The translations under genes were made by a program, and so were the position numbers. The notes beneath the pieces are model-generated. The model ran no database searches and was not told where the DNA came from. It worked only from the letters and a program-made list of their open reading frames with translations. A stretch of DNA of 64,000 bases from Hemileia vastatrix (taxonomy: Eukaryota; Basidiomycota; Pucciniomycetes; Pucciniales; Zaghouaniaceae): the NCBI GenBank assembly GCA_030280995.1, contig JASXTE010000001.1, positions 19,518,106-19,582,105 of the forward strand, in the 5' to 3' direction. Of the stretch, positions 1 through 64,000 are shown in pieces (positions within the stretch are counted from its first letter, which is position 1; every line of letters starts with the position of its first letter).

Positions 1-926
1 TTCTAAAAATAAAGAATAGAAATAAATACATTTTCTCAAAAAAAATTAGACCTTAACTGTTTCCGTATTAGAATTACAAAAATGTGTCTTCATTAGTGTC
101 AAGAAGTTTTTTTTGCGTGACACCACTGTATAAGTGGCTCTAAAGAATTATTCAATACTTAATTTTTTGGTATAGATCACCAGAAAAAAAAGCTGGCACC
201 TGCTAGCAGGTGTCAAAGATTTTTTCATGGTGTAAACTGTTTTCCAGTAGAACCTGCGCTCTCAAGTTACTCTGAGACTTCAAACTTTCTCGTAATAAAT
301 TTTTACACATGTGTAAAAGTTTCAAGGCTAGAGAGGTTGAAAGAGGCAGCGAGATCATTTTAAAGGGATAATTTAAAGGGGATATAACCGGGTGAAGTAA
401 AGGCCACTCGGAACCAACAAATGATAAAATTGATGATCAAAACAGTAAGCAACAAAAGCAGTTATATCATAATATTTTATTTGTACAACTTGTGGTCAAT
501 ATTTATGTGAAAAGACTATAATGAGATAGTATATAAGTAATCAGATCATATCTTTCAATATAGATCAAACAATATAGTGTTCAGATAACAAAGTTGCAGT
601 CATATAACAAATGGTGAGAACAGGATCTATGAAGCACAAACTACTGAGGACAAGGTTTGATCTTTACTATAGGTAGGGTCTTTTAAAAGAAATTTGAAAG
701 TTTTTTCTACCAGAGAGGTACGCAAAAAGGATCTAACCCTATGTATATGTGCACTAAATTCATTTGTTAAAACTTTTTACTAAACAATTTGACCGAGAAA
801 TAACAATTTTTTTTTTGAATAGTGAAAGCGGTATCCAAGCTAAACATCACTCACTATATATAGAGTACATAAATAACATAAAATTTCACAAAAAAGATTT
901 GAAAACTGAAATCCGGGACGGCAGAG
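1..926. other. AT-rich flank without a recognised gene
   Basis: No convincing coding region is visible on either strand; open frames here are short and AT-rich. The one structured element is the palindrome described separately at 177-231. The stretch lies downstream (3') of the minus-strand gene ending at 927, so the part next to 927 is probably its 3' untranslated region. A possible extra 3' exon of that gene would also fall at about 840-899. Confidence 0.5.
177..231. repeat. Palindrome-centred short inverted repeat
   Basis: A near-perfect 20-bp palindrome (GGCACCTGCTAGCAGGTGTC, 195-214) is flanked by CACCAGAAAAAA on the left and TTTTTTCATGGTG on the right, giving a hairpin-forming unit of about 55 bp. 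The same ACCAGAAAAAAA start followed by a GGCACCTG..CAGGTGCC palindrome occurs at 54710-54745 inside the G2 gypsy, so this is a recurring element and not chance. Its class is not known to me. Confidence 0.55.
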
Positions 927-2671
927 TTAAAATTCCCATTCAAATTTTGGTAAGTGTTGCGTCTCAGATCTTACACAGGAAGTCTTCCATGTGCAAGATA
1001 GTCGAGCAGGGGTTCCAATAGGAGAAAAGACAGTAGATGATCTTATTTCCTGGAAATCTTGTAACTGAGTTGGTAAGCATGTATTCTCCCAGATATGAAA
1101 TTCAGAAGCAGTGTTTTGTGTTGAATTTTGTTGGAGTTCAGTTGGGCTGTCACAAAGAATGAATGCAATACAACCTTTGTTTACTCTAGGTTTAGGTAAC
1201 GTTAAGTTATCAGCGGACAATATAGGTTGAAGCTCAAAACAAGCGGAAGCAAATGATGGAGAGGACCATTCAACACTTGAAGAGGGAATCGTTGAGTCAT
1301 CTGCTTCTTCACTATAAGAAGTGTCTAAACTTAAGTCGGAAGACGTCTCAAAGGATGGTGACTCAGTTTGTGAACTTAATCGACTTTCACAATAGGAATC
1401 AGTTCTTCTTCTTTTGGGAGATTGAGGAATTTGATCAGTCGCATTATGTTTTTTTGACTTGTTTGATTCAAACTCAGCCAAAATATCTTTAATTGCTTCA
1501 CTTCGATACAAGGAATGCGTAGCCGATTCTCCAAAAGTATCCCGGAAAAGACACTCTGTACGTAAACGTGCGTATTCAAGTCGAGAAAGATAAACTTGCA
1601 GAGTCCGAGTACTGACTTTTAGTTGCGAGTCATTTCCATTAGTAATAGTGGGCAATACGTTTTCCTTAATCCACAAAGAAACTCGCACGGGCTCTATTGG
1701 CCAGGTGGGAATGTTATTTAACTTGCAATATTGATGATAGCGCATCAAAGTATGTAGATGAGGATCGGGCTTGCGCTTGGCACCAGCTTTGAATCCTTCA
1801 GGATATTTTGTCTGTTCTCGTGAGCTGAGAACAATTTTCATTGCCTCATCTGCCTTTGTATCTTTTAGAGGTATTAGAAAAGGCTTATTAGAAAATGAAT
1901 AATACCGAGATTTTTGTAAAGTAGAAATGAAAGAAAAACTTACCGCCACATTGTTTGCGCAGAGCCACCAAAATTTTTTCTCGGCTTTCAAGAGCTGAAT
2001 GTTTGAGGATACTTTCTAAGCCAGATTTAATGACGGTACGTGTAGCGGGCAAAGACGCTAACAAGTCTTTGAGAACAGGGCTTAACATTAAGATTATCTC
2101 TCCGTTGCAAGAATTTTTTTTCTCCTTTCTTAGCTCTGCGTATAAGGAGTGGAATAGGGGTGAGGTTTTCACACGTGCTGATTCCATAGTGCTGATGTAG
2201 CATCGGACAGTTTTCTTCAAAGGAGTAACCCTGGTTTGGGTGGACGTCACATCACCCTTAATCCACAGAGCCACTTTGAGATGATGGATAGGCCAAGCAG
2301 AAAAGCCGGTATATGCGCAAAACGCTGTGTATCGATCCAACAAGTACAAAAAACGATCAAACGGCTGTTGCGTCTCTTTAGAACTACCATTGTGACAATT
2401 AGCCTGTCGGCAGGAAGCTAGTAGAATTCGAGCTTGCGCCCCCATCTCCTCTGAAATATTTACAATTAAATTAGCTATTCACCTTTGAACAAAGGAATAT
2501 ACTGCTGAATTACTAACCTCCATTGTACAGTTTAAGAGTCTCTATAACCTCTTTTTCATTTTTTTCCAACATTTTAAGTGAGACAATAGTATCGAGATCA
2601 ATTAAATCTACTTGATCCTCGTCTACATGAGCCTTTTTGGGCTTCACAAGAAAAGGTTGTGGTGGGGCCAT
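927..2671 (-). CDS. Three-exon gene, protein with duplicated WPI..V.LWIK module; function unknown
   Basis: Exons are 2671-2518, 2450-1944 and 1861-927. The introns (67 and 82 bp) have donors GTTAGT and GTAAGT and acceptors TTTCAG and AAAAG. The exons sum to 1596 nt in one frame, giving 531 aa from the ATG at 2671. I do not recognise the family. Residues ~75-150 and ~245-320 are two copies of one module: RY/FC-like start, then WPI..(K/R)V(A/S)LWIK, then a helix with (T)xxxY(I/L)Sxx(E)xAR and xxLF. The pattern recalls the SAM-like core-binding domain of tyrosine recombinases, but I see no catalytic domain. The C-terminal third is Ser/Thr-rich with an NLS-like KRRR. A third intron is possible near the end (donor at about 967, acceptor TTTCAG at about 900), which would replace the last few residues. 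Absence of stops and clean splicing suggest a live host gene in a transposon-rich area. Confidence 0.75.
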
Positions 2672-4739
2672 CTATATTTTCGCCAGATGTCTTGGTAGAA
2701 TCCCAAAAGTAAAAAGAGTAAAAACCACAACTTCAATTTTTCATTCTTACAAAAATTGAACTTACAATTTTAATAAGTAGAAATATTCGAGAATCCTATT
2801 CTTAGTGACTAAAATACTTTGGCCAGAAAAAAGAAGATGTTTATATATGATTTCGGATTGTCGGATGGAATAAAATTTCTCGGCTCTGCAAGAAAAAAAA
2901 AGCACAACTATGAGCGCTTCATTGACATAAAAAATTAATAAACTATTATAAAGTTAATGATATACCTTTGGTTAGTGAAATCAAAAAATGATTTTGTGAA
3001 GAGAGCAGTTTGGAAAAAAAAAATGTGCTTAAACTACTGTTATCCAATCATTGTTCTGTATAATACCCTATGTTTACCAAAACAACACAAGGTGACAGTA
3101 TGAAGGTAAAATAGTAAAAATAAAATTCGATACCAGTTAGTCTTGCTTCCTATATCGGATTTACAATCTTTGAATACCTCACATCATTTTTTTTTATTAT
3201 CAAGGGTCCCGATCCTATCATAATTGGGTTCAAAATGTTTATTCTTGTTCAATTATTGCACCGCTGTAACCTTGGGTGGGAAATAGCAGTTTGCTAATTT
3301 ACGTTGGCACAACCGCTTCATTCACCTGACATTCCATTCGGTGTGACATTTTGTATTGGCGGTAACCAACTTACAAAGCTCCCGCTTCACGCTTAATAGA
3401 TGTGATGACTCATAGGATAGAGTTTTAGCTCTTTTGTGAATTGAAAAATATATTTTTTCGGTCACACTTTTACCGTATCACAAAATGATCATTATTGCAG
3501 CCTTCGGTTTATTTTGTTCTCTTATCTTAGGTGTTTATTCAGATTTTGACTTTTATCAAATAAGTTTTTATAAAAATAAATTATTTAACAGAAGAAATAA
3601 ATTCAAACTAATAGTTATTTAATCGAGTATTATTGATACTTCGCCGGGTTTCCAATGATATTGAGGAAGTTTGAACTAAAATTAAATAAAAATTTGGCAG
3701 CATGAAGGTAAAAATTTCAAAAGTTCTCGACCATTACATCGCCCCATCATTTTTGCCTCGGAGATTACAAAACATTCATTTTTGACCATCAAACAAGATA
3801 AAAAGTTTGTTGTGCTTGATAGTCCAACATAAAAAATCTATGACTTTCTCGACAGATCGATTGCTCTCAAATAGGTTAAAGTCTACTTGACGACAGAATA
3901 ACATACCAGATGAGAAATCAATAGTTGATTAATAGGCGAAATTTAAATAACTCCTGTGTGTTGCCAATCTCAAACAATAATCTAGAGTGACAAAGGGAGA
4001 TCATAGAATGAGCAAAGAAAAGGAAAAGATAATTGTTGTAACTGTTCTTAGAAAATGACAAAAAGAAATTTAAAAAAAAAAAAAAACAGGAGAGCAGAGG
4101 AGAGGAGAGAATGTGAAAAATGACGTATTGGCATACAATCACCCAAGTGGTTTATTTTCCTTCTAGACGGAGAAAATAATCTTGGCGCGCATCATTTTCA
4201 ATGTTCCTTGTCAAAGATTATTTCAATAACTAGTTAGTCCTACAGCGGAGATTTATGTATTTCTAATGACCTGCGGGATCAATTGCTCTTTTAGACATGT
4301 AGTTTTCCGTGCGTCACTTTGTATGAAGGCTAAATGAATCAATCTGTTATATAATAAGCTGCTTGAAGTCCAAACATCAAAATGATAAACTTAGTGGTAA
4401 GCTCGAAATTAAATTCATAGGTAGAAGTAGAAAGTAAGAAAACCATATCAACTTTAAGATCAGGAGTGAAAAATAAATCTTTATTACTTATAAGAGAATA
4501 TGCTTTTAAATTCTAGATAAGTAAAAAAACAAATGATAAGAAGAGAAGCCTGATAATTCTGCTTGCGCTGACTGACCCAATGAGTAAAAAGTTCACAACT
4601 TTCGCTTGTCGACAGCCGCACGTCGAGCTGTTTTGTATAAAACTCGGCATTCCCAGCTCTGGTTTCAACTGCCTTATTACAGTCGTTAAATGCGTTATAA
4701 CCGTCGTTACCTGCCACCTCTATGTCGCCAATTCATAAA
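2672..4739. other. Intergenic, no supported gene
   Basis: This AT-rich stretch lies upstream of the minus-strand gene starting at 2671. It should hold that gene's promoter, though no clear TATA box was found. A small possible secreted-peptide frame is listed at 3485-3622. Near 4560-4720 the minus strand has a locally CpG-richer open frame of about 77 codons without a recognisable domain or clear start; I do not call it. A T/A run occurs near 4070-4090. Confidence 0.5.
3485..3622 (+). CDS. Possible small secreted peptide (speculative)
   Basis: An ATG at 3485 opens a 45-codon frame ending in TAA. The first ~18 residues (MIIIAAFGLFCSLILGVYS) have the shape of a signal peptide: hydrophobic core and a small-residue end. 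The rest is short and Lys/Asn/Phe-rich. It could be exon 1 of a larger secreted-protein gene or chance. There is no splice or homology support, and it is included only because rust genomes carry many small secreted proteins. Confidence 0.15.
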   Translation: MIIIAAFGLFCSLILGVYSDFDFYQISFYKNKLFNRRNKFKLIVI

Positions 4740-5375
4740 CGAAGTCACTTAGAAGAGTTTTACATTAGTGCACGTAAATTTCCCCTTTTAGTCGTAAACT
4801 CATCCACATATCTCCTCCATTTCCCCGGACACACTCAGAAAACCAAGAGGAAGGTTTAACCCTCCTCTGATGTTCAAAGTGCTATCTGGACTCCCTCGCC
4901 CCTTAACCACAGCTTTTGTGCAATGCAGATCGGGCCATTCCCCGCTTAAACACTACTTATTCAGGTTTAAGGCGTCCGAATCACCTCTCTGCTCTCTCTG
5001 CTCTCTTAATGCTAAGGAAGCACCTGAACACATACTACTTTTCTGTCCTGCACACTTTGATGGGCGCAAAATCCTCTTTGCTGCAGCTAAGAAGCTCAAA
5101 GTTCCCCTCACAACTTCGGCCCTTTTCTCTCCCTCTCAAGTTATCAAACAAGTTTCTCATTTTCTGGTAGATACTAAAAGATTTCCAAACAGCCTCCCAC
5201 TATCTCTTATCCTATAAGCCCAGTTACTTGTTCCTCTTTATTGCCTGCCTGTCCCCTTTTCCGATTAGTTCACTGGTCATGTATTTAGTGCTTTATATAA
5301 TGTTGCCCTCCCTTCATGCTCCCTGTTTAGTGAGATTGTAAGATAAAAAAATAAAATTAAAAATTAAAAAAAAAT
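4740..5375 (+). mobile_element. 5'-truncated non-LTR retrotransposon (LINE) 3' end
   Basis: The segment ends in an A-rich tail (5341-5375) preceded by a short 3' UTR, and its only coding content is the very C-terminus of a LINE ORF2. This is the expected product of aborted target-primed reverse transcription, which yields 5'-truncated copies. The left boundary is approximate and no target-site duplication was identified. Confidence 0.65.
4819..5217 (+). pseudogene. LINE ORF2 C-terminus, zinc-binding (zf-RVT-like) region
   Basis: The open frame reads through the ATG at 4870 and stays open upstream to about 4819, so that ATG is not a real start. The residues GHSPLKHYLFRFKASESP are followed by CSLC, a spacer, then EH..LFCP. 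This Cys-Cys-His-Cys pattern is the zinc-binding tail that follows the RNase H domain in Tad1/I-like fungal LINEs. Endonuclease, reverse transcriptase and RNase H are absent because of 5' truncation. Stop at 5215-5217. Confidence 0.65.
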
Positions 5376-6671
5376 ATCTCCTCCATTTGTAATATCAGCC
5401 CGTCTTATAACTAAATTTAAAGTGAAAAAAGAAATCCAATGGGTGAATACAGTGCTTACTATCCACCGAATCTTGTTGTAAAATCTATTGTCACCCGCCA
5501 CATAAAATTTGCGAGTGAGGGGAGGAAGGGGAACTCGCGAGTGATCCGCCCTCAATAAATCCAGCACAAGGTATACTTTCCTTAAGGTAATCAAAAAAAA
5601 AAATAAGTGGCGTATGAAGTACTTCTCCAAAAATTAAATCCAAATATAAATGAATTTTGGTTTATATGAATTAGTCTACAAAAATATGGTAGCAGCATAT
5701 CACAAATTTATCTTAGATGTATAAGACTTAAACATTGGGACTTTAACAATATATAAGCTATAGTAATAATTGATTCTGAATAAATGTACGATTAGGATTA
5801 TCATACGAACTTAATTATTGTCTTCAATTATTTCCCGTATGAAAACAAAAACAAAGAGGGAGAGATACACCATGCGGTTCCATGATTGTGTATGGATGAC
5901 TACATGAAAGCACGAACAACTTTCATGCGGCAGTCTGAGCCAGAACAGGAAATTTTAAACACCATTTAGCATGTCGTGAGACATTCTTGCTGAAGAGTTA
6001 CAATACTTGGATACTTCTTCAAAGTCTCTTCTTTTACCGTCTCGAGAGAAATTTCTGGTTCATTTTTTTGAATAATGATAAAAAATAATAACCCAAGTGA
6101 ATGTAGTAAAATGTTGAAAAAATATAAACAAATAGCCAAGGAAAAAAATAATATATATATATATTAAAATGTGAAATACTTTTGAAAACAGATAATGAAA
6201 ATAAATTTTGAGTTACTGTCTGGTGTTTTCTTTTATTTTGTTCAATCTCACCCAACTCAGAGACATTAAGGAAAGAAAGTATATGCACTAAATAAAAATG
6301 GGGTGGAAAATGGAAGGGAAAACAAGACAATTAAATTGGATTACATGAAGAGATAGTACTGAGCAAGAGGCACATTATTAAGAAATCTTCCTGCGTCAAC
6401 TGAATAGGTGGCGACAAGGGCAAAAATGGGAGAGCGAAGGGCTTTAATTGTGAAGGGAAAATCGGGTTTTTTACAGCAGATGTAAAAAAGCTTGCGGCAA
6501 TTTCAAAAACACTTGCACACACATTCCCCGGCCATACCTCAATTTGTGTAGCAATTTGACAGACAACCTCCTTTGAGAAAGCTGTCAATATTCCCTTTCA
6601 CTCCGTCAAGTTTAGTGTTGCACTTGTGATGTTCTGACACCCTATGTCAGACTTTCTTCTTTTTTCACCAT
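5376..6671. other. Intergenic, no supported gene
   Basis: The sequence is AT-rich with a short TA run near 6150-6166. The open frames on the minus strand (for example 6331-6588) lack recognisable domains and a convincing start. It abuts the left target duplication of Copia-2 at 6672. Confidence 0.45.
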
Positions 6672-6676
6672 GGCCA

Positions 6677-6784
6677 TATTGGCGGGAAAGTGGTAGGTTT
6701 AACTATAGAATTAATTACTTTCAGCTTTAGTGTTACTCAAACTTTATATACATTGTGAGACTGCGGCGTAGTTGAGACCTAACA
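6677..6784 (-). repeat. Copia-2 3' LTR
   Basis: The 108-bp LTR begins TGTTAGGTCTCAACTACG at 6784 on the minus strand and ends CCAATA at 6677. It is preceded by a polypurine tract (GAGGGGGCGGG, minus strand, just above 6784) and followed by the GGCCA duplication. It aligns end to end with the LTR at 44108-44215 with scattered differences, showing an older insertion than G1. Confidence 0.88.
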
Positions 6785-6956
6785 CCCGCCCCCTCGACAA
6801 GCCGCTGATATACGGTAGTCTGAGAGTATAAGAAGAAGGTGAGAGGAGAAAGGGATAATAGAATAAAATATGGTAATAGTGCTGCTTATAAGTGTTTAAG
6901 AACGGAAGAAACAAAGAAAAATAGGTAGAAATGAATATATTATGGTATTATGATAA

Positions 6957-7127
6957 TTAGTTTACTCCTAAGCCAAAACATTCTCTCTCGTGAAATTGTT
7001 TATTCAGGGCTTTTGTCATGATATCGGCTTTTAGTTCTTTGGCTGGGACCCATTCAATGTTAGCTTTCTTGTTGTATAATTGCTCATTGATAAAGTAGAA
7101 TTCCTGGTCGCTGTGTCGAGTTCTTTT
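6957..7127 (-). pseudogene. Copia-2 RNase H, C-terminal fragment
   Basis: The minus strand encodes RTRHSDQEFYFINEQ and WVPAKELKADIMTKAL, ending ERECFGLGVN and TAA at 6957. The xRHSDxxFxFI and ADxMTKxL motifs are the standard end of copia RNase H. The N-terminal part lies at 12288 and above, on the far side of Copia-1. The duplicated bases CTTTT (7123-7127) mark the split. Confidence 0.85.
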
Positions 7128-7280
7128 TGTTAAGTCACTAGGACTATGTACTTATTTATGTGTGAATGTATATAGTCTGTAGTCGCGGCGTCTCCTGTTC
7201 ACCGGTTCTTTCCGGAGTTCTACAGGCTGACACCGTGCTACAGGTAAGCAATGCATCATGGTTCTTTCCGGAGTTCTACA
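7128..7280 (+). repeat. Copia-1 5' LTR
   Basis: It starts TGTTAAGTCACT and ends GAGTTCTACA. Inside it the ~45-bp unit GTTCTTTCCGGAGTTCTACAG is repeated around GGCTGACACCGTGCTACAG, so the LTR end is internally duplicated. The 3' copy extends slightly further (to CATGCTACT), suggesting the two LTRs differ in how the repeat ends. Confidence 0.8.
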
Positions 7281-7292
7281 GGTTATGGGCTG
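7281..7292 (+). promoter_or_regulatory. Copia-1 primer-binding site (half tRNA-iMet type)
   Basis: GGTTATGGGCTG directly follows the LTR. GGTTATGGGCC is complementary to the anticodon-arm region of initiator Met tRNA and is the priming site known from Drosophila copia, where a tRNA half is the primer. The same motif follows the 5' LTR of Copia-3 and, as GGTTATGGTC, of Copia-2. Confidence 0.65.
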
Positions 7293-7551
7293 TACCCATG
7301 GACATTGAAATGTTAGCTGTAATAAAACTTCACAATGTTAGCGACACTAGGAATGTTAGTGGCCAAAAGACCCCCAGTGCATGTCTGAAAAAGACTCACC
7401 TAATTCTTGCACTAGTAAAACAAAAAGTACCCGAATCTCTTGCTCCATCTCCAACTGAGAGCTACGAAACATTGGTATCGACCCTTTTGATCCCCCATCT
7501 TACCCCTTTACTTCCTCACACTGCACTCGGACTCAAACTGCCACCTCAGCC

Positions 7552-8918
7552 ATGCCGGCCCCTACCCTTACCCCTATACCAGCCACACCTCCCAATTCAC
7601 ATGTCCTAGATATCCCCCCATCTCCCACACCCAATAACCCCCTTATACCTATTTCCCCACCCACCAGGCCAAAGGGTAAATCCCCTAGTGGCAACTACCC
7701 TACCAAAATCGCCCCTTCACCCCCTATTCCACACAACATTACCGTAAATCCGAACCCAATTGATGATATCACTTGCGCAATTGGCAATTTATCCCTAGGT
7801 CTACCTGAAATAATGCTTATTGCCAAATCTTCACCAGTGCCTACGAACCAGTGCTCGGTCTCCCCATTTTTTCGCTCTACACCCCCACACATGGCGTCAT
7901 CTCAGCCGCCCACTGGAATGATTGAACATCAACAAATGCTAAGGAATGTGATTGAGTTCACCATATCCATTCCCAACCTTGATGTTTCTGGGAACAACTA
8001 CAGTACATGGCACAGTAATGTAATGGCCCTTATAAAGGATTTTGTTGGCACTTGAGCATATGCCATGAATGATGGCACTGGTCCAGATGATTTTGAAGAC
8101 AGAGTTACGCACCTCATCTTAATACACTCAATCTCCCCTAATTTACATCATAAAATATATACAGACTGAAAAGCACGCCAAACTTATCTGCATATCACCA
8201 ACAAATTTACTAGATCTAATCATACATCTGTAATGGCAGCAATCAACAATTTCCTTCACCTAAAGCAAACTCAATTTACATCCCACAGTGAGTATTTAGA
8301 AGCATTCAACAAATATGTTGAGGCTATTCATTGACAAGAAATTATTTTCAATCAAAAAAATTTTAAAGCCTTGATGTCACATGCTTTACTGCTATTATCT
8401 CTGAAAGATCTTTACTTTGACCTGTGTGTTACTCTGGATAATTTCCCTGACTCAAAATCAGTCACTTTTGAAGATTTTTGCCAACTCATGCCAACTCTTT
8501 CCCAGAACAGAGCTGATAGAGAGTCTGCCTCCTCAAACCTACTGCCTCTTTGTCAACAGAACCCAGTTTTAATGCAGCAGCTCACCAAAAGTGCCAAACT
8601 GACTCTTACAGACCCCCTGGAGCTCAACAACAATATCATGAATGCAAATCAACTGCCCACATTTTTTCTCACTGCCCTTACACCATTTACTCTTCCACCT
8701 TTTACCCAAGACTCTACATTATGAGGGACTACACCACCGCTTTCGCATCTAATCCAAATGCAAAATACAAACCAATTTGCATCCCCTACAAGAAATCACA
8801 ATGCAGGCAGATTAGAGCTAGAGATGTCCAGGTTGAAGCTGAAAAAGTCACTACTTTTGAGGAAAATGTTGAGGCCTTATATAAACAGGTTGCACAGATT
8901 GATCTAAACAATGTGTAG
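7552..8918 (+). pseudogene. Copia-1 gag, degenerate
   Basis: The ATG at 7552 starts a Pro-rich N-terminus, then GNNYSTWHSNVMALIKDF, the typical start of the copia gag (UBN2-like) domain. Stops occur near 8053, 8168 and 8334 and the frame shifts beyond 8550. A zinc-knuckle region is not evident. The product would have formed the virus-like particle capsid when intact. Confidence 0.7.
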
Positions 8919-8939
8919 TGGTCTCCTGAAGCAGTTGCA

Positions 8940-9266
8940 GGAAATGTGGCAATCTAGGATTCTGGAGAAACCCACCATGTCACTGGAAATGTGAGCCTTC
9001 TCAGAAATTTCAGACTTTTTAAAAATCAAATCCCAATCAAAGTAGCAACTTATTGCCCTTCCTCATTTGTTACTGGTATAGTGGACCTGAAAATAAAGAA
9101 AGATGGAAAAGTTGTTACCATTACCAATGTTTTTTACTGTCCAGATGTTAGAACTACTCTTATTTCTCTTTTTGATCAGGTGGATAGTGGTTTTTGTTTT
9201 GGTTTTTGTTCTGAAGACAAGAACTTTGGCATTTACTTTAAAGATGATTTGATTATGACAGGCTGA
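8940..9266 (+). pseudogene. Copia-1 protease
   Basis: The frame reads DSGETHHVTGN after an in-frame TAG. The aspartic-protease catalytic motif DSGAS/T is thus seen as DSGET, with alanine replaced. The downstream residues (PIKVATYCPSSFVTG and NVFYCPDVRTTLIS) match the usual copia protease body. The frame ends at 9266. Confidence 0.7.
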
Positions 9267-9299
9267 TTAGAAAACACAAGGAGGTGTTGGATCCTAGAT

Positions 9300-10200
9300 G
9301 TAATTAGGTTTAGTGATTAAAATCCAAATGATGTTTCTCCTTACCATTATTCCTTGCATCTATCTCTGTTGTGTACCATTAAAAAGAATGATCATATCAA
9401 CCAACCTCCAGCTGCAAAGGGCTCTCTCATGGATTGACACAGAAGACTTGGTCATACCAGTGAAAACACAATCAGAAATATCATCAAAACTGGAATTGGT
9501 ACTGGTTTGCCTTCTTCTATGCCACCAGGTAAAATTGATTTTGAAGATTGTCTAATAGCCAAAAGTACCAGAAAACCTTCAGCTAGGTGTGAAACCAGAC
9601 CCAATTCAATGATGAGCCCTATTGTTGGAGACCTGGTTGGCCTCATGAATCCTTACATTCATGGTGTAATATGGGCAGCTATGTTCAGGGGAAGTTCAAC
9701 TTCTTATGGTGAGGTGTTTCTACTCAATGCCAAGTCTGAAGCCACATCTGCCTTTGTTAAATTTTATAAAAAGCTAGAAAATACACTGGTAAAAATATTC
9801 AAGCATCACAAACTGATGGAGGGGAAATTCACTCTAAACAGATGGCTCAAATCCTGAATGACATTGGAACTACTCATAAAGTTACTTGCCCACACCAGCA
9901 TTAACAAAATGGATCAACTGAACATTTCAAAAGGACAGTTGGTGACATTTCTAGAACTATTCTTCTAGCAAGTGAGCTACCTGATTATTTCTGGGGCCTA
10001 GCATATAAATGGGTGGCACATGTTCACAATCAACTGTTCAATGTCAAAACTGGTGACAAAACTCCCCTAAACCTCATTTAAAATTGTGATCCAACTTACT
10101 CCAACCTCAGAATCTTTGGTGAAACAGCTTTTGTCTACATTCATATAGAAACTCAATGCAAACTGGACCAATTTACTTTGGTTTGTACATGTGTAGGTTA
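9300..10200 (+). pseudogene. Copia-1 integrase
   Basis: The pre-integrase tail (HRLGH-like near 9440, then SENTIRNIIKTGIGTGLP) is followed by the catalytic core: a DLVGLMNP segment near 9630, DGGEIHSKQ near 9820 and a QNGSTEHFKRTV segment near 9905. At least two frameshifts and stops at about 9858, 9903 and 10080 disable it. The order and spacing of motifs are normal for Ty1/copia. Confidence 0.7.
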
Positions 10201-10459
10201 TTCTTTAAATAATGCAGGTTGGATTTTTTGGCATCTAGAGTCAAATTCCTTTTTTGAATTCACTATGGCTGTTTTCCCTTGTGACCAACTTCCTGCTCTA
10301 AAGGCTACTTATCAACAACCACCATATAAAGGTTCTCTTGATAATATCCTCAATTCCATAAAACTAGGTGATTTAAAGGATGAAAAGACCATTATTTCAC
10401 AAGAAAAATCTGTACATGACACTGTAAAGAAAGGGTTATCCCAATCATACATCATTCCC

Positions 10460-11975
10460 AGAACCAACTTGCAAGCTACACTCTCACCTGACAGTCATAA
10501 GTGGGACCAAGCATGCAAGAGGGAACTGTTGAACATGAAAGATATGGATGCATGGCATGAAGAAAAGCTTCCTCTTGGCACCAAACTGACCAATGCTAAA
10601 TGGGTGTTCACCATTAAAAATCTGTCATGAAAATCTCCAACCTACAAAGCATGATATTTTACCAAAGTTTTCTTGCAACAGTATGGTTTTGATTTCAATG
10701 ACACTTTTGCTCCAACTTCTACCTTTTCTTCACAACACATTCTTCTCAATTTATCTGCTTGTCCCAAATGGACTGTAAGATAATTTGATTTCATTTCTTT
10801 TAATCATCACAGCCCAATTAATGAAGCAATTTGGGTCTTCCCTCCTGAAGGTTACTAGCTACATGACATTGGCAATGCTATGTGTTTAAAAAAGCTCCAT
10901 ATTGCACTAAACAAGCTTCTATATGCTGGTGGCTTCACATAGAAATCAAATTGGATGCTCTGGGGTATAAGGCAAGTCAATATGGTAAAAGTTTCTATAT
11001 TCTCAGAAAAAAGGGATGTATGAGTGTGATTTGGATACATGTTGATGATGGAATAGTTACTGGGAGTAGTGAAGAATTTTTGAAGAATTTGGAGGATGGT
11101 TTGGATTGTATTTTAAATGTAATATTGAATGATAATGTTGATGGTATTTTAGGTTTTGAAATCATAGAGGTCTCAGAAGGTTTTGATCTGCACAACTTTC
11201 AGCTCATTGACAAGATTCTGTGGACTCATAACCCCTCTAGACTGAAAAAAATATCCCCCTTACCAACTAATCTAGAAATTACCACAGCCAAGAATGAAGA
11301 GGTAGCTATTGATACAACTAGTTATCTCTCCATTCTAGGTGCTCTCAGTTATGTGGCAGTAGCAACTAGGCCGGATCTGTCCTTCCCTGTCAATTTTTTA
11401 GCACATTTCTCCTCTAAAACCACTTCCACTCACTTGATTTCCACAAACCTCCTACTCAGATATGTTCAACACACTTCTGACCTATGTCTCCATATTCACC
11501 CTGGCCAAAATTCTCCACTTGAACTCCTTTATTTTTCTTAGTCTACTTGGAATAACAAAGAATTCTCAAGAGCTCAAAGTGGACATCTCCTTCTTCTCAA
11601 CTCTTGCCCTATTGTGTGGACCTCAATATTCCAGCTGACAGTTGTTGATTCATCATGAACTTCTGAATATGTGGCACTCGATGGCAGTATGAAGGATGCC
11701 ATCTGGATCTCAAATCTTCTTAAAGACATCTTCCCTGATATCCCCCAATCAAAATCTTCTGGGACAACAAAGGAGCAATTTCCAATGCAAAATAAAATCC
11801 AGGAAACAAGAGGACATGGAATGTGGATAGGTTTTTCTATATTGTGAATGAACAGCTCTTCCTGAAAAAAGAAATGTTGGAATGAGCTCCCACTGCTCAA
11901 ACATGTGCAGATATACTCACAAAATCACTATGCCCATCTCTGAAAATGCTTAGAAGCAAGGATATCTGTGTGTGT
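10460..11975 (+). pseudogene. Copia-1 reverse transcriptase and RNase H
   Basis: RT motifs begin with WDQACKRELLNMKDMDAW and AKWVFTIK, then, after a disrupted stretch, HVDDGIVTGSS (catalytic VDD) in the open frame 10882-11541. RNase H follows with EYVALDGSMKDAIWISNLL and CADILTKSL. Stops at about 10628, 11541 and 11655 break the polyprotein. Confidence 0.75.
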
Positions 11976-12115
11976 TGATGGGTTTATATTTCTTTTCTCT
12001 TTCTTTTTCCTTTCTTTCTTTTATTTCCTTTAATTCCTATTTTCTGTTTTTTGGAGTTGGTTATGTGTGAATGGGTGGATATAAGTAATATTTTATCATA
12101 ACCAAGTGGGGGGGA

Positions 12116-12282
12116 TGTTAAGTCACTAGGACTATGTACTTATGTGTGAATGTATATAGTCTGTAGTTGTGGAATCTCCTGTTCTCTAGTTCCTTCCGAA
12201 GCCCTACAGGCTGACACCGTGCTACAGGTAAGGAATGCATCATGGTTCTTTCCAGAGTTCTACAGGCTGACACCATGCTACT
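12116..12282 (+). repeat. Copia-1 3' LTR
   Basis: It starts TGTTAAGTCACTAGGACTAT immediately after the polypurine tract AAGTGGGGGGGA (12104-12115). It ends at 12282, just before the right CTTTT duplication. It is near-identical to the left LTR over its first ~60 bp and diverges in the repeated GTTCTTTCC part. Confidence 0.85.
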
Positions 12283-12287
12283 CTTTT

Positions 12288-13710
12288 GTTGGATTCTCTG
12301 TCAGTTGAAACCTTGATTGACACTTGGTTGTCACAGCGTATTATGAAGGGCTTTTTGTACATGATAAGATCATTGAGAATTTCTCTTATCCACAGACCCA
12401 TTCAAGTTGCGGAACCCAATTCCATGTATTCCGCATGACATGTGGATTTATCCACCAACAGAATTCTCTTTGATGACCAGTAAATAAGAGAATTATGAAA
12501 AAATAACCATTCCTCCTGTTGATCTTGAGTATTCTCCACCCCAGTTGGCATCTGAATATACTGGGAGGTGCAGATTTGTATTCATGTCAGGGTACAGATT
12601 AAGTTTTTTGTTGGAAATATGTTAGACAGAGCCTAAAAGGTGGCTTAACACCTTCCAGTGTTTTCAGTTTGGATTTTTTGCATGTCTCACTAGCTGGTTG
12701 AAAGTGTAGCTGATTTCTGGTTGAGTTTCTGTTTCAACATAGCTTAAAGATCCTACTATGGAGAGGAAGTCCTTTGGTTTCAAAGGCAGGTGATCTTTTG
12801 GAGAAGTTGAAAGATCAAGATTTTTTGAAAGTGGTTGATGATGAAGAAGCTTTGCTGGATAGTGTTTTTCAAGTATTTTTGATATTAGTTCTGGTTGACT
12901 CAGTTGGAAACCCTGTATGTGGCATTCAATTTTGACTCCCAAAATGCCATCCAATCCATGTTGCCATTTAAATGTGAGTGTTTGAATAAGATTGTGTTTG
13001 ATCTGTTTTAGAAGATCAGTGGTGTTATCTGTTACTAGACTGTCATCAACATGTACCCAGATCATAGCATTGGAAATGTTGTTTTTTAAGAAATATACCC
13101 TTTTGTCAAAACACAAAATTGTGTATCCTATACCTGTTAATTGTTTTCTGAAGTGTTGCCACCAGAATCTTACTGCTTGGCAGGCCCCATACAGTGCTTT
13201 CTTTAGTTTGAAGTATTTACCATCATTTTTTTCAAAACCTGAGGGGTCTTTCACCCAGACTTCTTCTTCAGTTGGACTGTATAAGTAAACTGACATAACA
13301 TTGAATGAATGAATTGGCCAGTTGTTTAAGGCTGCAATTTTTAGGATGAGTTTTTGAGCTGTGAAAGACATAGTTGGTTCAAAGTTCAATGAGTAGTCAA
13401 TGCCTTTAATTTGTTTAAAACCCTTTTCCACATACCTTCCTTTTAGTTTAATCTCACTGCTAAGGTTGTATTTCTTTTCCAAAAAAACTCTTTTGACATC
13501 ATGTATTCTTGCATTTAAAGGTGGTATTTCTCTTTTCCATATCTTTATATCGGTTAGATTTTTTATTTCTTTCTTGCATGCTTCTAGCCAGGCTGCACTT
13601 CTTTCTGATTTCAAGGCTTCATCATAAGACTTGGGTATGTAAGTTACAAAGAATCAACATTTTTCTATTATGTCTGATGATAGACATTCCTGATCTAGTA
13701 TTGTTTCTTC
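12288..13710 (-). pseudogene. Copia-2 RT and N-terminal RNase H
   Basis: The longest frame, 13614-12664 (316 codons), carries the RT: WLEACKKEIKNLTDIKIW, YVEKGFKQIKGIDY, NNWPIHSFNVMSVYLYS, LKKALYGACQAVRFWWQ and WVHVDDSLVTDN (catalytic VDD). RNase H continues below 12664 through VYSDANWGGE-like residues into DRESNK at 12290, where the frame is interrupted by Copia-1. AxALYGxxQA is intact, but stops occur below 12664. Confidence 0.82.
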
Positions 13711-13749
13711 ATCCTAAAAAAATACCAAGTTTTCTGAATTGTTGAGTAT

Positions 13750-15249
13750 TTTTTTGGTATCAGCTTTGTTTAAGAGAAAATCAATTAAATTTTGTTGGGA
13801 TCTTGTGCTGGAATTCTTTTGAAATTGGCCCATGCTGAAGCTATTACTCTCTTTTCAACAGGTTCCCAAAAGAACCAACCTTTCATTCCTGTGGGGTAAC
13901 CAATAATGAAGCATTATTTTGCTCTGGCATCAAGTCTGCCTCTTTTTCTTCAGGAATGTTTATGTGTGCTATTTCACCAAAACATTTGATTATTTCTAGT
14001 TCTGGTTTTATTTCAAAAATTTCTTTTTATGGAGTTTTGTTGGTTGAGACTTTGTTTGGGATATTATTCAAGATATATGAAGCCCATTTGAAGGCAAAGC
14101 TGCAATTTTTTTTTGCAAGGTGACTAGAAAAATGTGAATTATGGCCAGTTTCTGATATTGTATGGTTATATCTCTCAATAATCCCATTTTTTTGATGATA
14201 GTAAGGTAGGGATTTCTCATGAAAAATACCTTTTTGGACAAAGCAGTTTGATAGTGTTTTGTTGAAAAACTTGACTCCATTTTCTGACCTGAATACTTTT
14301 ACTGATGCTCCTGTTTGATTTTCTAGTCATGTCAGAGTGTCTATAATTCTGTTAGATGCCTCAGACTTTTATTTTAGTATGTGGAATTCACTGTACAATG
14401 TTTAAAGGTCCCTAATTGTTAAAGCATATAGTCCATTGTTTATTGAAAGCTCTTCAATGGGGCCTATGATGTTGGTGCTTAAGATTTCAATTTTTTTGGA
14501 TTTCTGCTGGTTGATTATATAAAGGGTGTTCTCTTACTTTTCTTCATTTTGAATGAATCAAAAACTATGTTCCAGGGTGAGAGTTTATCTGGTAAGCCTA
14601 AAACCATCTTCAAACTTATCATTTTTCTGATTCGGAGTAAGCTTACATGACCTAGGAGGAAGTGTCAGGTAAATAGTATTTCTTCATTTGCTGCTCTCTT
14701 CCTTGGTTTGGGGTAAGATTTGGGAAATTTGAGGCTATAAAAACTTGGTTCAGGGTATGATTTAGGTTGAAAAATATTATAGTTATTAATTTCATGGTTT
14801 GTATCAACAACATTGAAATGACATGGTTGAGTATGTACAAGATTAGTAATTGGAGGGGGTAGATCTCATAAAGATTTCTTGTTTATATAAGTTGCTTGTA
14901 AAAAAGGTTCATTGTTCAGGCAGATAAGGAAATTTTTGAAAGATGTAATTGTGCATTTTGCATCAGATTTGATGAGAGATGTGGGAAAGATCAACATGCC
15001 ACTTGCATTGTTACCAAAAAAAACTAGTTTAATATTGATAATTTGGCCATTCATTTCAGTTAATTTGATGGTCCCCTTCCTTGAAATAAAAGTTTTTGTA
15101 CTGTTAGCTTCTACCTTAATTGGAATAGGTCTTTTGAAGTTAAGAAAGTCTACTAACTTGTTCATGTTTCCCAAGAGATGTATTGTGGCTCCTGTGTCAA
15201 AAAGGGGGTCTGAAGGATAATTGGTAGATATGTCTAATCTTTGAAACAC
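13750..15249 (-). pseudogene. Copia-2 protease and integrase, degenerate
   Basis: 15249-14866 encodes the protease: DPLFDTGATIHLLGN with catalytic DTGA intact, then PIPIKVEANSTKTFIS and GMLIFPTSLI. The integrase lies between about 14800 and 13800. Its core shows FRSENGVKFFN (the second catalytic Asp appears as Glu) and NGIIERYNHTISE (Glu present), followed by SYILNNIPNKVS. Many stops interrupt it. Confidence 0.72.
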
Positions 15250-15259
15250 AGAAGAAGTG

Positions 15260-16343
15260 GATTCTTATGAGTCATCTGTTAGCTTGACCGCTTTTCCTCT
15301 GGTTGGTGGAATGTGAGGAGTAGGTCTATTTGGTTGTTTTTGTGGATATGTGGGACAATATGAGTCCGTTTTTTGTCTTTGAGAAAAGTTGTTTTGTTGT
15401 TAGAAAATTTTTCCAAGGTTTTGGAATTGGGGAATGAAGGATGTTTGTACAATCATGGGGTACAAAGTTTGTATTACTGAAGGTTCCATTGTCCTGGTGC
15501 TTTGGTTGCAATTAACAAAGGTGGAAGCTCTAGGGCATTTAATTTGGAGATGATTTGGAGAATTGCAATTCCAGAGCATGGGAGGCCTTACTAGTCTTAT
15601 ACTGATACAAAAGGTTAGGAGAAGTGTATGATGTTACTGGTGGGTAGATCTGATTTGGTGAAAGTTGATTCAGTAGCTGCCTTTCTCTCAGTTAGTCAGA
15701 TAGAGACTATTTGATTTAAGTTTTTGTTGTGGTTTTTTAATCTGTCCCACATTGTGCTCACTTTTTTCCAAATGGTGGAAGAAGAGGGGTCAACTCTTGT
15801 GAGTTTTAATATCATTTCTACATCTCTAAGAATTGACAAGCTCAATTGAGGATTGTCTTTAAAGGTCTGTTGTATTATGGTTTCTAGCAAATCATTTTTA
15901 AAGGAAAAATTCTAAGCTTTTAGTTCAGCATAGCAGTATTTTAAGTGGGAGACCATGGTGATTGAATTTGGATGGTCTTTTTATGTTATATCCAACATTT
16001 GTTCAAGAGTTTTTAGTTCACCAGAGCCTGAAAGTATTTTGTATTGTAAAGGTAGGTGCTTGAATGAAGAAGTACATGGTGTTATAGAGAGAATTTGTGT
16101 TTTGACATTCAGTTTGACTGAGTTGATAAGGATGGCATGACCAATACATTCACTGGCTGATCCACTTGACGGATTAGGCCTGGTAAGGAATTCAGGCTCT
16201 CTGATGTAGTCATTAAAGATTATCTTGAGCTCTTTTTACCATAGTCTAAAATTGGAGCTTTCATCTTTTAAATTTGAGGGCCATGTCACCATTTCTTTTT
16301 GTACCTCTCTGATAGTATCTGTTATTTTCTATCTGGCTCTATT
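15260..16343 (-). pseudogene. Copia-2 gag, C-terminal part
   Basis: The minus strand shows a gag body with several stops: EVQKEMVTWPSNLKDESS next to the H1 junction, IFNDYIREPEFLTRPNP, then ETIIQQTFKDNPQLSLSIL and STIWKKVSTMWDRLKNHN. Removing H1 and one ATT joins this frame to the gag N-terminus at 43402-43626. A CNCN-like patch near 15510 may be a relic of the zinc knuckle. Confidence 0.7.
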
Positions 16344-16783
16344 AGGGGGTATCAATGTTCAGGGATACGCAATTAAATTAATTGCAGGTAAAAATACTTA
16401 TACCCCAATTATCTTCCACAATTATTTTTGCTAATAATTGGGTTATTAGACACTTTACGTGTCAATGTTCACCTCTTATCCGACATTTTTCTACTCAATT
16501 TTTCATAACCACATCTTGGACAACTTTCTGTCATAACCACATCTTGGCCTACTTTCATTCATAAACATGTCTTTGAATACTCTCTGGATATGCCTTCTAC
16601 CTTTCCATGCTTTCCCATTCTCATCCCATTGTTTTCATTCTATCTGCTCAGAATTTCTCCCCATTTCATCTATTTGATTCTGCTCCGTTTCATCTCACTC
16701 TCTCATCTGCTTGTTTTTGCACCTTTTCATCTTGCTATCTCATCTGCTTGTCTCTGCTCCTTTTCATCTTTAATTATCTTAAC

Positions 16784-18191
16784 ATGCATCATCGTCATAG
16801 ATATTCTCAAAGGCAGCCATCATCCAGTTGTTCTTTAAATCCCACTACTCCCTCTTTCCCTGGCTCTGCTGAGAAATCCAAAATAGTTCAACTAAAAAAA
16901 GATGATCATCTCATTCTTATCAACTGGCTAAAAAAAAACTAATTATGATTCTTGTTTTGGTACTGAGAATGCAACTAAAGTAGGATGGACCCCTACATCA
17001 AAAGTCAATGGCTATCTTCTAATGGCAAATAAATTAAGAAATAAGACTAAGGGAAGGATAGATCTTTTACCAAAACAGATGTCTGAACGCTTCAAGAATT
17101 ATTGATCCAAGTACAAGAAGGCAAAGACTCTTTCATCTTCTACTGGTTTTGGTATAACTGACCTCAATATCAGAAAGGGCATTAAATCCTTGGATGATAA
17201 ACTTGATTATATATGTCCTTACTTTAAAGAGATGGATGCTATTTTTGGAGAGTGAGCTGATGTTAATCCTGAAAACATGTTGGATGGAGAAGATTCTATC
17301 CCCAAACATGATGTCGAAACAAATATTTTCCTATCCTCTCCCTCCACTTAAGCCTCCCCTTTTATAAATTTAACAAATCTAGATAGCTTTCCAATAGATC
17401 CTTATGGTGATATAAACCAACATGATCCCACTCCATTAAGTTTTTATTTCTTCTATCTTACCAATTATTATTTTTTATTTACTTATCTTTTCTTATTTCT
17501 AAAAAGGATGACAAAATAACCCAGGACCCACCATCATCTTAGTCTGAAGCTAGTGACAATGATGAGGAGGATATTAATGTACCAACTTCATCCAACAAAA
17601 AGCAAATCTTCAACTAGTCTAAATTTCCACTCCTAAAGAAGACAAAAAAGTGATACTTCATAACAAACCCCTTTTTCTTCTATTGAAGAATTTTTGGAGA
17701 AACATGATGCTGGTAAGTGATACAATAACTCTTAATACTTTACTGTGATTTTCTTCTACTTTATTTTAATATTTCTTATCACTCTAGAAAAAGGTAAAAT
17801 TGCTAAAGAGACTCTAAACTTAGAAAAGAAAACATATGAGATCTCTTTAAGGAGGGATGACAGAGCACATGATTTGGAAGAGAAGAAGTTTGAACTCTCT
17901 TCACAGAAGTATGATAGGACACAAGTCTTGGAGGAGAGGAAGTATGAAATCTCTTTACAGAAGTATGATAGGGCACAAGGTTTGGAGGAGAAGAAATTTG
18001 AGTTATCTCTAAGTATTGAAAAATCAAAGAAAGAGGAGAAAACACTTGAGCATCAAAACCTCATGGAACAGATGAAATATAAGCTTGATTGTGAATAAAA
18101 TTCCAAAAATAAAGATTTCTTGATAGAATGTGTTAAAGCTAATAAATCTGTTGAGGAAATTGAACATTTAAAGAAATTGTTTGATGACTAG
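16784..18191 (+). pseudogene. H1 ORF1: DNA-binding/coiled-coil Harbinger protein, broken
   Basis: The ATG at 16784 starts MHHRHRYSQRQPSSSC. It is followed by KKDDHLILINWLK, VNGYLLMANxLxNKTKGRID and QMSERFKNY, a SANT/trihelix-like DNA-binding region of the kind that PIF/Harbinger ORF1 proteins carry. After introns comes a coiled coil with four ~17-residue repeats of the form (K)xYE(I/L)SL..DRA..LEE. H2 and H3 have three or fewer. The end reads DFLIECVKANKSVEEIEHL. Stops and a frameshift near 16940 and TAG/TGA codons near 17104 and 17254 make it a pseudogene. Confidence 0.65.
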
Positions 18192-18369
18192 TTTGTTTTA
18201 TTTATCTCACACTTAAACTGTTCATAATTAATTGTACATAAAATTTTATCTTAATTTCCTGTATTTCTTTACTCTATCCATCATTAGTTGAATTTTCATA
18301 TTTTAATATTATAAATTCTCTTTTAAATAAAATTTTCAAGAATTTTTAATGTTAAAAATTCTTTTTTAG

Positions 18370-18532
18370 TTAAAATTTTAAATAAAAATTTGAAAGTTTC
18401 CCAATCCCAACCCTGCATTTTATTGAGCTAAGGGGTGGGTATCACCAAAATTTTTTCAAGTAAAGAATTTTACAAGTCTTATATGAAATTTTGGCAATAC
18501 TCCCCCCTGCATTTTATTGAAGTAAGGGAAGG
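18370..18532. repeat. Tandem repeat between ORF1 and TET gene (H1, left part)
   Basis: The repeat has ~85-100-bp units built on GGCAATAC-C-run-TGCATTTTATTGAAGTAAGGGG and GGTATCACCAAAATTTTTCAAGTC. Each unit is itself partly self-complementary (GGTATCACCAAAATTTT against AAAATTTTGGCAATACC). Copia-3 is inserted here; the array resumes at 22417. The same repeat stands at the same place in H2 (26330-26760), H3 (61810-62340) and H4 (47980-48180). Confidence 0.8.
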
Positions 18533-18666
18533 TGTTAGGGGGTGTTTAGGGAAGTTAGTAGAATGGTTAAGAAGCATTGAGAAACTAGTAGAATATTCTA
18601 GAACTATGTGTATATAGATATATAAGTGTTTGCACAGAGTAATGATATCTGATGGTCTCCACTATA
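18533..18666 (+). repeat. Copia-3 5' LTR
   Basis: It starts TGTTAGGGGGTGTTTAGG and ends CTCCACTATA. It contains a TATA-like run, GTGTATATAGATATATAAG, that may be the LTR promoter. The partner LTR at 22283 differs at only a handful of positions. Confidence 0.88.
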
Positions 18667-18678
18667 GGTTATGGGCCT
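18667..18678 (+). promoter_or_regulatory. Copia-3 primer-binding site (half tRNA-iMet type)
   Basis: GGTTATGGGCCT abuts the LTR. It matches the classical copia priming site complementary to the anticodon arm of initiator Met tRNA, which implies priming by a tRNA half. Confidence 0.7.
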
Positions 18679-19024
18679 GCGTTAAACTTGACCTGTTCCC
18701 TCAGTAATTCTGAACCCCTGGGTAACCCAATTTTTATATTTATCTTGGATAACCTCCACAACTCAACCGGTAACACCAACCCCTCAGGATAGCCTCCAAG
18801 CTAGCATCAATCATATCAATATTATCATTTTTTTTATTATTTTATTATTTTCTTTTTATCTCTCACATATGGCTTGCTACAACCCGTGTAATTTATCTAC
18901 CTCTTATTTTTATCCACCTCCACCTGTAATGAGCTGCGGAAGTTTATTGAATTACTGAATTTACTACCCAACTGTTTCGCCATTCTATCCAGTTTACCAA
19001 ACTTTTGTTCCACCCACCACCTCT

Positions 19025-20542
19025 GTGTCACAAACTCCACATCTTCCCTCTCATCATCAAACAAATGCAAATTCCCAAATGTTTTCCAAAATAACCAAAA
19101 TCGGAGAGGATTTAATTACTGCAGATGATGAACCCCGAATCAAAGAGGCCCATGTAAATATATCTTACACCTATTCAAGTCCAATCCTCGATAGTGGTGC
19201 CACTCACCACCAAACTGGAAACAAAGACCAGTTAGTCAACTTCAAACCTTTTAAAAAACCTATACCACTGAAAGTTGCCACCCACCTATCTAAATCTCCT
19301 TTCGTCACAGGCATGGGGACTCTTAACTTTTGGGATGTGGATGGGAATATACTGTCATTAAATGGTGTCTTGTATTGTGAATCTTCAAGTAATACCTTGA
19401 TCTTACCTGCAGCCATTATAGAGGGAGGGGGACACATTGGGATTTATGAGAAGGACATGTTTATTCTGGACAGAGACGGATTCTACTTACTCAAAGCAGA
19501 ATATAGAGATAGAAAATGGGTATTTCCTGACCCTGCTACCATAGATTTTAAATGTCTCCCTTGCAATAAAATTCTTTCTGTTGCTGTCTGCCCCTCAGAG
19601 ATTGCTCCCAGCCCAACTGAGATTTCTGTACAAAATGACAATGATGATAATCCTTTGATGGTATGGCATCGCTGCCTTGATCACAGGTCACTCAAATGTA
19701 TCAAACGACTATTCAAATTTGGAGCAGCCAATGGACTTCCAAAGTTCTTACCTTCTGGGTCACTCAACTGCACTGCGTGTAAAGAGTCAAAAAGTGAACA
19801 CCGCCAAAATCCATCATGGCACCCAACCAAAAGATCATTACAAAAACTTGAGATCATTACAACTGACTTAGTTGGTCCACTACCACCAACTCCAGAAAGT
19901 TACACATACATGATTACTTTTCAAGACCTGCACACCTCTTTTGGTGTTTGTGAACTCCTAAAGAGCAAAACAGATGTTTTTGGATCAATTGCCCGGACTT
20001 TTAACTTACTAGAAAACTACACTAACCACAAAGTGAAAATTATACATACAGGTAATGGGACTGAGTATGTCAATAATCAAGTTAAGACTTGGATGGCTGA
20101 GAAAGGAATTTTTCATGAACATAGCATGCCCTACACTCATGGAAAAAATGTAAAAATTGAGCGTTTCAACAGGACTGTATCTGAAAGTGGTAGGACACTG
20201 CTTGTTGATAGCAAATTACCTGAAGAGTTCTGGGGCAGAGCTTATTTATGGGCAGCATATGTCTACAACAGGGTTCCAAAGAGCACCTGTGTTACCAATA
20301 CACCTTTTGAATTCTTCATGGGTTACTGGCCTGATCTTTCTCACTTGAGAGTTTTTGGAGAAGTAGGATATGTTCATGTGCCATCAGAGAAGAGAAAAAA
20401 ACTAGACAAACGAGGTATCAAGTGTGTTGTAGTGGGATATTCTGTGGGTGGAAAGGGATGGATAATGTATGATGAAATCAATAAGAAATATTATGAAAGC
20501 ATCTGGGTACATTTTCCTAGTCAACTGAAGAGTCACTCGTAA
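19025..20542 (+). pseudogene. Copia-3 protease-integrase
   Basis: The 505-codon frame has no ATG where drawn and continues upstream as a Pro/Tyr-rich gag tail from ATG 18888 through a stop. Protease: PILDSGATHHQTGN (catalytic DSGAT). Pre-integrase: VWHRCLDHRS and CTACKESKSEH. Core: TTDLVGPLPPTPESYTYMI (Asp1), IHTGNGTEYVN (Asp2 replaced by Gly; TDNGTEY expected) and GKNVKIERFNRTV (Glu). The second Asp loss alone would inactivate strand transfer. The polyprotein frame continues to 21526 after stops at 20540, about 20690 and 21002. Confidence 0.85.
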
Positions 20543-22251
20543 AAAATCCACAGGCCAGTTAAAAATAAAAATTATACCACAGAAAATGACAAAATGAATA
20601 TTAACTATATTACAAATAAAATTGATCTACTGAACTTTGATGAAATAAAGGAAATACGGGAGCAAGACAGGATGGTCGATGAAATTGAATGAGATTGTGT
20701 GGAAATCATGAATGGTGTACCAAGAACCTTTAAACAGGAAATGAAAGACAGAGATAAGGATGAATGGGTGGATGCGTGTAAGAAAAATTTGGAAAACATG
20801 AACAAGATGGAAGTTTGGGATTTTGTGGACCGTCCAGTTGGAAAAAATGTTATGTCTGGCAAATGTGTTTTCAGCCTTAAGAGAGACAATGACGGCAACA
20901 TTATCAAAAGAAAAGCAAGATTTGTAGCCAAGGGGTTTACACAAGTAGAGGCCACTGACTACCATGACACCTTTACACCCACTGCCACTTTTACATCTCT
21001 ATGAATACTCCTCACAACAGTGGCACTAAATAAATGGCCTGTCCATAGTTTTGATGTCACGGCAGCTTATTTGCACTCAAAAATTGATGAAGATGTGTGG
21101 CTTGAAATACATGAGGGGTTTTATGAAGAACAACAACAAAGAAACAAGGTTTTAAAATTGAAGAAAGCTCTATATGGTACAAAACAGGCAGCAAGATGTT
21201 GGTGGAAACACCTGTCATCAAAACTCCGTGCACTTGGGTATATTCCTAGTTTTTATGATTCTAGTTTATATATTATTAGTAGTAGTAATGATAGAGGTAT
21301 TGTTTGGATTAATGTTGATGATGGTATAGTTACTGGTAGCTCTGAGTCATTCTTGAAAACTTTAGCACACAACTTAGAAGGTATTTTGAAAATTAATTGG
21401 TCTGATTCAGTTACTTCTATTGTTGGGGTAGATATTAGGCATATAGAGAATGGTTTTGCTCTTAGTCAAAGTGCATTAGTTTCTAGAATTCTGAAAGAAC
21501 ACAACCCTTCTCACAACCGCTATTGACTACTCTCCCAAGCCATCCAGAAAATGGCACTATTAAACTTACAAATCATCTCAACCAATGAAACTACCTCAGT
21601 ATCCTTGGTTCCATGAGCTATCTTGCTGTTGGGACCAGAACAGACATTGCATATAGTGTCAACTTCCTATCTCGTTTTGCTCAAAATCCTCAACCTGAAC
21701 ACTGGGTTGCTATCCATCATCTGTTGTGATATCTGGAAGATACAAAGGATCTCTCGCTCTTAATCAAACCTCATTACATTGCCAACGAGCCACTACATGT
21801 CTATGCTGATGCTAACTGGACTGGTCCAAAAGATTGTGCAAATCATGGATATGTTATCCTATACCATGGGGTACCTATCAACTGGAGTGCAAAAAGACAA
21901 CAACTTGTTGCACTTTCCTCACAATATGCCAAGACCATGGCCCTCAGCAATGCGACACGGACTGGAATCTGGATTCAGAATCTCTTAGAGGATGTAATAG
22001 GTGCTAAATTCAAACTAAAACTTTTTTGTGATAATAAATCCTCAGTCTATTTTGCAGAGGATTTGCCTTCTAACAAATGTTCCAGGCACATGAGGCGAGA
22101 TTTCTATTATGTGAATGAAATACTGTATGATGGACTGGCTTCTCTCACCTGGATTTCTACTCACGACAACATTGCCGAAATTATGACCAAAACCATAGGG
22201 AGGAATAAACTCTTGGAAACTTTGCCATTTTTACAGCTCAAATCTTTGTAG
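20543..22251 (+). pseudogene. Copia-3 reverse transcriptase and RNase H
   Basis: RT: EWVDACKKNLENMNKMEVWD, RFVAKGFTQVEATDYHD, VHSFDVTAAYLHSKID, LKKALYGTKQAARCWWK and WINVDDGIVTGSS (catalytic VDD). A frameshift near 21523 moves RNase H into the next frame: VYADANWTGPKD, QQLVALSSQYAKTMAL, FCDNKSSVYFAED, and an ADxMTK-like EIMTKTIG before TAG at 22249. The usual catalytic Glu of the SSTEAEY motif is not kept (SSQYAKT). Stops lie at about 20690, 21002 and 21565. Confidence 0.82.
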
Positions 22252-22282
22252 ACTGGGTATTTTGTGTGGTTGAGGGTGGGGG

Positions 22283-22416
22283 TGTTAGGGAGTATTTAGG
22301 GAAGTTAGTAGAATGGTTAAGAAGCATTGAGAAACTAGTAGAAAATTCTGGAACTATGTGTATATAGATATATAAGTGTTTGCGCAGAGTAATGAAATCT
22401 GATAGTCTCCACTATA
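22283..22416 (+). repeat. Copia-3 3' LTR
   Basis: It starts TGTTAGGGAGTATTTAGG right after the purine tract GAGGGTGGGGG. It ends CTCCACTATA and is followed directly by GATTGGTATCACC of the H1 tandem repeat. Confidence 0.88.
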
Positions 22417-22690
22417 GATTGGTATCACCAAAATTTCAAATCATTTTTTTTTGAAGTCTTATATTAAAATTTGGCAATACCCCCCTGTATTTTATTGAAT
22501 TAAGGTAAGGGTATCACCAAATTTTCAAGTCAATTTTTTTTTTAAAGTATGATATGAAAATTTTAAGATAACCCCCCTGTATTTTATTGAATTAAGGAAA
22601 GGGTATCATCAAAATTTCAAGTCAAACTTTTTTTAAAGTCTGATATGAAAATATGGCAATACCCCCCCTGAAATTTATTGAATCAAAGAA
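22417..22690. repeat. Tandem repeat between ORF1 and TET gene (H1, right part)
   Basis: Three units of GGTATCACCAAA..TTTCAAGTC..TTTTTTAAAGT..GGCAATACCCCCC(T)G.ATTTTATTGAAT continue the array interrupted by Copia-3. No coding potential. Confidence 0.8.
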
Positions 22691-23089
22691 ATCAAATGGA
22701 AAAAAAATCGAAATTGAAAATTTCTACAACCAATTATTTTCACCAGTCCCAATCAAGTTTTCATATTTTATATAATAGCCAATAGAACAACCTAAGGCCA
22801 GATGCACCATTATATAAAAAAAGTAATCTATCTTGATGTAACTTTAAAAAATAATTGGAAGAGACAAATCCAAAATTAAATGAAAAAAATTAAAAAGGAT
22901 AAATAAAATTGAAAAAAGAGGAAAATAAAAAGGGAAATTAAAAAAAAGATAAAAATTAATAAAAGAGAAAAAAAAGAAAAAAAAATTTGGAAGAAAATAT
23001 TTAATGGTAGAAAAAATATAATATTTTAGTTGCAATACTTGACATATCTACTAAGAATAATTTTTTATCAAAATTTTTTTTATTACAAA
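22691..23089. other. A-rich spacer of H1
   Basis: The interval is highly A-rich on the plus strand (runs such as TTAAAAAAAAGATAAAAATT) and has no supported coding region. It separates the tandem repeat from the 3' end of the oxygenase relic. Confidence 0.5.
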
Positions 23090-24399
23090 TACAATTAATA
23101 AGACCTTCATTTGTTTGGAATGAACAGCCAAAATGGGTAAATTCTTGAAAGGAAACTAAAGTTGAAGGTGCTTTAGTTTTTTGATGCCGATGTTGAGATG
23201 AATTCCATATAGCCTCAACTATTCAATTGGCACTACCAAAATCAATAATACATTTATGGTCAGGAAAAAAAAGGCCATGTCCCTCATCAGAAGAGGGTGA
23301 TGGAATAGTAACACCAGTCTCTGGATTAATATAAAAGAAAATTCCAAATGTTAGACAATTCTTATCATGTTTATCTAGATGAAAATTGTTGTAGAATCCT
23401 TTATAAGTGATAATAAGATCAGAAAAAAAACATAAGCATTTATTGCTTCTTACAATTCAGGATCAGACCAAATTGGTGAACCAGATTCTAAAGCAAGCTG
23501 ATGATTTTTTTGAAAAGCTTGAAAACAAAATTTTTTAAAACAATTTTACAAGAAAATATTAAATGATCCTAAAGAATTTCATTGTTTCAGATCTTCTTCC
23601 ATTTTCTCCGGTATCAAATTTTTAAATAAAGAATAAGTTCCTGAAATACATGACAAAATTAAAAATTACTTATAATAAAAAAATATTTACATACCAAAAG
23701 AAACTCCTTGATCATATCCTGGTTGCCAACCAATACCTTTCATGATACCAGAAATCAGATTTTTATTTGATAAGGGTTGTTGAACCAAAGCCATTTGATA
23801 GAGAGTAGAAATTAAATCAGAAAGCTGGCAAAAAACTTCATCCTTTTTCCCATTAAATGAATGAACTTCTAAGATGAATAAAGGTTTTTATCTGTTATTG
23901 AAAGCTGCAACAATGAGATCTATACCGCCTTCTGTAAGGTTTTTGATGTTTTCGAAAAATAAATTTCTTAACATTTGATATTGAAGTCTTATAAAATTTG
24001 AGATCCTCCAAATTTCCAAAGAATTTTTTAAAAAATATCTTCATCCTAATCAATTTTCTATTTTGAAAAAATTTTGTCTTTGAATTATTTAATTCATTAG
24101 CTGGTTCCATGATTTTCTGGTAAGGAAATCTCAGATTGATTCGGAGAAGGAATAGAATTGAAGGACATTGAAGAGATAGAAGAAAGTAAAGATAAAGAAG
24201 AAGAATTTGAATATATTGAAGGAATAGAATAGAAGGACATTAAAGAGATAGAAGAAAGTAAAGATAAAGAAGAAGAAGTTGAATATATTTGATGATTATT
24301 CTTGGAGCTTTCAAGATTTGAAGACAAGGAAGAAAGAGAAGATCAATATGATTCAGAAGAAATTGATGATAATGAAGATGAGCAAGTTAAATTTTCCAT
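23090..24399 (-). pseudogene. H1 TET/JBP-like 2OG-Fe(II) oxygenase, degenerate
   Basis: The ATG at 24399 (minus) starts MENLTCSSSLSSISS, a Ser-rich leader with several stops. Further on the frame reads NNFHLDKHDKNCLTFGIF (H-x-D iron motif), YINPETGVTIPSPSSDEG, HGLFFPDHKCIIDFGSAN, VEAIWNSSQHRHQKTKAP (distal His) and FTHFGCSFQ. This matches the H2 and H4 copies segment by segment. The family (TET/JBP dioxygenases, expanded in rusts) oxidises 5-methylpyrimidines in DNA. Multiple TAA/TAG/TGA codons make this copy dead. Confidence 0.68.
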
Positions 24400-24853
24400 A
24401 GTAACTTCCTGGAGAAAAAATTATAAAACAAAAAAAGTAAATTTTAAAAAATAAATATATTAGGGGGTATCAATGTTCAGGGATCAGCAATTAAATTAAT
24501 TGTGGATAAAAATCCTTATAAACCAATTATCTTCCGCAATTATTTTTGCTAATAATTGGGTTATTAGACACTTTACGTGTCAATGTTTACCTCTTATCCA
24601 ACATTTTTTTACTCAATTCTTCATAACCACATCTTAGACAACCTTCTGTCACAACCACATCTTGACCTACTTTCTGCCATAACCACATCTTGAACTACTT
24701 TCTGCCATAACCACATCTTGAACTACTCTCTGCATATGCCTTCTACCTTGCTGCACACTCCCATTCTCATCCCATCCACTCAGAATTTCTCCTCATTTCT
24801 TCTTTTTGATTCTGCTCCTTTTCATCTTCATTTATAATAACGTGCCTTGTCAT

Positions 24854-26191
24854 CCTAGATCTTCCCAAAGGCAGCCATCACCCAGTTGTTCTTCAATTCC
24901 CACTACTTCCTCTTTCCCCCGCTCAGCTGAGAAATCAAAGACCGTTCAATTAAAAAAAGATGACCATCTCATTCTTATCAACTGGCTGAAAACAAAATCT
25001 AACTATGATTCTTGTTTTGGTACTCAGTATGCCACTAAAGTAGGACGGCCCCCCACATCAAAAGTTAATGGCTATCTTCTAATGGCAAATGAATTATGGA
25101 ATAAGACCAAGGGAAGGATTGATCTTTTGCATAAACAGATGTCTGAACGATTCAAGCATTACCAAGCAAAATACAAGAAGGCAAAGGCTCTTTCATCTTC
25201 CACTGTTTTTGGGGTTACCGACAACAATATAACTAAGGGCATAAAATCCATAGACAATAAACTTGAAACTTTATGTCCTTACTTTAAAGAGATGGATGCA
25301 ATTTTTGGAGAGTGAGCCGATTTTTATCCTGTAAACATGTTGGATGGTGAAGATCCTATCTCCGAACATGATGTCAAAGCAAATCTTTTCCAATCCTCTT
25401 CCTCCACTCAAGCCTCCCCCTCTTCTAAATTATACGAATCTAGATAGCTTTGCTATTGATCCTATTGGCAATTTAACCTAACCCAATCTAACTCAGGTCT
25501 GTTTTTTTTTTCTTTTATCTTATCAATACTTTTTTTTATTTACTTAGATTTTCATATTTCTTAAAAGGCTGATGAACAAGCCCAGGACCCACAATCAACT
25601 GAGTCTCAAGCTAGCAAAAATGATGAGGAGGAAAATGCTACGTTGAACAAAAAGCGAAGGGCTTCAAGTAGTCTAAATTTCCACTCCCAAAGAAGACAAA
25701 AAAGTGATACTTCATCACAAACGCCTTTTTCTTTGATGGAACAGTTTTTAGAGAAACGTGATGCTGGTAAGTAATATCATACCTCTTATTACTTTACTCT
25801 GCTTTTCTTCTACTTTATGTTAATTTTTATTCTCACTCTAGAACAAGTGGAAATCGCTAAAGAGACTCTAAGCTTTGAAAAGAAGAAATACGAGCTCTCT
25901 TTAAAGAGGGATGACAGATTACAAGATTTGGAAGAGAGGAAGTATGAGCTCTCCTTACGGAAGGATGATCAGGTCCAAGATTTGGAGGAGAAGAAGTTTG
26001 AGTTAAGTCTTAGTATTGAAAAATCAAAAAAAGAGGAAAAAACACTCGAGCATCAAAACTTAATGGAACAGATGAAGTATAAGCATGATCTCCAAGAAAG
26101 TTCTAAAAAGTAAGATTTCTTGATTGAATTCATTAAAGCAAACAAATCTGTTGAAGAAATAGAACGTTTAATGAAATTTTTTGTTGACTAG
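24854..26191 (+). pseudogene. H2 ORF1: SANT-like/coiled-coil protein
   Basis: Three exons are visible: up to 25496, 25568-25766 and 25842 onward. The introns (71 and 75 bp) have GTCTGT/AAAAG and GTAAGT/CTCTAG borders. N-terminus: SQRQPSPSCSS, then KKDDHLILINWLKTKSNYD, SKVNGYLLMANELWNKTKG, QMSERFKHYQAKYKKAKAL and LCPYFKEMDAIFGE, a SANT/trihelix-like DNA-binding segment. C-terminus: coiled coil with three ~17-residue YELSL..DD..QDLEE repeats, then DFLIEFIKANKSVEEIERL. The ATG present in H1 is GTG here. Stops at about 25313, 25446 and 26111 interrupt it. Harbinger ORF1 proteins partner the transposase. Confidence 0.66.
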
Positions 26192-26329
26192 TTTCTTTTA
26201 TTTCTTTCACACTTCATGTGTTCATATTTATTTGTACATAAATTTTACAATTATTTTCTGTATTTCTTGAAATTTTGTATTTTAATGTTAAATATTCTTT
26301 TTTTAAATAAAGTTTTCAAGTCTCCTTTG

Positions 26330-26760
26330 AAAATTTGCCAAACCCCCACCCCTGAATTTTTTGAAGTAAGGGGTGGGTATCACCAAAATTCTTTCATGTC
26401 AAGAGTTTTGAAAGTCTTATATGAAACTTTGGCGTTACTACCCCCTTCATTTCACTGGTATCCCCAAAATTCTTACAAGTCAAGAATTTCACAAGTTTTA
26501 TAAGAAATTTTGGTAATACTCCCCCCTGCATTTTATTGAAGTAAGGGACAGGTATCACCAAAAATTTTTCACCAAAATATTTACAAGTCAAAAATTTTAC
26601 ATGTTACATTTGAAAATTCGGCAATACCCCCCCTACATTTTATTGAAGCAAGGGGTGGGTATCACCAAAATTTTTACAAGTCTTCAATTTTGAATGTCAG
26701 ATTTGAAAATTTGGCAATACCCCCCCCCCCCCTGCATTTTATTGAAGTAAGGGGTGGAAG
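26330..26760. repeat. Tandem repeat between ORF1 and TET gene (H2)
   Basis: About five units of the GGTATCACCAAAATT..CAAGTC..GGCAATACCCCCCCTGCATTTTATTGAAGTAAGGGGTG repeat are present, including a homopolymer C run near 26720-26731. It lies between the 3' ends of two convergent genes, where it could act as a shared terminator region (inference). Confidence 0.85.
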
Positions 26761-26990
26761 TCATCTAAATTTAATATAATTACATAAATTATTTAATAAA
26801 TATCTAAAATATATTAATTTCCCTAGTTTAAAGTAATGACAATTCCTCAAGCCAAAATGCAGATCAAATCTAGAAACAAAATTTTGGGACTTTTCACAGG
26901 TATAGGCTAGAGGAACCCCATGAAACAAATAAATGTTATCATGATTACCTGTTATACAACACAAGGTCTTTGGCCCATTACTTTAGTTGA
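26757..26990 (-). other. Conserved orphan frame downstream of TET gene (H2)
   Basis: The minus strand encodes LCCITGNHDNIYLFHGVPLA, then QNFVSRFDLHFGLRNCHYFK. The same reading frame is kept in H4 (47765-47974, LCCINGNHDNIYLFHGAPLA) and, with one stop, in H3 (about 62357-62540). Conservation of frame in three copies suggests a real exon, perhaps a last exon of the oxygenase or a separate small protein. No family recognised. Confidence 0.4.
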
Positions 26991-27109
26991 GGAAATTGAT
27001 ATATAAAAAATATTTATTAAAAATTTATGAAAAAATATAAATCTTTTGATGACAACTCCAATCCCCATACTTTTTGGATCTTGATAAAGTTTTTTTAAAT
27101 TGATTAACT

Positions 27110-28281
27110 TTACCTTCTTTCTTTACCTTGTTGATTCTTTGAATCAACTTTTGACTTATTTTCAAAAGAACAACCAAAATGAGTGAAATTTTGACAGGAT
27201 TCCAAACCAGCAGGAGCTTTGGTTGTTTGATGATTATCCTGAGAAGAATTTCAAATAGTTTTGATGATACCATTTCCCAAAGAAAAATTAATTATGCACT
27301 TGTGGTCTGGAAAATATAAACCATGTCCTTTGATTTTAGCTGGAGATGGTATTGGTTGGCCAGTAATTGGATTGATATATGAGAATATACCAAAAGTAAG
27401 AAAATTGGCGTCATTGGTATCGGTGTGAATTTTCTTGTGAAATCCAGAATGAGTGATAATAACATTAGAAAATAAAAAATATTTGTGGCTGATATCTTCC
27501 CATTCGGAGTCACACCAATTTGGTATTCCAACTTTGGTTGCAAATTCATGATTTTTTTCAAATGCCTTATTACAGAGCCTTTTGAGTCAAAGAGCAAGAA
27601 AAGAATTAAAGGAAGGTAGAGTGTCCCATAAGCAAAAATTTTCATCTTTTTGTGCTTTAGTGATATTCTTGAGCAATGAATATATGCCTATATAATTGAA
27701 ATAAGTGAAATAATATTAGGAATGGAACAAAAATTATTAGACATACCAAGAGAATATCCTTTGACAAAACCAGGTCTCCAACCAAAACCAATCATGATAC
27801 CACCCAAAAAATTTGTATTCCTTATAGGTAACCGAACCAAAGCCATTTGATAAAGAGTTATGATAAGATCGGATAGTTGATTAAAAGCTTCATCTTTTAC
27901 ACCATCGAATGAATGAACTTCCAAAATGAATTGAGCCTTAAAAGTATTGCTGATAACTGCAACAACTTGATCATCTCCAAATTCGGTTAGATATTTGATA
28001 TCTTCTGGTAATTTTTTCCGATATTGATTTTTTTTATCTAATTTAGTTTTATAAAAAAAATGTTTGAGATATGACCAAAAAAACTTTTGCAGAGAATTTT
28101 TTTTTAAATATCTTTTCTTCTGATGAGACTGATTATCATTAATTTTTTTTGATGATTTAGAAGATGATTGTATGGAAGTTGATTTCAAAGAAGATGATAG
28201 AGATGATAAAGATGAAGATGATAAAGAAGATAAAGATGAAGATGAGAGAGAAGTAAGGGGTGAATCTGAAGAAGAAGACAT
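27110..28281 (-). pseudogene. H2 TET/JBP-like 2OG-Fe(II) dioxygenase (two in-frame stops)
   Basis: Exons 28281-27747 and 27687-27110 are joined by a 59-bp intron (GTATGT..ATATAG) and total 371 codons. Domains in order: Ser-rich leader (~1-50); Lys-rich segment; EFGDDQVVAVISNTFKAQF; NTNFLGGIMIGFGWRPG, typical of rust Tet-like proteins; then the double-stranded beta-helix with KKIHTDTND (H-x-D), FLTFGIFSYINP, GHGLYFPDHKCIINF and SSQDNHQTTKAP (distal His), and FTHFGCSFE. TGA codons replace a residue after NSFLAL (Cys in H1) and Trp in IKTIWNSS (kept in H1 and H4). A 1-nt shift alters the C-terminus. The family oxidises 5-methylcytosine or thymine in DNA. Function of this copy is unlikely. Confidence 0.75.
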
Positions 28282-28860
28282 TTTTTTGATCTGAAAAAAA
28301 TTTAAATGTCAATAAAATCTCAACTCAATTTTTTTTAAAAAAAATTCACACCTAATAATAAAAAAAGCAGTTTTTTTATTTGAAAAATAAAATTGGAAAA
28401 AAAAACAAACAAAAAATCAGTAAAAATTTTTCCAAAAAAATAATTTATCAAAAAAAAACCTGAGGTTTTATTTTTAAAAACAAAATAAAAGCAAAATCCT
28501 TAAAAAAAAAAAATAATTCAAAAAAAAAAAATTTCAGTAAAAATTAAATCAAAAAAAAAAAAAAAAATTAAAAGTGAACCTGAAGATTAGTTATTAAAAA
28601 CCTTCTCACAAGATCCTGGAAAAAAAAAAAAAAAAATCAGTAAAATCAAAATCAAAAACAAAATTTTTTTTTAAATATAAAAAAAATCAGAAAAATTATT
28701 TGCTAGAAAAATTAAAAATAAAATTATAAAACTTTTTTTATTTGTAAATAAGAGGGACAGTCCTTAACTGAAAGAATTTTTTTTTTTCTAAAATACTGCC
28801 AAAAAAATTAAAAAATTAATCAAATTTTCAAAAAAAAAATTGTTAGTATATTTATTTGAA
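28282..28860. other. A/T homopolymer-rich spacer of H2
   Basis: This is a dense mixture of poly-A and poly-T tracts (for example 28549-28569, 28620-28636) with no coding region. It corresponds to the 5' side of the oxygenase gene on the minus strand. The H1 equivalent is 31653-32140 and the H3 equivalent about 62810-63130. Confidence 0.6.
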
Positions 28861-28899
28861 AGTAGGTAACCCCTCTTTATCTCCCATAAATGTCCCCTT

Positions 28900-29560
28900 T
28901 TACCCTCCTTTATTTATTTGAAATCCCCTTACAAATCCCTCCCTCCTTGCCTCCAAAGTCCCCTCCAATCCTCTCCTTGCCTGCCTCAAAAACCCCCTGA
29001 AACCCCCCCGAATTCCCCCCTTTACCCTTCTTTATATGTCCCAACCCCCCCCCCCCTATCCCCCCCTCTTTAGCCGCCTCAAACCCCCCAATTCCCCTCT
29101 CTTTAGCTGCCTCAAACCCCCCCTTCCACTTGCCTTACCCCCACCCACTCCCTTACCTCCTCCTCTACCCCCCCTCCTTGTTAACAAATGATTGGTAACA
29201 ATTGTTTGTTAAGAAAAAGGAGGGGGGTAGAGGAGGAGGTAAGGGAGTGGGTGGGGGGTAAAGCAAGTAGAAGGGGGGGAAGGGGGGGTTTGAGGCGGCT
29301 AAAGAGAGGGGAAGGGGGGGGTTTGAGGTGGCTAAAGAGAGGGGAAAGGGGGGTTTGAGGCGGCTAAAGAGAGGGGAAGGGGGGGTTGAGGGACATAAAG
29401 AGAGGGGAAGGGGGGAGTCTTGAAGCGCCTAAAAAGAGGGGAAGGGGGGGTGATGAGGGACCTAAAGAGGGGGGGAAGGGGGGATTTGAGGCAGCTAAAA
29501 AGGGGGTATTGAGACAGGTAAAGAGAGGGAAAAAGGGGGGCCTTGAGGATGATAAAGAGA
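28900..29560. repeat. C-rich/G-rich foldback (giant inverted repeat) of H2
   Basis: The left arm is C-rich, made of CCCCTCTCTTTAGCxGCCTCAAACCCCCC units. The right arm is its G-rich reverse complement (GGTTTGAGGCGGCTAAAGAGAGGGG). The innermost arms 29133-29179 and 29217-29263 are almost perfect (47 bp) around a 37-nt AT-rich loop. Transcription would give a very long hairpin, and the G-rich strand has many G4-G7 runs. Apparent Ser/Pro/Leu-rich frames across it are by-products of the repeats. Confidence 0.88.
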
Positions 29561-29719
29561 GGTGAAGGAGAGAAAAAAGAGAAAAAAGAGAAAAAAACAA
29601 AAAAAAATTAGTTTAGCCTAGAACAAAAATAAATGAAGCACTTACAAAAAAAACAAAAAAAACAAAAATAAAAAAAAAAAATCATGATTAGCAAATAAAA
29701 AACAAAGAAAAACAAGAAA

Positions 29720-29995
29720 AATGACCTACCTGGTGAGTTGAGTTGAGAAAATAAATGCAACCAAAAAAACTGAGGGATGTTTGAGGAGAGGATGAAAAGG
29801 ATATGAGTGATGAATGAAAAAAAAAATCACTGACAAAATATGCGATTTCATGTTGAGCTGGTGAAAGAAAACCAATGAGCCATCCAAAAAAAAGATATTC
29901 ACCATAAATTCAAAAAAAAAATGAATATGCAACAAACCAAAATACAAAACAAAGTGAATAAAGTACACAAAGAGGACATTTGGAAAGTATGAAAA
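29720..29995 (-). other. Conserved UTR-like block with splice donor (H2)
   Basis: The minus strand TCCTCTTTGTGTACTTTATT.. to CTCAACTCACCAG|GTAGGT is conserved in H1 (32945-33215), H3 (63800-63950) and, inverted, H4 (45830-46095). The CACCAG|GTAGGT/GTAAGT end looks like a kept 5' splice site, so this may be a leader exon for the oxygenase transcript or the 3' part of the transposase transcript. No protein frame is preserved between copies. Confidence 0.45.
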
Positions 29996-30049
29996 CATAA
30001 AAATTAAAAATTAAAAGATTTGCAAAGTGAAATGTTGGAGAGTGATTGG

Positions 30050-31263
30050 CATTATAATGGAGCGTATGCCGTTTGATTGAATGATTTGTGAATCAAGGGA
30101 GGGGAGTGCCAGTGGTGGTTCAGGATCCTCTTCTTCATAAAGATCATTCCACTCATCCTTAAATAAGCTAGAATATTGTGGAGTATTACGCAAGTCAAGA
30201 TTCAATGATCTGCAGTATTGATCTCCAATTTTTTTTGAAATTGGATTCTGAGCTCCCAAAGACTAGAAAATTGTCCCTTTAAAATACCTATAGCATGTTC
30301 AATTTGTACTCTTGATTGTGCAAGGTGATAATTAAAGGCAGTTTTGGGGTCATTTTCTGAAGTTGCACCACGGAAAGCAGGTATAATGTACTTTCCACTT
30401 GCATATGCTGAGTCTGCAAGGAGGTACTGAGATTCGTCAAAGTATGAGTCAGGGGATTGAGAAATCCTCATTCTTTGGAAGATGGAAGAGTCATGACATA
30501 ATCCAGGGCAGCCACTGTGAAAAGCAATAATTTTTTTATTGACATCGCATACAAGTTGAATGGCAATAGAGTATCTAGAAAGAAGATAAAAAGTTAGAAT
30601 GAGAACTTGGAGAAGATTTTGAAGAAACCTTTTTTTGCAATCAAAATAATGGTTGCCATCATGAGCAAGCTTTTGACTCAAAGGGATGGTTGTGCCATCA
30701 ACAAAATATATACAGCCAGGGAAACCTTCAGCTTGCATTACTTGAGAGGATTCAAGTTGCTGTTCTGGAGTTGGCCAAGCAAGAGTTTGAGACTTGAGGG
30801 AAAGGATAGCAATCATACAGCGCTTGGTGTATAATATCACGGTACCATATCCTATGTTAAAGAGATTATCCAAACGTCTTACGGCAGCACCATTTCCATT
30901 TGAGCCAAAGTGACATAGAGTAACAGCAAGTTGGATGGCAGGATTACGCTTTTTGTTATGAGAATTGTTATGGAAGATAGGATGTTCAGAAATGAGTTGA
31001 TAAATTTTGAAGAAAGAATCGGGAGAAGTTCTAAAAAGTTGTGTGAAGTTTAAATGAGGAATGTTGAGAATGGAGGCCAGATCATATTGGGGATCATGAT
31101 AAAGATTTGGCCCCCTGGTGATGATGTAACACTTTTTGGAAAGAAAACACATATAAGCTAAAGCATCTTCCAAATCAGAGTCAGATTTATAGTAAAGAGC
31201 TAAAAGAAAAGTGATAGCATTCATTGTTGAGTGAAGTAGCTTCATAGTAGAGAGGTGCTTCAT
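30050..31263 (-). pseudogene. H2 DDE_Tnp_4 transposase, one nonsense mutation
   Basis: The ATG at 31263 gives MKHLSTMKLLHSTMNAITF. The DDE nuclease fold follows: GCIYFVDGTTIPLSQ (first Asp), a 54-bp intron (30628-30575) joining CKKR to YSIAIQLVCDVNKK, HSGCPGLCHDSSIFQRMR (second Asp), QYLLADSAYASGKYIIPAFR and VQIEHAIGILKGQFSSLWEL (Glu). The frame meets TGA at 30202-30204 where H1 has Trp (ANHWIKTC), then continues ILTCVILHNILAYL, the usual family ending. PIF/Harbinger transposases cut at the ends and leave 3-bp target duplications, as seen here. Confidence 0.82.
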
Positions 31264-31649
31264 TGTTGTCAGTGGAAGGGATATGTGATGAGGGAAGTGG
31301 GAAGTGGAAATTCACTTCCAAATGTGCAGTTGAGGTAGGTAGATAGAAAAAAACTTAAGTGTTTGCCACCAAAATTAAGTGGCATAGAGTAAGGAAAGAC
31401 TTAAGGATGTCATCAGCAATTATGAGTCATGTGACTTTCTTGCAAATCCATCATGGATGAGATGAGTTTGGGATCAGGAATTAGGAATGGAAATTGGGGT
31501 ATAAGAGGCGGGATAATGCATTATTGTGGATTTCTTATCCACTAGCCCTGGGGCTATTGGATAAGAATCTTCCGCAATTAATAATGTCTGATCACGGGAA
31601 AAAAAATTCCTGATCCCTAATTGCAGATCCCTGAACATTGATACCCCCT
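31264..31649. promoter_or_regulatory. H2 right subterminal and terminal inverted repeat
   Basis: The region upstream of the transposase start (minus strand) is strongly conserved with H1 (43005-43401) and more weakly with 49980-50344. It contains CTTATCCACTAGCCCxxGGGCTAxTGGATAAG, a long palindrome at about 31529-31566, and ends CTGAACATTGATACCCCCT. The palindrome may be a transposase/ORF1 binding or cleavage-regulating site (inference). The transposase promoter must also lie here. Confidence 0.6.
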
Positions 31650-31652
31650 ATT

Positions 31653-32140
31653 AAAAAAATCCCCAACAATAAAAAATTATCAGTAAAATTATTGATGAGA
31701 AAAAAAATTTTTTTGGTAAAAAAAAAAAAAAGTTTCAAATAAATCAGTAAAAAAATTTTGAAAAAAAAAAATTCAAAACAAAAACCTGAATTATGATTGA
31801 AATACCAGGTAAAACAAATTCACCAAAAAAAAAAAGAGTAAATAAAAAAAAAATAAAAAAAATTCAGTAAATTTAATTGCAAAAATAAATAAATAAAAAT
31901 CACTTACCTACTATTGGAAATACGTTTTGATGTCATTCAATCCAATTTATTAAAATACAGTTTAAAAAAAAATTGAATTCAGTAAATTTCAGAATAATTA
32001 TTTTCAAAAACAAACACAAATAAAAAAAATAATTTACCTGATTTATTTTGGAAACAGGGGGAAATTTCCAGAAACTAAGGGAAAGAAAAAAAAATTCTGT
32101 AAAAGAAATTAAAAAGCAGAGATTAGTCTTTTTTTTTGCT
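31653..32140. other. A/T homopolymer-rich spacer of H1
   Basis: Resumption of H1 after H2. The interval is poly-A and poly-T rich, with AATTCAGTAAATTT-like runs and no supported coding region. It is equivalent to 28282-28860 in H2. Confidence 0.55.
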
Positions 32141-32830
32141 TCAAAATGCCCCCCAAAAAGTCTCCCCCCATTAACCCCCCTTTATTACCCCTTTACTCTC
32201 CCTTTACCCCCCCTTTACCCCCCTTTACCCCCCCTTTACCCCCCTCCTTGCCTGCCTCAAACCCCCCTTTACCCTTTCCTTGACCTTCTTAAGCCCTCCC
32301 CTTAACCCCCTCTGACCTTCCTCAAACCCCCCCTACACCTAACTTATCGAATCAGTAACAATTCAATAAGTCAATGAACAATCAATAGTGACCATTCATT
32401 AACTTATCAAATTGCTAACAATTCAATAAGTTAATAAACAATTTCTTATAATTGATCATTAACTTATCAAATCAATAGCAATTCAATAAGTAGGTGCTGG
32501 GGAGGTGTGGAGGGGTTTGAGGGGGGGGTTTGAGGTGGGATTGAGGGGGTAAAGAGGGGGGCTTGAGGGGGCCAAGGAGGGGGTAAAGGGGGGTGAAGGG
32601 GGGTTTGAGGCAGGCAAGGAGGGTGTAAAGGGGGGTTGAGGTGGGCAAGGAGGGATTAAAGGGGGAGTTGAGGTGGCCAAGAAGGGGAGAAAGGGGGGTA
32701 TGGAGATAGAAAAAGAAGGGGGAAAGGGGGGGGACTTGGGGTGGCCAAGGAGGGGAGAAAGGAGGGTATAGAGGCAGACAAAGAGGGAGGAAAGGGGGAT
32801 GATGAAGGGTGAAAAAAAAGATTAAAAAAA
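32140..32830. repeat. C-rich/G-rich foldback of H1
   Basis: The C-rich arm 32150-32340 (TTTACCCCCC units) and the G-rich arm 32505-32810 (GGAGGGGGTAAAGGGGGG units) surround three diverged ~60-bp repeats of AACTTATCAAATxxxTAACAATTCAATAAG (32341-32495), themselves palindromic. Sequence and spacer differ from H2, but the position and design are the same. Confidence 0.82.
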
Positions 32831-32944
32831 AAATTAGTCTAAACTTGAAAACCAAAAAAAAGCACTTACAGGACAAAAAAAAAGAAAAAAAAAGCAAAAA
32901 AAAAAAATCATGATTAGCAAATAAAAAAACAAAAATAAAAAAAA

Positions 32945-33230
32945 TGACCTACCTGGTGAGTTGATTTGAGAAAATAAAAGCAACAAAAATATATGAGAGA
33001 TTTTTGAGGAAAGGATGAAAAGGATATGAATGATGAATGAAAAAAAACACTGACAAAATATGCAATTTCAGAAAATATGTGATTTCATAGTGAGCTGGTG
33101 AAAGAAAACCAAGGAGCCATCCAAAAAAAAGATATTCACCGTAAATTCAAAAAAAATGAATATGCAACAAACAAAAATACCAAACCAAGTGAATAAAGTA
33201 CACAAAGTGGACATTTTCAGAGCACAAAAA
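32945..33230 (-). other. Conserved UTR-like block (H1)
   Basis: It is homologous to 29720-29995 of H2, with the same CACCAG|GTAGGT end near 32950. It is bordered on the right by the last transposase-linked bases before G1 interrupts H1 at 33315. Confidence 0.45.
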
Positions 33231-33314
33231 TAAAATTTTTAAAGTGTTGTGAAGAGAAATGTTGGAGAGTAATTGGCATCATAATGGAACGTATGCTGGT
33301 TGATTGAATGTTTT

Positions 33315-34087
33315 TGTCACCGGACGACCTACGCACAAGGTCGAGGATGTTCCTGAAAGTGAGATGAGGGATTTAGAAACTTCTTCGAAGCACAGAGGAA
33401 TGATTCGAGGAAATTATTCGAAGGTCACTCGAAGTAATAGCTATAGGTTCGAGGTTTGTTTGAGAAGAATTATAAACTAGTTCCAAGGTAATAATAATTC
33501 TTAAAATCTCAGGAAGGGTTGGAAACTCAATAGTCAAAGATTTAGGATTTAGAAATGAATATTGAGAAGGTAAAAGAAAGATACAATAACAATGATTTAA
33601 ATTTTAAGGTTTTTCCACTATTAATGTAAATACAATATTATAATTTAATTCTAAGGAATATCGAACCAAATACCCAACTCCTTTTATATCCTTTGTTCCT
33701 CCTCGCATTGACCTCCCTTCCATTGCAGTATTCCCATTCCATTGACCATTACTAACATACACTTAGACCCTCTTCACTAAATATCCGTCCATGCTCAATA
33801 TACCCCTTTTTAATTAATTAACAAAACTTTAATGAAAAACTACTACTGTACTATTTTGTTGATCCTAGCGCTGTGCGTCGCTTATTGAAAAGGACTAAGG
33901 TACCCTATTGGGAGATTGACTAATTTAGATTTAGAGTTTAGGCTAGCGCAGTTAAATAGTAAGTACACAAAGGAAAAATCGCAGTTGCTATGGAGAATTG
34001 CTTTCTGCGCTTTGAGTATAGATGTAGGACTCGATATTATTGATTTATTGAGTTAATTTCGCCTCGAGTGTCACGTGGCGCGTGACA
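33315..34087 (-). repeat. G1 3' LTR (left copy)
   Basis: The plus-strand sequence begins TGTCACCGGACGACCTACGC and ends CACGTGGCGCGTGACA, so the termini TGTCAC/GTGACA are inverted. It contains an E-box-type CACGTG near its end. About six substitutions separate it from the right copy (four transitions, two transversions by my count), pointing to recent insertion. Confidence 0.93.
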
Positions 34088-34097
34088 GATGCCCGGG

Positions 34098-34105
34098 TAT
34101 AAAAA
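34098..34105 (+). promoter_or_regulatory. TATA box of the G1 accessory gene
   Basis: TATAAAAA stands 10 bp outside the left LTR and 98 bp before the ATG at 34196, in the orientation opposite to gag-pol. The GC-rich surround (GCCCGGG..CGCGAACTCCG) contrasts with the AT-rich neighbourhood. Confidence 0.6.
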
Positions 34106-34195
34106 CGCGAACTCCGTTGAGCTTGAACCATCTTCCCACACTAATTTCACTTGTCTAATACTTTTTTCCCGCATCTCTCAATTATTTATTTTATA

Positions 34196-35123
34196 ATGAA
34201 CTGCCCTACCCCCACACCCACGCCTCCACACCCTAAAGCAGATGGGGGAATAATCACACGACAGTTTTCACGGACTTGCACGGCTTGTGAAAGCATGGAA
34301 TATTTCTGTGTCGAAAGTACGGCGACTCGAGGCCCTCGCCAGAAATGCGAGTTTTGCCGTTGGCGGCGAGTGGCGTGCGATGCGTTGACGAAGAACGCGG
34401 AAATCGAAAATCGATTCACAAAAACAAAATTTTGGGTAGTTCCAAAGACTAAAGAGGTGGTCGAAGACATTTGGGATGTCTCGATCGAAGATGAACAATC
34501 GGTGGGGGAAAATGATAAGGAGATGAACAACGAGATCTCAACCTGGGTAACCCAGGCCACGAGTTCGAAGCGAGGTGTCGAGGAAGAGGTCGATGAATTG
34601 GTGGAGGAGGATGAAGATGAAGTCCCTGTTCCAGGGCGGGCACCCAAGAAACGTCGGGTGGTCATCGAGGACGATGAGGAAGAGAGAGAGGTAGAAGTCG
34701 GAGTGGTGCCCAGGTTATTTCTGGAGCCTGATCCCATCTTCGAGGTAAGTTTTAATTGTTTTATTTCAAGGATGAAGTTACTGATGAGTCGCGTTTTAGA
34801 CATCGAATAACCTGGAAGAGCCGATTGTGGAGCCTGCGCCGGTTATACCAACTGAGGCAAACCCTCCGGCCACGGAAGTGGTTGAAGAGCCCGAAGACAC
34901 CCTGGACCAGGTGTGGTCGAAGAAACCTCGTCAAGGTCGACGAGTAAGGTTCGCGGAAGAACTATGTGGGGAGGTCGACGCTATTATTGACGCTGCTTCC
35001 TTCGACGTGATGGAGGAGCTCTTGGAGATTGGAGAGGTGGTTCCGGTAGGAGAGGAGGAGGTATTTGATAAATGCAGGAAGGAGATAAGGGTAGTTTTGG
35101 AGAAAATGAAAAGATTGGTTTGA
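34196..35123 (+). CDS. G1 accessory protein with Zn2Cys6-spaced cysteine cluster, antisense to gag-pol
   Basis: Exons 34196-34744 and 34800-35123 are joined by a 55-bp intron (GTAAGT..TTTTAG) in phase, giving 290 aa. The cysteines at residues 28, 31, 38, 51, 54 and 61 follow C-x2-C-x6-C-x12-C-x2-C-x6-C, which fits the fungal Zn2Cys6 binuclear cluster spacing. The second half carries the basic CEFCRWRRVACD, whereas typical family members are basic in the first half. An acidic linker (EEEVDELVEEDEDE), an NLS-like PKKRRVV near residue 150 and a C-terminal helical segment (EVFDKCRKEIRVVLEKMKR) follow. Likely nuclear and DNA- or chromatin-binding; the function is inference. It has its own TATA box and no stops, and its CpG-richer codon use resembles the rest of G1. 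Confidence 0.68.
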
Positions 35124-35512
35124 GAAAAATTAAAAGAAAAAATTTGAAAATGAAAAGGAGATGGAAAGAAGTAGAAGAAAAAATTGTATTTTAGTTTTAT
35201 TTTATTTTTATTTTATTTTATTATTAGTATTATTTTTTTTTTTTTTTATATTGTGGGTGAATGTTGTTAATTTTACAAGATTTGAGAAAGAGAGAAAAAG
35301 AAAAAAAAGAAAAAAGAAGTTTTAAATAAAAAATTTTAGAATTTGAAAGAAGAATTTTAAAGAAAGAAAAAAAGGTTGTTTTAATTGAAGGAAGTTTTAG
35401 TGTTTTTTTTTTTTTTTTAAAAAAGGAAAATTTTTATGTAAGAAAAGAGAGAGAAAAAGAAACGGTTTTGTGATTGAGATGAGTTGTTAAATTGAGGATT
35501 TTTTTAAAAAAA

Positions 35513-35543
<31 letters not shown>

Positions 35544-36147
35544 AATTTTAGTTTGAAAAAGAGGAGAAAGAAAAGAAAAAAAAACAAAGGGTAGAATTTA
35601 AGAGAGTTTGAAAAGAAGATTTATTTGTTTCAAAGAATTATTATAGGGAGATTCAGGGGTTGAAGTTAAGTTCGAGGAAATGGTCGTGCCATACAGGATT
35701 TGACGATTTGAAGAAAAGAAAGTCTTTAAAAGAGAGAATAAAAAATTTTTTAAAGAGAAAATTTTGAAGAGAATTTTAAATTTAAGAAAAGAATGTATTT
35801 AAAGAATTGAAAAAAGAAAAGAAGAAAATATTTAGAGAGATTTATGAGTTTTTTATTTTATTTTATTATTTATGTTTATTCTATTTTATTTTATTTTATT
35901 TTATTTAATTTAATTTAATTTAATTTAATTTTATTTAATTTTAATTTTAATTTTAATTTATTTTTTATTTTTTTATTGTATTTAATTTTAATTTTGATTT
36001 TATTTTTGGTTGGTTTTGGAGGAAATTTATAGAAGGAGAAGAAAGAAAAAGAAGAGAGAAAAAAGAAAACAAGGCTAAGAAATTTAAGAGGTGTTTTAGA
36101 TTTTAAAGAAAGAAAGAAAAGAAAAGAAAATTTTAAATAAAGAAATT
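35124..36147. repeat. Purine/pyrimidine-biased low-complexity tract with (TTTTA)n
   Basis: About 1 kb lies between the convergent accessory gene and pol. The plus strand is GAAAGAAAAG-like for long stretches, with T18-T20 runs near 35402 and 35515 and a (TTTTA/TTTAA) microsatellite at about 35855-35990. No protein frame is supported. It may serve as terminator or strand-biased spacer for both transcripts (inference). Confidence 0.7.
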
Positions 36148-39100
36148 TTAAGGTTTTGGTTTTAAAGGATATTTCGAATGAAAAGATTTTAGGAGTTCAG
36201 GAGCATTGGAAACATTGATGGCTGGTTCCCAGGATGTTTTGTCTGAGTCATTGAGGAAGCCTTCCCATTCCACGAGGTATTGAAGTTTCCCCTTGCGTAT
36301 TCTTGAATCAAGGATACGACTTACTTCCCACTCTAGATGATCTTCTACTTCGACCAGTTCCGGAGGGGGTTGGTTCTTGCCCGGGTATATTTCTCGAGCC
36401 AGTTCCAGGAGAGATACATGGAAAACAGGGTGAATCGCCTCCCATTTAGGAGGTAACTTGAGTCGAAATGCAGTTTTAGAGACTTCAGAGTCGATTTCGA
36501 ATGGTCCCAAGCGCTTTTCAGCCAGTTTCTTTGATGGTCTTGTTGTTCGGATGTTTCGTGCATCGAGCCATACTTTGTCGCCTGGTTTAAAGGAAGGAGC
36601 AGATTGTCGATGTTTGTCGGCCTGTTCCTTGTATCTTCGAATCGCTGATTCCAAATTTGTTTTAAGTTCTTCTTGGAGTCGTGATATAGTTCGAAGATAA
36701 TGTTCTGCAGGATGATTAGTTCCTACATGAATTGAGTTGAATCGAGGATGTTGTCCATAAATGGTTTCGAAGGGAGATTGTCGTGTCAAAGAATGAGTCG
36801 AGTTATTATAAGCAAATTCGGCCAATGGTAGCCATGTGGTCCAATCGTCTTGTTGGTAACTGACATACATTCGAAGATATTGTTCGAGGATTTGGTTAAC
36901 TCTTTCTGTTTGACCATCGGTTTCAGGGTGATAGGCCGTGGAGAGATTCCTCGTGATATTGAGTTGTCAACACAGTTGGGTCCAGAATGTGGATACAAAC
37001 AATGAGCCTCTATCTGAAATAATGTCATTTGGTAAGCCGTGTTTAGAAAATACATATTCTAGAAACAATTTTGACAAATCTTCTGCTGTAGCAGTAGTAG
37101 TGGTTTTAACAAAAATAGACATTTTTGAAAATCTATCTACTATTACTAATATAGCATCAAAATCATTAGAAATAGGAAGTTGAAAAATGAAATCCATCGA
37201 TAAAGATTCCCAAGGTTTAGAGGGAATAGGAAGTGGTTGAAGCAACCCATGCTTCCGGTGACGGGGAGCCTTATTCCTATTACATTTGTAACAAGCTTTT
37301 ATATAGGCCTTGATTTCCTTGGTCATACCTGGCCAGAAGAAATCCCTCGCTATTAACTGGTAGGTTTTATCAACCCCAAAATGACCAGCTAACGGAGAAT
37401 CATGTCGACTATTGAAAATCCATAATTTTATCTCATTGTTGTCGGGTATGACTACTCTACCTTCGAAGACTAATAGACCTGATTCAATACTAAATCTTTT
37501 GGCCCCTTGCTTCGAGAGTATTTTGTCTTTTAACCCTAAACAATAATCGTCCTTCGACTGAGCTTCGAGGATGTTGGATAGTGGATTTCGAAAAGATTGA
37601 ATTGTCATCGAATTAAGTTGATGAGTTGTTAACATTGATTCGTTGAAGATTGATTGCACATTTGCTGGGTTCTTGTCAGCAAATGCGTCCCCCCGCTGTG
37701 GGTAAACGTCGTCCCAATGTGACAAGATATCTGGGACAATGCAGTTTTTTCCTGGGCGATAGGAAATAGAGAAAGAAAATTCAGACAAAAGTTCAGCCCA
37801 CCTGGCTTGACGCCTGGTTAACACTTTAGAAGACATGAAGTATTTCAAAGCATTGTGATCAGTTAAAATTTGAAAAGGACTATCTAGGCTGAGAAGAAAA
37901 GAACGCCATTTTTTAAGACAATGGATAATAGCTAAAAGCTCTTTGTCATGAATTTCATAATTTAATTCCGCGGCTATGAGTTTGCGTGACTCAAAAGCAA
38001 CAGGATGAAACAAATTTGTTTCAGGATTTAATTGGGAGATGACCCCTGCAATAGCATAATCGCTCGCATCTGTCTCAACTATTGTCGAGGCCGAAGGATC
38101 AAAATGCCAAAGAATTGGGGCTGTGGTGAACGCCGTTTTTAGTGCTTCAAATTCCTTTCGTGCTGTAGAAGTAAAAACAAATGGAATATCTTTTCTAAGA
38201 AGAGAAGTAAGATTGGAAATAGTTTTAGAGTAATCTTTAATAAATCTTCTATAGAAGTTTGCAAAACCCAAAAATCCTTGGAGTGATTTAATGTTTTTGG
38301 GCTCAGGCCATTCCAGGATTTTCTGGACTTTTTTGTCATCCATGACTAAACCGTCAGTGGACAACGTAAACCCCAAAAAATCAATTGATTTGAGGTGGAA
38401 TTCGCATTTATTATGCTTGGTGTAGAGACCATGATCTCGAAGACGATTTAGGACCTGTCGAACATGATGAATATGTTCATCCAGTGTTTTTGAGAATATT
38501 AAAATATCATCTAAATAGACGACTACAAATTGTTCAACAACATCTTGAAAGATATCATTAACAAAAGTTTGAAAAGTTGAAGGTGCGTTACATAATCCAA
38601 AAGGCATAACTAAATATTCAAAACTACCAAATCTAGTGCGCATTGCAGTCAGTGGTTCATGACCTTCCGCAATGCGAATAAGATTGTAAGCGCCTCTAAG
38701 ATCAATTTTAGAAAAGAAATTAGCACCATTGAAAAGGGTAAGAAGTAATGACATAGGAGGAACAGGATATGCATTTTTCTTTGTGACTGTGTTGAGCTGT
38801 CTATAGTCAACACACAACCTAAGACTACCGTCCTTCTTTTTTACAAAGAGGACTGGGGAGCCGGTTGGAGATTTACTGGCTCTGATGAAACCTTTGGCTA
38901 CATTCTCTGCAATGTAGTCTCGAAGAACTTGAGATTCGTCCTTCGATAGAGAATAGACAGGACCTGCCGGAGGTACTGGGCCTATTAACTCTATTTGATG
39001 GTCGTAGGGTCGATGAGGTGGTAACTTATCGGCCTTGCGGATTGAGAAAACATCGAGGAAATCGTGGTAGATTTCCGGTAGAGTTGATTTAATGGCTTCA

Positions 39101-39797
39101 ACGTTGATTTGGTCATCCTCTTCATCTTCGAGAGAATCTGTCAAGGTGATACCTGTATTGAGAGAGCATAATTCGATTACTTCGAGGCAATTTAAATCCT
39201 CTTCTAGTGAAGTCATCGAGCTAGAAGGGTTAGCCAATTGCTCATTTAAAGAAGGTACAGATGCTTGCAAGTCATCTGGCAGAGATTTGTCCTCTAGCAG
39301 GACGTTGTCAGGCGGGTTGTTTAACTCCCTATTGACCTGCATTAAAGAATCAGAAATATACTTAGAGCGTGGGGTGATCAATCCCCGGGTCCAATCAATT
39401 TCGGGATTCAAATACGTTAAAAAGTCATGGCCAAGAATGGTATCGTCCATCCTTGGGGCGTCCAAGACTGATAATTCCCACTCGAAGGGGGGAAAATTCG
39501 GAAAGTTGAAAACCCATAAAACTTTCTTACTTACCCAATATTTGGGTTCCTCTGATTCGACCAAATAGATGGGAGTTCGATCGATATCTGTAAATGTTAG
39601 TTGAAGCTTCTCGGCAAAAGATAAACTAACAAAAGAAATTGAAGCTCCAGAGTCTATAAGACAACTGAAGGGGATATCCTCCTTAAAAAGAATGAATCTC
39701 AAGCGGTTTAAGGCAACTCCAGTCCTTAAGACATGAAGGTTCTGTGCACTGGGAGAGATAAGATAGTTTGCTTTGCACACAAGTAAACTATCTACTA
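36148..39797 (-). pseudogene. G1 pol polyprotein (protease, RT, RNase H, integrase, chromodomain), one stop
   Basis: Pol is entered by -1 frameshift at 39798-39804 and runs ~1216 codons to 36148. In order: protease FSCLIDSGASISFVS (near 39650); RT with KIDLRGAYNLIRI and VVVYLDDILIFSKT (catalytic YLDD, near 38515); RNase H with VETDASDYAIAGV and ELLAIIHCLKKW; integrase zinc finger HDSPLAGHFG..CYKCNRNK (near 37400-37260), core SMDFIFQLP, ISDRGSLFV and HPETDGQTERVN; GPF-type segment KRLGPFEIDSEVSKTAFRL; and C-terminal chromodomain WEVSRILDSRIRKGKLQYLV (near 36300). The only break is TGA at about 36967 within integrase, between D2 and E, explained by CGA to TGA. Confidence 0.9.
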
Positions 39798-40982
39798 GTT
39801 TTTTGACTTCGAACTAGTACCTTCTCTTTCCTTCAACTTTACACAGTCTTCCAACTTGTGCTTACCCCCACAATACATACATAACCCATTATCAGCTCTT
39901 CTCTTCCTCTCAGCTTCTTTAAGTTCCCCTTTAGGATCCAGTACTTTGCTGATATCGCCTGGGGTTGAGCCTTTTGGTCAAGTTTTATCCTTTCCCTTAT
40001 TGGGTTTGGATTGAGTCGAGGAGGATTGATTTGGTCGTGGGTGTGAAGAAGGTCCCGATTTAAAATTTAGGCCTTGAGATTTGTTGGCATATCGACAATG
40101 TTGAAGTCGTCCTTGATAAACGCCGTCAAGTTCGAGGGTTCGATCCATTAAATCCGTTAAAGTAGTCATCTTCTGACCGTGAAGATTTAATTGATCCAGA
40201 ATCCTCGAAGGAAGTCCTTTCTTGAAATAATACTTAAGGGCAGCATCATTCCAACCTACTCGAGTTTGAAGTGCTCTGAAGTTTGAGATATATTCAGAGG
40301 CTTTACCATTATCACTCATGCGAAGAAAATCAAGTTCAATTTCTGCGTTGTCCGTTTCATTAGGATCCCCAAACAATGTAAAAAGTTGGTCTTCGAACTT
40401 TTCCCAATTATTGATAAGTAAGTGGGTTTCTGTCGAAGAAAGCATGAGTAGATAAGGTTCGAACCATCTTGCTGCTTTCCCGGCTAGGAATGAAGAAGCG
40501 TAAACAACCTTTGATCGGTCGCTGTTAAAGGTTCGAGGGTCATTATGGAACAGTAGCTTGCAGGTTTGCAAGAAGGGTCGCAATCTGTCGGGGTGATCTC
40601 CGTCGAATTTGTCAGGAGATTTCATAGAAGGAGTTTTGAACTTAGATCCCTCTGAAGACTTTGGATTTGAAAGGGTTTTCATAAAAAGTCTCATGAAATC
40701 TTCCAGAGAGTTAGATGGTCCCGGTTCTGAGGATTGGCCAGAAGGGTGATTGGCAGGGGCGGATGGTGCCTCATGCATTGTATCCTCTCCTTCTTCTTCA
40801 TCACTAGAATCCTCAAAATCTTGTGGAATGTCTTCTACAGATTGAACTGAGTGTTGCCGTTCCCTAAGGTCGAGTGGTTCCAAAGAGTGAGTGCGAGAAA
40901 CAGACCTTGTGGCTGTTGGCCTGCCTCTAGCGCGAGCTCTAGTAGTAGCGCCCGTAGGAGGAGTGCGTTGAACAGGTGCCAT
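39795..40982 (-). pseudogene. G1 gag polyprotein with zinc knuckle, one stop
   Basis: The ATG at 40982 starts MAPVQRTPPTGATTRARARG, a basic leader, then an acidic stretch. The capsid domain follows, with FDGDHPDRLRPFLQTCKLLF, FLAGKAARWFEPYLL and FEDQLFTLFGDPNE. An in-frame TGA at 39980-39978 (expected Arg) precedes the rest of the frame, which contains the knuckle CMYCGGKHKLEDC (C-x2-C-x4-H-x4-C). The gag frame ends at TAG 39797-39795, directly after the slippery heptamer. Full length would be 395 aa. Confidence 0.88.
39798..39804 (-). promoter_or_regulatory. -1 ribosomal frameshift site A AAA AAC between G1 gag and pol
   Basis: On the minus strand the gag frame reads ..TCA AAA AAC TAG. The heptamer A AAA AAC is a canonical X XXY YYZ slippery sequence in the correct phase. 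After a -1 slip the next codons are CTA GTA GAT AGT.., which stay open into the protease. The gag stop immediately after the heptamer is the classic gag/pol arrangement. A downstream pseudoknot was not assessed. Confidence 0.75.
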
Positions 40983-41055
40983 TTAAAATTTTTAGAAGCA
41001 CCTAAAAAAGACGTAGTAGTGCAAAGAATGAGAACTACGGAGAATTAAATTATAC

Positions 41056-41828
41056 TGTCACCGGACGACCTACGCACAAGGTTGAGGATGTTCCTGAAAG
41101 TGAGATGAGGGATTTAGAAACTTCTTCGAAGCACAGAGGAATGATTCGAGGAAATTATTTGAAGGTCACTCGAAGTAATAGCTATAGGTTCGAGGTTTGT
41201 TTGAGAAGAATTATAAACTAGTTCCAAGGTAATAATAATTCTTAAAATCTCACGAAGGGTTGGAAACTCAATAGTCAAAGATTTAGGATTTAGAAATGAA
41301 TATTGAGAAGGTAAAAGAAAGATACAATAACAATGATTTAACTTTTAAGGTTTTTCCACTATTAATGTAAATACGATATTATAATTTAATTCTAAGGAAT
41401 ATCGAACCAAATACCCAACTCCTTTTATATCCTTTGTTCCTCCTCGCATTGACCTCCCTTCCATCGCAGTATTCCCATTCCATTGACCATTACTAACATA
41501 CACTTAGACCCTCTTCACTAAATATCCGTCCATGCTCAATATACCCCTTTTTAATTAATTAACAAAACTTTAATGAAAAACTACTACTGTACTATTTTGT
41601 TGATCCTAGCGCTGTGCGTCGCTTATTGAAAAGGACTAAGGTACCCTATTGGGAGATTGACTAATTTAGATTTAGAGTTTAGGCTAGCGCAGTTAAATAG
41701 TAAGTACACAAAGGAAAAATCGCAGTTGCTATGGAGAATTGCTTTCTGCGCTTTGAGTATAGATGTAGGACTCGATATTATTGATTTATTGAGTTAATTT
41801 CGCCTCGAGTGTCACGTGGCGCGTGACA
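41056..41828 (-). repeat. G1 5' LTR (right copy)
   Basis: It aligns base for base in length (773 bp) with the left LTR, with the same TGTCACCGG start and GCGTGACA end. As the 5' LTR for the minus-strand genes it should hold the gag-pol promoter, but I could not point to a clear TATA box. The GTTTT duplication follows at 41829. Confidence 0.93.
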
Positions 41829-41834
41829 GTTTTG

Positions 41835-43004
41835 TGATTCAAGGGAGGGGAGAGCTGGTGCTGGTTCAGGATCCTCTTCTTCATAAAGATCATTCTAATC
41901 ATCCTTTAAATCAGCTAGGATATTGTGGGGTATAACACAAGTCTTGATCCAATGATTTGCAGTTTTGATCTCCAATTTTTATTGAAATTGGATTCTGAGC
42001 TCCTGAAGACTAGAAAGTTGTCCCTTTGAAATACCTATAGTGTGTTCAATCCTTACTTTTGATTGGGAAATGTGATAATTAAATATAGTTTTGGGGTCAT
42101 TTTCTAAACTTGCACCACGGAAAGCAGGTATAATGTACTTCCCACTTGCATATGCTGAGTCTGCAAGGAGGTACTGATATTCGTCAAAGTATGAGTCTGG
42201 GGTTTGAGAAATCCTCATTCTTTGGAAGATGGAAGAGTCATGACATGATCCAAGGCAGCCACTGTGAAAAGCAATAAATTTTCTATTGACATTTCATATA
42301 AGTTGAACAGCAATAGAGTATCTAGAAGGAAGATAAAAAGTTAGTTCATGAATGATGAGAAATTGGAGAAGATTTTGAATAAACCCTTTTTTGAAATCAA
42401 AATAATGGTTCCCATCATGAGAATGCTTTTGACTCAAAGGTATAGTTGTGCCATCAACAAAACCTACACAGCAAGGGAAACCTTCAGCTTGCATTACTTG
42501 AGAGGATTCAAGTTGCTGTTCTGGAGTTGGCCAAGAAAGTGTTTGAGACTTGAGGGAAAGGATAGCAATCATACAGTGCTTGGTGTATAATATCACCATA
42601 CAATTTACTATTTTAAATATATTATCCAATTGTCTTACAGCAGCACCATTTCCATTTGAGCCAAAGAGACATAGTGCGACAGCAAGTTGAATGGCAGGAT
42701 TATGCTGTTTTTTATGGGAATTGTTATGAAAGATAGGATGTTCAGAGATGAGTTGATAAAGTTGGAAGAAAGAATTTGGAGAAGTTCTAAATAGTTGAGG
42801 AATGTTGAGAATGGAGCAGAGATTATATCAGGGATCATGATAAAGAGTTGGCCCCCTGGAAATAAGGTAAAACTTTTTGGAAAGAAAACTCAAATAGGCT
42901 AAAGCATCTTCCAAATCAGAGTCAGATTTATAGTAGAGAGCTAAAAGTAAAGTGATAGCATTCATATTGGAGTGAAGTAGCTGTCTAGTAGAGAGGTTCT
43001 TCAT
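41835..43004 (-). pseudogene. H1 DDE_Tnp_4 transposase, degenerate
   Basis: The ATG at 43004 gives MKNLSTRQLLHSNMNAIT. Kept motifs: CCVGFVDGTTIPLSQ (Asp), CLGSCHDSSIFQRMR (Asp), YLLADSAYASGKYI and KVRIEHTIGISKG (Glu), then ANHWIKTCVIPHNILADL near 41930. Stops occur at about 42837, 42296, 41979 and 41895. It is about 85-90% similar to the H2 copy by eye. Its 3' end is displaced by G1; the remaining bases are at 33231-33314. Confidence 0.78.
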
Positions 43005-43401
43005 TGTTGTTGGTAGTATAGGTTGTCAGTAGAAGGTTTAGGTGATGAGTGGGAAGTGGGAATCCACCTCCATATGTGCAGTTGGGGTGTGTAGATAGAA
43101 AAAAAATTTAAGTGTTTGCCACCAAAATTAAGTAGAATAGAGTGAAGAGAGACTTAAGGATAAAATCAGCAATTATAATTCATGTGACTTACTTAAAAAT
43201 CCATCATGGATGTGATGAGTTTGGGTTCAGGAATTAGGAATGGAAATTGGGGTATAAGAGGTGGGATAATGCATTATCGTAGATTCCTTATCCACTAGCC
43301 CCAGGGCTAGTGGATAAGAATATACCACAAATAATAATGTCTGATCCCAGGAAAAAATTTTCTGATCCCTAATTGTGGATCCCTGAACATTGATACCTCT
43401 T
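43005..43401. promoter_or_regulatory. H1 right subterminal and terminal inverted repeat
   Basis: It contains the palindrome CTTATCCACTAGCCC..GGGCTAGTGGATAAG at about 43288-43319, as in H2, and the end CTGAACATTGATACCTCTT. The last bases differ from CCCCCT at two positions. ATT follows as target duplication. Confidence 0.6.
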
Positions 43402-43626
43402 ATTATGAGAATTGGCTCTAGGATCCCTATATTCTTCATTTTCAGAAGCCATGGCTTGTTGTTGTTCAAGGTATGGATCAAAATATTTATCATCTTCATT
43501 GTTAGGGTATTCTGGGGGAGCTGTGTGTTTTATTGATTGACTTCTTTGGGTGGAAATTGTAGTTGAGTTGGTGGCAGGAGTTGAGTTTGGCTGTTGGTTT
43601 AGTGGGGGGGTTGTGTTTTTTGGCAT
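43402..43626 (-). pseudogene. Copia-2 gag, N-terminal part
   Basis: The ATG at 43626 gives MPKNTTPPLNQQPNSTPATN, then YFDPYLEQQQAMASENEEYR, and DPRANSH at the H1 border. The frame resumes at 16343. The polar, Pro/Thr/Gln-rich leader is usual for copia gag. Because the leader is intact up to H1, H1 landed about 75 codons into gag. Confidence 0.72.
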
Positions 43627-44107
43627 CTTGATGATGGTTGAGGTATTTTTTTTGAACAAGATAAGAAAGCCAAAAAAGTTTATAGAAAGAAAGGAATTAT
43701 TTTAGCATAGAAGAAGAAATATAAATAAAAGTCTACTAAAAAAAGGAAAAAATAGAAAAACCTGGTTTTTGCATAGGAGTGCACCCACTCCTACTTTTAT
43801 TTGGGTTCTTGCAAGGAACCTCCCCTAATAACCATGTTTTATTAAGAGATGTGAAGAAATAATGGTAAGGTGAGAGAAAATGGAGTAGAGAAAAGGGAAA
43901 AAAATACATAGTTTTGAAGTAGTGGGAGAAGAAAGAAAAGAAAATGAAAAAATAAAAAAGAAATATGAGAAAAAGGAAAAAAAAGCATTTCAAGTTGTTT
44001 CTGACATGGCTTGTAATTGGGAAAGAGGAAAAATTTTTTAGTCTTTTCTGATGAGGCTTGTGAAGAAAAAGTTTAGGGAATTTGTTTTGCACTAAAGGAC
44101 CATAACC
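43627..44107 (-). other. Copia-2 5' untranslated leader with primer-binding site
   Basis: The minus strand from 44107 starts GGTTATGGTCCTTTAG, a tRNA-iMet-type priming site abutting the LTR. An AT-rich leader follows up to the gag ATG at 43626. No other coding feature is supported. Confidence 0.6.
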
Positions 44108-44215
44108 TATTAGTGGGTGAGTGGTAGATTTAACTATAGAATTAATTAATTTCAGTTTTAGTCTTACTCAAACTTTATATACATTGTTAGACTGAAGCAT
44201 AGTTGAGACCTAACA
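44108..44215 (-). repeat. Copia-2 5' LTR
   Basis: On the minus strand it starts TGTTAGGTCTCAACTATG at 44215 and ends CACTAATA at 44108, followed directly by the priming site. It matches the 3' LTR at 6677-6784 and is followed at 44216-44220 by the GGCCA target duplication. Confidence 0.88.
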
Positions 44216-44220
44216 GGCCA

Positions 44221-45264
44221 ATCATCACCTTTTTAAAATTCTAAGCCACAATCCTCCACTATCTCACCCTCACACAACTTCCAATCCTCCCCCATGATAT
44301 CCAGTCCCCAATTCATCCAAATCCATCCACACCCCTCCCACCTAGTCAATTAACTGCTCAACTGCTGCTCAAATTTCTGGTAAGTCATTTCATCTTCATC
44401 CCTCTATTTCTCACTCATCATTTATATGTTTAAAATATGTACTGAACATCTCTTTTTTCCATTTTTTATCTCATATAACACTTGCTTCTCTTTTAGAAAA
44501 TTCTGTCATTCACATTCTTATAATTTTTACTTGAAACTTGCCAAGCCCCAAATCTCAAAACTAAATACTGACCACATCTAATTCTTTCTACTTAGTTGCT
44601 CTAATACATCCAGTTTCATGGCTTATCAAGAATACAGACCTGTTATCAAGTTACAGGTAGTAAGATACTCTATAGATGGGAATGAACTTATCAAAAGAAA
44701 CTCAAAACATGGCTCAGAAGTGAGCCCCAAATCACTTCTATGCTTGAAAAACCTTTATAATAACATCCAAGAAGTAGTATCAGATCCTGCCAGTTATTTG
44801 AGACATTGAAAAACATTGAACTTTCAAGAGAAAGCCCACAAGCTCCTCAAAGCCATGATTTTTACCAACCCAACCATATATCTTACAGAGCTCCAGAGGA
44901 AATTGATACATCAACAAGATTTCTGGATCTGTATCAGGAAAATAGAGAATTAATTTTACCTTTATCTCCACATGTCCTGTGTCAGCTGGAAGGTTACACT
45001 AAACTACCAAAAGACAGTTATTGGAAGCTATTATTATGGTAGCTTATAATAAAATAAGAATATTATAAAAAAATCAATATATTATAAAAAAGATCATAAA
45101 AAATATATGTAAAACTATAAATAAAATAAAATAAATATATTATTTTGACTTCAATCCATGAAGATACTGATGCATAAATTCTGTTCATATGGTGTTATTT
45201 CCAAGAATGAAAAGTACTTAAAGTTTATATAAAGAGATAATAAAAAACTAATTAAAAACTCAAT
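44221..45264 (+). other. Flank of Copia-2 with a possible Tc1/IS630-like transposase N-terminal fragment
   Basis: Around 44618-44960 one frame reads YRPVIKLQVVRYSIDGNELI, VSPKSLLCLKNLYNNIQEVV and, after a TGA at about 44807, LLKAMIFTNPTIYLTELQRK. This resembles the helix-turn-helix N-terminus of fungal Tc1/mariner-IS630-type transposases. No catalytic domain follows and the frame decays after 44950, so at best it is a truncated relic. The remainder of the interval shows nothing else. Confidence 0.3.
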
Positions 45265-45464
45265 AGGGGGTATCAAAGTTAGAAATTTGTAATTAATTAT
45301 AAGGTATTTAACAACACAAAAATAAATTTACAGAGTTGACATTATTTCTCAGTAAAAAGGTGTTTTTGGAGCAGAATATGCCATATATGAAACACTAATA
45401 ATGGTTGATTTGGTGGAAAGAAGAGGTATTTTAAAAAGGAAGATTTCTAAATTTGATACCCCCT
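45265..45464. mobile_element. 200-bp Harbinger-type MITE
   Basis: Its ends AGGGGGTATCAAAGTTAGAA and its complement-like TTTCTAAATTTGATACCCCCT form terminal inverted repeats. It is flanked by AAT on both sides (45262-45264, 45465-45467). There is no coding capacity. The termini match those of H1/H2 in the first 12 bases, so the H-type transposase is the probable source of mobility. Confidence 0.82.
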
Positions 45465-45639
45465 AATGTTAAGGTCTTAAAAATAGGATCCAACTTGGTT
45501 GAAAAATTTCTCTTTGAGGCACAAGGTATAAGTTAAGAATCACTAGTCACACCTGTGCAGAGAACCTCACAGGACACAGGCTCACACAACTGGACAACTG
45601 AATCTCCTGACTTCAATAGGGGGTGTCAGTTCTGGAAAA

Positions 45640-45770
45640 TCCGCACTTAACTTAAGTGCAGATTTCAAACCATATCAGCACTTACAAATCAGCACTTAAA
45701 TTTTGCAAAAAAGTCACTTATTTCAAAAATGGGTGTCAGTTCTTAACTCAAATCAGCACTTTTTTTGTGA
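45640..45770. repeat. H4 left subterminal iterons
   Basis: At least five copies of GCACTTA-like motifs lie within ~130 bp of the left end (CCGCACTTAACTTAAGTGC, AGCACTTACAAATC, AGCACTTAAATTT, AGTCACTTATTTC). The right end has matching AAGTGCGGATTTG copies at about 48950-49108. Such arrays commonly bind transposases. Confidence 0.6.
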
Positions 45771-45829
45771 TTTTTTTTTCAAAACCACATGTTGGCCACA
45801 TCATCCCTTTCTTTCCCATACCATTTTGT

Positions 45830-46095
45830 ACTCTCCAAATGTCCTCTTTGTGTACTTCATTCACTTGGGTTGGTATTTTGGTTTGTTGCATATTCATTTT
45901 TTTTTGGAATTTACGGCAAAATTTTTTTTTTGGATGGCTCATTGGTTTTCTTTCACCAGCTCAACATGAAATCGCATATTTTGTCAGTGATTTTTTTTTT
46001 CATTCATCCCTCATATCCTTTTCCTATTCTCCTCCAACATCCCTCAAACAATATGGTTTCATTCATTTTGTCATCTCATCTCTCCAGGTAAGTAA
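45830..46095 (+). other. Conserved UTR-like block (H4, inverted)
   Basis: It is the plus-strand equivalent of the minus-strand block 29720-29995 of H2, ending CTCTCCAG|GTAAGT. The apparent 177-codon frame through it (45656-46189) is not preserved in H1, H2 or H3, so I do not treat it as a gene. Confidence 0.5.
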
Positions 46096-46099
46096 CTTT

Positions 46100-47046
46100 A
46101 TTCTTTTTTTTGATTTTTTGATTACTAATTATAATTTTTTTTTGTTTTTTTTTGTTTATTTTATTTTTTTATCTAAATTTTTTTTGTAAGTGGTTATTTT
46201 GGATTTCAATGGTATAATTAACCTTTTTTTCTCTCCCTCTTTACTTTCTTTTTTAGCTTCATCACCCTACTCTTCATCCCTCCTTTGCATGGTCATTATC
46301 CCCCTTTCCCTTATTTCACTTTTTTTTGGCTCCATTTCATTGAAACACATACATTGCACATTCTTTATGCATTTCACTTACTCCATATTCAATTTCCCCA
46401 CAATTCCAACATCAATCTTTCTCACTCTATTTTTCCTACTTTTCAATCAAGGTAAGTTTCATCTCCTTTTTTTCATGCCTATATGATATCTCATTCCTTT
46501 TATGAAAAGTTCATACTTAAATATATGTATGACTCTTATCTGGATAACAGTGAACTTATAAAACTTCTTTTGATCTCATCTTCATTACCACTTTTCAAGT
46601 TTTTGTAAAATTTTGAAAATCAGACTCGGAATTAGGGTTAGGTTTATTCAAATCTAATTTTCTTTTTACTGAAGATTCTCCTGAAGGCTACCTTTCATTT
46701 CCTACAAACAGATTTGAATTTGATCCAGTGGTTGCTGAGATATTGACCGTTAAAGTTGAGCCTTTTTTTTCCCAATTTAAATTTTTATTTCATTTTTTTA
46801 TGTAACAAATTAGGGTTAGGTTTATTTAAATCACATGTCCTTTAACTGACGATTCTACTAAAGCATATCTTTCATTTCCCTCAAACAGGTTTGAATTAGG
46901 TTCAGTGGTTGCTGAGATTTTGACCTTTGAAGTTGAGCCTTTTTTCCAAATTTCACTTGTCTTATTTCACATTTTTATATTGCATATTTAGAGGATAAGG
47001 ATTCTTAAACTCTTATATGATTATTATCTAGGCATTTCAATTATAT
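46100..47046. other. H4 internal stretch without a supported gene
   Basis: The stretch is T-rich with introns-like GTAAGT (46088, 46451) and AG sites. It contains two related ~190-bp segments (about 46626-46770 and 46810-46945) sharing TTAGGGTTAGGTTTATT and GGTTCAGTGGTTGCTGAGAT, an imperfect direct duplication. The Ser-rich oxygenase leader exon found in H2 is absent. Confidence 0.45.
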
Positions 47047-47633
47047 AGGCATATATTTGTTGCTCAAGAATATCACTAAAGCTCAAAAAGATGAAGATTT
47101 TTGCTTATGGGACACTCTACCTTCCTTTAACTCTTCTCTTGCTCTTTGACTCAAAAAGCACTGTAATAAAGCATTTGAAAAAAATCATGAATTTGCAACC
47201 AAAGTTGGAATACCAAATTGGTGTGACTCCAAATGGGAAGATATCAGCCACGAATATTTTTTATTTTCTAATGTTATTATCACTCATTCTGGATTTCACA
47301 ATAAAATTCACACCGATACCAAGGACACCAATTTTCTTACTTTTGGTATATTCTCATATATCAAACCGATTACTGGACAACCAATACCATCTCCAGCTAA
47401 AATCAAATGACATGGTTTATATTTTCCAGACCACCGGTGCATCATTGATTTTGGTTTGGGAAATGGTATCATCGAAACTATTTGGAATTCTTCTAAGGAT
47501 AATCATCAAAAGACCAAAGCTCCTCCTGGTTTGGAATCCTGTCAAGATTTAACACATTTTGGTTGCTCATTTCAAATCAGTCATAAGTTGATTCAAAGAA
47601 TCAATAAGTTAATGAAAGAAGGTAAAGTTAATT
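47047..47633 (+). pseudogene. H4 TET/JBP-like oxygenase, exon 2 only
   Basis: The acceptor TTATATAG precedes GCATATATTTGTTGCTCAAG. The frame then reads KDEDFCLWDTLPSF, NHEFATKVGIPNW, NKIHTDTKDTNFLTFGIF (H-x-D), DHRCIIDFGLGNGIIETIWN, SSKDNHQKTKAP (distal His) and THFGCSFQISHKLIQRINKL, ending EGKVN and TGA. It keeps the C-terminus better than H2. In-frame TGA codons after SSLAL (shared with H2) and before HGLYFPDH break it. The first exon is missing. Confidence 0.72.
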
Positions 47634-47764
47634 GATTTAAAAAAACTTTATTTAGATCCAAAAATTATGGGGATTAGAGTTGTCATCAAAAATTTTATAT
47701 TTTTTCGTAAATTTTTAATAAATATTTTTTATGTATCAATTTCCTCAACTAAAGTAATGGGCCC

Positions 47765-47974
47765 ATGACCTTGTGTTGTATAAATGGTAATCATGATAAC
47801 ATTTATTTGTTTCATGGGGCTCCTCTAGCCTATACCTTTGGAAAGTCCCAAACATTTGTTTCTAGACTTGGTCTGCATTTTGGCTTGAGGGATAGTCATT
47901 ACTTTAAACTAGGGAAAGTGATATATATTAGATATTTATTTAATAATTTATGTAATTATATTAAATTTAGATGA
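47765..47974 (+). other. Conserved orphan frame downstream of TET exon (H4)
   Basis: The frame reads LCCINGNHDNIYLFHGAPLA, SQTFVSRLGLHFGLRDSHYF and K(L)GK, free of stops for about 65 codons. It is the same frame as in H2 (26757-26990). Family unknown. Confidence 0.4.
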
Positions 47975-47979
47975 CTTCC

Positions 47980-48180
47980 ACCACTTACTTCAATAAAATG
48001 CAGGGGGGGGGGGGGTATTGCCAAATTTTCAAATCTGACATGTGAAATTGATGACTTAGAAAAATTTTGGTGATATCCACCCCTTGCTTCAAAAAAATGC
48101 AGGGGAGAGTATTGCCAATTTTTTAAAACAGATATAGAATTTTTTTGACTTGTAAATATTTTGGTGAAAATTTTTGATGA
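47980..48180. repeat. Tandem repeat (H4 copy)
   Basis: About two units of the TATCACC-AAAATTTT..GGCAATAC repeat in inverted orientation relative to H2, with a G13 run at 48003-48015. It is fused at about 48190 directly to the truncated transposase. Confidence 0.75.
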
Positions 48181-48200
48181 GAATGTGAAAGTAATTGTTT

Positions 48201-48817
48201 CCACCTTGAGCAGGTTTCTGGCTCAAAGGAATAGCAGTACCATCAACAAAACCAATACATCCTGGGAAGCCCTCTGCTTGCATAACCTGAGATGATTCAA
48301 GTCACTCTTCTTTTGTTGGCCAGGTGAGAAGTTGAGATTACAAGGAGTTGATGGCAGTGATACATTGTTTGGTATAAGTGTTAACTGAACCATACCCTAA
48401 ATCAAAGACATTTTCTAAACATTTCAAAGCGGCTCCATTACCATTTGAACCCAAATGACATAGTGTGATGGCCAATAGAATTGAAGGATGTTGTTATTCT
48501 TTTTGAGAATTATTGTGAAATATGGGATGATCCTGAATAAGCTCAAGCAATTTAAGGAAAAATTCCTGAGAAGTCCTGAACAGCTGTCTAAAACTGGGTG
48601 TAGATAGTTTAAGAAGTGTTTGGATGGTGTACTTGGGGGTATGAAGTACTTGAGGCTTTCTGGGAAGAAGGTAACGTTTCATGGCCATTTTTGATAAAAA
48701 GACAAAATCTTCTTCTAGATCAGAATCAGAATCGCAATCAGAGTTCAAGAGCAGTTCAAGAGCCATGAAAGTCATTGCTTTATGTAATTTATCACGATTT
48801 GAAAGTGAGGAATGCAT
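48201..48817 (-). pseudogene. H4 transposase, truncated after first catalytic Asp
   Basis: The ATG at 48817 gives MHSSLSNRDKLHKAMTFMAL, then RKPQVLHTPKYTIQTLL, FRQLFRTSQEFFLKLLEL and FPGCIGFVDGTAIPLSQKPA. The frame stops making sense after GGNNYF near 48201, where it joins the tandem repeat. Stops at about 48494, 48345 and 48302. The second Asp and Glu are lost, so the element is non-autonomous. Similarity to H2 is lower than H1-H2 similarity. Confidence 0.72.
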
Positions 48818-49125
48818 GACTCTTATATGATATGATATGAAGATGTAAGTGATGTACGATGTTTTGAGTTATGAAGTGTTATGCTGCGGAGTGCTGCGTA
48901 TGAATGGGATGATGCTGACAAATCAGTGAAATGGGACTTGATGGTGAAATCAGCACTTTTGGTTGAGAAAGTGCGGATTTGAGTGAAATAAGTGACTTAT
49001 TTCATTTTGAAATCCACCAGTATTGGGGCTAGTGTGTTTTGGAAATCTGCACTTATTTAAGTGCGGATTTGTTCAAATTTAAGTGCGGATTTGTAAGTGC
49101 GGATTTGCCAGAGCTGACACCCCCT

Positions 49126-49979
49126 AATATTAGACCTTCTCCATTAAATCTTGGACCACTTTAATACCTCATAGGGCACTTACAAAAGATCTTAATCAAT
49201 TTTTCTCATTCATTCATTTTATTTTTCCATTGTTTTTTCTCTTATCTTTTCCTTTCATACTATATCTTTAAAAGGCTGTGTTTTTTGTAGTGATTTAGTT
49301 ATGTGGATGGTGATAGGTGTGGGGAGGAAATTTTTGAAGTAAGGGTAAATTAGGGCTATGTTGTGAATGTCAGAAAATACAGATAGGTCAAAAACCACAA
49401 AATATTATTATATAGATGAATATAAATTTGTCAATTCTACATCAATTTTAAGTATTAATAGCTAATTAGATTTGTATTAATTAGTTAAATCTTACTATAT
49501 TGCAAAAATATGAGTGAGATATGGTACTTATTAGTGAAAATAACATGCTAAACTTAGATGAATATAACTCTATCAATTTCAGTATGATTTTGAGTCTGAA
49601 TACCCCATTGTCTTTGGATTCATCATTTTAATACTCCAATCCCTTCAAAATATAATTTTAGCTAATTATTTGAGCAAGATATGGAAATTATATGCGCAAA
49701 AAAAATTAGATCTAAATGGCTATATAGTTTTTTATTTAACATAGCAGGGAATGTGGAGAATGTTTGGCCCTCATAAGGCTATGTAGCACTTTTAAATAAA
49801 ATGGGTTATAAAAAGCAAATCATTTTCTAGATTATTGTTTGTCTCAGAAGCAACCTTTAAATAAATTAAAATAGAATCTCCATTTAACAGAAGTTTTTAA
49901 TAGGTTGAGAGTCATCACATGTTTTATATTAAAGAAGGTGATTTTAATGAAAAAAAGGTGGATATTTGAATTAAGAGGA
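49126..49979. other. Spacer without a supported gene
   Basis: An AT-rich interval between H4 and a degenerate Harbinger right end. Open frames are short and I see no domain, repeat or promoter that I can support. Confidence 0.4.
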
Positions 49980-50344
49980 ATTTAGTAATTTAGTAATGCA
50001 CATCCAGACTCAAGTAGGGAGATATATTAATGTGTGTAGATAGAATTTTTTTTCAAGGCTTGAGGCAAAGATTTAGGTATATTAAGGGCCAGATAGGCAT
50101 AAGATAAAGATCTATTATTCTAAAATATGTGCCTTGATGAAAAATAAATCATGGATTGGATGAGTGTGGGATCTACCATTAAATGTGGTAGTTGAAGATG
50201 TAAATCAAGAAAAATAGTTTATTAAATGTCTCTTATCAATTAGTCCCAGGTCTAGTGGATTAGAATCTTATGCTATAAATATTTTTGGATTTGGGAAAAT
50301 AAATGGTGGATCTCTAATGGTGGAAGTAAGTGCCTTGATACTCC
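49980..50344. mobile_element. Degenerate Harbinger right end
   Basis: It aligns with the right subterminal region of H1/H2: GTGTGTAGATAGAA, ATCATGGATTGGATGAGTGTGGG and TTATCAATTAGTCCCAGGTCTAGTGGATTAGAA (decayed palindrome). It ends GCCTTGATACTCCCT before ATT. No transposase remains and no left end was found. It looks like an old, truncated relative. Confidence 0.55.
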
Positions 50345-50428
50345 CTATTAATCATTTTAAAGTAGAACACAAGGTCATTATATTTTTTCCTTCTGGTCCA
50401 GAACAATTATTTTAACTTCTATGAGATA

Positions 50429-50936
50429 TGTCAGGCTAAGTCCAAGTCCAGAGACGTGAATAGCTTGCTGGTCTAGTGTCTAGAAGATTTACAAAAGGTC
50501 CCAAATGAATACAATGGTATAAAACAAGCAAGTAGTAGAATAAAATCAATTATAAGGCTCAGTAATTTACTCTCACTTATTATAATTGGTATTACAAGGC
50601 TTATTGTTGTGCAGAAAAATAGATGTAATATATTTAAAATACTATTCAAAGACTCTCTAAAGTACTAATGAAATGTAAGATAAATTGTATTGGTTATATA
50701 TTGTAATTGTAATTGTAAAAATGATAAATTGAATGTAGAAAATATGACCAAAAACCCCCTCCTTTTATACCCAATAATTCCCCAATGATGCCCCTTGATG
50801 ATTCCAATCCTATACACGGCCAAATGTGCCTCAAAATAACTAGTAGACCTGTCCAACAACATAAGGAATGACCAATGACAGCCAAAGAATAATATCACAC
50901 GCCAAAATCCTGAAATAATAGGGATAATCCATCACA
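50429..50936 (-). repeat. LTR-like segment with minus-strand TATA box (candidate solo LTR)
   Basis: The segment begins TGTCAGGCTAAG and ends CCATCACA (TG..CA). On the minus strand a GGGTATAAAAGGAGG motif near 50752-50766 resembles an LTR core promoter. No target duplication or partner copy was identified, so the limits are tentative. Short open frames inside it are not supported. Confidence 0.3.
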
Positions 50937-51052
50937 AATAAAGAATAACCCAAAGAAGAGTGTATATGCGTGTAATATCTATTTTTAATAGACTAAAAAT
51001 AAAGAAAAAGTACTAAATATAACACAGTATTAAGGGGGATTAACAGTAGAAA

Positions 51053-51728
51053 TGTTAGAGTTAATTATTACAAATTTATACGTGAAATCCCTGTCCAAAA
51101 ATAAGCATTATTGACTGAGAAACCACTGAAAAACCCAATTTAATGCGTGTAAGGGCTGATCCCTGTATGCAGACTCTTGGCAGGCGTAACCACGGGTAAA
51201 TCCTTGACTAAATAGGCAATTTTTAAGCATGGTAGCATAATTGGGTGCCAAGACTGATGTAACTAATGCAATTAGTGTATTTAATAAGGTTAAATCACAT
51301 TGAAACTAAATTAAGACACTAAATAAGCGTTCCTCGCCTATTTTAGTGTGTTTCCACATATAGTGCATGTATGTGGGGTAATTTTAGCGTGAAAAATACT
51401 AACTTTGCTAAAAATGAAGCTATTCACACGGGAAAAATGCAGGCAGTATGTAGCCACTGCACAGAGGCCATTTCTGGCATAAAAAACACCAAATTTGAAA
51501 AGTGTTATTTTTAAACTTTTAAATAGCCAGATCAATTGTTCCAAATAAGGCAAATTGATCTGTCAAGGCGCATTTTTATTATCTTAACATTTATAGCGCA
51601 TATATCCAGCTTTTAGTGATAATAAGCACATTTATCAATTATTTCAATAAAATAATAGAAAAATTAGCTTTATGTGTACTTAAAAATTATGTAGGCTTAT
51701 GGCTAAGGTTCTTAAGGTTACCCTAACA
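51053..51728. repeat. Second LTR-like segment (candidate)
   Basis: The segment is bounded by TGTTAG at 51053 and CTAACA at 51728 (6-bp inverted termini) and preceded by a purine-rich stretch (AAGGGGGATTAACAGTAGAAA). No duplication of flanking bases and no second copy in the window, hence low confidence. No gene is supported here. Confidence 0.25.
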
Positions 51729-51954
51729 TATTATAACTTAATATTAAGTACATAAGACTTAAATAAGGTGGATATATGCATGTATATAATGCTTTATAAT
51801 GGCATATATTTGTATTAAATCAATTTTTTATACAATTATTTATTGTTCCCATGTATGCTACATATGTTTAACATAATTTGTTAGTAATTTTACTCAGTCC
51901 TGAGAATATTCAGGCTGACAAGATATGTGTTTACATATGCAGGTAATATGTGTT

Positions 51955-52867
51955 GGCTTGTATGGTAGGTGAGTATATAAATTGACTTAGTTTTTAGGTT
52001 AATAAGATGATATTTAAGTAGGATTGTCTGATTTAGAATACTTGAGTAGTAATTTTATAATATAATATGTCTCTTATTTCTTCAGGTTGAACAGTTATGA
52101 TTCCAAATAAAGGATTTAAATTTTAAATAAATTATTTGTATTATTGATGTAAGTTATATTGTATATAATTTAATAAATTTGATTAAGTAAAAAAGAGATG
52201 ATTCTAAAATAAAATAAAAGAAACCCTTTCATAGAAAAATTTAATAAAACATGAATATTGTTGAAGTCAAAAAAATCATTGATAAGTGAATTTAAATTTT
52301 TAATATAAAATTAATTTAAGACTGAAATTATGAGATAAATTGAAAGATTAAATTAAGTTTAATAAAACAATAAGAATTTATTAAAATTAAGATATTTTAA
52401 GTTTAAGTTTAATAAACAACACAGTTAAATTATCCCTTAAAGCTCCAAGGAAATACCAAAGCCTCTTGCCATGCTGTCCCTGGCCTCCCTCTAGCCAACT
52501 TCAAGCAAGGTCTGAGTCCCAGTAACTACATGGGCTTAGATCTACAACTTTTCCATATTTTTATTTAATTTATTTGTATGTTTTTATTTTATAGAATCTA
52601 TTTGTATGTTTTTATTAATGTAATCAGTTTTTTATAAAAATGAAATGAAATTTTTAAAAATTAAAATAAATTTTTTGCATAATTTAAAAATAACTTTAAG
52701 AACTATAAAATTTATTGTAATATAGTTGATATTACTTACACACAATAAAAAACTTAAATAACTATAAATATTAATATTATAATATTTTAATAATTAAGTA
52801 ATTTAATATTTGGGTAATCATTTTAATCAGATCAGTTTAACTATGCACAATAAGTTACTGGCTGACA
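51955..52867 (-). repeat. G2 3' LTR
   Basis: On the minus strand it starts TGTCAGCCAGTAACTTATTG at 52867, directly after the purine tract GAGTGAGGTAG and the chromodomain frame. Its lower part (51968-52161) matches the visible 5' LTR. The exact end, near ACTCACCTACCATACA, is uncertain. Confidence 0.6.
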
Positions 52868-54430
52868 CTACCTCACTCTAAAAAAATAAAAGTGTTTAGA
52901 TTTTTTCTTATACTTCTTTAATAGGATGTTTAAATTGGACATTTCCTCAGAAATAATACACCTATCAAATTCAGTAGGATTTCCTTTATATATTAATAAA
53001 TACTCAGTTCCCCTTTCTCTAGTAAGATTTCTCTCATTAAGGATTCTTTCAATTTCAGCTTTCTCATACATTTCCAAAGGCTTAGACTTTGGTCTTCATT
53101 TCTTTTAGAGAATATATCAGGATTATTTGAAATGTTAGTCTTTATTAAAGATATTGGAAATACTGGATGTTTTCTATCATATTGAGAATATAATAAAACT
53201 TAAACAGCATTATTACCTATCATCTTTTTTACAACAAATGGACCAATAAATGTATCTTTTAGTTTATTGTTACCTTTTAAGTTGAAATGTACTGTAAAAA
53301 TAAGAGCTTCATCTCCTTGTTTATAAGTAAATTATTTATGGGATTTGTCCCATTTTTTCTTCTGATATTGGCATGCATTTTCAGTATATTTGTATGCATG
53401 ATTTCTACATAATTTTTGCATTTGATGAAAAAACTTAGCACCAGGATGTATATCTAACCTGGGTATGTTTTTATTTTTCAAAGAGATGGAGTTCTTGGTA
53501 CATATCCTACCCATAACTCAAAAGGTCTTTTCTCAGTTACCTAATGAAAAATACTGTTATAAGCAAATTCAAGGCCTGGAAGAAGTGTTACCCAATCATG
53601 AGTATACCTATAATTGTCCTTGAATTCCATACCAAAATCACAATATTTCCTTGTTATGTCTTTTAAGGTTTGTATCATAATGTCAGCCAATCCATCAGTC
53701 TGTGGATGATGTGCTCTGGATAATTTTAAATCACAACCACAAACTTCCATTAAGGAAGTCTAAAAGTCTGATGTAAATTTTTGGTCTCTATCAGATATAA
53801 TAGCTTTTGAAATTCAGCTGTATTAAACATACTAGTCCACCATATGAAAGCTAATTCCTTAGTAGAAATATAATTGTGGGTAGGAATGAATTTACACACT
53901 TTTGTAAATCTATCCACTATTACCCAAAATGAGTTAAATTTATCTTTACCTGCTGTTGGAAAGCCTGTTACAAATTCCATGTTTTTTATTTGCCATGGTG
54001 AATTTGGACTTTAAATTTTTTGCTTTAATCCTGTTTCTCTACCAGTTAATTTTTTAGATTTTTGGAATGAACCACAAGAGTCAACATATTGTCAAGAATC
54101 TTCTGATATAGTATCCCACCAAGTGGTACTTTTTAATCTGATGATGTTTTTTCCAGGTCAAAATGCCCTGCTAGTATTTCATCATGAAATAATTTAAGAA
54201 TAATTTATTTCATTGATGAAGATATATATACTACACTACTACGTTCTCTTCTATAATATATGATTTCATCTTCTAATGAAAATTTTCCTTTTTCCAGACC
54301 CGTTTTATCTTTTACTAATATAGTTTTTATCAAAGGTTTGACTGATGATTTTTTTTGATCATTAAGTATAATTGCTAATCTCTTTAAATTTTCATCATAT
54401 TTATATGATTTAACAATAGTTTGCATTAGC
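52868..54430 (-). pseudogene. G2 integrase and chromodomain, degenerate
   Basis: From the C-terminus: chromodomain-like EIERILNERNLTRERGTEYL with TEFDRCIISEEMSN (53077-52868); SH3-like GNNKLKDTFIGPFVV near 53250; WDKSHK near 53345; core HHPQTDGLADIMIQTLKDI (Glu region changed) and YRYTHDWVTLLPGLEFAYNS (53750-53541); MEFVTGFPTAGKDKFNSFW and VIVDRFTKVCKFIP (53980-53840). Upstream 54426-54205 corresponds to the linker before the zinc finger. Stops and shifts throughout. Confidence 0.72.
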
Positions 54431-54432
54431 TC

Positions 54433-56270
54433 TTATTTAATATCTACTATATATACTCTAAAAATATGAATAATATTTTCTTCAGGTACATAAGCAGGGT
54501 TGGAGTCATCATTTGGAAAAAGAAGTCTTGATAACATTTTAACATTAGAGTGTAGTAAACCAGCTCTATGGATAATATTCAACCTTCCTTTAAATTCTTG
54601 AACTGCAAGCTTCCACTTAAACATATTTCTGTTTGATGTTTTCATATTTAATAATGATTTCACAGCACTACAATCAGTGTTTAACTCAAATTTTTGGTCT
54701 CCTAAATACACCAGAAAAAAACATGGGCACCTGATATCAGGTGCCAATCCCTATCTTTGGCTTAACTCAATTTCAGCTCAGCTGTAACTCATCTAGAAAG
54801 ACTGTGAACTGAACAATGAGCACACTACCTTGCCCAAAATCAAATCAAATTTACTCTTAAATCAAAACTGAATATATGGATAGGCACCTGATAGCAGGTA
54901 CCACTTGATGTTTTGCAGTGATAGTAATGCAATTTTTCCAAAGCCAACACTACTTCCAGACACTCCAATTGAGCTGCAGAATATTAATGTCACTTAGTCT
55001 CAAAGTTCTTGAAATATAGCAAATAACCACTTCTTAAAATTCTTTTCTTTCACCACCTGTTTTTGATGAAGTGCAGCTCCTAATCCTATAAAATTTTCAT
55101 CTGTATATAATACAAAAGGTTTTGAAAAATTAGGTAAACCTAAAATAAGTGCTGAAATCAATTTTTTTTTAATTTTTCAAAACCTTTCTGTCTTTCATCA
55201 TTTCATATAAAAGAAACATCTTTCTTTACTAAATTTTTTAAAAGTGCAGCAATTACTTGGTAATTTTTTATATACTGTCTATAGTAACCACACATACCTA
55301 GAAAGGATTAAATTTGATTAACAGAAGTAGCTACACCTACATTTTAGATGGATGCTAATTTATTTTGATCCACACAAATTTGTAGACCTGACACAACATG
55401 CCCCATAACATTTAAAGAATGAAATCCAAATTCACATTTTTTAAGAGATAGAGTCATATTTGTATCATCCATCTTTTGGAAGACTTTAGTCAGGTGTATA
55501 ATACTTTCATTGAATGTTTTTGAGAAAATAATAATTTCATCAATATATACCATTAACCATTTTTGCATTATTTCTTAATGGAATGTGTTATCCATAACTT
55601 TTTGAAATACTGAAGGTGCATTTTTTGGACTAAAAGGCATTCTTATATGTTTATGAATTCCCATATGAGTAGCAATCAAAAGGAAATTTTGTGATGAGTT
55701 CTCAACAGGAATTTGATGATAACCTTTATTTCCATCCAGACAGGTGATATAATTTTATCCTTGTAAAGTTGCATGTATAGAATTTATTCTTGTTAAAGGA
55801 TAAATATCATCAGCTGTATAGTTATTTAATACTCTGTAATCTTCACACAATCAAGATTTATCTTTTTCATAAGATATTAGTGCTGGTGAAAATACACAAT
55901 ACTTTGGATTAACATCTAATTTTTTAATTATATTCATATTTAAAAGAGTTTTAATTTTATCCTCAATATCTTTCCTTTTTTTAGGAGAAGCAGGATATTT
56001 AAGGACAGGTGGAGTCTCTTTCAAGTAAAATTTTAGTTTAAATTTCACTTCATGCTCAACTATTTCCAACTCATGACTTCCTTGTGAAAAATCTATTTGA
56101 AAAAATTTTACTAGTTCTAAAATTTTTTCTTTTTCCTACTCATTCAATTTTTCTCCAAAAGAAGCTTTATTAATTTCTATTTCAAGAGTACTTAATTCTT
56201 CAGAATTTCTTCCTTTTAATTAAATTAAATTTTGAAATATTTTTACAAGAGGTTAAATTTTTGGTACATA
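54433..56270 (-). pseudogene. G2 reverse transcriptase and RNase H, degenerate
   Basis: RT N-terminus: EIVEHEVKFKLKFYL, PVLKYPASPKKRKDIE and LNMNIIKKLDVNP (56069-55851), then CEDYRVLNNYTADDIYPL, DGNKGYHQIPVE and RMPFSPKNAPSVFQKVMD. Catalytic region: MVYIDEIIIFSKTF, with Glu in place of the second Asp of YIDD (about 55545). RNase H: VLYTDENFIGLGAALHQKQ (about 55115) and FELNTDCSAVKSLLNMKTSN (about 54690-54640). A 187-bp palindromic insert (54713-54899) splits RNase H. Confidence 0.75.
54713..54899. mobile_element. 187-bp palindrome-ended insertion in G2 RNase H
   Basis: The insert is flanked by ACC on both sides (54710-54712, 54900-54902). It begins AGAAAAAAACATG followed by the perfect palindrome GGCACCTGATATCAGGTGCC (54726-54745) and ends with the related GGCACCTGATAGCAGGTACC (54883-54902). 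Removing it and one ACC rejoins AKHQ to VVYLGDQKFELNTDC in one frame. The same start occurs at 178-214. Confidence 0.6.
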
Positions 56271-59031
56271 AGATAATACTTTAAATTTTCTTTTACCATT
56301 ATTTCCCATAGTAAAGCATTGATTTTCTGGATCAAATTTTATTCCACATTTTGTTAAAAAATCATTTCCCATAATAAACCAGTTACTTAAATTATCATTG
56401 GTCATTACCATAAATGTACAAACTACTCTAAAATATTCATGAGTTTTTTTAAAGAAAACTGAAGCAGAATATTTTCCTACAGTTTTAAAAATTGGACAAT
56501 ATCCTCTCCAATTTCCTGAAGAAAAAAGTTTCTAGTTTATTACCATAATAATTATCAATGTTTTTTAAAGACAATAAAGAAACAACACTTCCTCCAGCCC
56601 CTGAATATAAAATAATTTCAGTGTTAAAACCATTTATTAAAACAGGAACTTTCATGGGGTGATGATTATAGCATTATCAGTGATATCTCTTAAGATTTTT
56701 GCATCCTCAACATTAGATGAATTCCTTTCAATAATGGTAATTCTTTACTAACACATTGGATATATGTTTCTAAAATGAAAATACTCTTTTATTGATCATA
56801 AAAAATATCACATTCAATGTCTGAGGAATCTTCTGATTCTTCATTTTCTTCTGGTTCATTTTGTTCTACAAGATTAACCTTTTTGTCACAAAAATGACTC
56901 TTTTTCCAATTTTTTCCACATTTTACACAAGTATTCATATTATAACTTTTAGGAGCGACTGGGGCAGAAACTTTAACCAATTTATCAGGGCCCTTATTTC
57001 CAGATTTTTGGTTATCAATTTGATGATTATACTTTTGTACACTATACTTTGGTTCATATCTATAGTTTAATAAACATCATTACAGAAATTAATAAAAGTG
57101 GAAGTGTTAAAGGTATTTTCAGACCTGGCTACCACTAAGTCACTCAATGAATTTGGCAGCTTAAACAATATTCTTTTCTTCCATAATTAAAAATACATTT
57201 TTGAATTCATGGCTTTCAATATTTTTGTTAGCTCCATCAAGAAAACTTTAGGTTTTTCATATGAATTAGAATAATACTTACTCTCTTCATATAATCTCAG
57301 TTGGTTTAATCTAAATTTTGAACCACCAAATTATTTTTCAATCAGGATTTTTTATTCATCCCATGAGTATTATATGTTATCCATTAGAATTGATTCATAT
57401 CAAATCAATGCAACATTAGTAAATAAAGAAATTAGTTTGAAGTAATTTCTTCATATGGTAATTTTTATGATGATTTTAAATTATCAAATTTTTGAATAAA
57501 ATGTTGTCAGTCTGAAGCAGAATCACCATCAAAAGTTGAATATTGAGCCAATTTGGCTGATTCTTTTTATGATTGGTGAATTCAGATTTTTTATTAATTT
57601 TATCATTATTTAACAATTCTCAAAAATTTTCAATATATCCAGATAATTATTCTTTTAATAAAATTTGAGGAAGATCCTCTGGTAATGTTTTTTCTGAAAC
57701 ATTATCAAGTTTTTTATCTCTTATTTTTCCTTTTGAAGACTTTTTTTGAATATTTTCATTGTTCATCTTGGTCAATTTATAAGACAAAGTTACATTATTT
57801 TCTTCTAATCTCAATATTTTTTCTCTCATCATTGGGATTTCAGATAATTTCTCATTGATATTATGAATTGATAAAGTGTGTTTTTATTCATTCATTTGTA
57901 GTTTTTCATTAAAAGAGGCCATTTTATTTTTCATAGAATTTATTTCTTTGTTCATATTAAAAAAATTATTTTTAAAGACTAATTTTCACTTTTACAAAGA
58001 GTAAATTTTTTATTCAATTCATCAACAGTTTTTTTTATTTTCTGATAGAATTTATTTTTTAGAGTTTTTATAAAATTGTCAGTGATTTCAATACTCAACT
58101 CATGAGAAATTTCTAATTGATTCAATCTTTTGTCAAAGTTCTAAATTAAATTGTTCATTCTATGGATGATTATCCAACTTACATCTAATGTATTACTCTC
58201 AATTTTATCATAATAATCACCAATTATCTTGGATATTTCTTCTGGAATTTTAAATTCAATTCTTGAATCTTCATTTGATAACAAAGAAACATGATTATTA
58301 AAAGATAAAGAGAAACCATCATCAAAATAAGTTACAATTGGATGCTCAGATGATTTTCTATCATAAATTATTGTTTCCTCATTAATATCACTTTCACCTA
58401 AGTAACTTTTATCAGTATTTGAACCAAATAATTTATCTGGAGGAGTGCTTACCAGGGTTTTTGAGGCATATTTCCTTTTAGATTTTTCTTTCACTTGTAG
58501 GCATGGTTATGGCTCACTGGTGTAGGAGGAGGTCTTGAAGGACCTGGCTGGGTATAATGGCTTTGACCTACCTGATTCATGTTTTTCATCCTGTCAGAGT
58601 TTGAGTTTATCCAGTCCCACTTCCATTTTTCCAGTGCTACCATGTCTGAGATCTGGGAATCTTATAGATGGGTAGGGTGATTTGATGGTGCGTTTGGAGC
58701 CTGATTGTTCTTTTTGGTGAAAAATATATCCCATTGGTTGATAATTTTTGTTAGTTTTTTCTCTATAACTACAACCTTTTCTTTGAGCTTCATCCACTCC
58801 TGTTTGTGATTGTTTACTGCTGAGCAGAGATTGCTGATTTTCTTATGGTTTGACATCTCTTTTATTTTTAGTCCTGGTGGTAGTTTTTCCACTATCTTTG
58901 GAGAGTTGTGTAGCTCTAAGGGTTTTGCCTCCTGAATGACTATATCCTGTATTTTACTTTCTTTGAGTAATATTTTTAAAATCAGAAATACTAACTCTTG
59001 AACTTACAATACTTCCTTTATCAGAATCCAT
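56270..59031 (-). pseudogene. G2 gag and protease, degenerate
   Basis: The ATG at 59031 gives MDSDKGSIVSSRVSISDFKN. Low-complexity Lys/Asn/Glu-rich pieces follow, including a coiled-coil-like segment (SNHKKISNLCSAVNNHKQEW, 58892-58662), an acidic piece (58494-58141) and a helical Leu/Asn/Lys region near 57830. A Cys/His motif CVKCGKNWKKSHFC (about 56920) stands for the zinc knuckle. Protease appears as IILYSGAGGSVVSLLSL near 56610, with Tyr instead of the catalytic Asp of DSGA. Several stops and shifts. Confidence 0.6.
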
Positions 59032-59836
59032 TATTAGAGTGATTTATCAGAAATATTTTATTCTAAAAAAGAATTATTTCAGTTTCTAAAATGTAAGGTT
59101 TTTAATTAATTAAAAATATACTCACAAACAAAAATTTAATTACTTATTTTATTTTAAGTAATTTTTATTCTAAATAATTATATTTCAGTGTTATTTCTAA
59201 CTGTCTTAAAGACCTGAAAAATTCAGTACAACAATAAATTTGTTATTGATATCTGAGTTATCAAGTAATTTTTATTTAAATTATTATTTATATCCAATAA
59301 AATATAATTAATATATATCAATATTAAAATTTTAATATTAATATATATATATAATTAAATATTATATACATAAAAAAATTCAAATAAAAAATTGAGGAGT
59401 CAGTAATTTTAGATACTAAAATTACTCTTTCAATGTAAAGGCTGAAATAATGAGAATGATATATAAATTACTTACTACTATGGTAGACTTTAAAGGTACA
59501 ACTATTTTGTAGTATATATTCCAAATGCAATGTTCCCTGGTTTGAGCCTATCCTATGACCAGCTTTGATTACAACTTGGAAATAGTAAACTGGTTAGTTA
59601 AGTAAAATTGATGTTTGCTGTTATTCACTAACTTTAGTTTTGACTTTTTTCTTACACTCTTTTTAATATTAATTATCCTATTCCACTCATTCAATCCACA
59701 ATACAATGGTCTGATCTAATTGTCCTTGACCCTTTGGAATGTATTATATTGACCGCGCAAGTTTATTTTGTCCTTAAGATATGATTTTTTGTCCTTTGAA
59801 ATTCAGAAAGACCCCCAATAAACAGCTTTTACAGTT
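59032..59836. other. G2 5' leader and remnant, no gene
   Basis: AT-rich sequence, with TATATATAATTAAATATTATATA near 59340-59365, lies between the gag start and the visible LTR. It probably contains the primer-binding site, which I could not identify. No coding frame supported. Confidence 0.4.
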
Positions 59837-60028
59837 GGTGAGTATATAAACTGACCTAGTTTTCAGGAGAATAAGATGATAATAAAGTAGAATGGTCTGA
59901 TTTAGAATACTAGAGTAGTAATTATATAATATAATATGTCTCTTATTTCTTCACATTGAACAGCTATAATTACAAAAAATATATTTAAATTTTAAATAAT
60001 TATTTGTATTATTAATGTAAGTTATATT
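59837..60028 (-). repeat. G2 5' LTR, visible part cut by H3
   Basis: It matches 51968-52161 (GTGAGTATATAAA..GTAAGTTATATT) with about 10% differences by eye. It breaks exactly at the H3 insertion (duplication ATT, 60026-60028). The rest should lie beyond the right edge of the window. Confidence 0.65.
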
Positions 60029-60410
60029 AGTGGGTATCAAAGTTGACTGATCCACAATTAAATTATTTGCAGATAAAAAATCCTTATACCACAATTATCT
60101 TCTGAGATTATTTTTGTTAATAATTTGGTTATTAGACATTTTACGTGTCAAAGTTGACCTCTTATCTGACATTTCTCTACTCAATTTTATATAACCAAAT
60201 ATTGGAAAACTTTCTGTCATAACCTCATCTTGGCCTACATTCATTCATAACCACATCTTGGAATACTCTCTGGATATTCCTTCTACCTTGCTGTGCACTC
60301 CCATTATCATCTCATCCTGTCTATTCTCTCCATTCAGAATACCTCACTATCTCATATGCTTGTTTTTTCTCCTTTTCATCTTCAATTATCTTAACATTAC
60401 CTTTCATCAT

Positions 60411-61733
60411 AGATCTTCTCAAAGGAAGCCTTCCCCAAGTTGTTCTTCAAATCACACTACTCCCTCTATCACCCATTCAGCCTAGAAATCAAAGGCCGTT
60501 CAATTAAAAAAAGATGATCATCTCATTCTTATCAACAGGCTGAAAATTAAATTTAACTATGATTCTTGTTTTGATACTGAAAATGCAACTAAAGTAGAAT
60601 GGCCCCCGCATCAAAAGTTAATGGTTATTTACTAATGGGCAATGAATTATGGAATAAGAACAAGAGAAGGATATATATTATACCTAAGCAGATGTCTGAA
60701 CGTTTCAAGAATTACCAAGCAAAATACAAGAAGGAAAAGACTCTTTCATCTTCCACTGGTTTTTGTATTACCAACATTGATATCAGTAAGGGCATAAAAT
60801 ACATAGATGATAAACTTGAATCTTTATGTTCTTACTTTAAAGAGATGGAAGCTATTTTTGGAGAGAGAGCTGATGTTAATCTTGCAAACATGTTAAATGG
60901 TGAAGATGCTAGCTCTGAACATTATCTCAAAATAAATCTTTTCCCATCCTCTTCCTCCACTCAAGCCTCCCCTCATTTAGCTTCCAAAAATAAAGATAGC
61001 TTTTCAATAGATCCTTATAGCAATAAAAACCAACCTGATATAACTCAAGTATTTTTTTATCTTTTATCTTACAGATTCTTTTTTTTAATTTACATTTTCT
61101 TATTTCTAAAAAGGCTGAAGAACAAACGCAGGAGCCACAATCAACTGAGTCTGAAGCCAGCAACAATGATGAGGAGGAAAATGTGACCTTGAACAAAAAG
61201 CAAAGTGCTTGAAGTAGTCTAAATTTCCACTCTCAAAGAAGAAAAAAAAAGTGATATTTCATCTCAAACCACTTTTTCTTCTATCAAAGAATTGTTGGAG
61301 AAACGTGAGGCTGGAAGTGATACCATACCTCTTAATACTTTACTCTACTTTTCTTCTACTTTGTGTTAATATTTTTTATCACTCTAGAACAAGTGGAAGT
61401 TGCTAAAGAGACTCTAAAGTTTGAAAAGTAAAAAATAAATATCTCTTTAAGGAGGGATGACAGAGTACATGAATTGGAAGAGAGGAAGTAAAAGCTCTCT
61501 TTATGGAAGGATGATAGGGCACAAGACTTGGAGGAGAAGAAATTCAATCTTACTCTTAGTATTGAAAAATCAAAGAAAGAGGAGAAAACACTTGAGCATA
61601 AAAATTTAATGGAATAGATGAATTTTAAGCATGATCTTGAAGAAAATTCCAAGAAGAAAAAGTTTATAATAGAATGTGTTAAAGCAAATAAATCTTATGA
61701 GGAAATTGAATGTCTAATGATCTCCTATGATGA
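60411..61733 (+). pseudogene. H3 ORF1, degenerate
   Basis: It matches H1/H2 ORF1: SSQRKPSPSCSS, SKVNGYLLMGNELWNKNKRR, QMSERFKNYQAKYKKEKTL and FKEMEAIFGERADVNLAN. In this copy the GERAD stretch is free of the stop seen in H1 and H2. Introns fall near 61048-61113 and 61313-61387. The coiled coil has about three repeats with TAA/TAG interruptions (61427, 61490, 61614). Confidence 0.62.
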
Positions 61734-61809
61734 CTGGTTTGTTTTATTTCTTTCACACTTCCCTATTTTACTTTTAAAAATTCTTTTTTATATAAAATTT
61801 TCAAGTTTC

Positions 61810-62340
61810 ATTTGAAAATTTTCCAATCTCCCCCTTCATTTTTTTGAAGTAAGGGGTAGGTATCTCCAAAATTCTTTCAAGTCAAACATCTTGAAAGTCT
61901 TATATGAAAATTTGGCATTACAACACCCTGCATTTTACAGGTATCACCAAAATTCTTTCAAGTTAAGAATTTTTCAAGTCTTATAAGAAATTTTGGCAAT
62001 ACTCCCCCCTGCATTTTATTGAAGTAAGGGAAAGATATCACCTAAATTAAATTTTGCAAGTCTGATATGAAAATTTGGCAATACCCCCTCCCCTTGCATT
62101 TTATTGAAGTAAGGGATGGGTATCATTAAAATTTTTACAAGTCAAAAATTTTACATGTCAGATTTAAAAATTTTGCAATACCCCCCCCCCCCTGCATTTT
62201 ATTGAAGTTAAAGATTGGTATCACAAAAATTTTTATAAGTCATCAATTTTGCATATCAGATTTGAAAATTTAGAAATACCTCCCCTCCCCCCTGCATTTT
62301 ATTTAAGAAAGGGGTGGGAATCACCAAAATTTAATATAAT
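61810..62340. repeat. Tandem repeat (H3 copy)
   Basis: Five to six units of the same GGTATCACC..AAAATTTT..GGCAATACCCCC..TGCATTTTATTGAAGTAAGGG repeat, with a C12 run near 62180. It stands in the same place as in H1, H2 and H4. Confidence 0.82.
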
Positions 62341-62540
62341 TACATAAATTAATATATAAACTACTAAAATATATCAATTTCCCCAGTTTTAAAATAATGA
62401 AAATTCCTCTAGCCAAAATGTGGATAAAATCTAGAAAAAAATGTTTGGGACTTTCCACAAGTGTAGGCCAGAAAAACCTCATGAAACAAATAAACATGGT
62501 CATTATTACCATTTGTGCAACAAAAGGTCCTTGGCCCATT
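62341..62540 (-). other. Conserved orphan frame (H3 copy)
   Basis: The minus strand reads CCTNGNNDHVYLFHEVFLAY and SQTFFSRFYPHFG with one TAG, homologous to the frames at 26757-26990 and 47765-47974. Confidence 0.4.
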
Positions 62541-62654
62541 ACTTTACTTTAGGAATTTGAAATATAAGAGTTATTTATAAAAACTTTATGAAAAAATAAA
62601 AAATATTTGATGACTCTACTCATCCCCATACTTTTTTTGATCTACTTAAAAATT

Positions 62655-62806
62655 TTTTATGTTTGTTAAATTTACCTTCTTTTTTTATCTTTTTTATTCA
62701 GTGGATTAATTTTTGACTAATTTGAAATGAACATCTGAAATGTGTGAACTTTTGACAAGATTCCAAGCAAGGTGGAGCAAAAAGAGATCAAATACTAAAA
62801 CTGTCC
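62655..62806 (-). pseudogene. H3 TET-like gene, C-terminal remnant
   Basis: Only LLPPCLESCQKFTHFRCSF, QISQKLIH and KKIKKEGKFN are left, aligned with the end of the H4 copy (GLESCQDLTHFGCSFQISHK). The catalytic core is absent: the sequence changes abruptly to A-rich DNA at about 62808. Confidence 0.6.
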
Positions 62807-62807
62807 T

Positions 62808-63130
62808 TAAAAAAATTGAGACAAAAAATAACAAAAAAACAAAAATCTGTAAAATTATTTGCCAAAAAAATGAATTTTAAAGGTATTTTGTGTTTGATAT
62901 ACCACTTAAAGTCCTTGAAAAAAAATGATAAAAATAATTATAATCAAAAATTTAAACCAAAAAAAAAAAAATTGTATCAGAAAAATAGTTCCCAAAAAAA
63001 AAATTAAAATTATAGACACACCAAATTTATTTTTGAATCAGCTTTAACCGTAAAAATTTTTTTTATAATATTCTGTAAAAAAAACTAAAAAAAAACAAAA
63101 TAATGTTAATAAAAATAATAAAATTTATTT
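62808..63130. other. A-rich spacer of H3
   Basis: Poly-A rich, no supported gene. It is equivalent to 28282-28860 of H2 but shorter, following the loss of most of the oxygenase gene. Confidence 0.5.
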
Positions 63131-63139
63131 TTTACAAAC

Positions 63140-63590
63140 ACCCATATTACCCCTCCTTGTCTGCCTCATTACCCTCTTTTTGGTGTCCTCAAACCCCCCC
63201 TCCCCCTTCTCGATCTCCTCAAAACCCCCTAACCCCCCTTTTTCACCAGGTCCTCCCCCCTTTTCCCCCCTTTAGCCCCCATACAACCCCCCTCACCCCC
63301 CTTTTAATAGCTAACAAATTGCTAAGAAATTTGTTTAGTAATAAACAATTGGGGAAGCATCAATTGTTTAATACTAAATGAATTGCTTAGCAATTTGTTA
63401 GCTAGGAAAAGGGGGGTGGAGGTGGTGAGGGGGTGGAAAGAGATAAGGGGGTAGGGGGGAAGTGGTGGAGGGGATGAGGGGGGGGGAGAGAGGGGTTAGA
63501 CAGCCTAAAGGGAGGAAAAAGAGCATCTAAAAGAGAGAAAATCAGAGGGAAGGTGGGGAAATGTGAGGAAGAGAATAAGGAGGAAAGGGG
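63140..63590. repeat. C-rich/G-rich foldback of H3
   Basis: The C-rich arm (63145-63305) and G-rich arm (63410-63590) enclose a separate AT-rich palindrome at about 63306-63405: TAGCTAACAAATTGCTAAG.. against ..CTTAGCAATTTGTTAGCTA, arms of about 40 bp. The design matches those in H1 and H2 although the loop sequences differ. Confidence 0.85.
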
Positions 63591-63799
63591 GGATTGAGGC
63601 AGTCAGAAAGGGAAAAAGGAGGGAAAAAGAGCAGGAAAATAGAGAAAAGAGGGAGATAAAAGAGGGAGAGAAAAAACAAAAAAAAATCAGTTTAACCTTG
63701 AAAAAAATAAATGAAGCACTTAAAAAAAAATTAAGAAAACAAAATTAAAAAAAATCAAAAAAAATCATGATTAGCAAATAAAAATCAGCAAAAATGAAA

Positions 63800-63950
63800 A
63801 AAATGATTTACCTGGTGAGATGAGTTAAAGAAATGCAACCAAAATATCTGAGGGATTTTTGAGGAGAGGAGGAAAAGGATATGAGTAATGAATGAAAAAA
63901 GAAACACTGAAAAAAAATGTGATTTCAGAAAATATGCAATTTCATGTTGA
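63800..63950 (-). other. Conserved UTR-like block, truncated (H3)
   Basis: CTCATCTCACCAG|GTAAAT on the minus strand (about 63811) corresponds to the splice-donor end of the block at 29720-29995. The homology ends at CATGTTGA, about 63947, where the deletion junction lies. Confidence 0.5.
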
Positions 63951-64000
63951 AGTTGTCAGTGGAAGGCTTATGTGATGAGGCAAGTGAGAATTTACCTCCA

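Follow-up and report, generated by a model that had tools for sequence, protein, structure and literature searches.

In the 64,000-nucleotide stretch of the Hemileia vastatrix genome analyzed here (the window), a Harbinger element termed H2 occupies positions 24462-31649. Its ends, AGGGGGTATCA...TGATACCCCCT, were located by arm comparison and a pattern scan, and its terminal inverted repeats are identical at 30 of 31 bases per arm (27/31 in H1 and 29/31 in H4, two further elements of the window). The flanking target duplications (24459-24461 and 31650-31652) are both ATT in a 3-bp reading and TA in a 2-bp reading. The end pairs of the element family are AGGGGGTATCA / AGGGGGTGTCA; with at most one mismatch, AGGGGGTATCA occurs nine times in the window against a shuffle mean of 0.87, a count reached by none of 100 shuffles. 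All four elements with both ends have TA on both sides of a GGGGG..CCCCC core, and with the ends read as A..T all four are flanked by 3-bp duplications (ATT, ATT, AAT and AAT). The extra agreement needed for the 3-bp reading is found at 189 of the 4955 TA sites of the window, corresponding to ~2e-6 for four elements. A 3-bp AWT target duplication with element ends AGGGGG..CCCCCT is therefore a better fit to the flanks than TA in 4/4 elements.

Three genes lie between these ends, as the preliminary description of the locus had stated, and the ends, the Pfam matches and the target duplications bear this out. ORF1 (24842-26113, plus strand) has several exons and a coiled-coil-like C-terminal part, and contains a stop at 25313-25315. 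It shows a weak match to Myb_DNA-bind_4 (E 0.017-0.03, 15-16 bits vs. a cut-off of 27), and two ORF1 copies match the same profile at E 0.017 and 0.069 (16 and 14 bits), likewise below the cut-off of 27. The predicted ORF1 structure, with a mean pLDDT of 39.9, was too poor for fold comparison, and a protein search with ORF1 gave no matches among 13 candidates.

The transposase frame (30202-31263, minus strand) matches DDE_Tnp_4 (PF13359) with an E-value of 3.9e-19 as read and of 2.6e-23 (82.8 bits vs. a cut-off of 24.8) after removal of a predicted 54-base intron at 30575-30628. The frame stops at 30202-30204, past the DDE match and ahead of the usual C-terminal stretch. Its identity is at most 49% to any match covering at least 80% of it. 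The best Austropuccinia psidii transposase with such coverage is 45% identical, which does not support that species as host, an idea prompted by the low G+C (0.339). Shorter matches score higher, with up to 67% identity over 13% of the query in Phakopsora. In a tree of 31 sequences, chosen from 90 matches plus H2, the H2 transposase grouped with 10 Puccinia and Austropuccinia proteins (support 100/98).

The middle gene, on the minus strand, consists of exon 1 (27747-28281; GGIMIGFGWRPG), a predicted 59-base GT..AG intron (27688-27746) and exon 2 (27113-27687). The motifs named in the preliminary description are present in the sequence, with the HxD in IHTDTND, PDHKCII and the distal His in DNHQ all encoded by exon 2. 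This exon also contains two in-frame TGA stops, at 27587-27589 and 27251-27253, so that a frame read through exon 2 meets both stops before it reaches the distal His. A profile search of the middle gene and the transposase, named in that description as a check on its reading, matched PF20515 (Tet-like 2OG-Fe(II) oxygenase superfamily) and DDE_Tnp_4, rather than leaving the middle gene without a Pfam match, the outcome that would have spoken against it. The stretch between the two stops (27254-27586) matches PF20515 model positions 85-197 at 1.4e-18, while exon 1 together with the first part of exon 2 matches positions 11-81 at 3.2e-5 (24.4 bits, just below the curated cut-off of 27). Combined, the H2 and H4 pieces cover positions 11-208 of 211. 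A PDB sequence search for solved TET structures gave one match, to an unrelated protein at E 0.83, and a further search gave none. A protein search with the start of the oxygenase found no matches among 7978 scored candidates, probably because the serine-rich start filled the word list.

H2 is not intact, given the ORF1 stop, the two TGA codons in TET exon 2 and the early stop of the transposase. It is almost certainly a three-gene PIF/Harbinger DNA transposon of a rust, present here in decayed form.

The preliminary description also referred to copies H1, H3 and H4 and gave no coordinates for them; we assigned these labels to loci from the search results. H1 (16345-43400) carries three genes in the order of H2 and has a length of its own of about 7459 bases, opened by three later insertions, namely a Copia-like element, H2 itself and a Gypsy element. 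Its oxygenase (23115-24040, minus strand; PF20515 at 1e-09 for one piece) and its transposase (41952-43004, minus strand; protein 79% identical to that of H2) are both broken. H3 (60029-64000) is a partial copy running past the window edge; it contains ORF1 and, at 62722-62778, the C-terminal oxygenase tail that had been attributed to it, and no transposase match was seen within the window part of the copy. H4 (45619-49124) is a different Harbinger with ends GGGGGTGTCA and a cut-off transposase (48155-48805). It had been described as carrying the oxygenase gene in the same slot, as exon 2. We reject this, since TET exon 2 belongs to the second of two inverted H2-like blocks (45829-46170 and 47034-48180), which lies on the strand opposite to the H4 transposase and starts where the latter is cut off.

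The window holds no intact oxygenase: of its four TET copies, that of H2 carries stops and the pieces in H1, H3 and H4 are broken or partial. HxD is retained in the pieces of H2, H1 and H4, and HxD and the distal His do not occur in a single open frame in H2 (two stops), H4 (no exon 1, two stops) or H1 (stops and frame changes). H2 and H4 share the first of the stops in TET exon 2, which may reflect a common source that already lacked the full enzyme.

The oxygenase gene belongs to the Harbinger element, as had been proposed, because H1 has the gene order and ends of H2: in both copies the gene has the same slot and orientation (in H1 as the pieces at 23115-24040), enclosed by target duplications and matching ends. 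An independent mobile insertion, or a neighbouring host gene, might account for copies that are related to different degrees by TET and by transposase, and for the inverted block that holds the TET piece of H4. Against this stand the recurrent slot and order within the enclosing ends in H1 and H2, neither of which showed separate ends around the oxygenase; such ends would, by the preliminary description, have refuted its reading. The three pairs compared in the relevant part of Kojima 2025 (PMC12730594) likewise gave no ends or target duplications of the TET gene's own. We thus reject a chance neighbour or separate insertion, which is highly improbable.

The oxygenase and the transposase of this element appear to have different histories. 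H1 and H2 agree at 90% in the transposase and at 63% in the oxygenase, while H2 and H4 agree at 93% in the oxygenase and at 63% in the transposase. This departure of one history from the other suggests transfer of the oxygenase from one Harbinger family to another. Such exchange, if upheld genome-wide, would tell how the gene spreads.

TET-bearing KDZ (Kyakuja-Dileera-Zisupton) transposons have reportedly been described by Iyer et al. Like H2, these are basidiomycete DNA transposons with a TET/JBP gene as cargo, but their transposase belongs to a different superfamily. Dileera and Zisupton have 8-bp target duplications, as stated in Kojima 2025 (PMC12730594). The preliminary description held that coupling to PIF/Harbinger was not standard. 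We reject the notion that it is new, as the coupling is known in rusts since 2025: Kojima 2025 (PMC12730594) reports TET-bearing Harbinger elements ('PHISTA', 15 families in six rust species) with the same three-gene content and proposes, as the preliminary description also did, that they may escape methylation. H2 is a further example. As described there, PHISTA elements resemble H2 in having a Harbinger-type DDE transposase, a TET/JBP gene and a third protein within terminal inverted repeats, in TA at both core ends and in a host from the order Pucciniales. Compared with that text description, H2 differs in its target duplication (TA in PHISTA; here 3-bp AWT explains the flanks better, 4/4) and in the weak, below-cut-off Myb/SANT-like match of its third protein, PHISTA's third proteins being listed without a Myb/SANT domain. 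Its host lies outside the rusts with close annotated proteins, and the published list is widened to a TET-bearing Harbinger in a rust distant from the annotated relatives in Puccinia and Austropuccinia. Canonical PIF/Harbinger and Nuwa elements, as characterized in the same source (PMC12730594), share with H2 the 3-bp target duplications and a transposase plus second protein, the latter carrying a Myb/SANT domain in Nuwa, but that description gives them two genes, neither of them TET, whereas H2 has three. Conceivably, though we hold this only tentatively, H2 represents a TET-bearing Harbinger lineage apart from PHISTA, in a rust not yet sampled, with true 3-bp AWT duplications, a Myb/SANT-like ORF1 and a TET cassette exchanged between Harbinger families and evolving apart from the transposase.

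Working relatives of H2 would encode three proteins: a DDE transposase and an ORF1 helper, perhaps DNA-binding, which together would cut and paste the element, and a TET/JBP-like dioxygenase. In intact relatives the dioxygenase may oxidize 5-methylcytosine on the element's own DNA, slowing silencing or C-to-T loss, a role that we slightly favour from sequence considerations; a transposon with a DNA-methyl oxidase of its own would be armed against silencing in an arms race with its host. Consistent with this role, HxD survives in the H2, H1 and H4 pieces, the slot and orientation of the gene agree between H1 and H2 despite TET divergence to 63%, and TET genes occur in many rust DNA transposon families with mostly undisrupted coding regions, as summarized in Kojima 2025 (PMC12730594). 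We put the element's identity and this role, taken together, at a probability of about 0.55.

H2 itself gives no sign of protection, being strongly depleted in CpG (observed/expected 0.24, vs. 0.25 in a Copia element without TET and 0.90 in a young Gypsy element); copies of a TET-bearing element decay as other elements do and lose much of their CpG. The broken TET copies and the result that no solved TET structure was matched by sequence also count against the proposed role. The near-equal CpG loss of H2 and the Copia element would also be expected of a passenger gene, captured by rust transposons on one or more occasions, carried along and useless to this Harbinger family, as would the broken or partial state of all four TET copies and the stop common to H2 and H4. 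Nevertheless, the slot is conserved between H1 and H2, the decay is not special to TET because ORF1 and the transposase of H2 are broken too, and TET frames are mostly undisrupted in the consensus sequences reported in Kojima 2025 (PMC12730594); we consider a passenger rather unlikely. Somewhat less probable still is an enzyme that acts in trans, with the genome or other transposons as its target, or that makes another mark (6mA oxidation or a hypermodified base), without relieving 5-methylcytosine on its own element. Other activities of this enzyme type are mentioned as possible in Kojima 2025 (PMC12730594), as is oxidized cytosine also on retrotransposons in Coprinopsis. Self-directed oxidation of 5-methylcytosine by intact relatives remains our preferred reading.

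The pattern scan also located, at 45266-45463, a gene-free mini-element of 198 bases that has the same ends.

The Harbinger DNA transposon H2 is delimited by the ends AGGGGGTATCA...TGATACCCCCT, at 24462 and 31649, whose terminal arms are identical at 30 of 31 bases; the end word, with at most one mismatch, occurs nine times in the window (shuffle mean 0.87). Between these ends lie ORF1 on the plus strand and, on the minus strand, a gene for a Tet-like 2OG-Fe(II) oxygenase (TET) and one for a transposase, with introns predicted from GT..AG and reading frame. The HxD piece of the oxygenase matched Pfam PF20515 (1.4e-18, 68.2 bits; cut-off 27), and exon 1 joined to the beginning of exon 2 scored slightly below the same cut-off (3.2e-5, 24.4 bits). 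The transposase matched DDE_Tnp_4 (2.6e-23 with a predicted 54-base intron removed). The Harbinger carrying a TET-like gene reported in the preliminary description is real and was correctly recognised. Between oxygenase and transposase lies a large, imperfectly palindromic stretch built from C-rich and G-rich units (29050-29540), and a related stretch is found in the copy H1 (32160-32800).

H1 (16345-43400) is a second copy, interrupted by three insertions: a Copia-like element (18531-22420; integrase domains, 140-base direct repeats that are 94% alike), H2 itself, and a Gypsy element (33315-41828; pol and chromodomain matches, direct repeats that are 97% alike, target duplication GTTTT). The sequence flanking the Gypsy element aligns to the adjacent H2 positions 5625 and 5623, and without its insertions H1 measures about 7459 bases, compared with 7186 for H2. 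The oxygenase is assigned to the element, as had been proposed, chiefly because H1 repeats the gene order and strands of H2. The nesting of the three elements within one Harbinger copy gives an order of insertions. Open frames without a Pfam match occur on both strands of the Gypsy element (34145-34842), and the minus strand at 927-2478 has a further pair of related open frames, neither with a convincing match in Pfam.

The other two Harbinger sequences are less complete. H3 starts at 60029 and runs off the window; it corresponds to H2 positions 3-2755 (78% identity), then 5037-5388, plus a 39-base stretch, and no transposase match was seen in the part within the window. H4 (45619-49124) is a different Harbinger, with 53% protein identity between its transposase piece and that of H2. 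This transposase is cut off where an inverted H2-like block begins (47034-48180, 91.7% over 1149 columns), and a second inverted block is present at 45829-46170 (86.6%); H4 is therefore a rearrangement. We rejected it as a further copy with TET in the same slot, as first described, since its TET is part of the inverted H2-like DNA.

With gap columns excluded (99 in TET exon 2), H1 and H2 are 90.1% identical in the transposase (bootstrap range 88.4-91.9) and 83.5% over the left 2 kb, introns and non-coding DNA included, compared with 63.8% in TET exon 1 and 62.7% (58.7-66.9) in exon 2. Slow decay as the source of the 63% TET identity is ruled out by the 83.5% retained across a partly non-coding stretch, and replacement of the TET block would fit this pattern better. 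H2 and H4 are 92.8% identical in TET exon 2 and 62.8% in the shared transposase part, which is explained by inverted insertion of H2-like DNA, without exchange among working elements. The evidence for mixed histories consists of three comparisons within one window rather than a tree.

ORF1 of H2 is interrupted by a stop (25313-25315) shared with H1, TET exon 2 by two TGA stops (27587-27589 and 27251-27253), the first shared with H4, and the transposase by a stop at 30202-30204. The H1 oxygenase is disrupted by stops and changes of frame, whereas H3 retains only a TET tail and H4 only exon 2, with two stops; therefore none of the four copies in the window can encode the whole enzyme. Across the left 2 kb of H1, H2 and H3, transitions were found at 15 of 72 CpG site-copies (TCG, 3 of 9) and at 97 of 1866 site-copies of other C, setting aside 24 undetermined site-copies with 3 transitions. 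The CpG observed/expected ratio is 0.24 in H2 and 0.25 in the Copia element, against 0.34 for the whole window. Thus, the TET-bearing family has lost CpG sites as methylated repeats are expected to, with no protection visible. This counts against durable protection of these dead copies; it is no argument against activity of live ones. The Gypsy element, at 0.90, is young.

A protein search with the transposase, its intron left unspliced in the query, gave 90 matches. Among matches spanning 80% or more of its length, the best was from Puccinia coronata (49%), followed by P. striiformis (47%) and Austropuccinia psidii (45% or less); shorter matches exceed 49%. In a tree of 31 chosen matches and H2, H2 grouped with 10 Puccinia/Austropuccinia proteins (support 100/98), beside five Puccinia sequences (87/79) on a long branch. 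The host belongs to the rusts or stands near them. The coupling of TET to Harbinger, initially regarded as non-standard, is already published for rusts: the sections of Kojima (2025, PMC12730594) on these elements describe 15 such families, which come from P. graminis, P. striiformis, P. triticina, P. coronata, P. hordei and A. psidii; their duplications are given there as TA and their third protein as lacking Myb/SANT. The same account reports transfer of TET genes between superfamilies and C-to-T hypermutation in rusts, and already proposes counter-silencing by transposon TET. No other description appeared among the matches listed from the open-licence literature, and a 2026 review, in its part on these enzymes, states that they still lack functional characterisation (PMC13297926). 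The element in the window is an additional example of the published kind, represented by dead copies; a 3-bp duplication, a possible Myb-like ORF1 and a mosaic history could add to the published picture.

All four two-ended elements are consistent with a TA duplication around GGGGG..CCCCC, and also with a 3-bp duplication around AGGGGG..CCCCCT (ATT, ATT, AAT, AAT). The further agreement is expected by chance at 189 of the 4955 TA sites in the window (3.8%), or about 2e-6 for four running. The 3-bp reading matches canonical Harbinger elements and differs from PHISTA, the TET-bearing lineage of Pucciniales named for its TA duplication. With single ends counted, AWT flanks are found in 10 of 10 cases, and a target preference could partly imitate a 3-bp duplication. 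For ORF1, Myb_DNA-bind_4 gave E values of 0.017 (H2, 125 aa), 0.03 (H2, 157 aa) and 0.069 (H3), all under the Pfam cut-off, and the structure model (two sequences, mean pLDDT 39.9) was too poor for use. Downstream of ORF1, H1, H2 and H3 have repeats with a unit length of about 90 bases (..AATACCCCCCTGCATTTTATTGAAGTAAGGGGTGGGTATCACCAAAATTT..; 26309-26772, 22420-22691, 61764-62332 and 18372-18533) that resemble the element's own end pieces.
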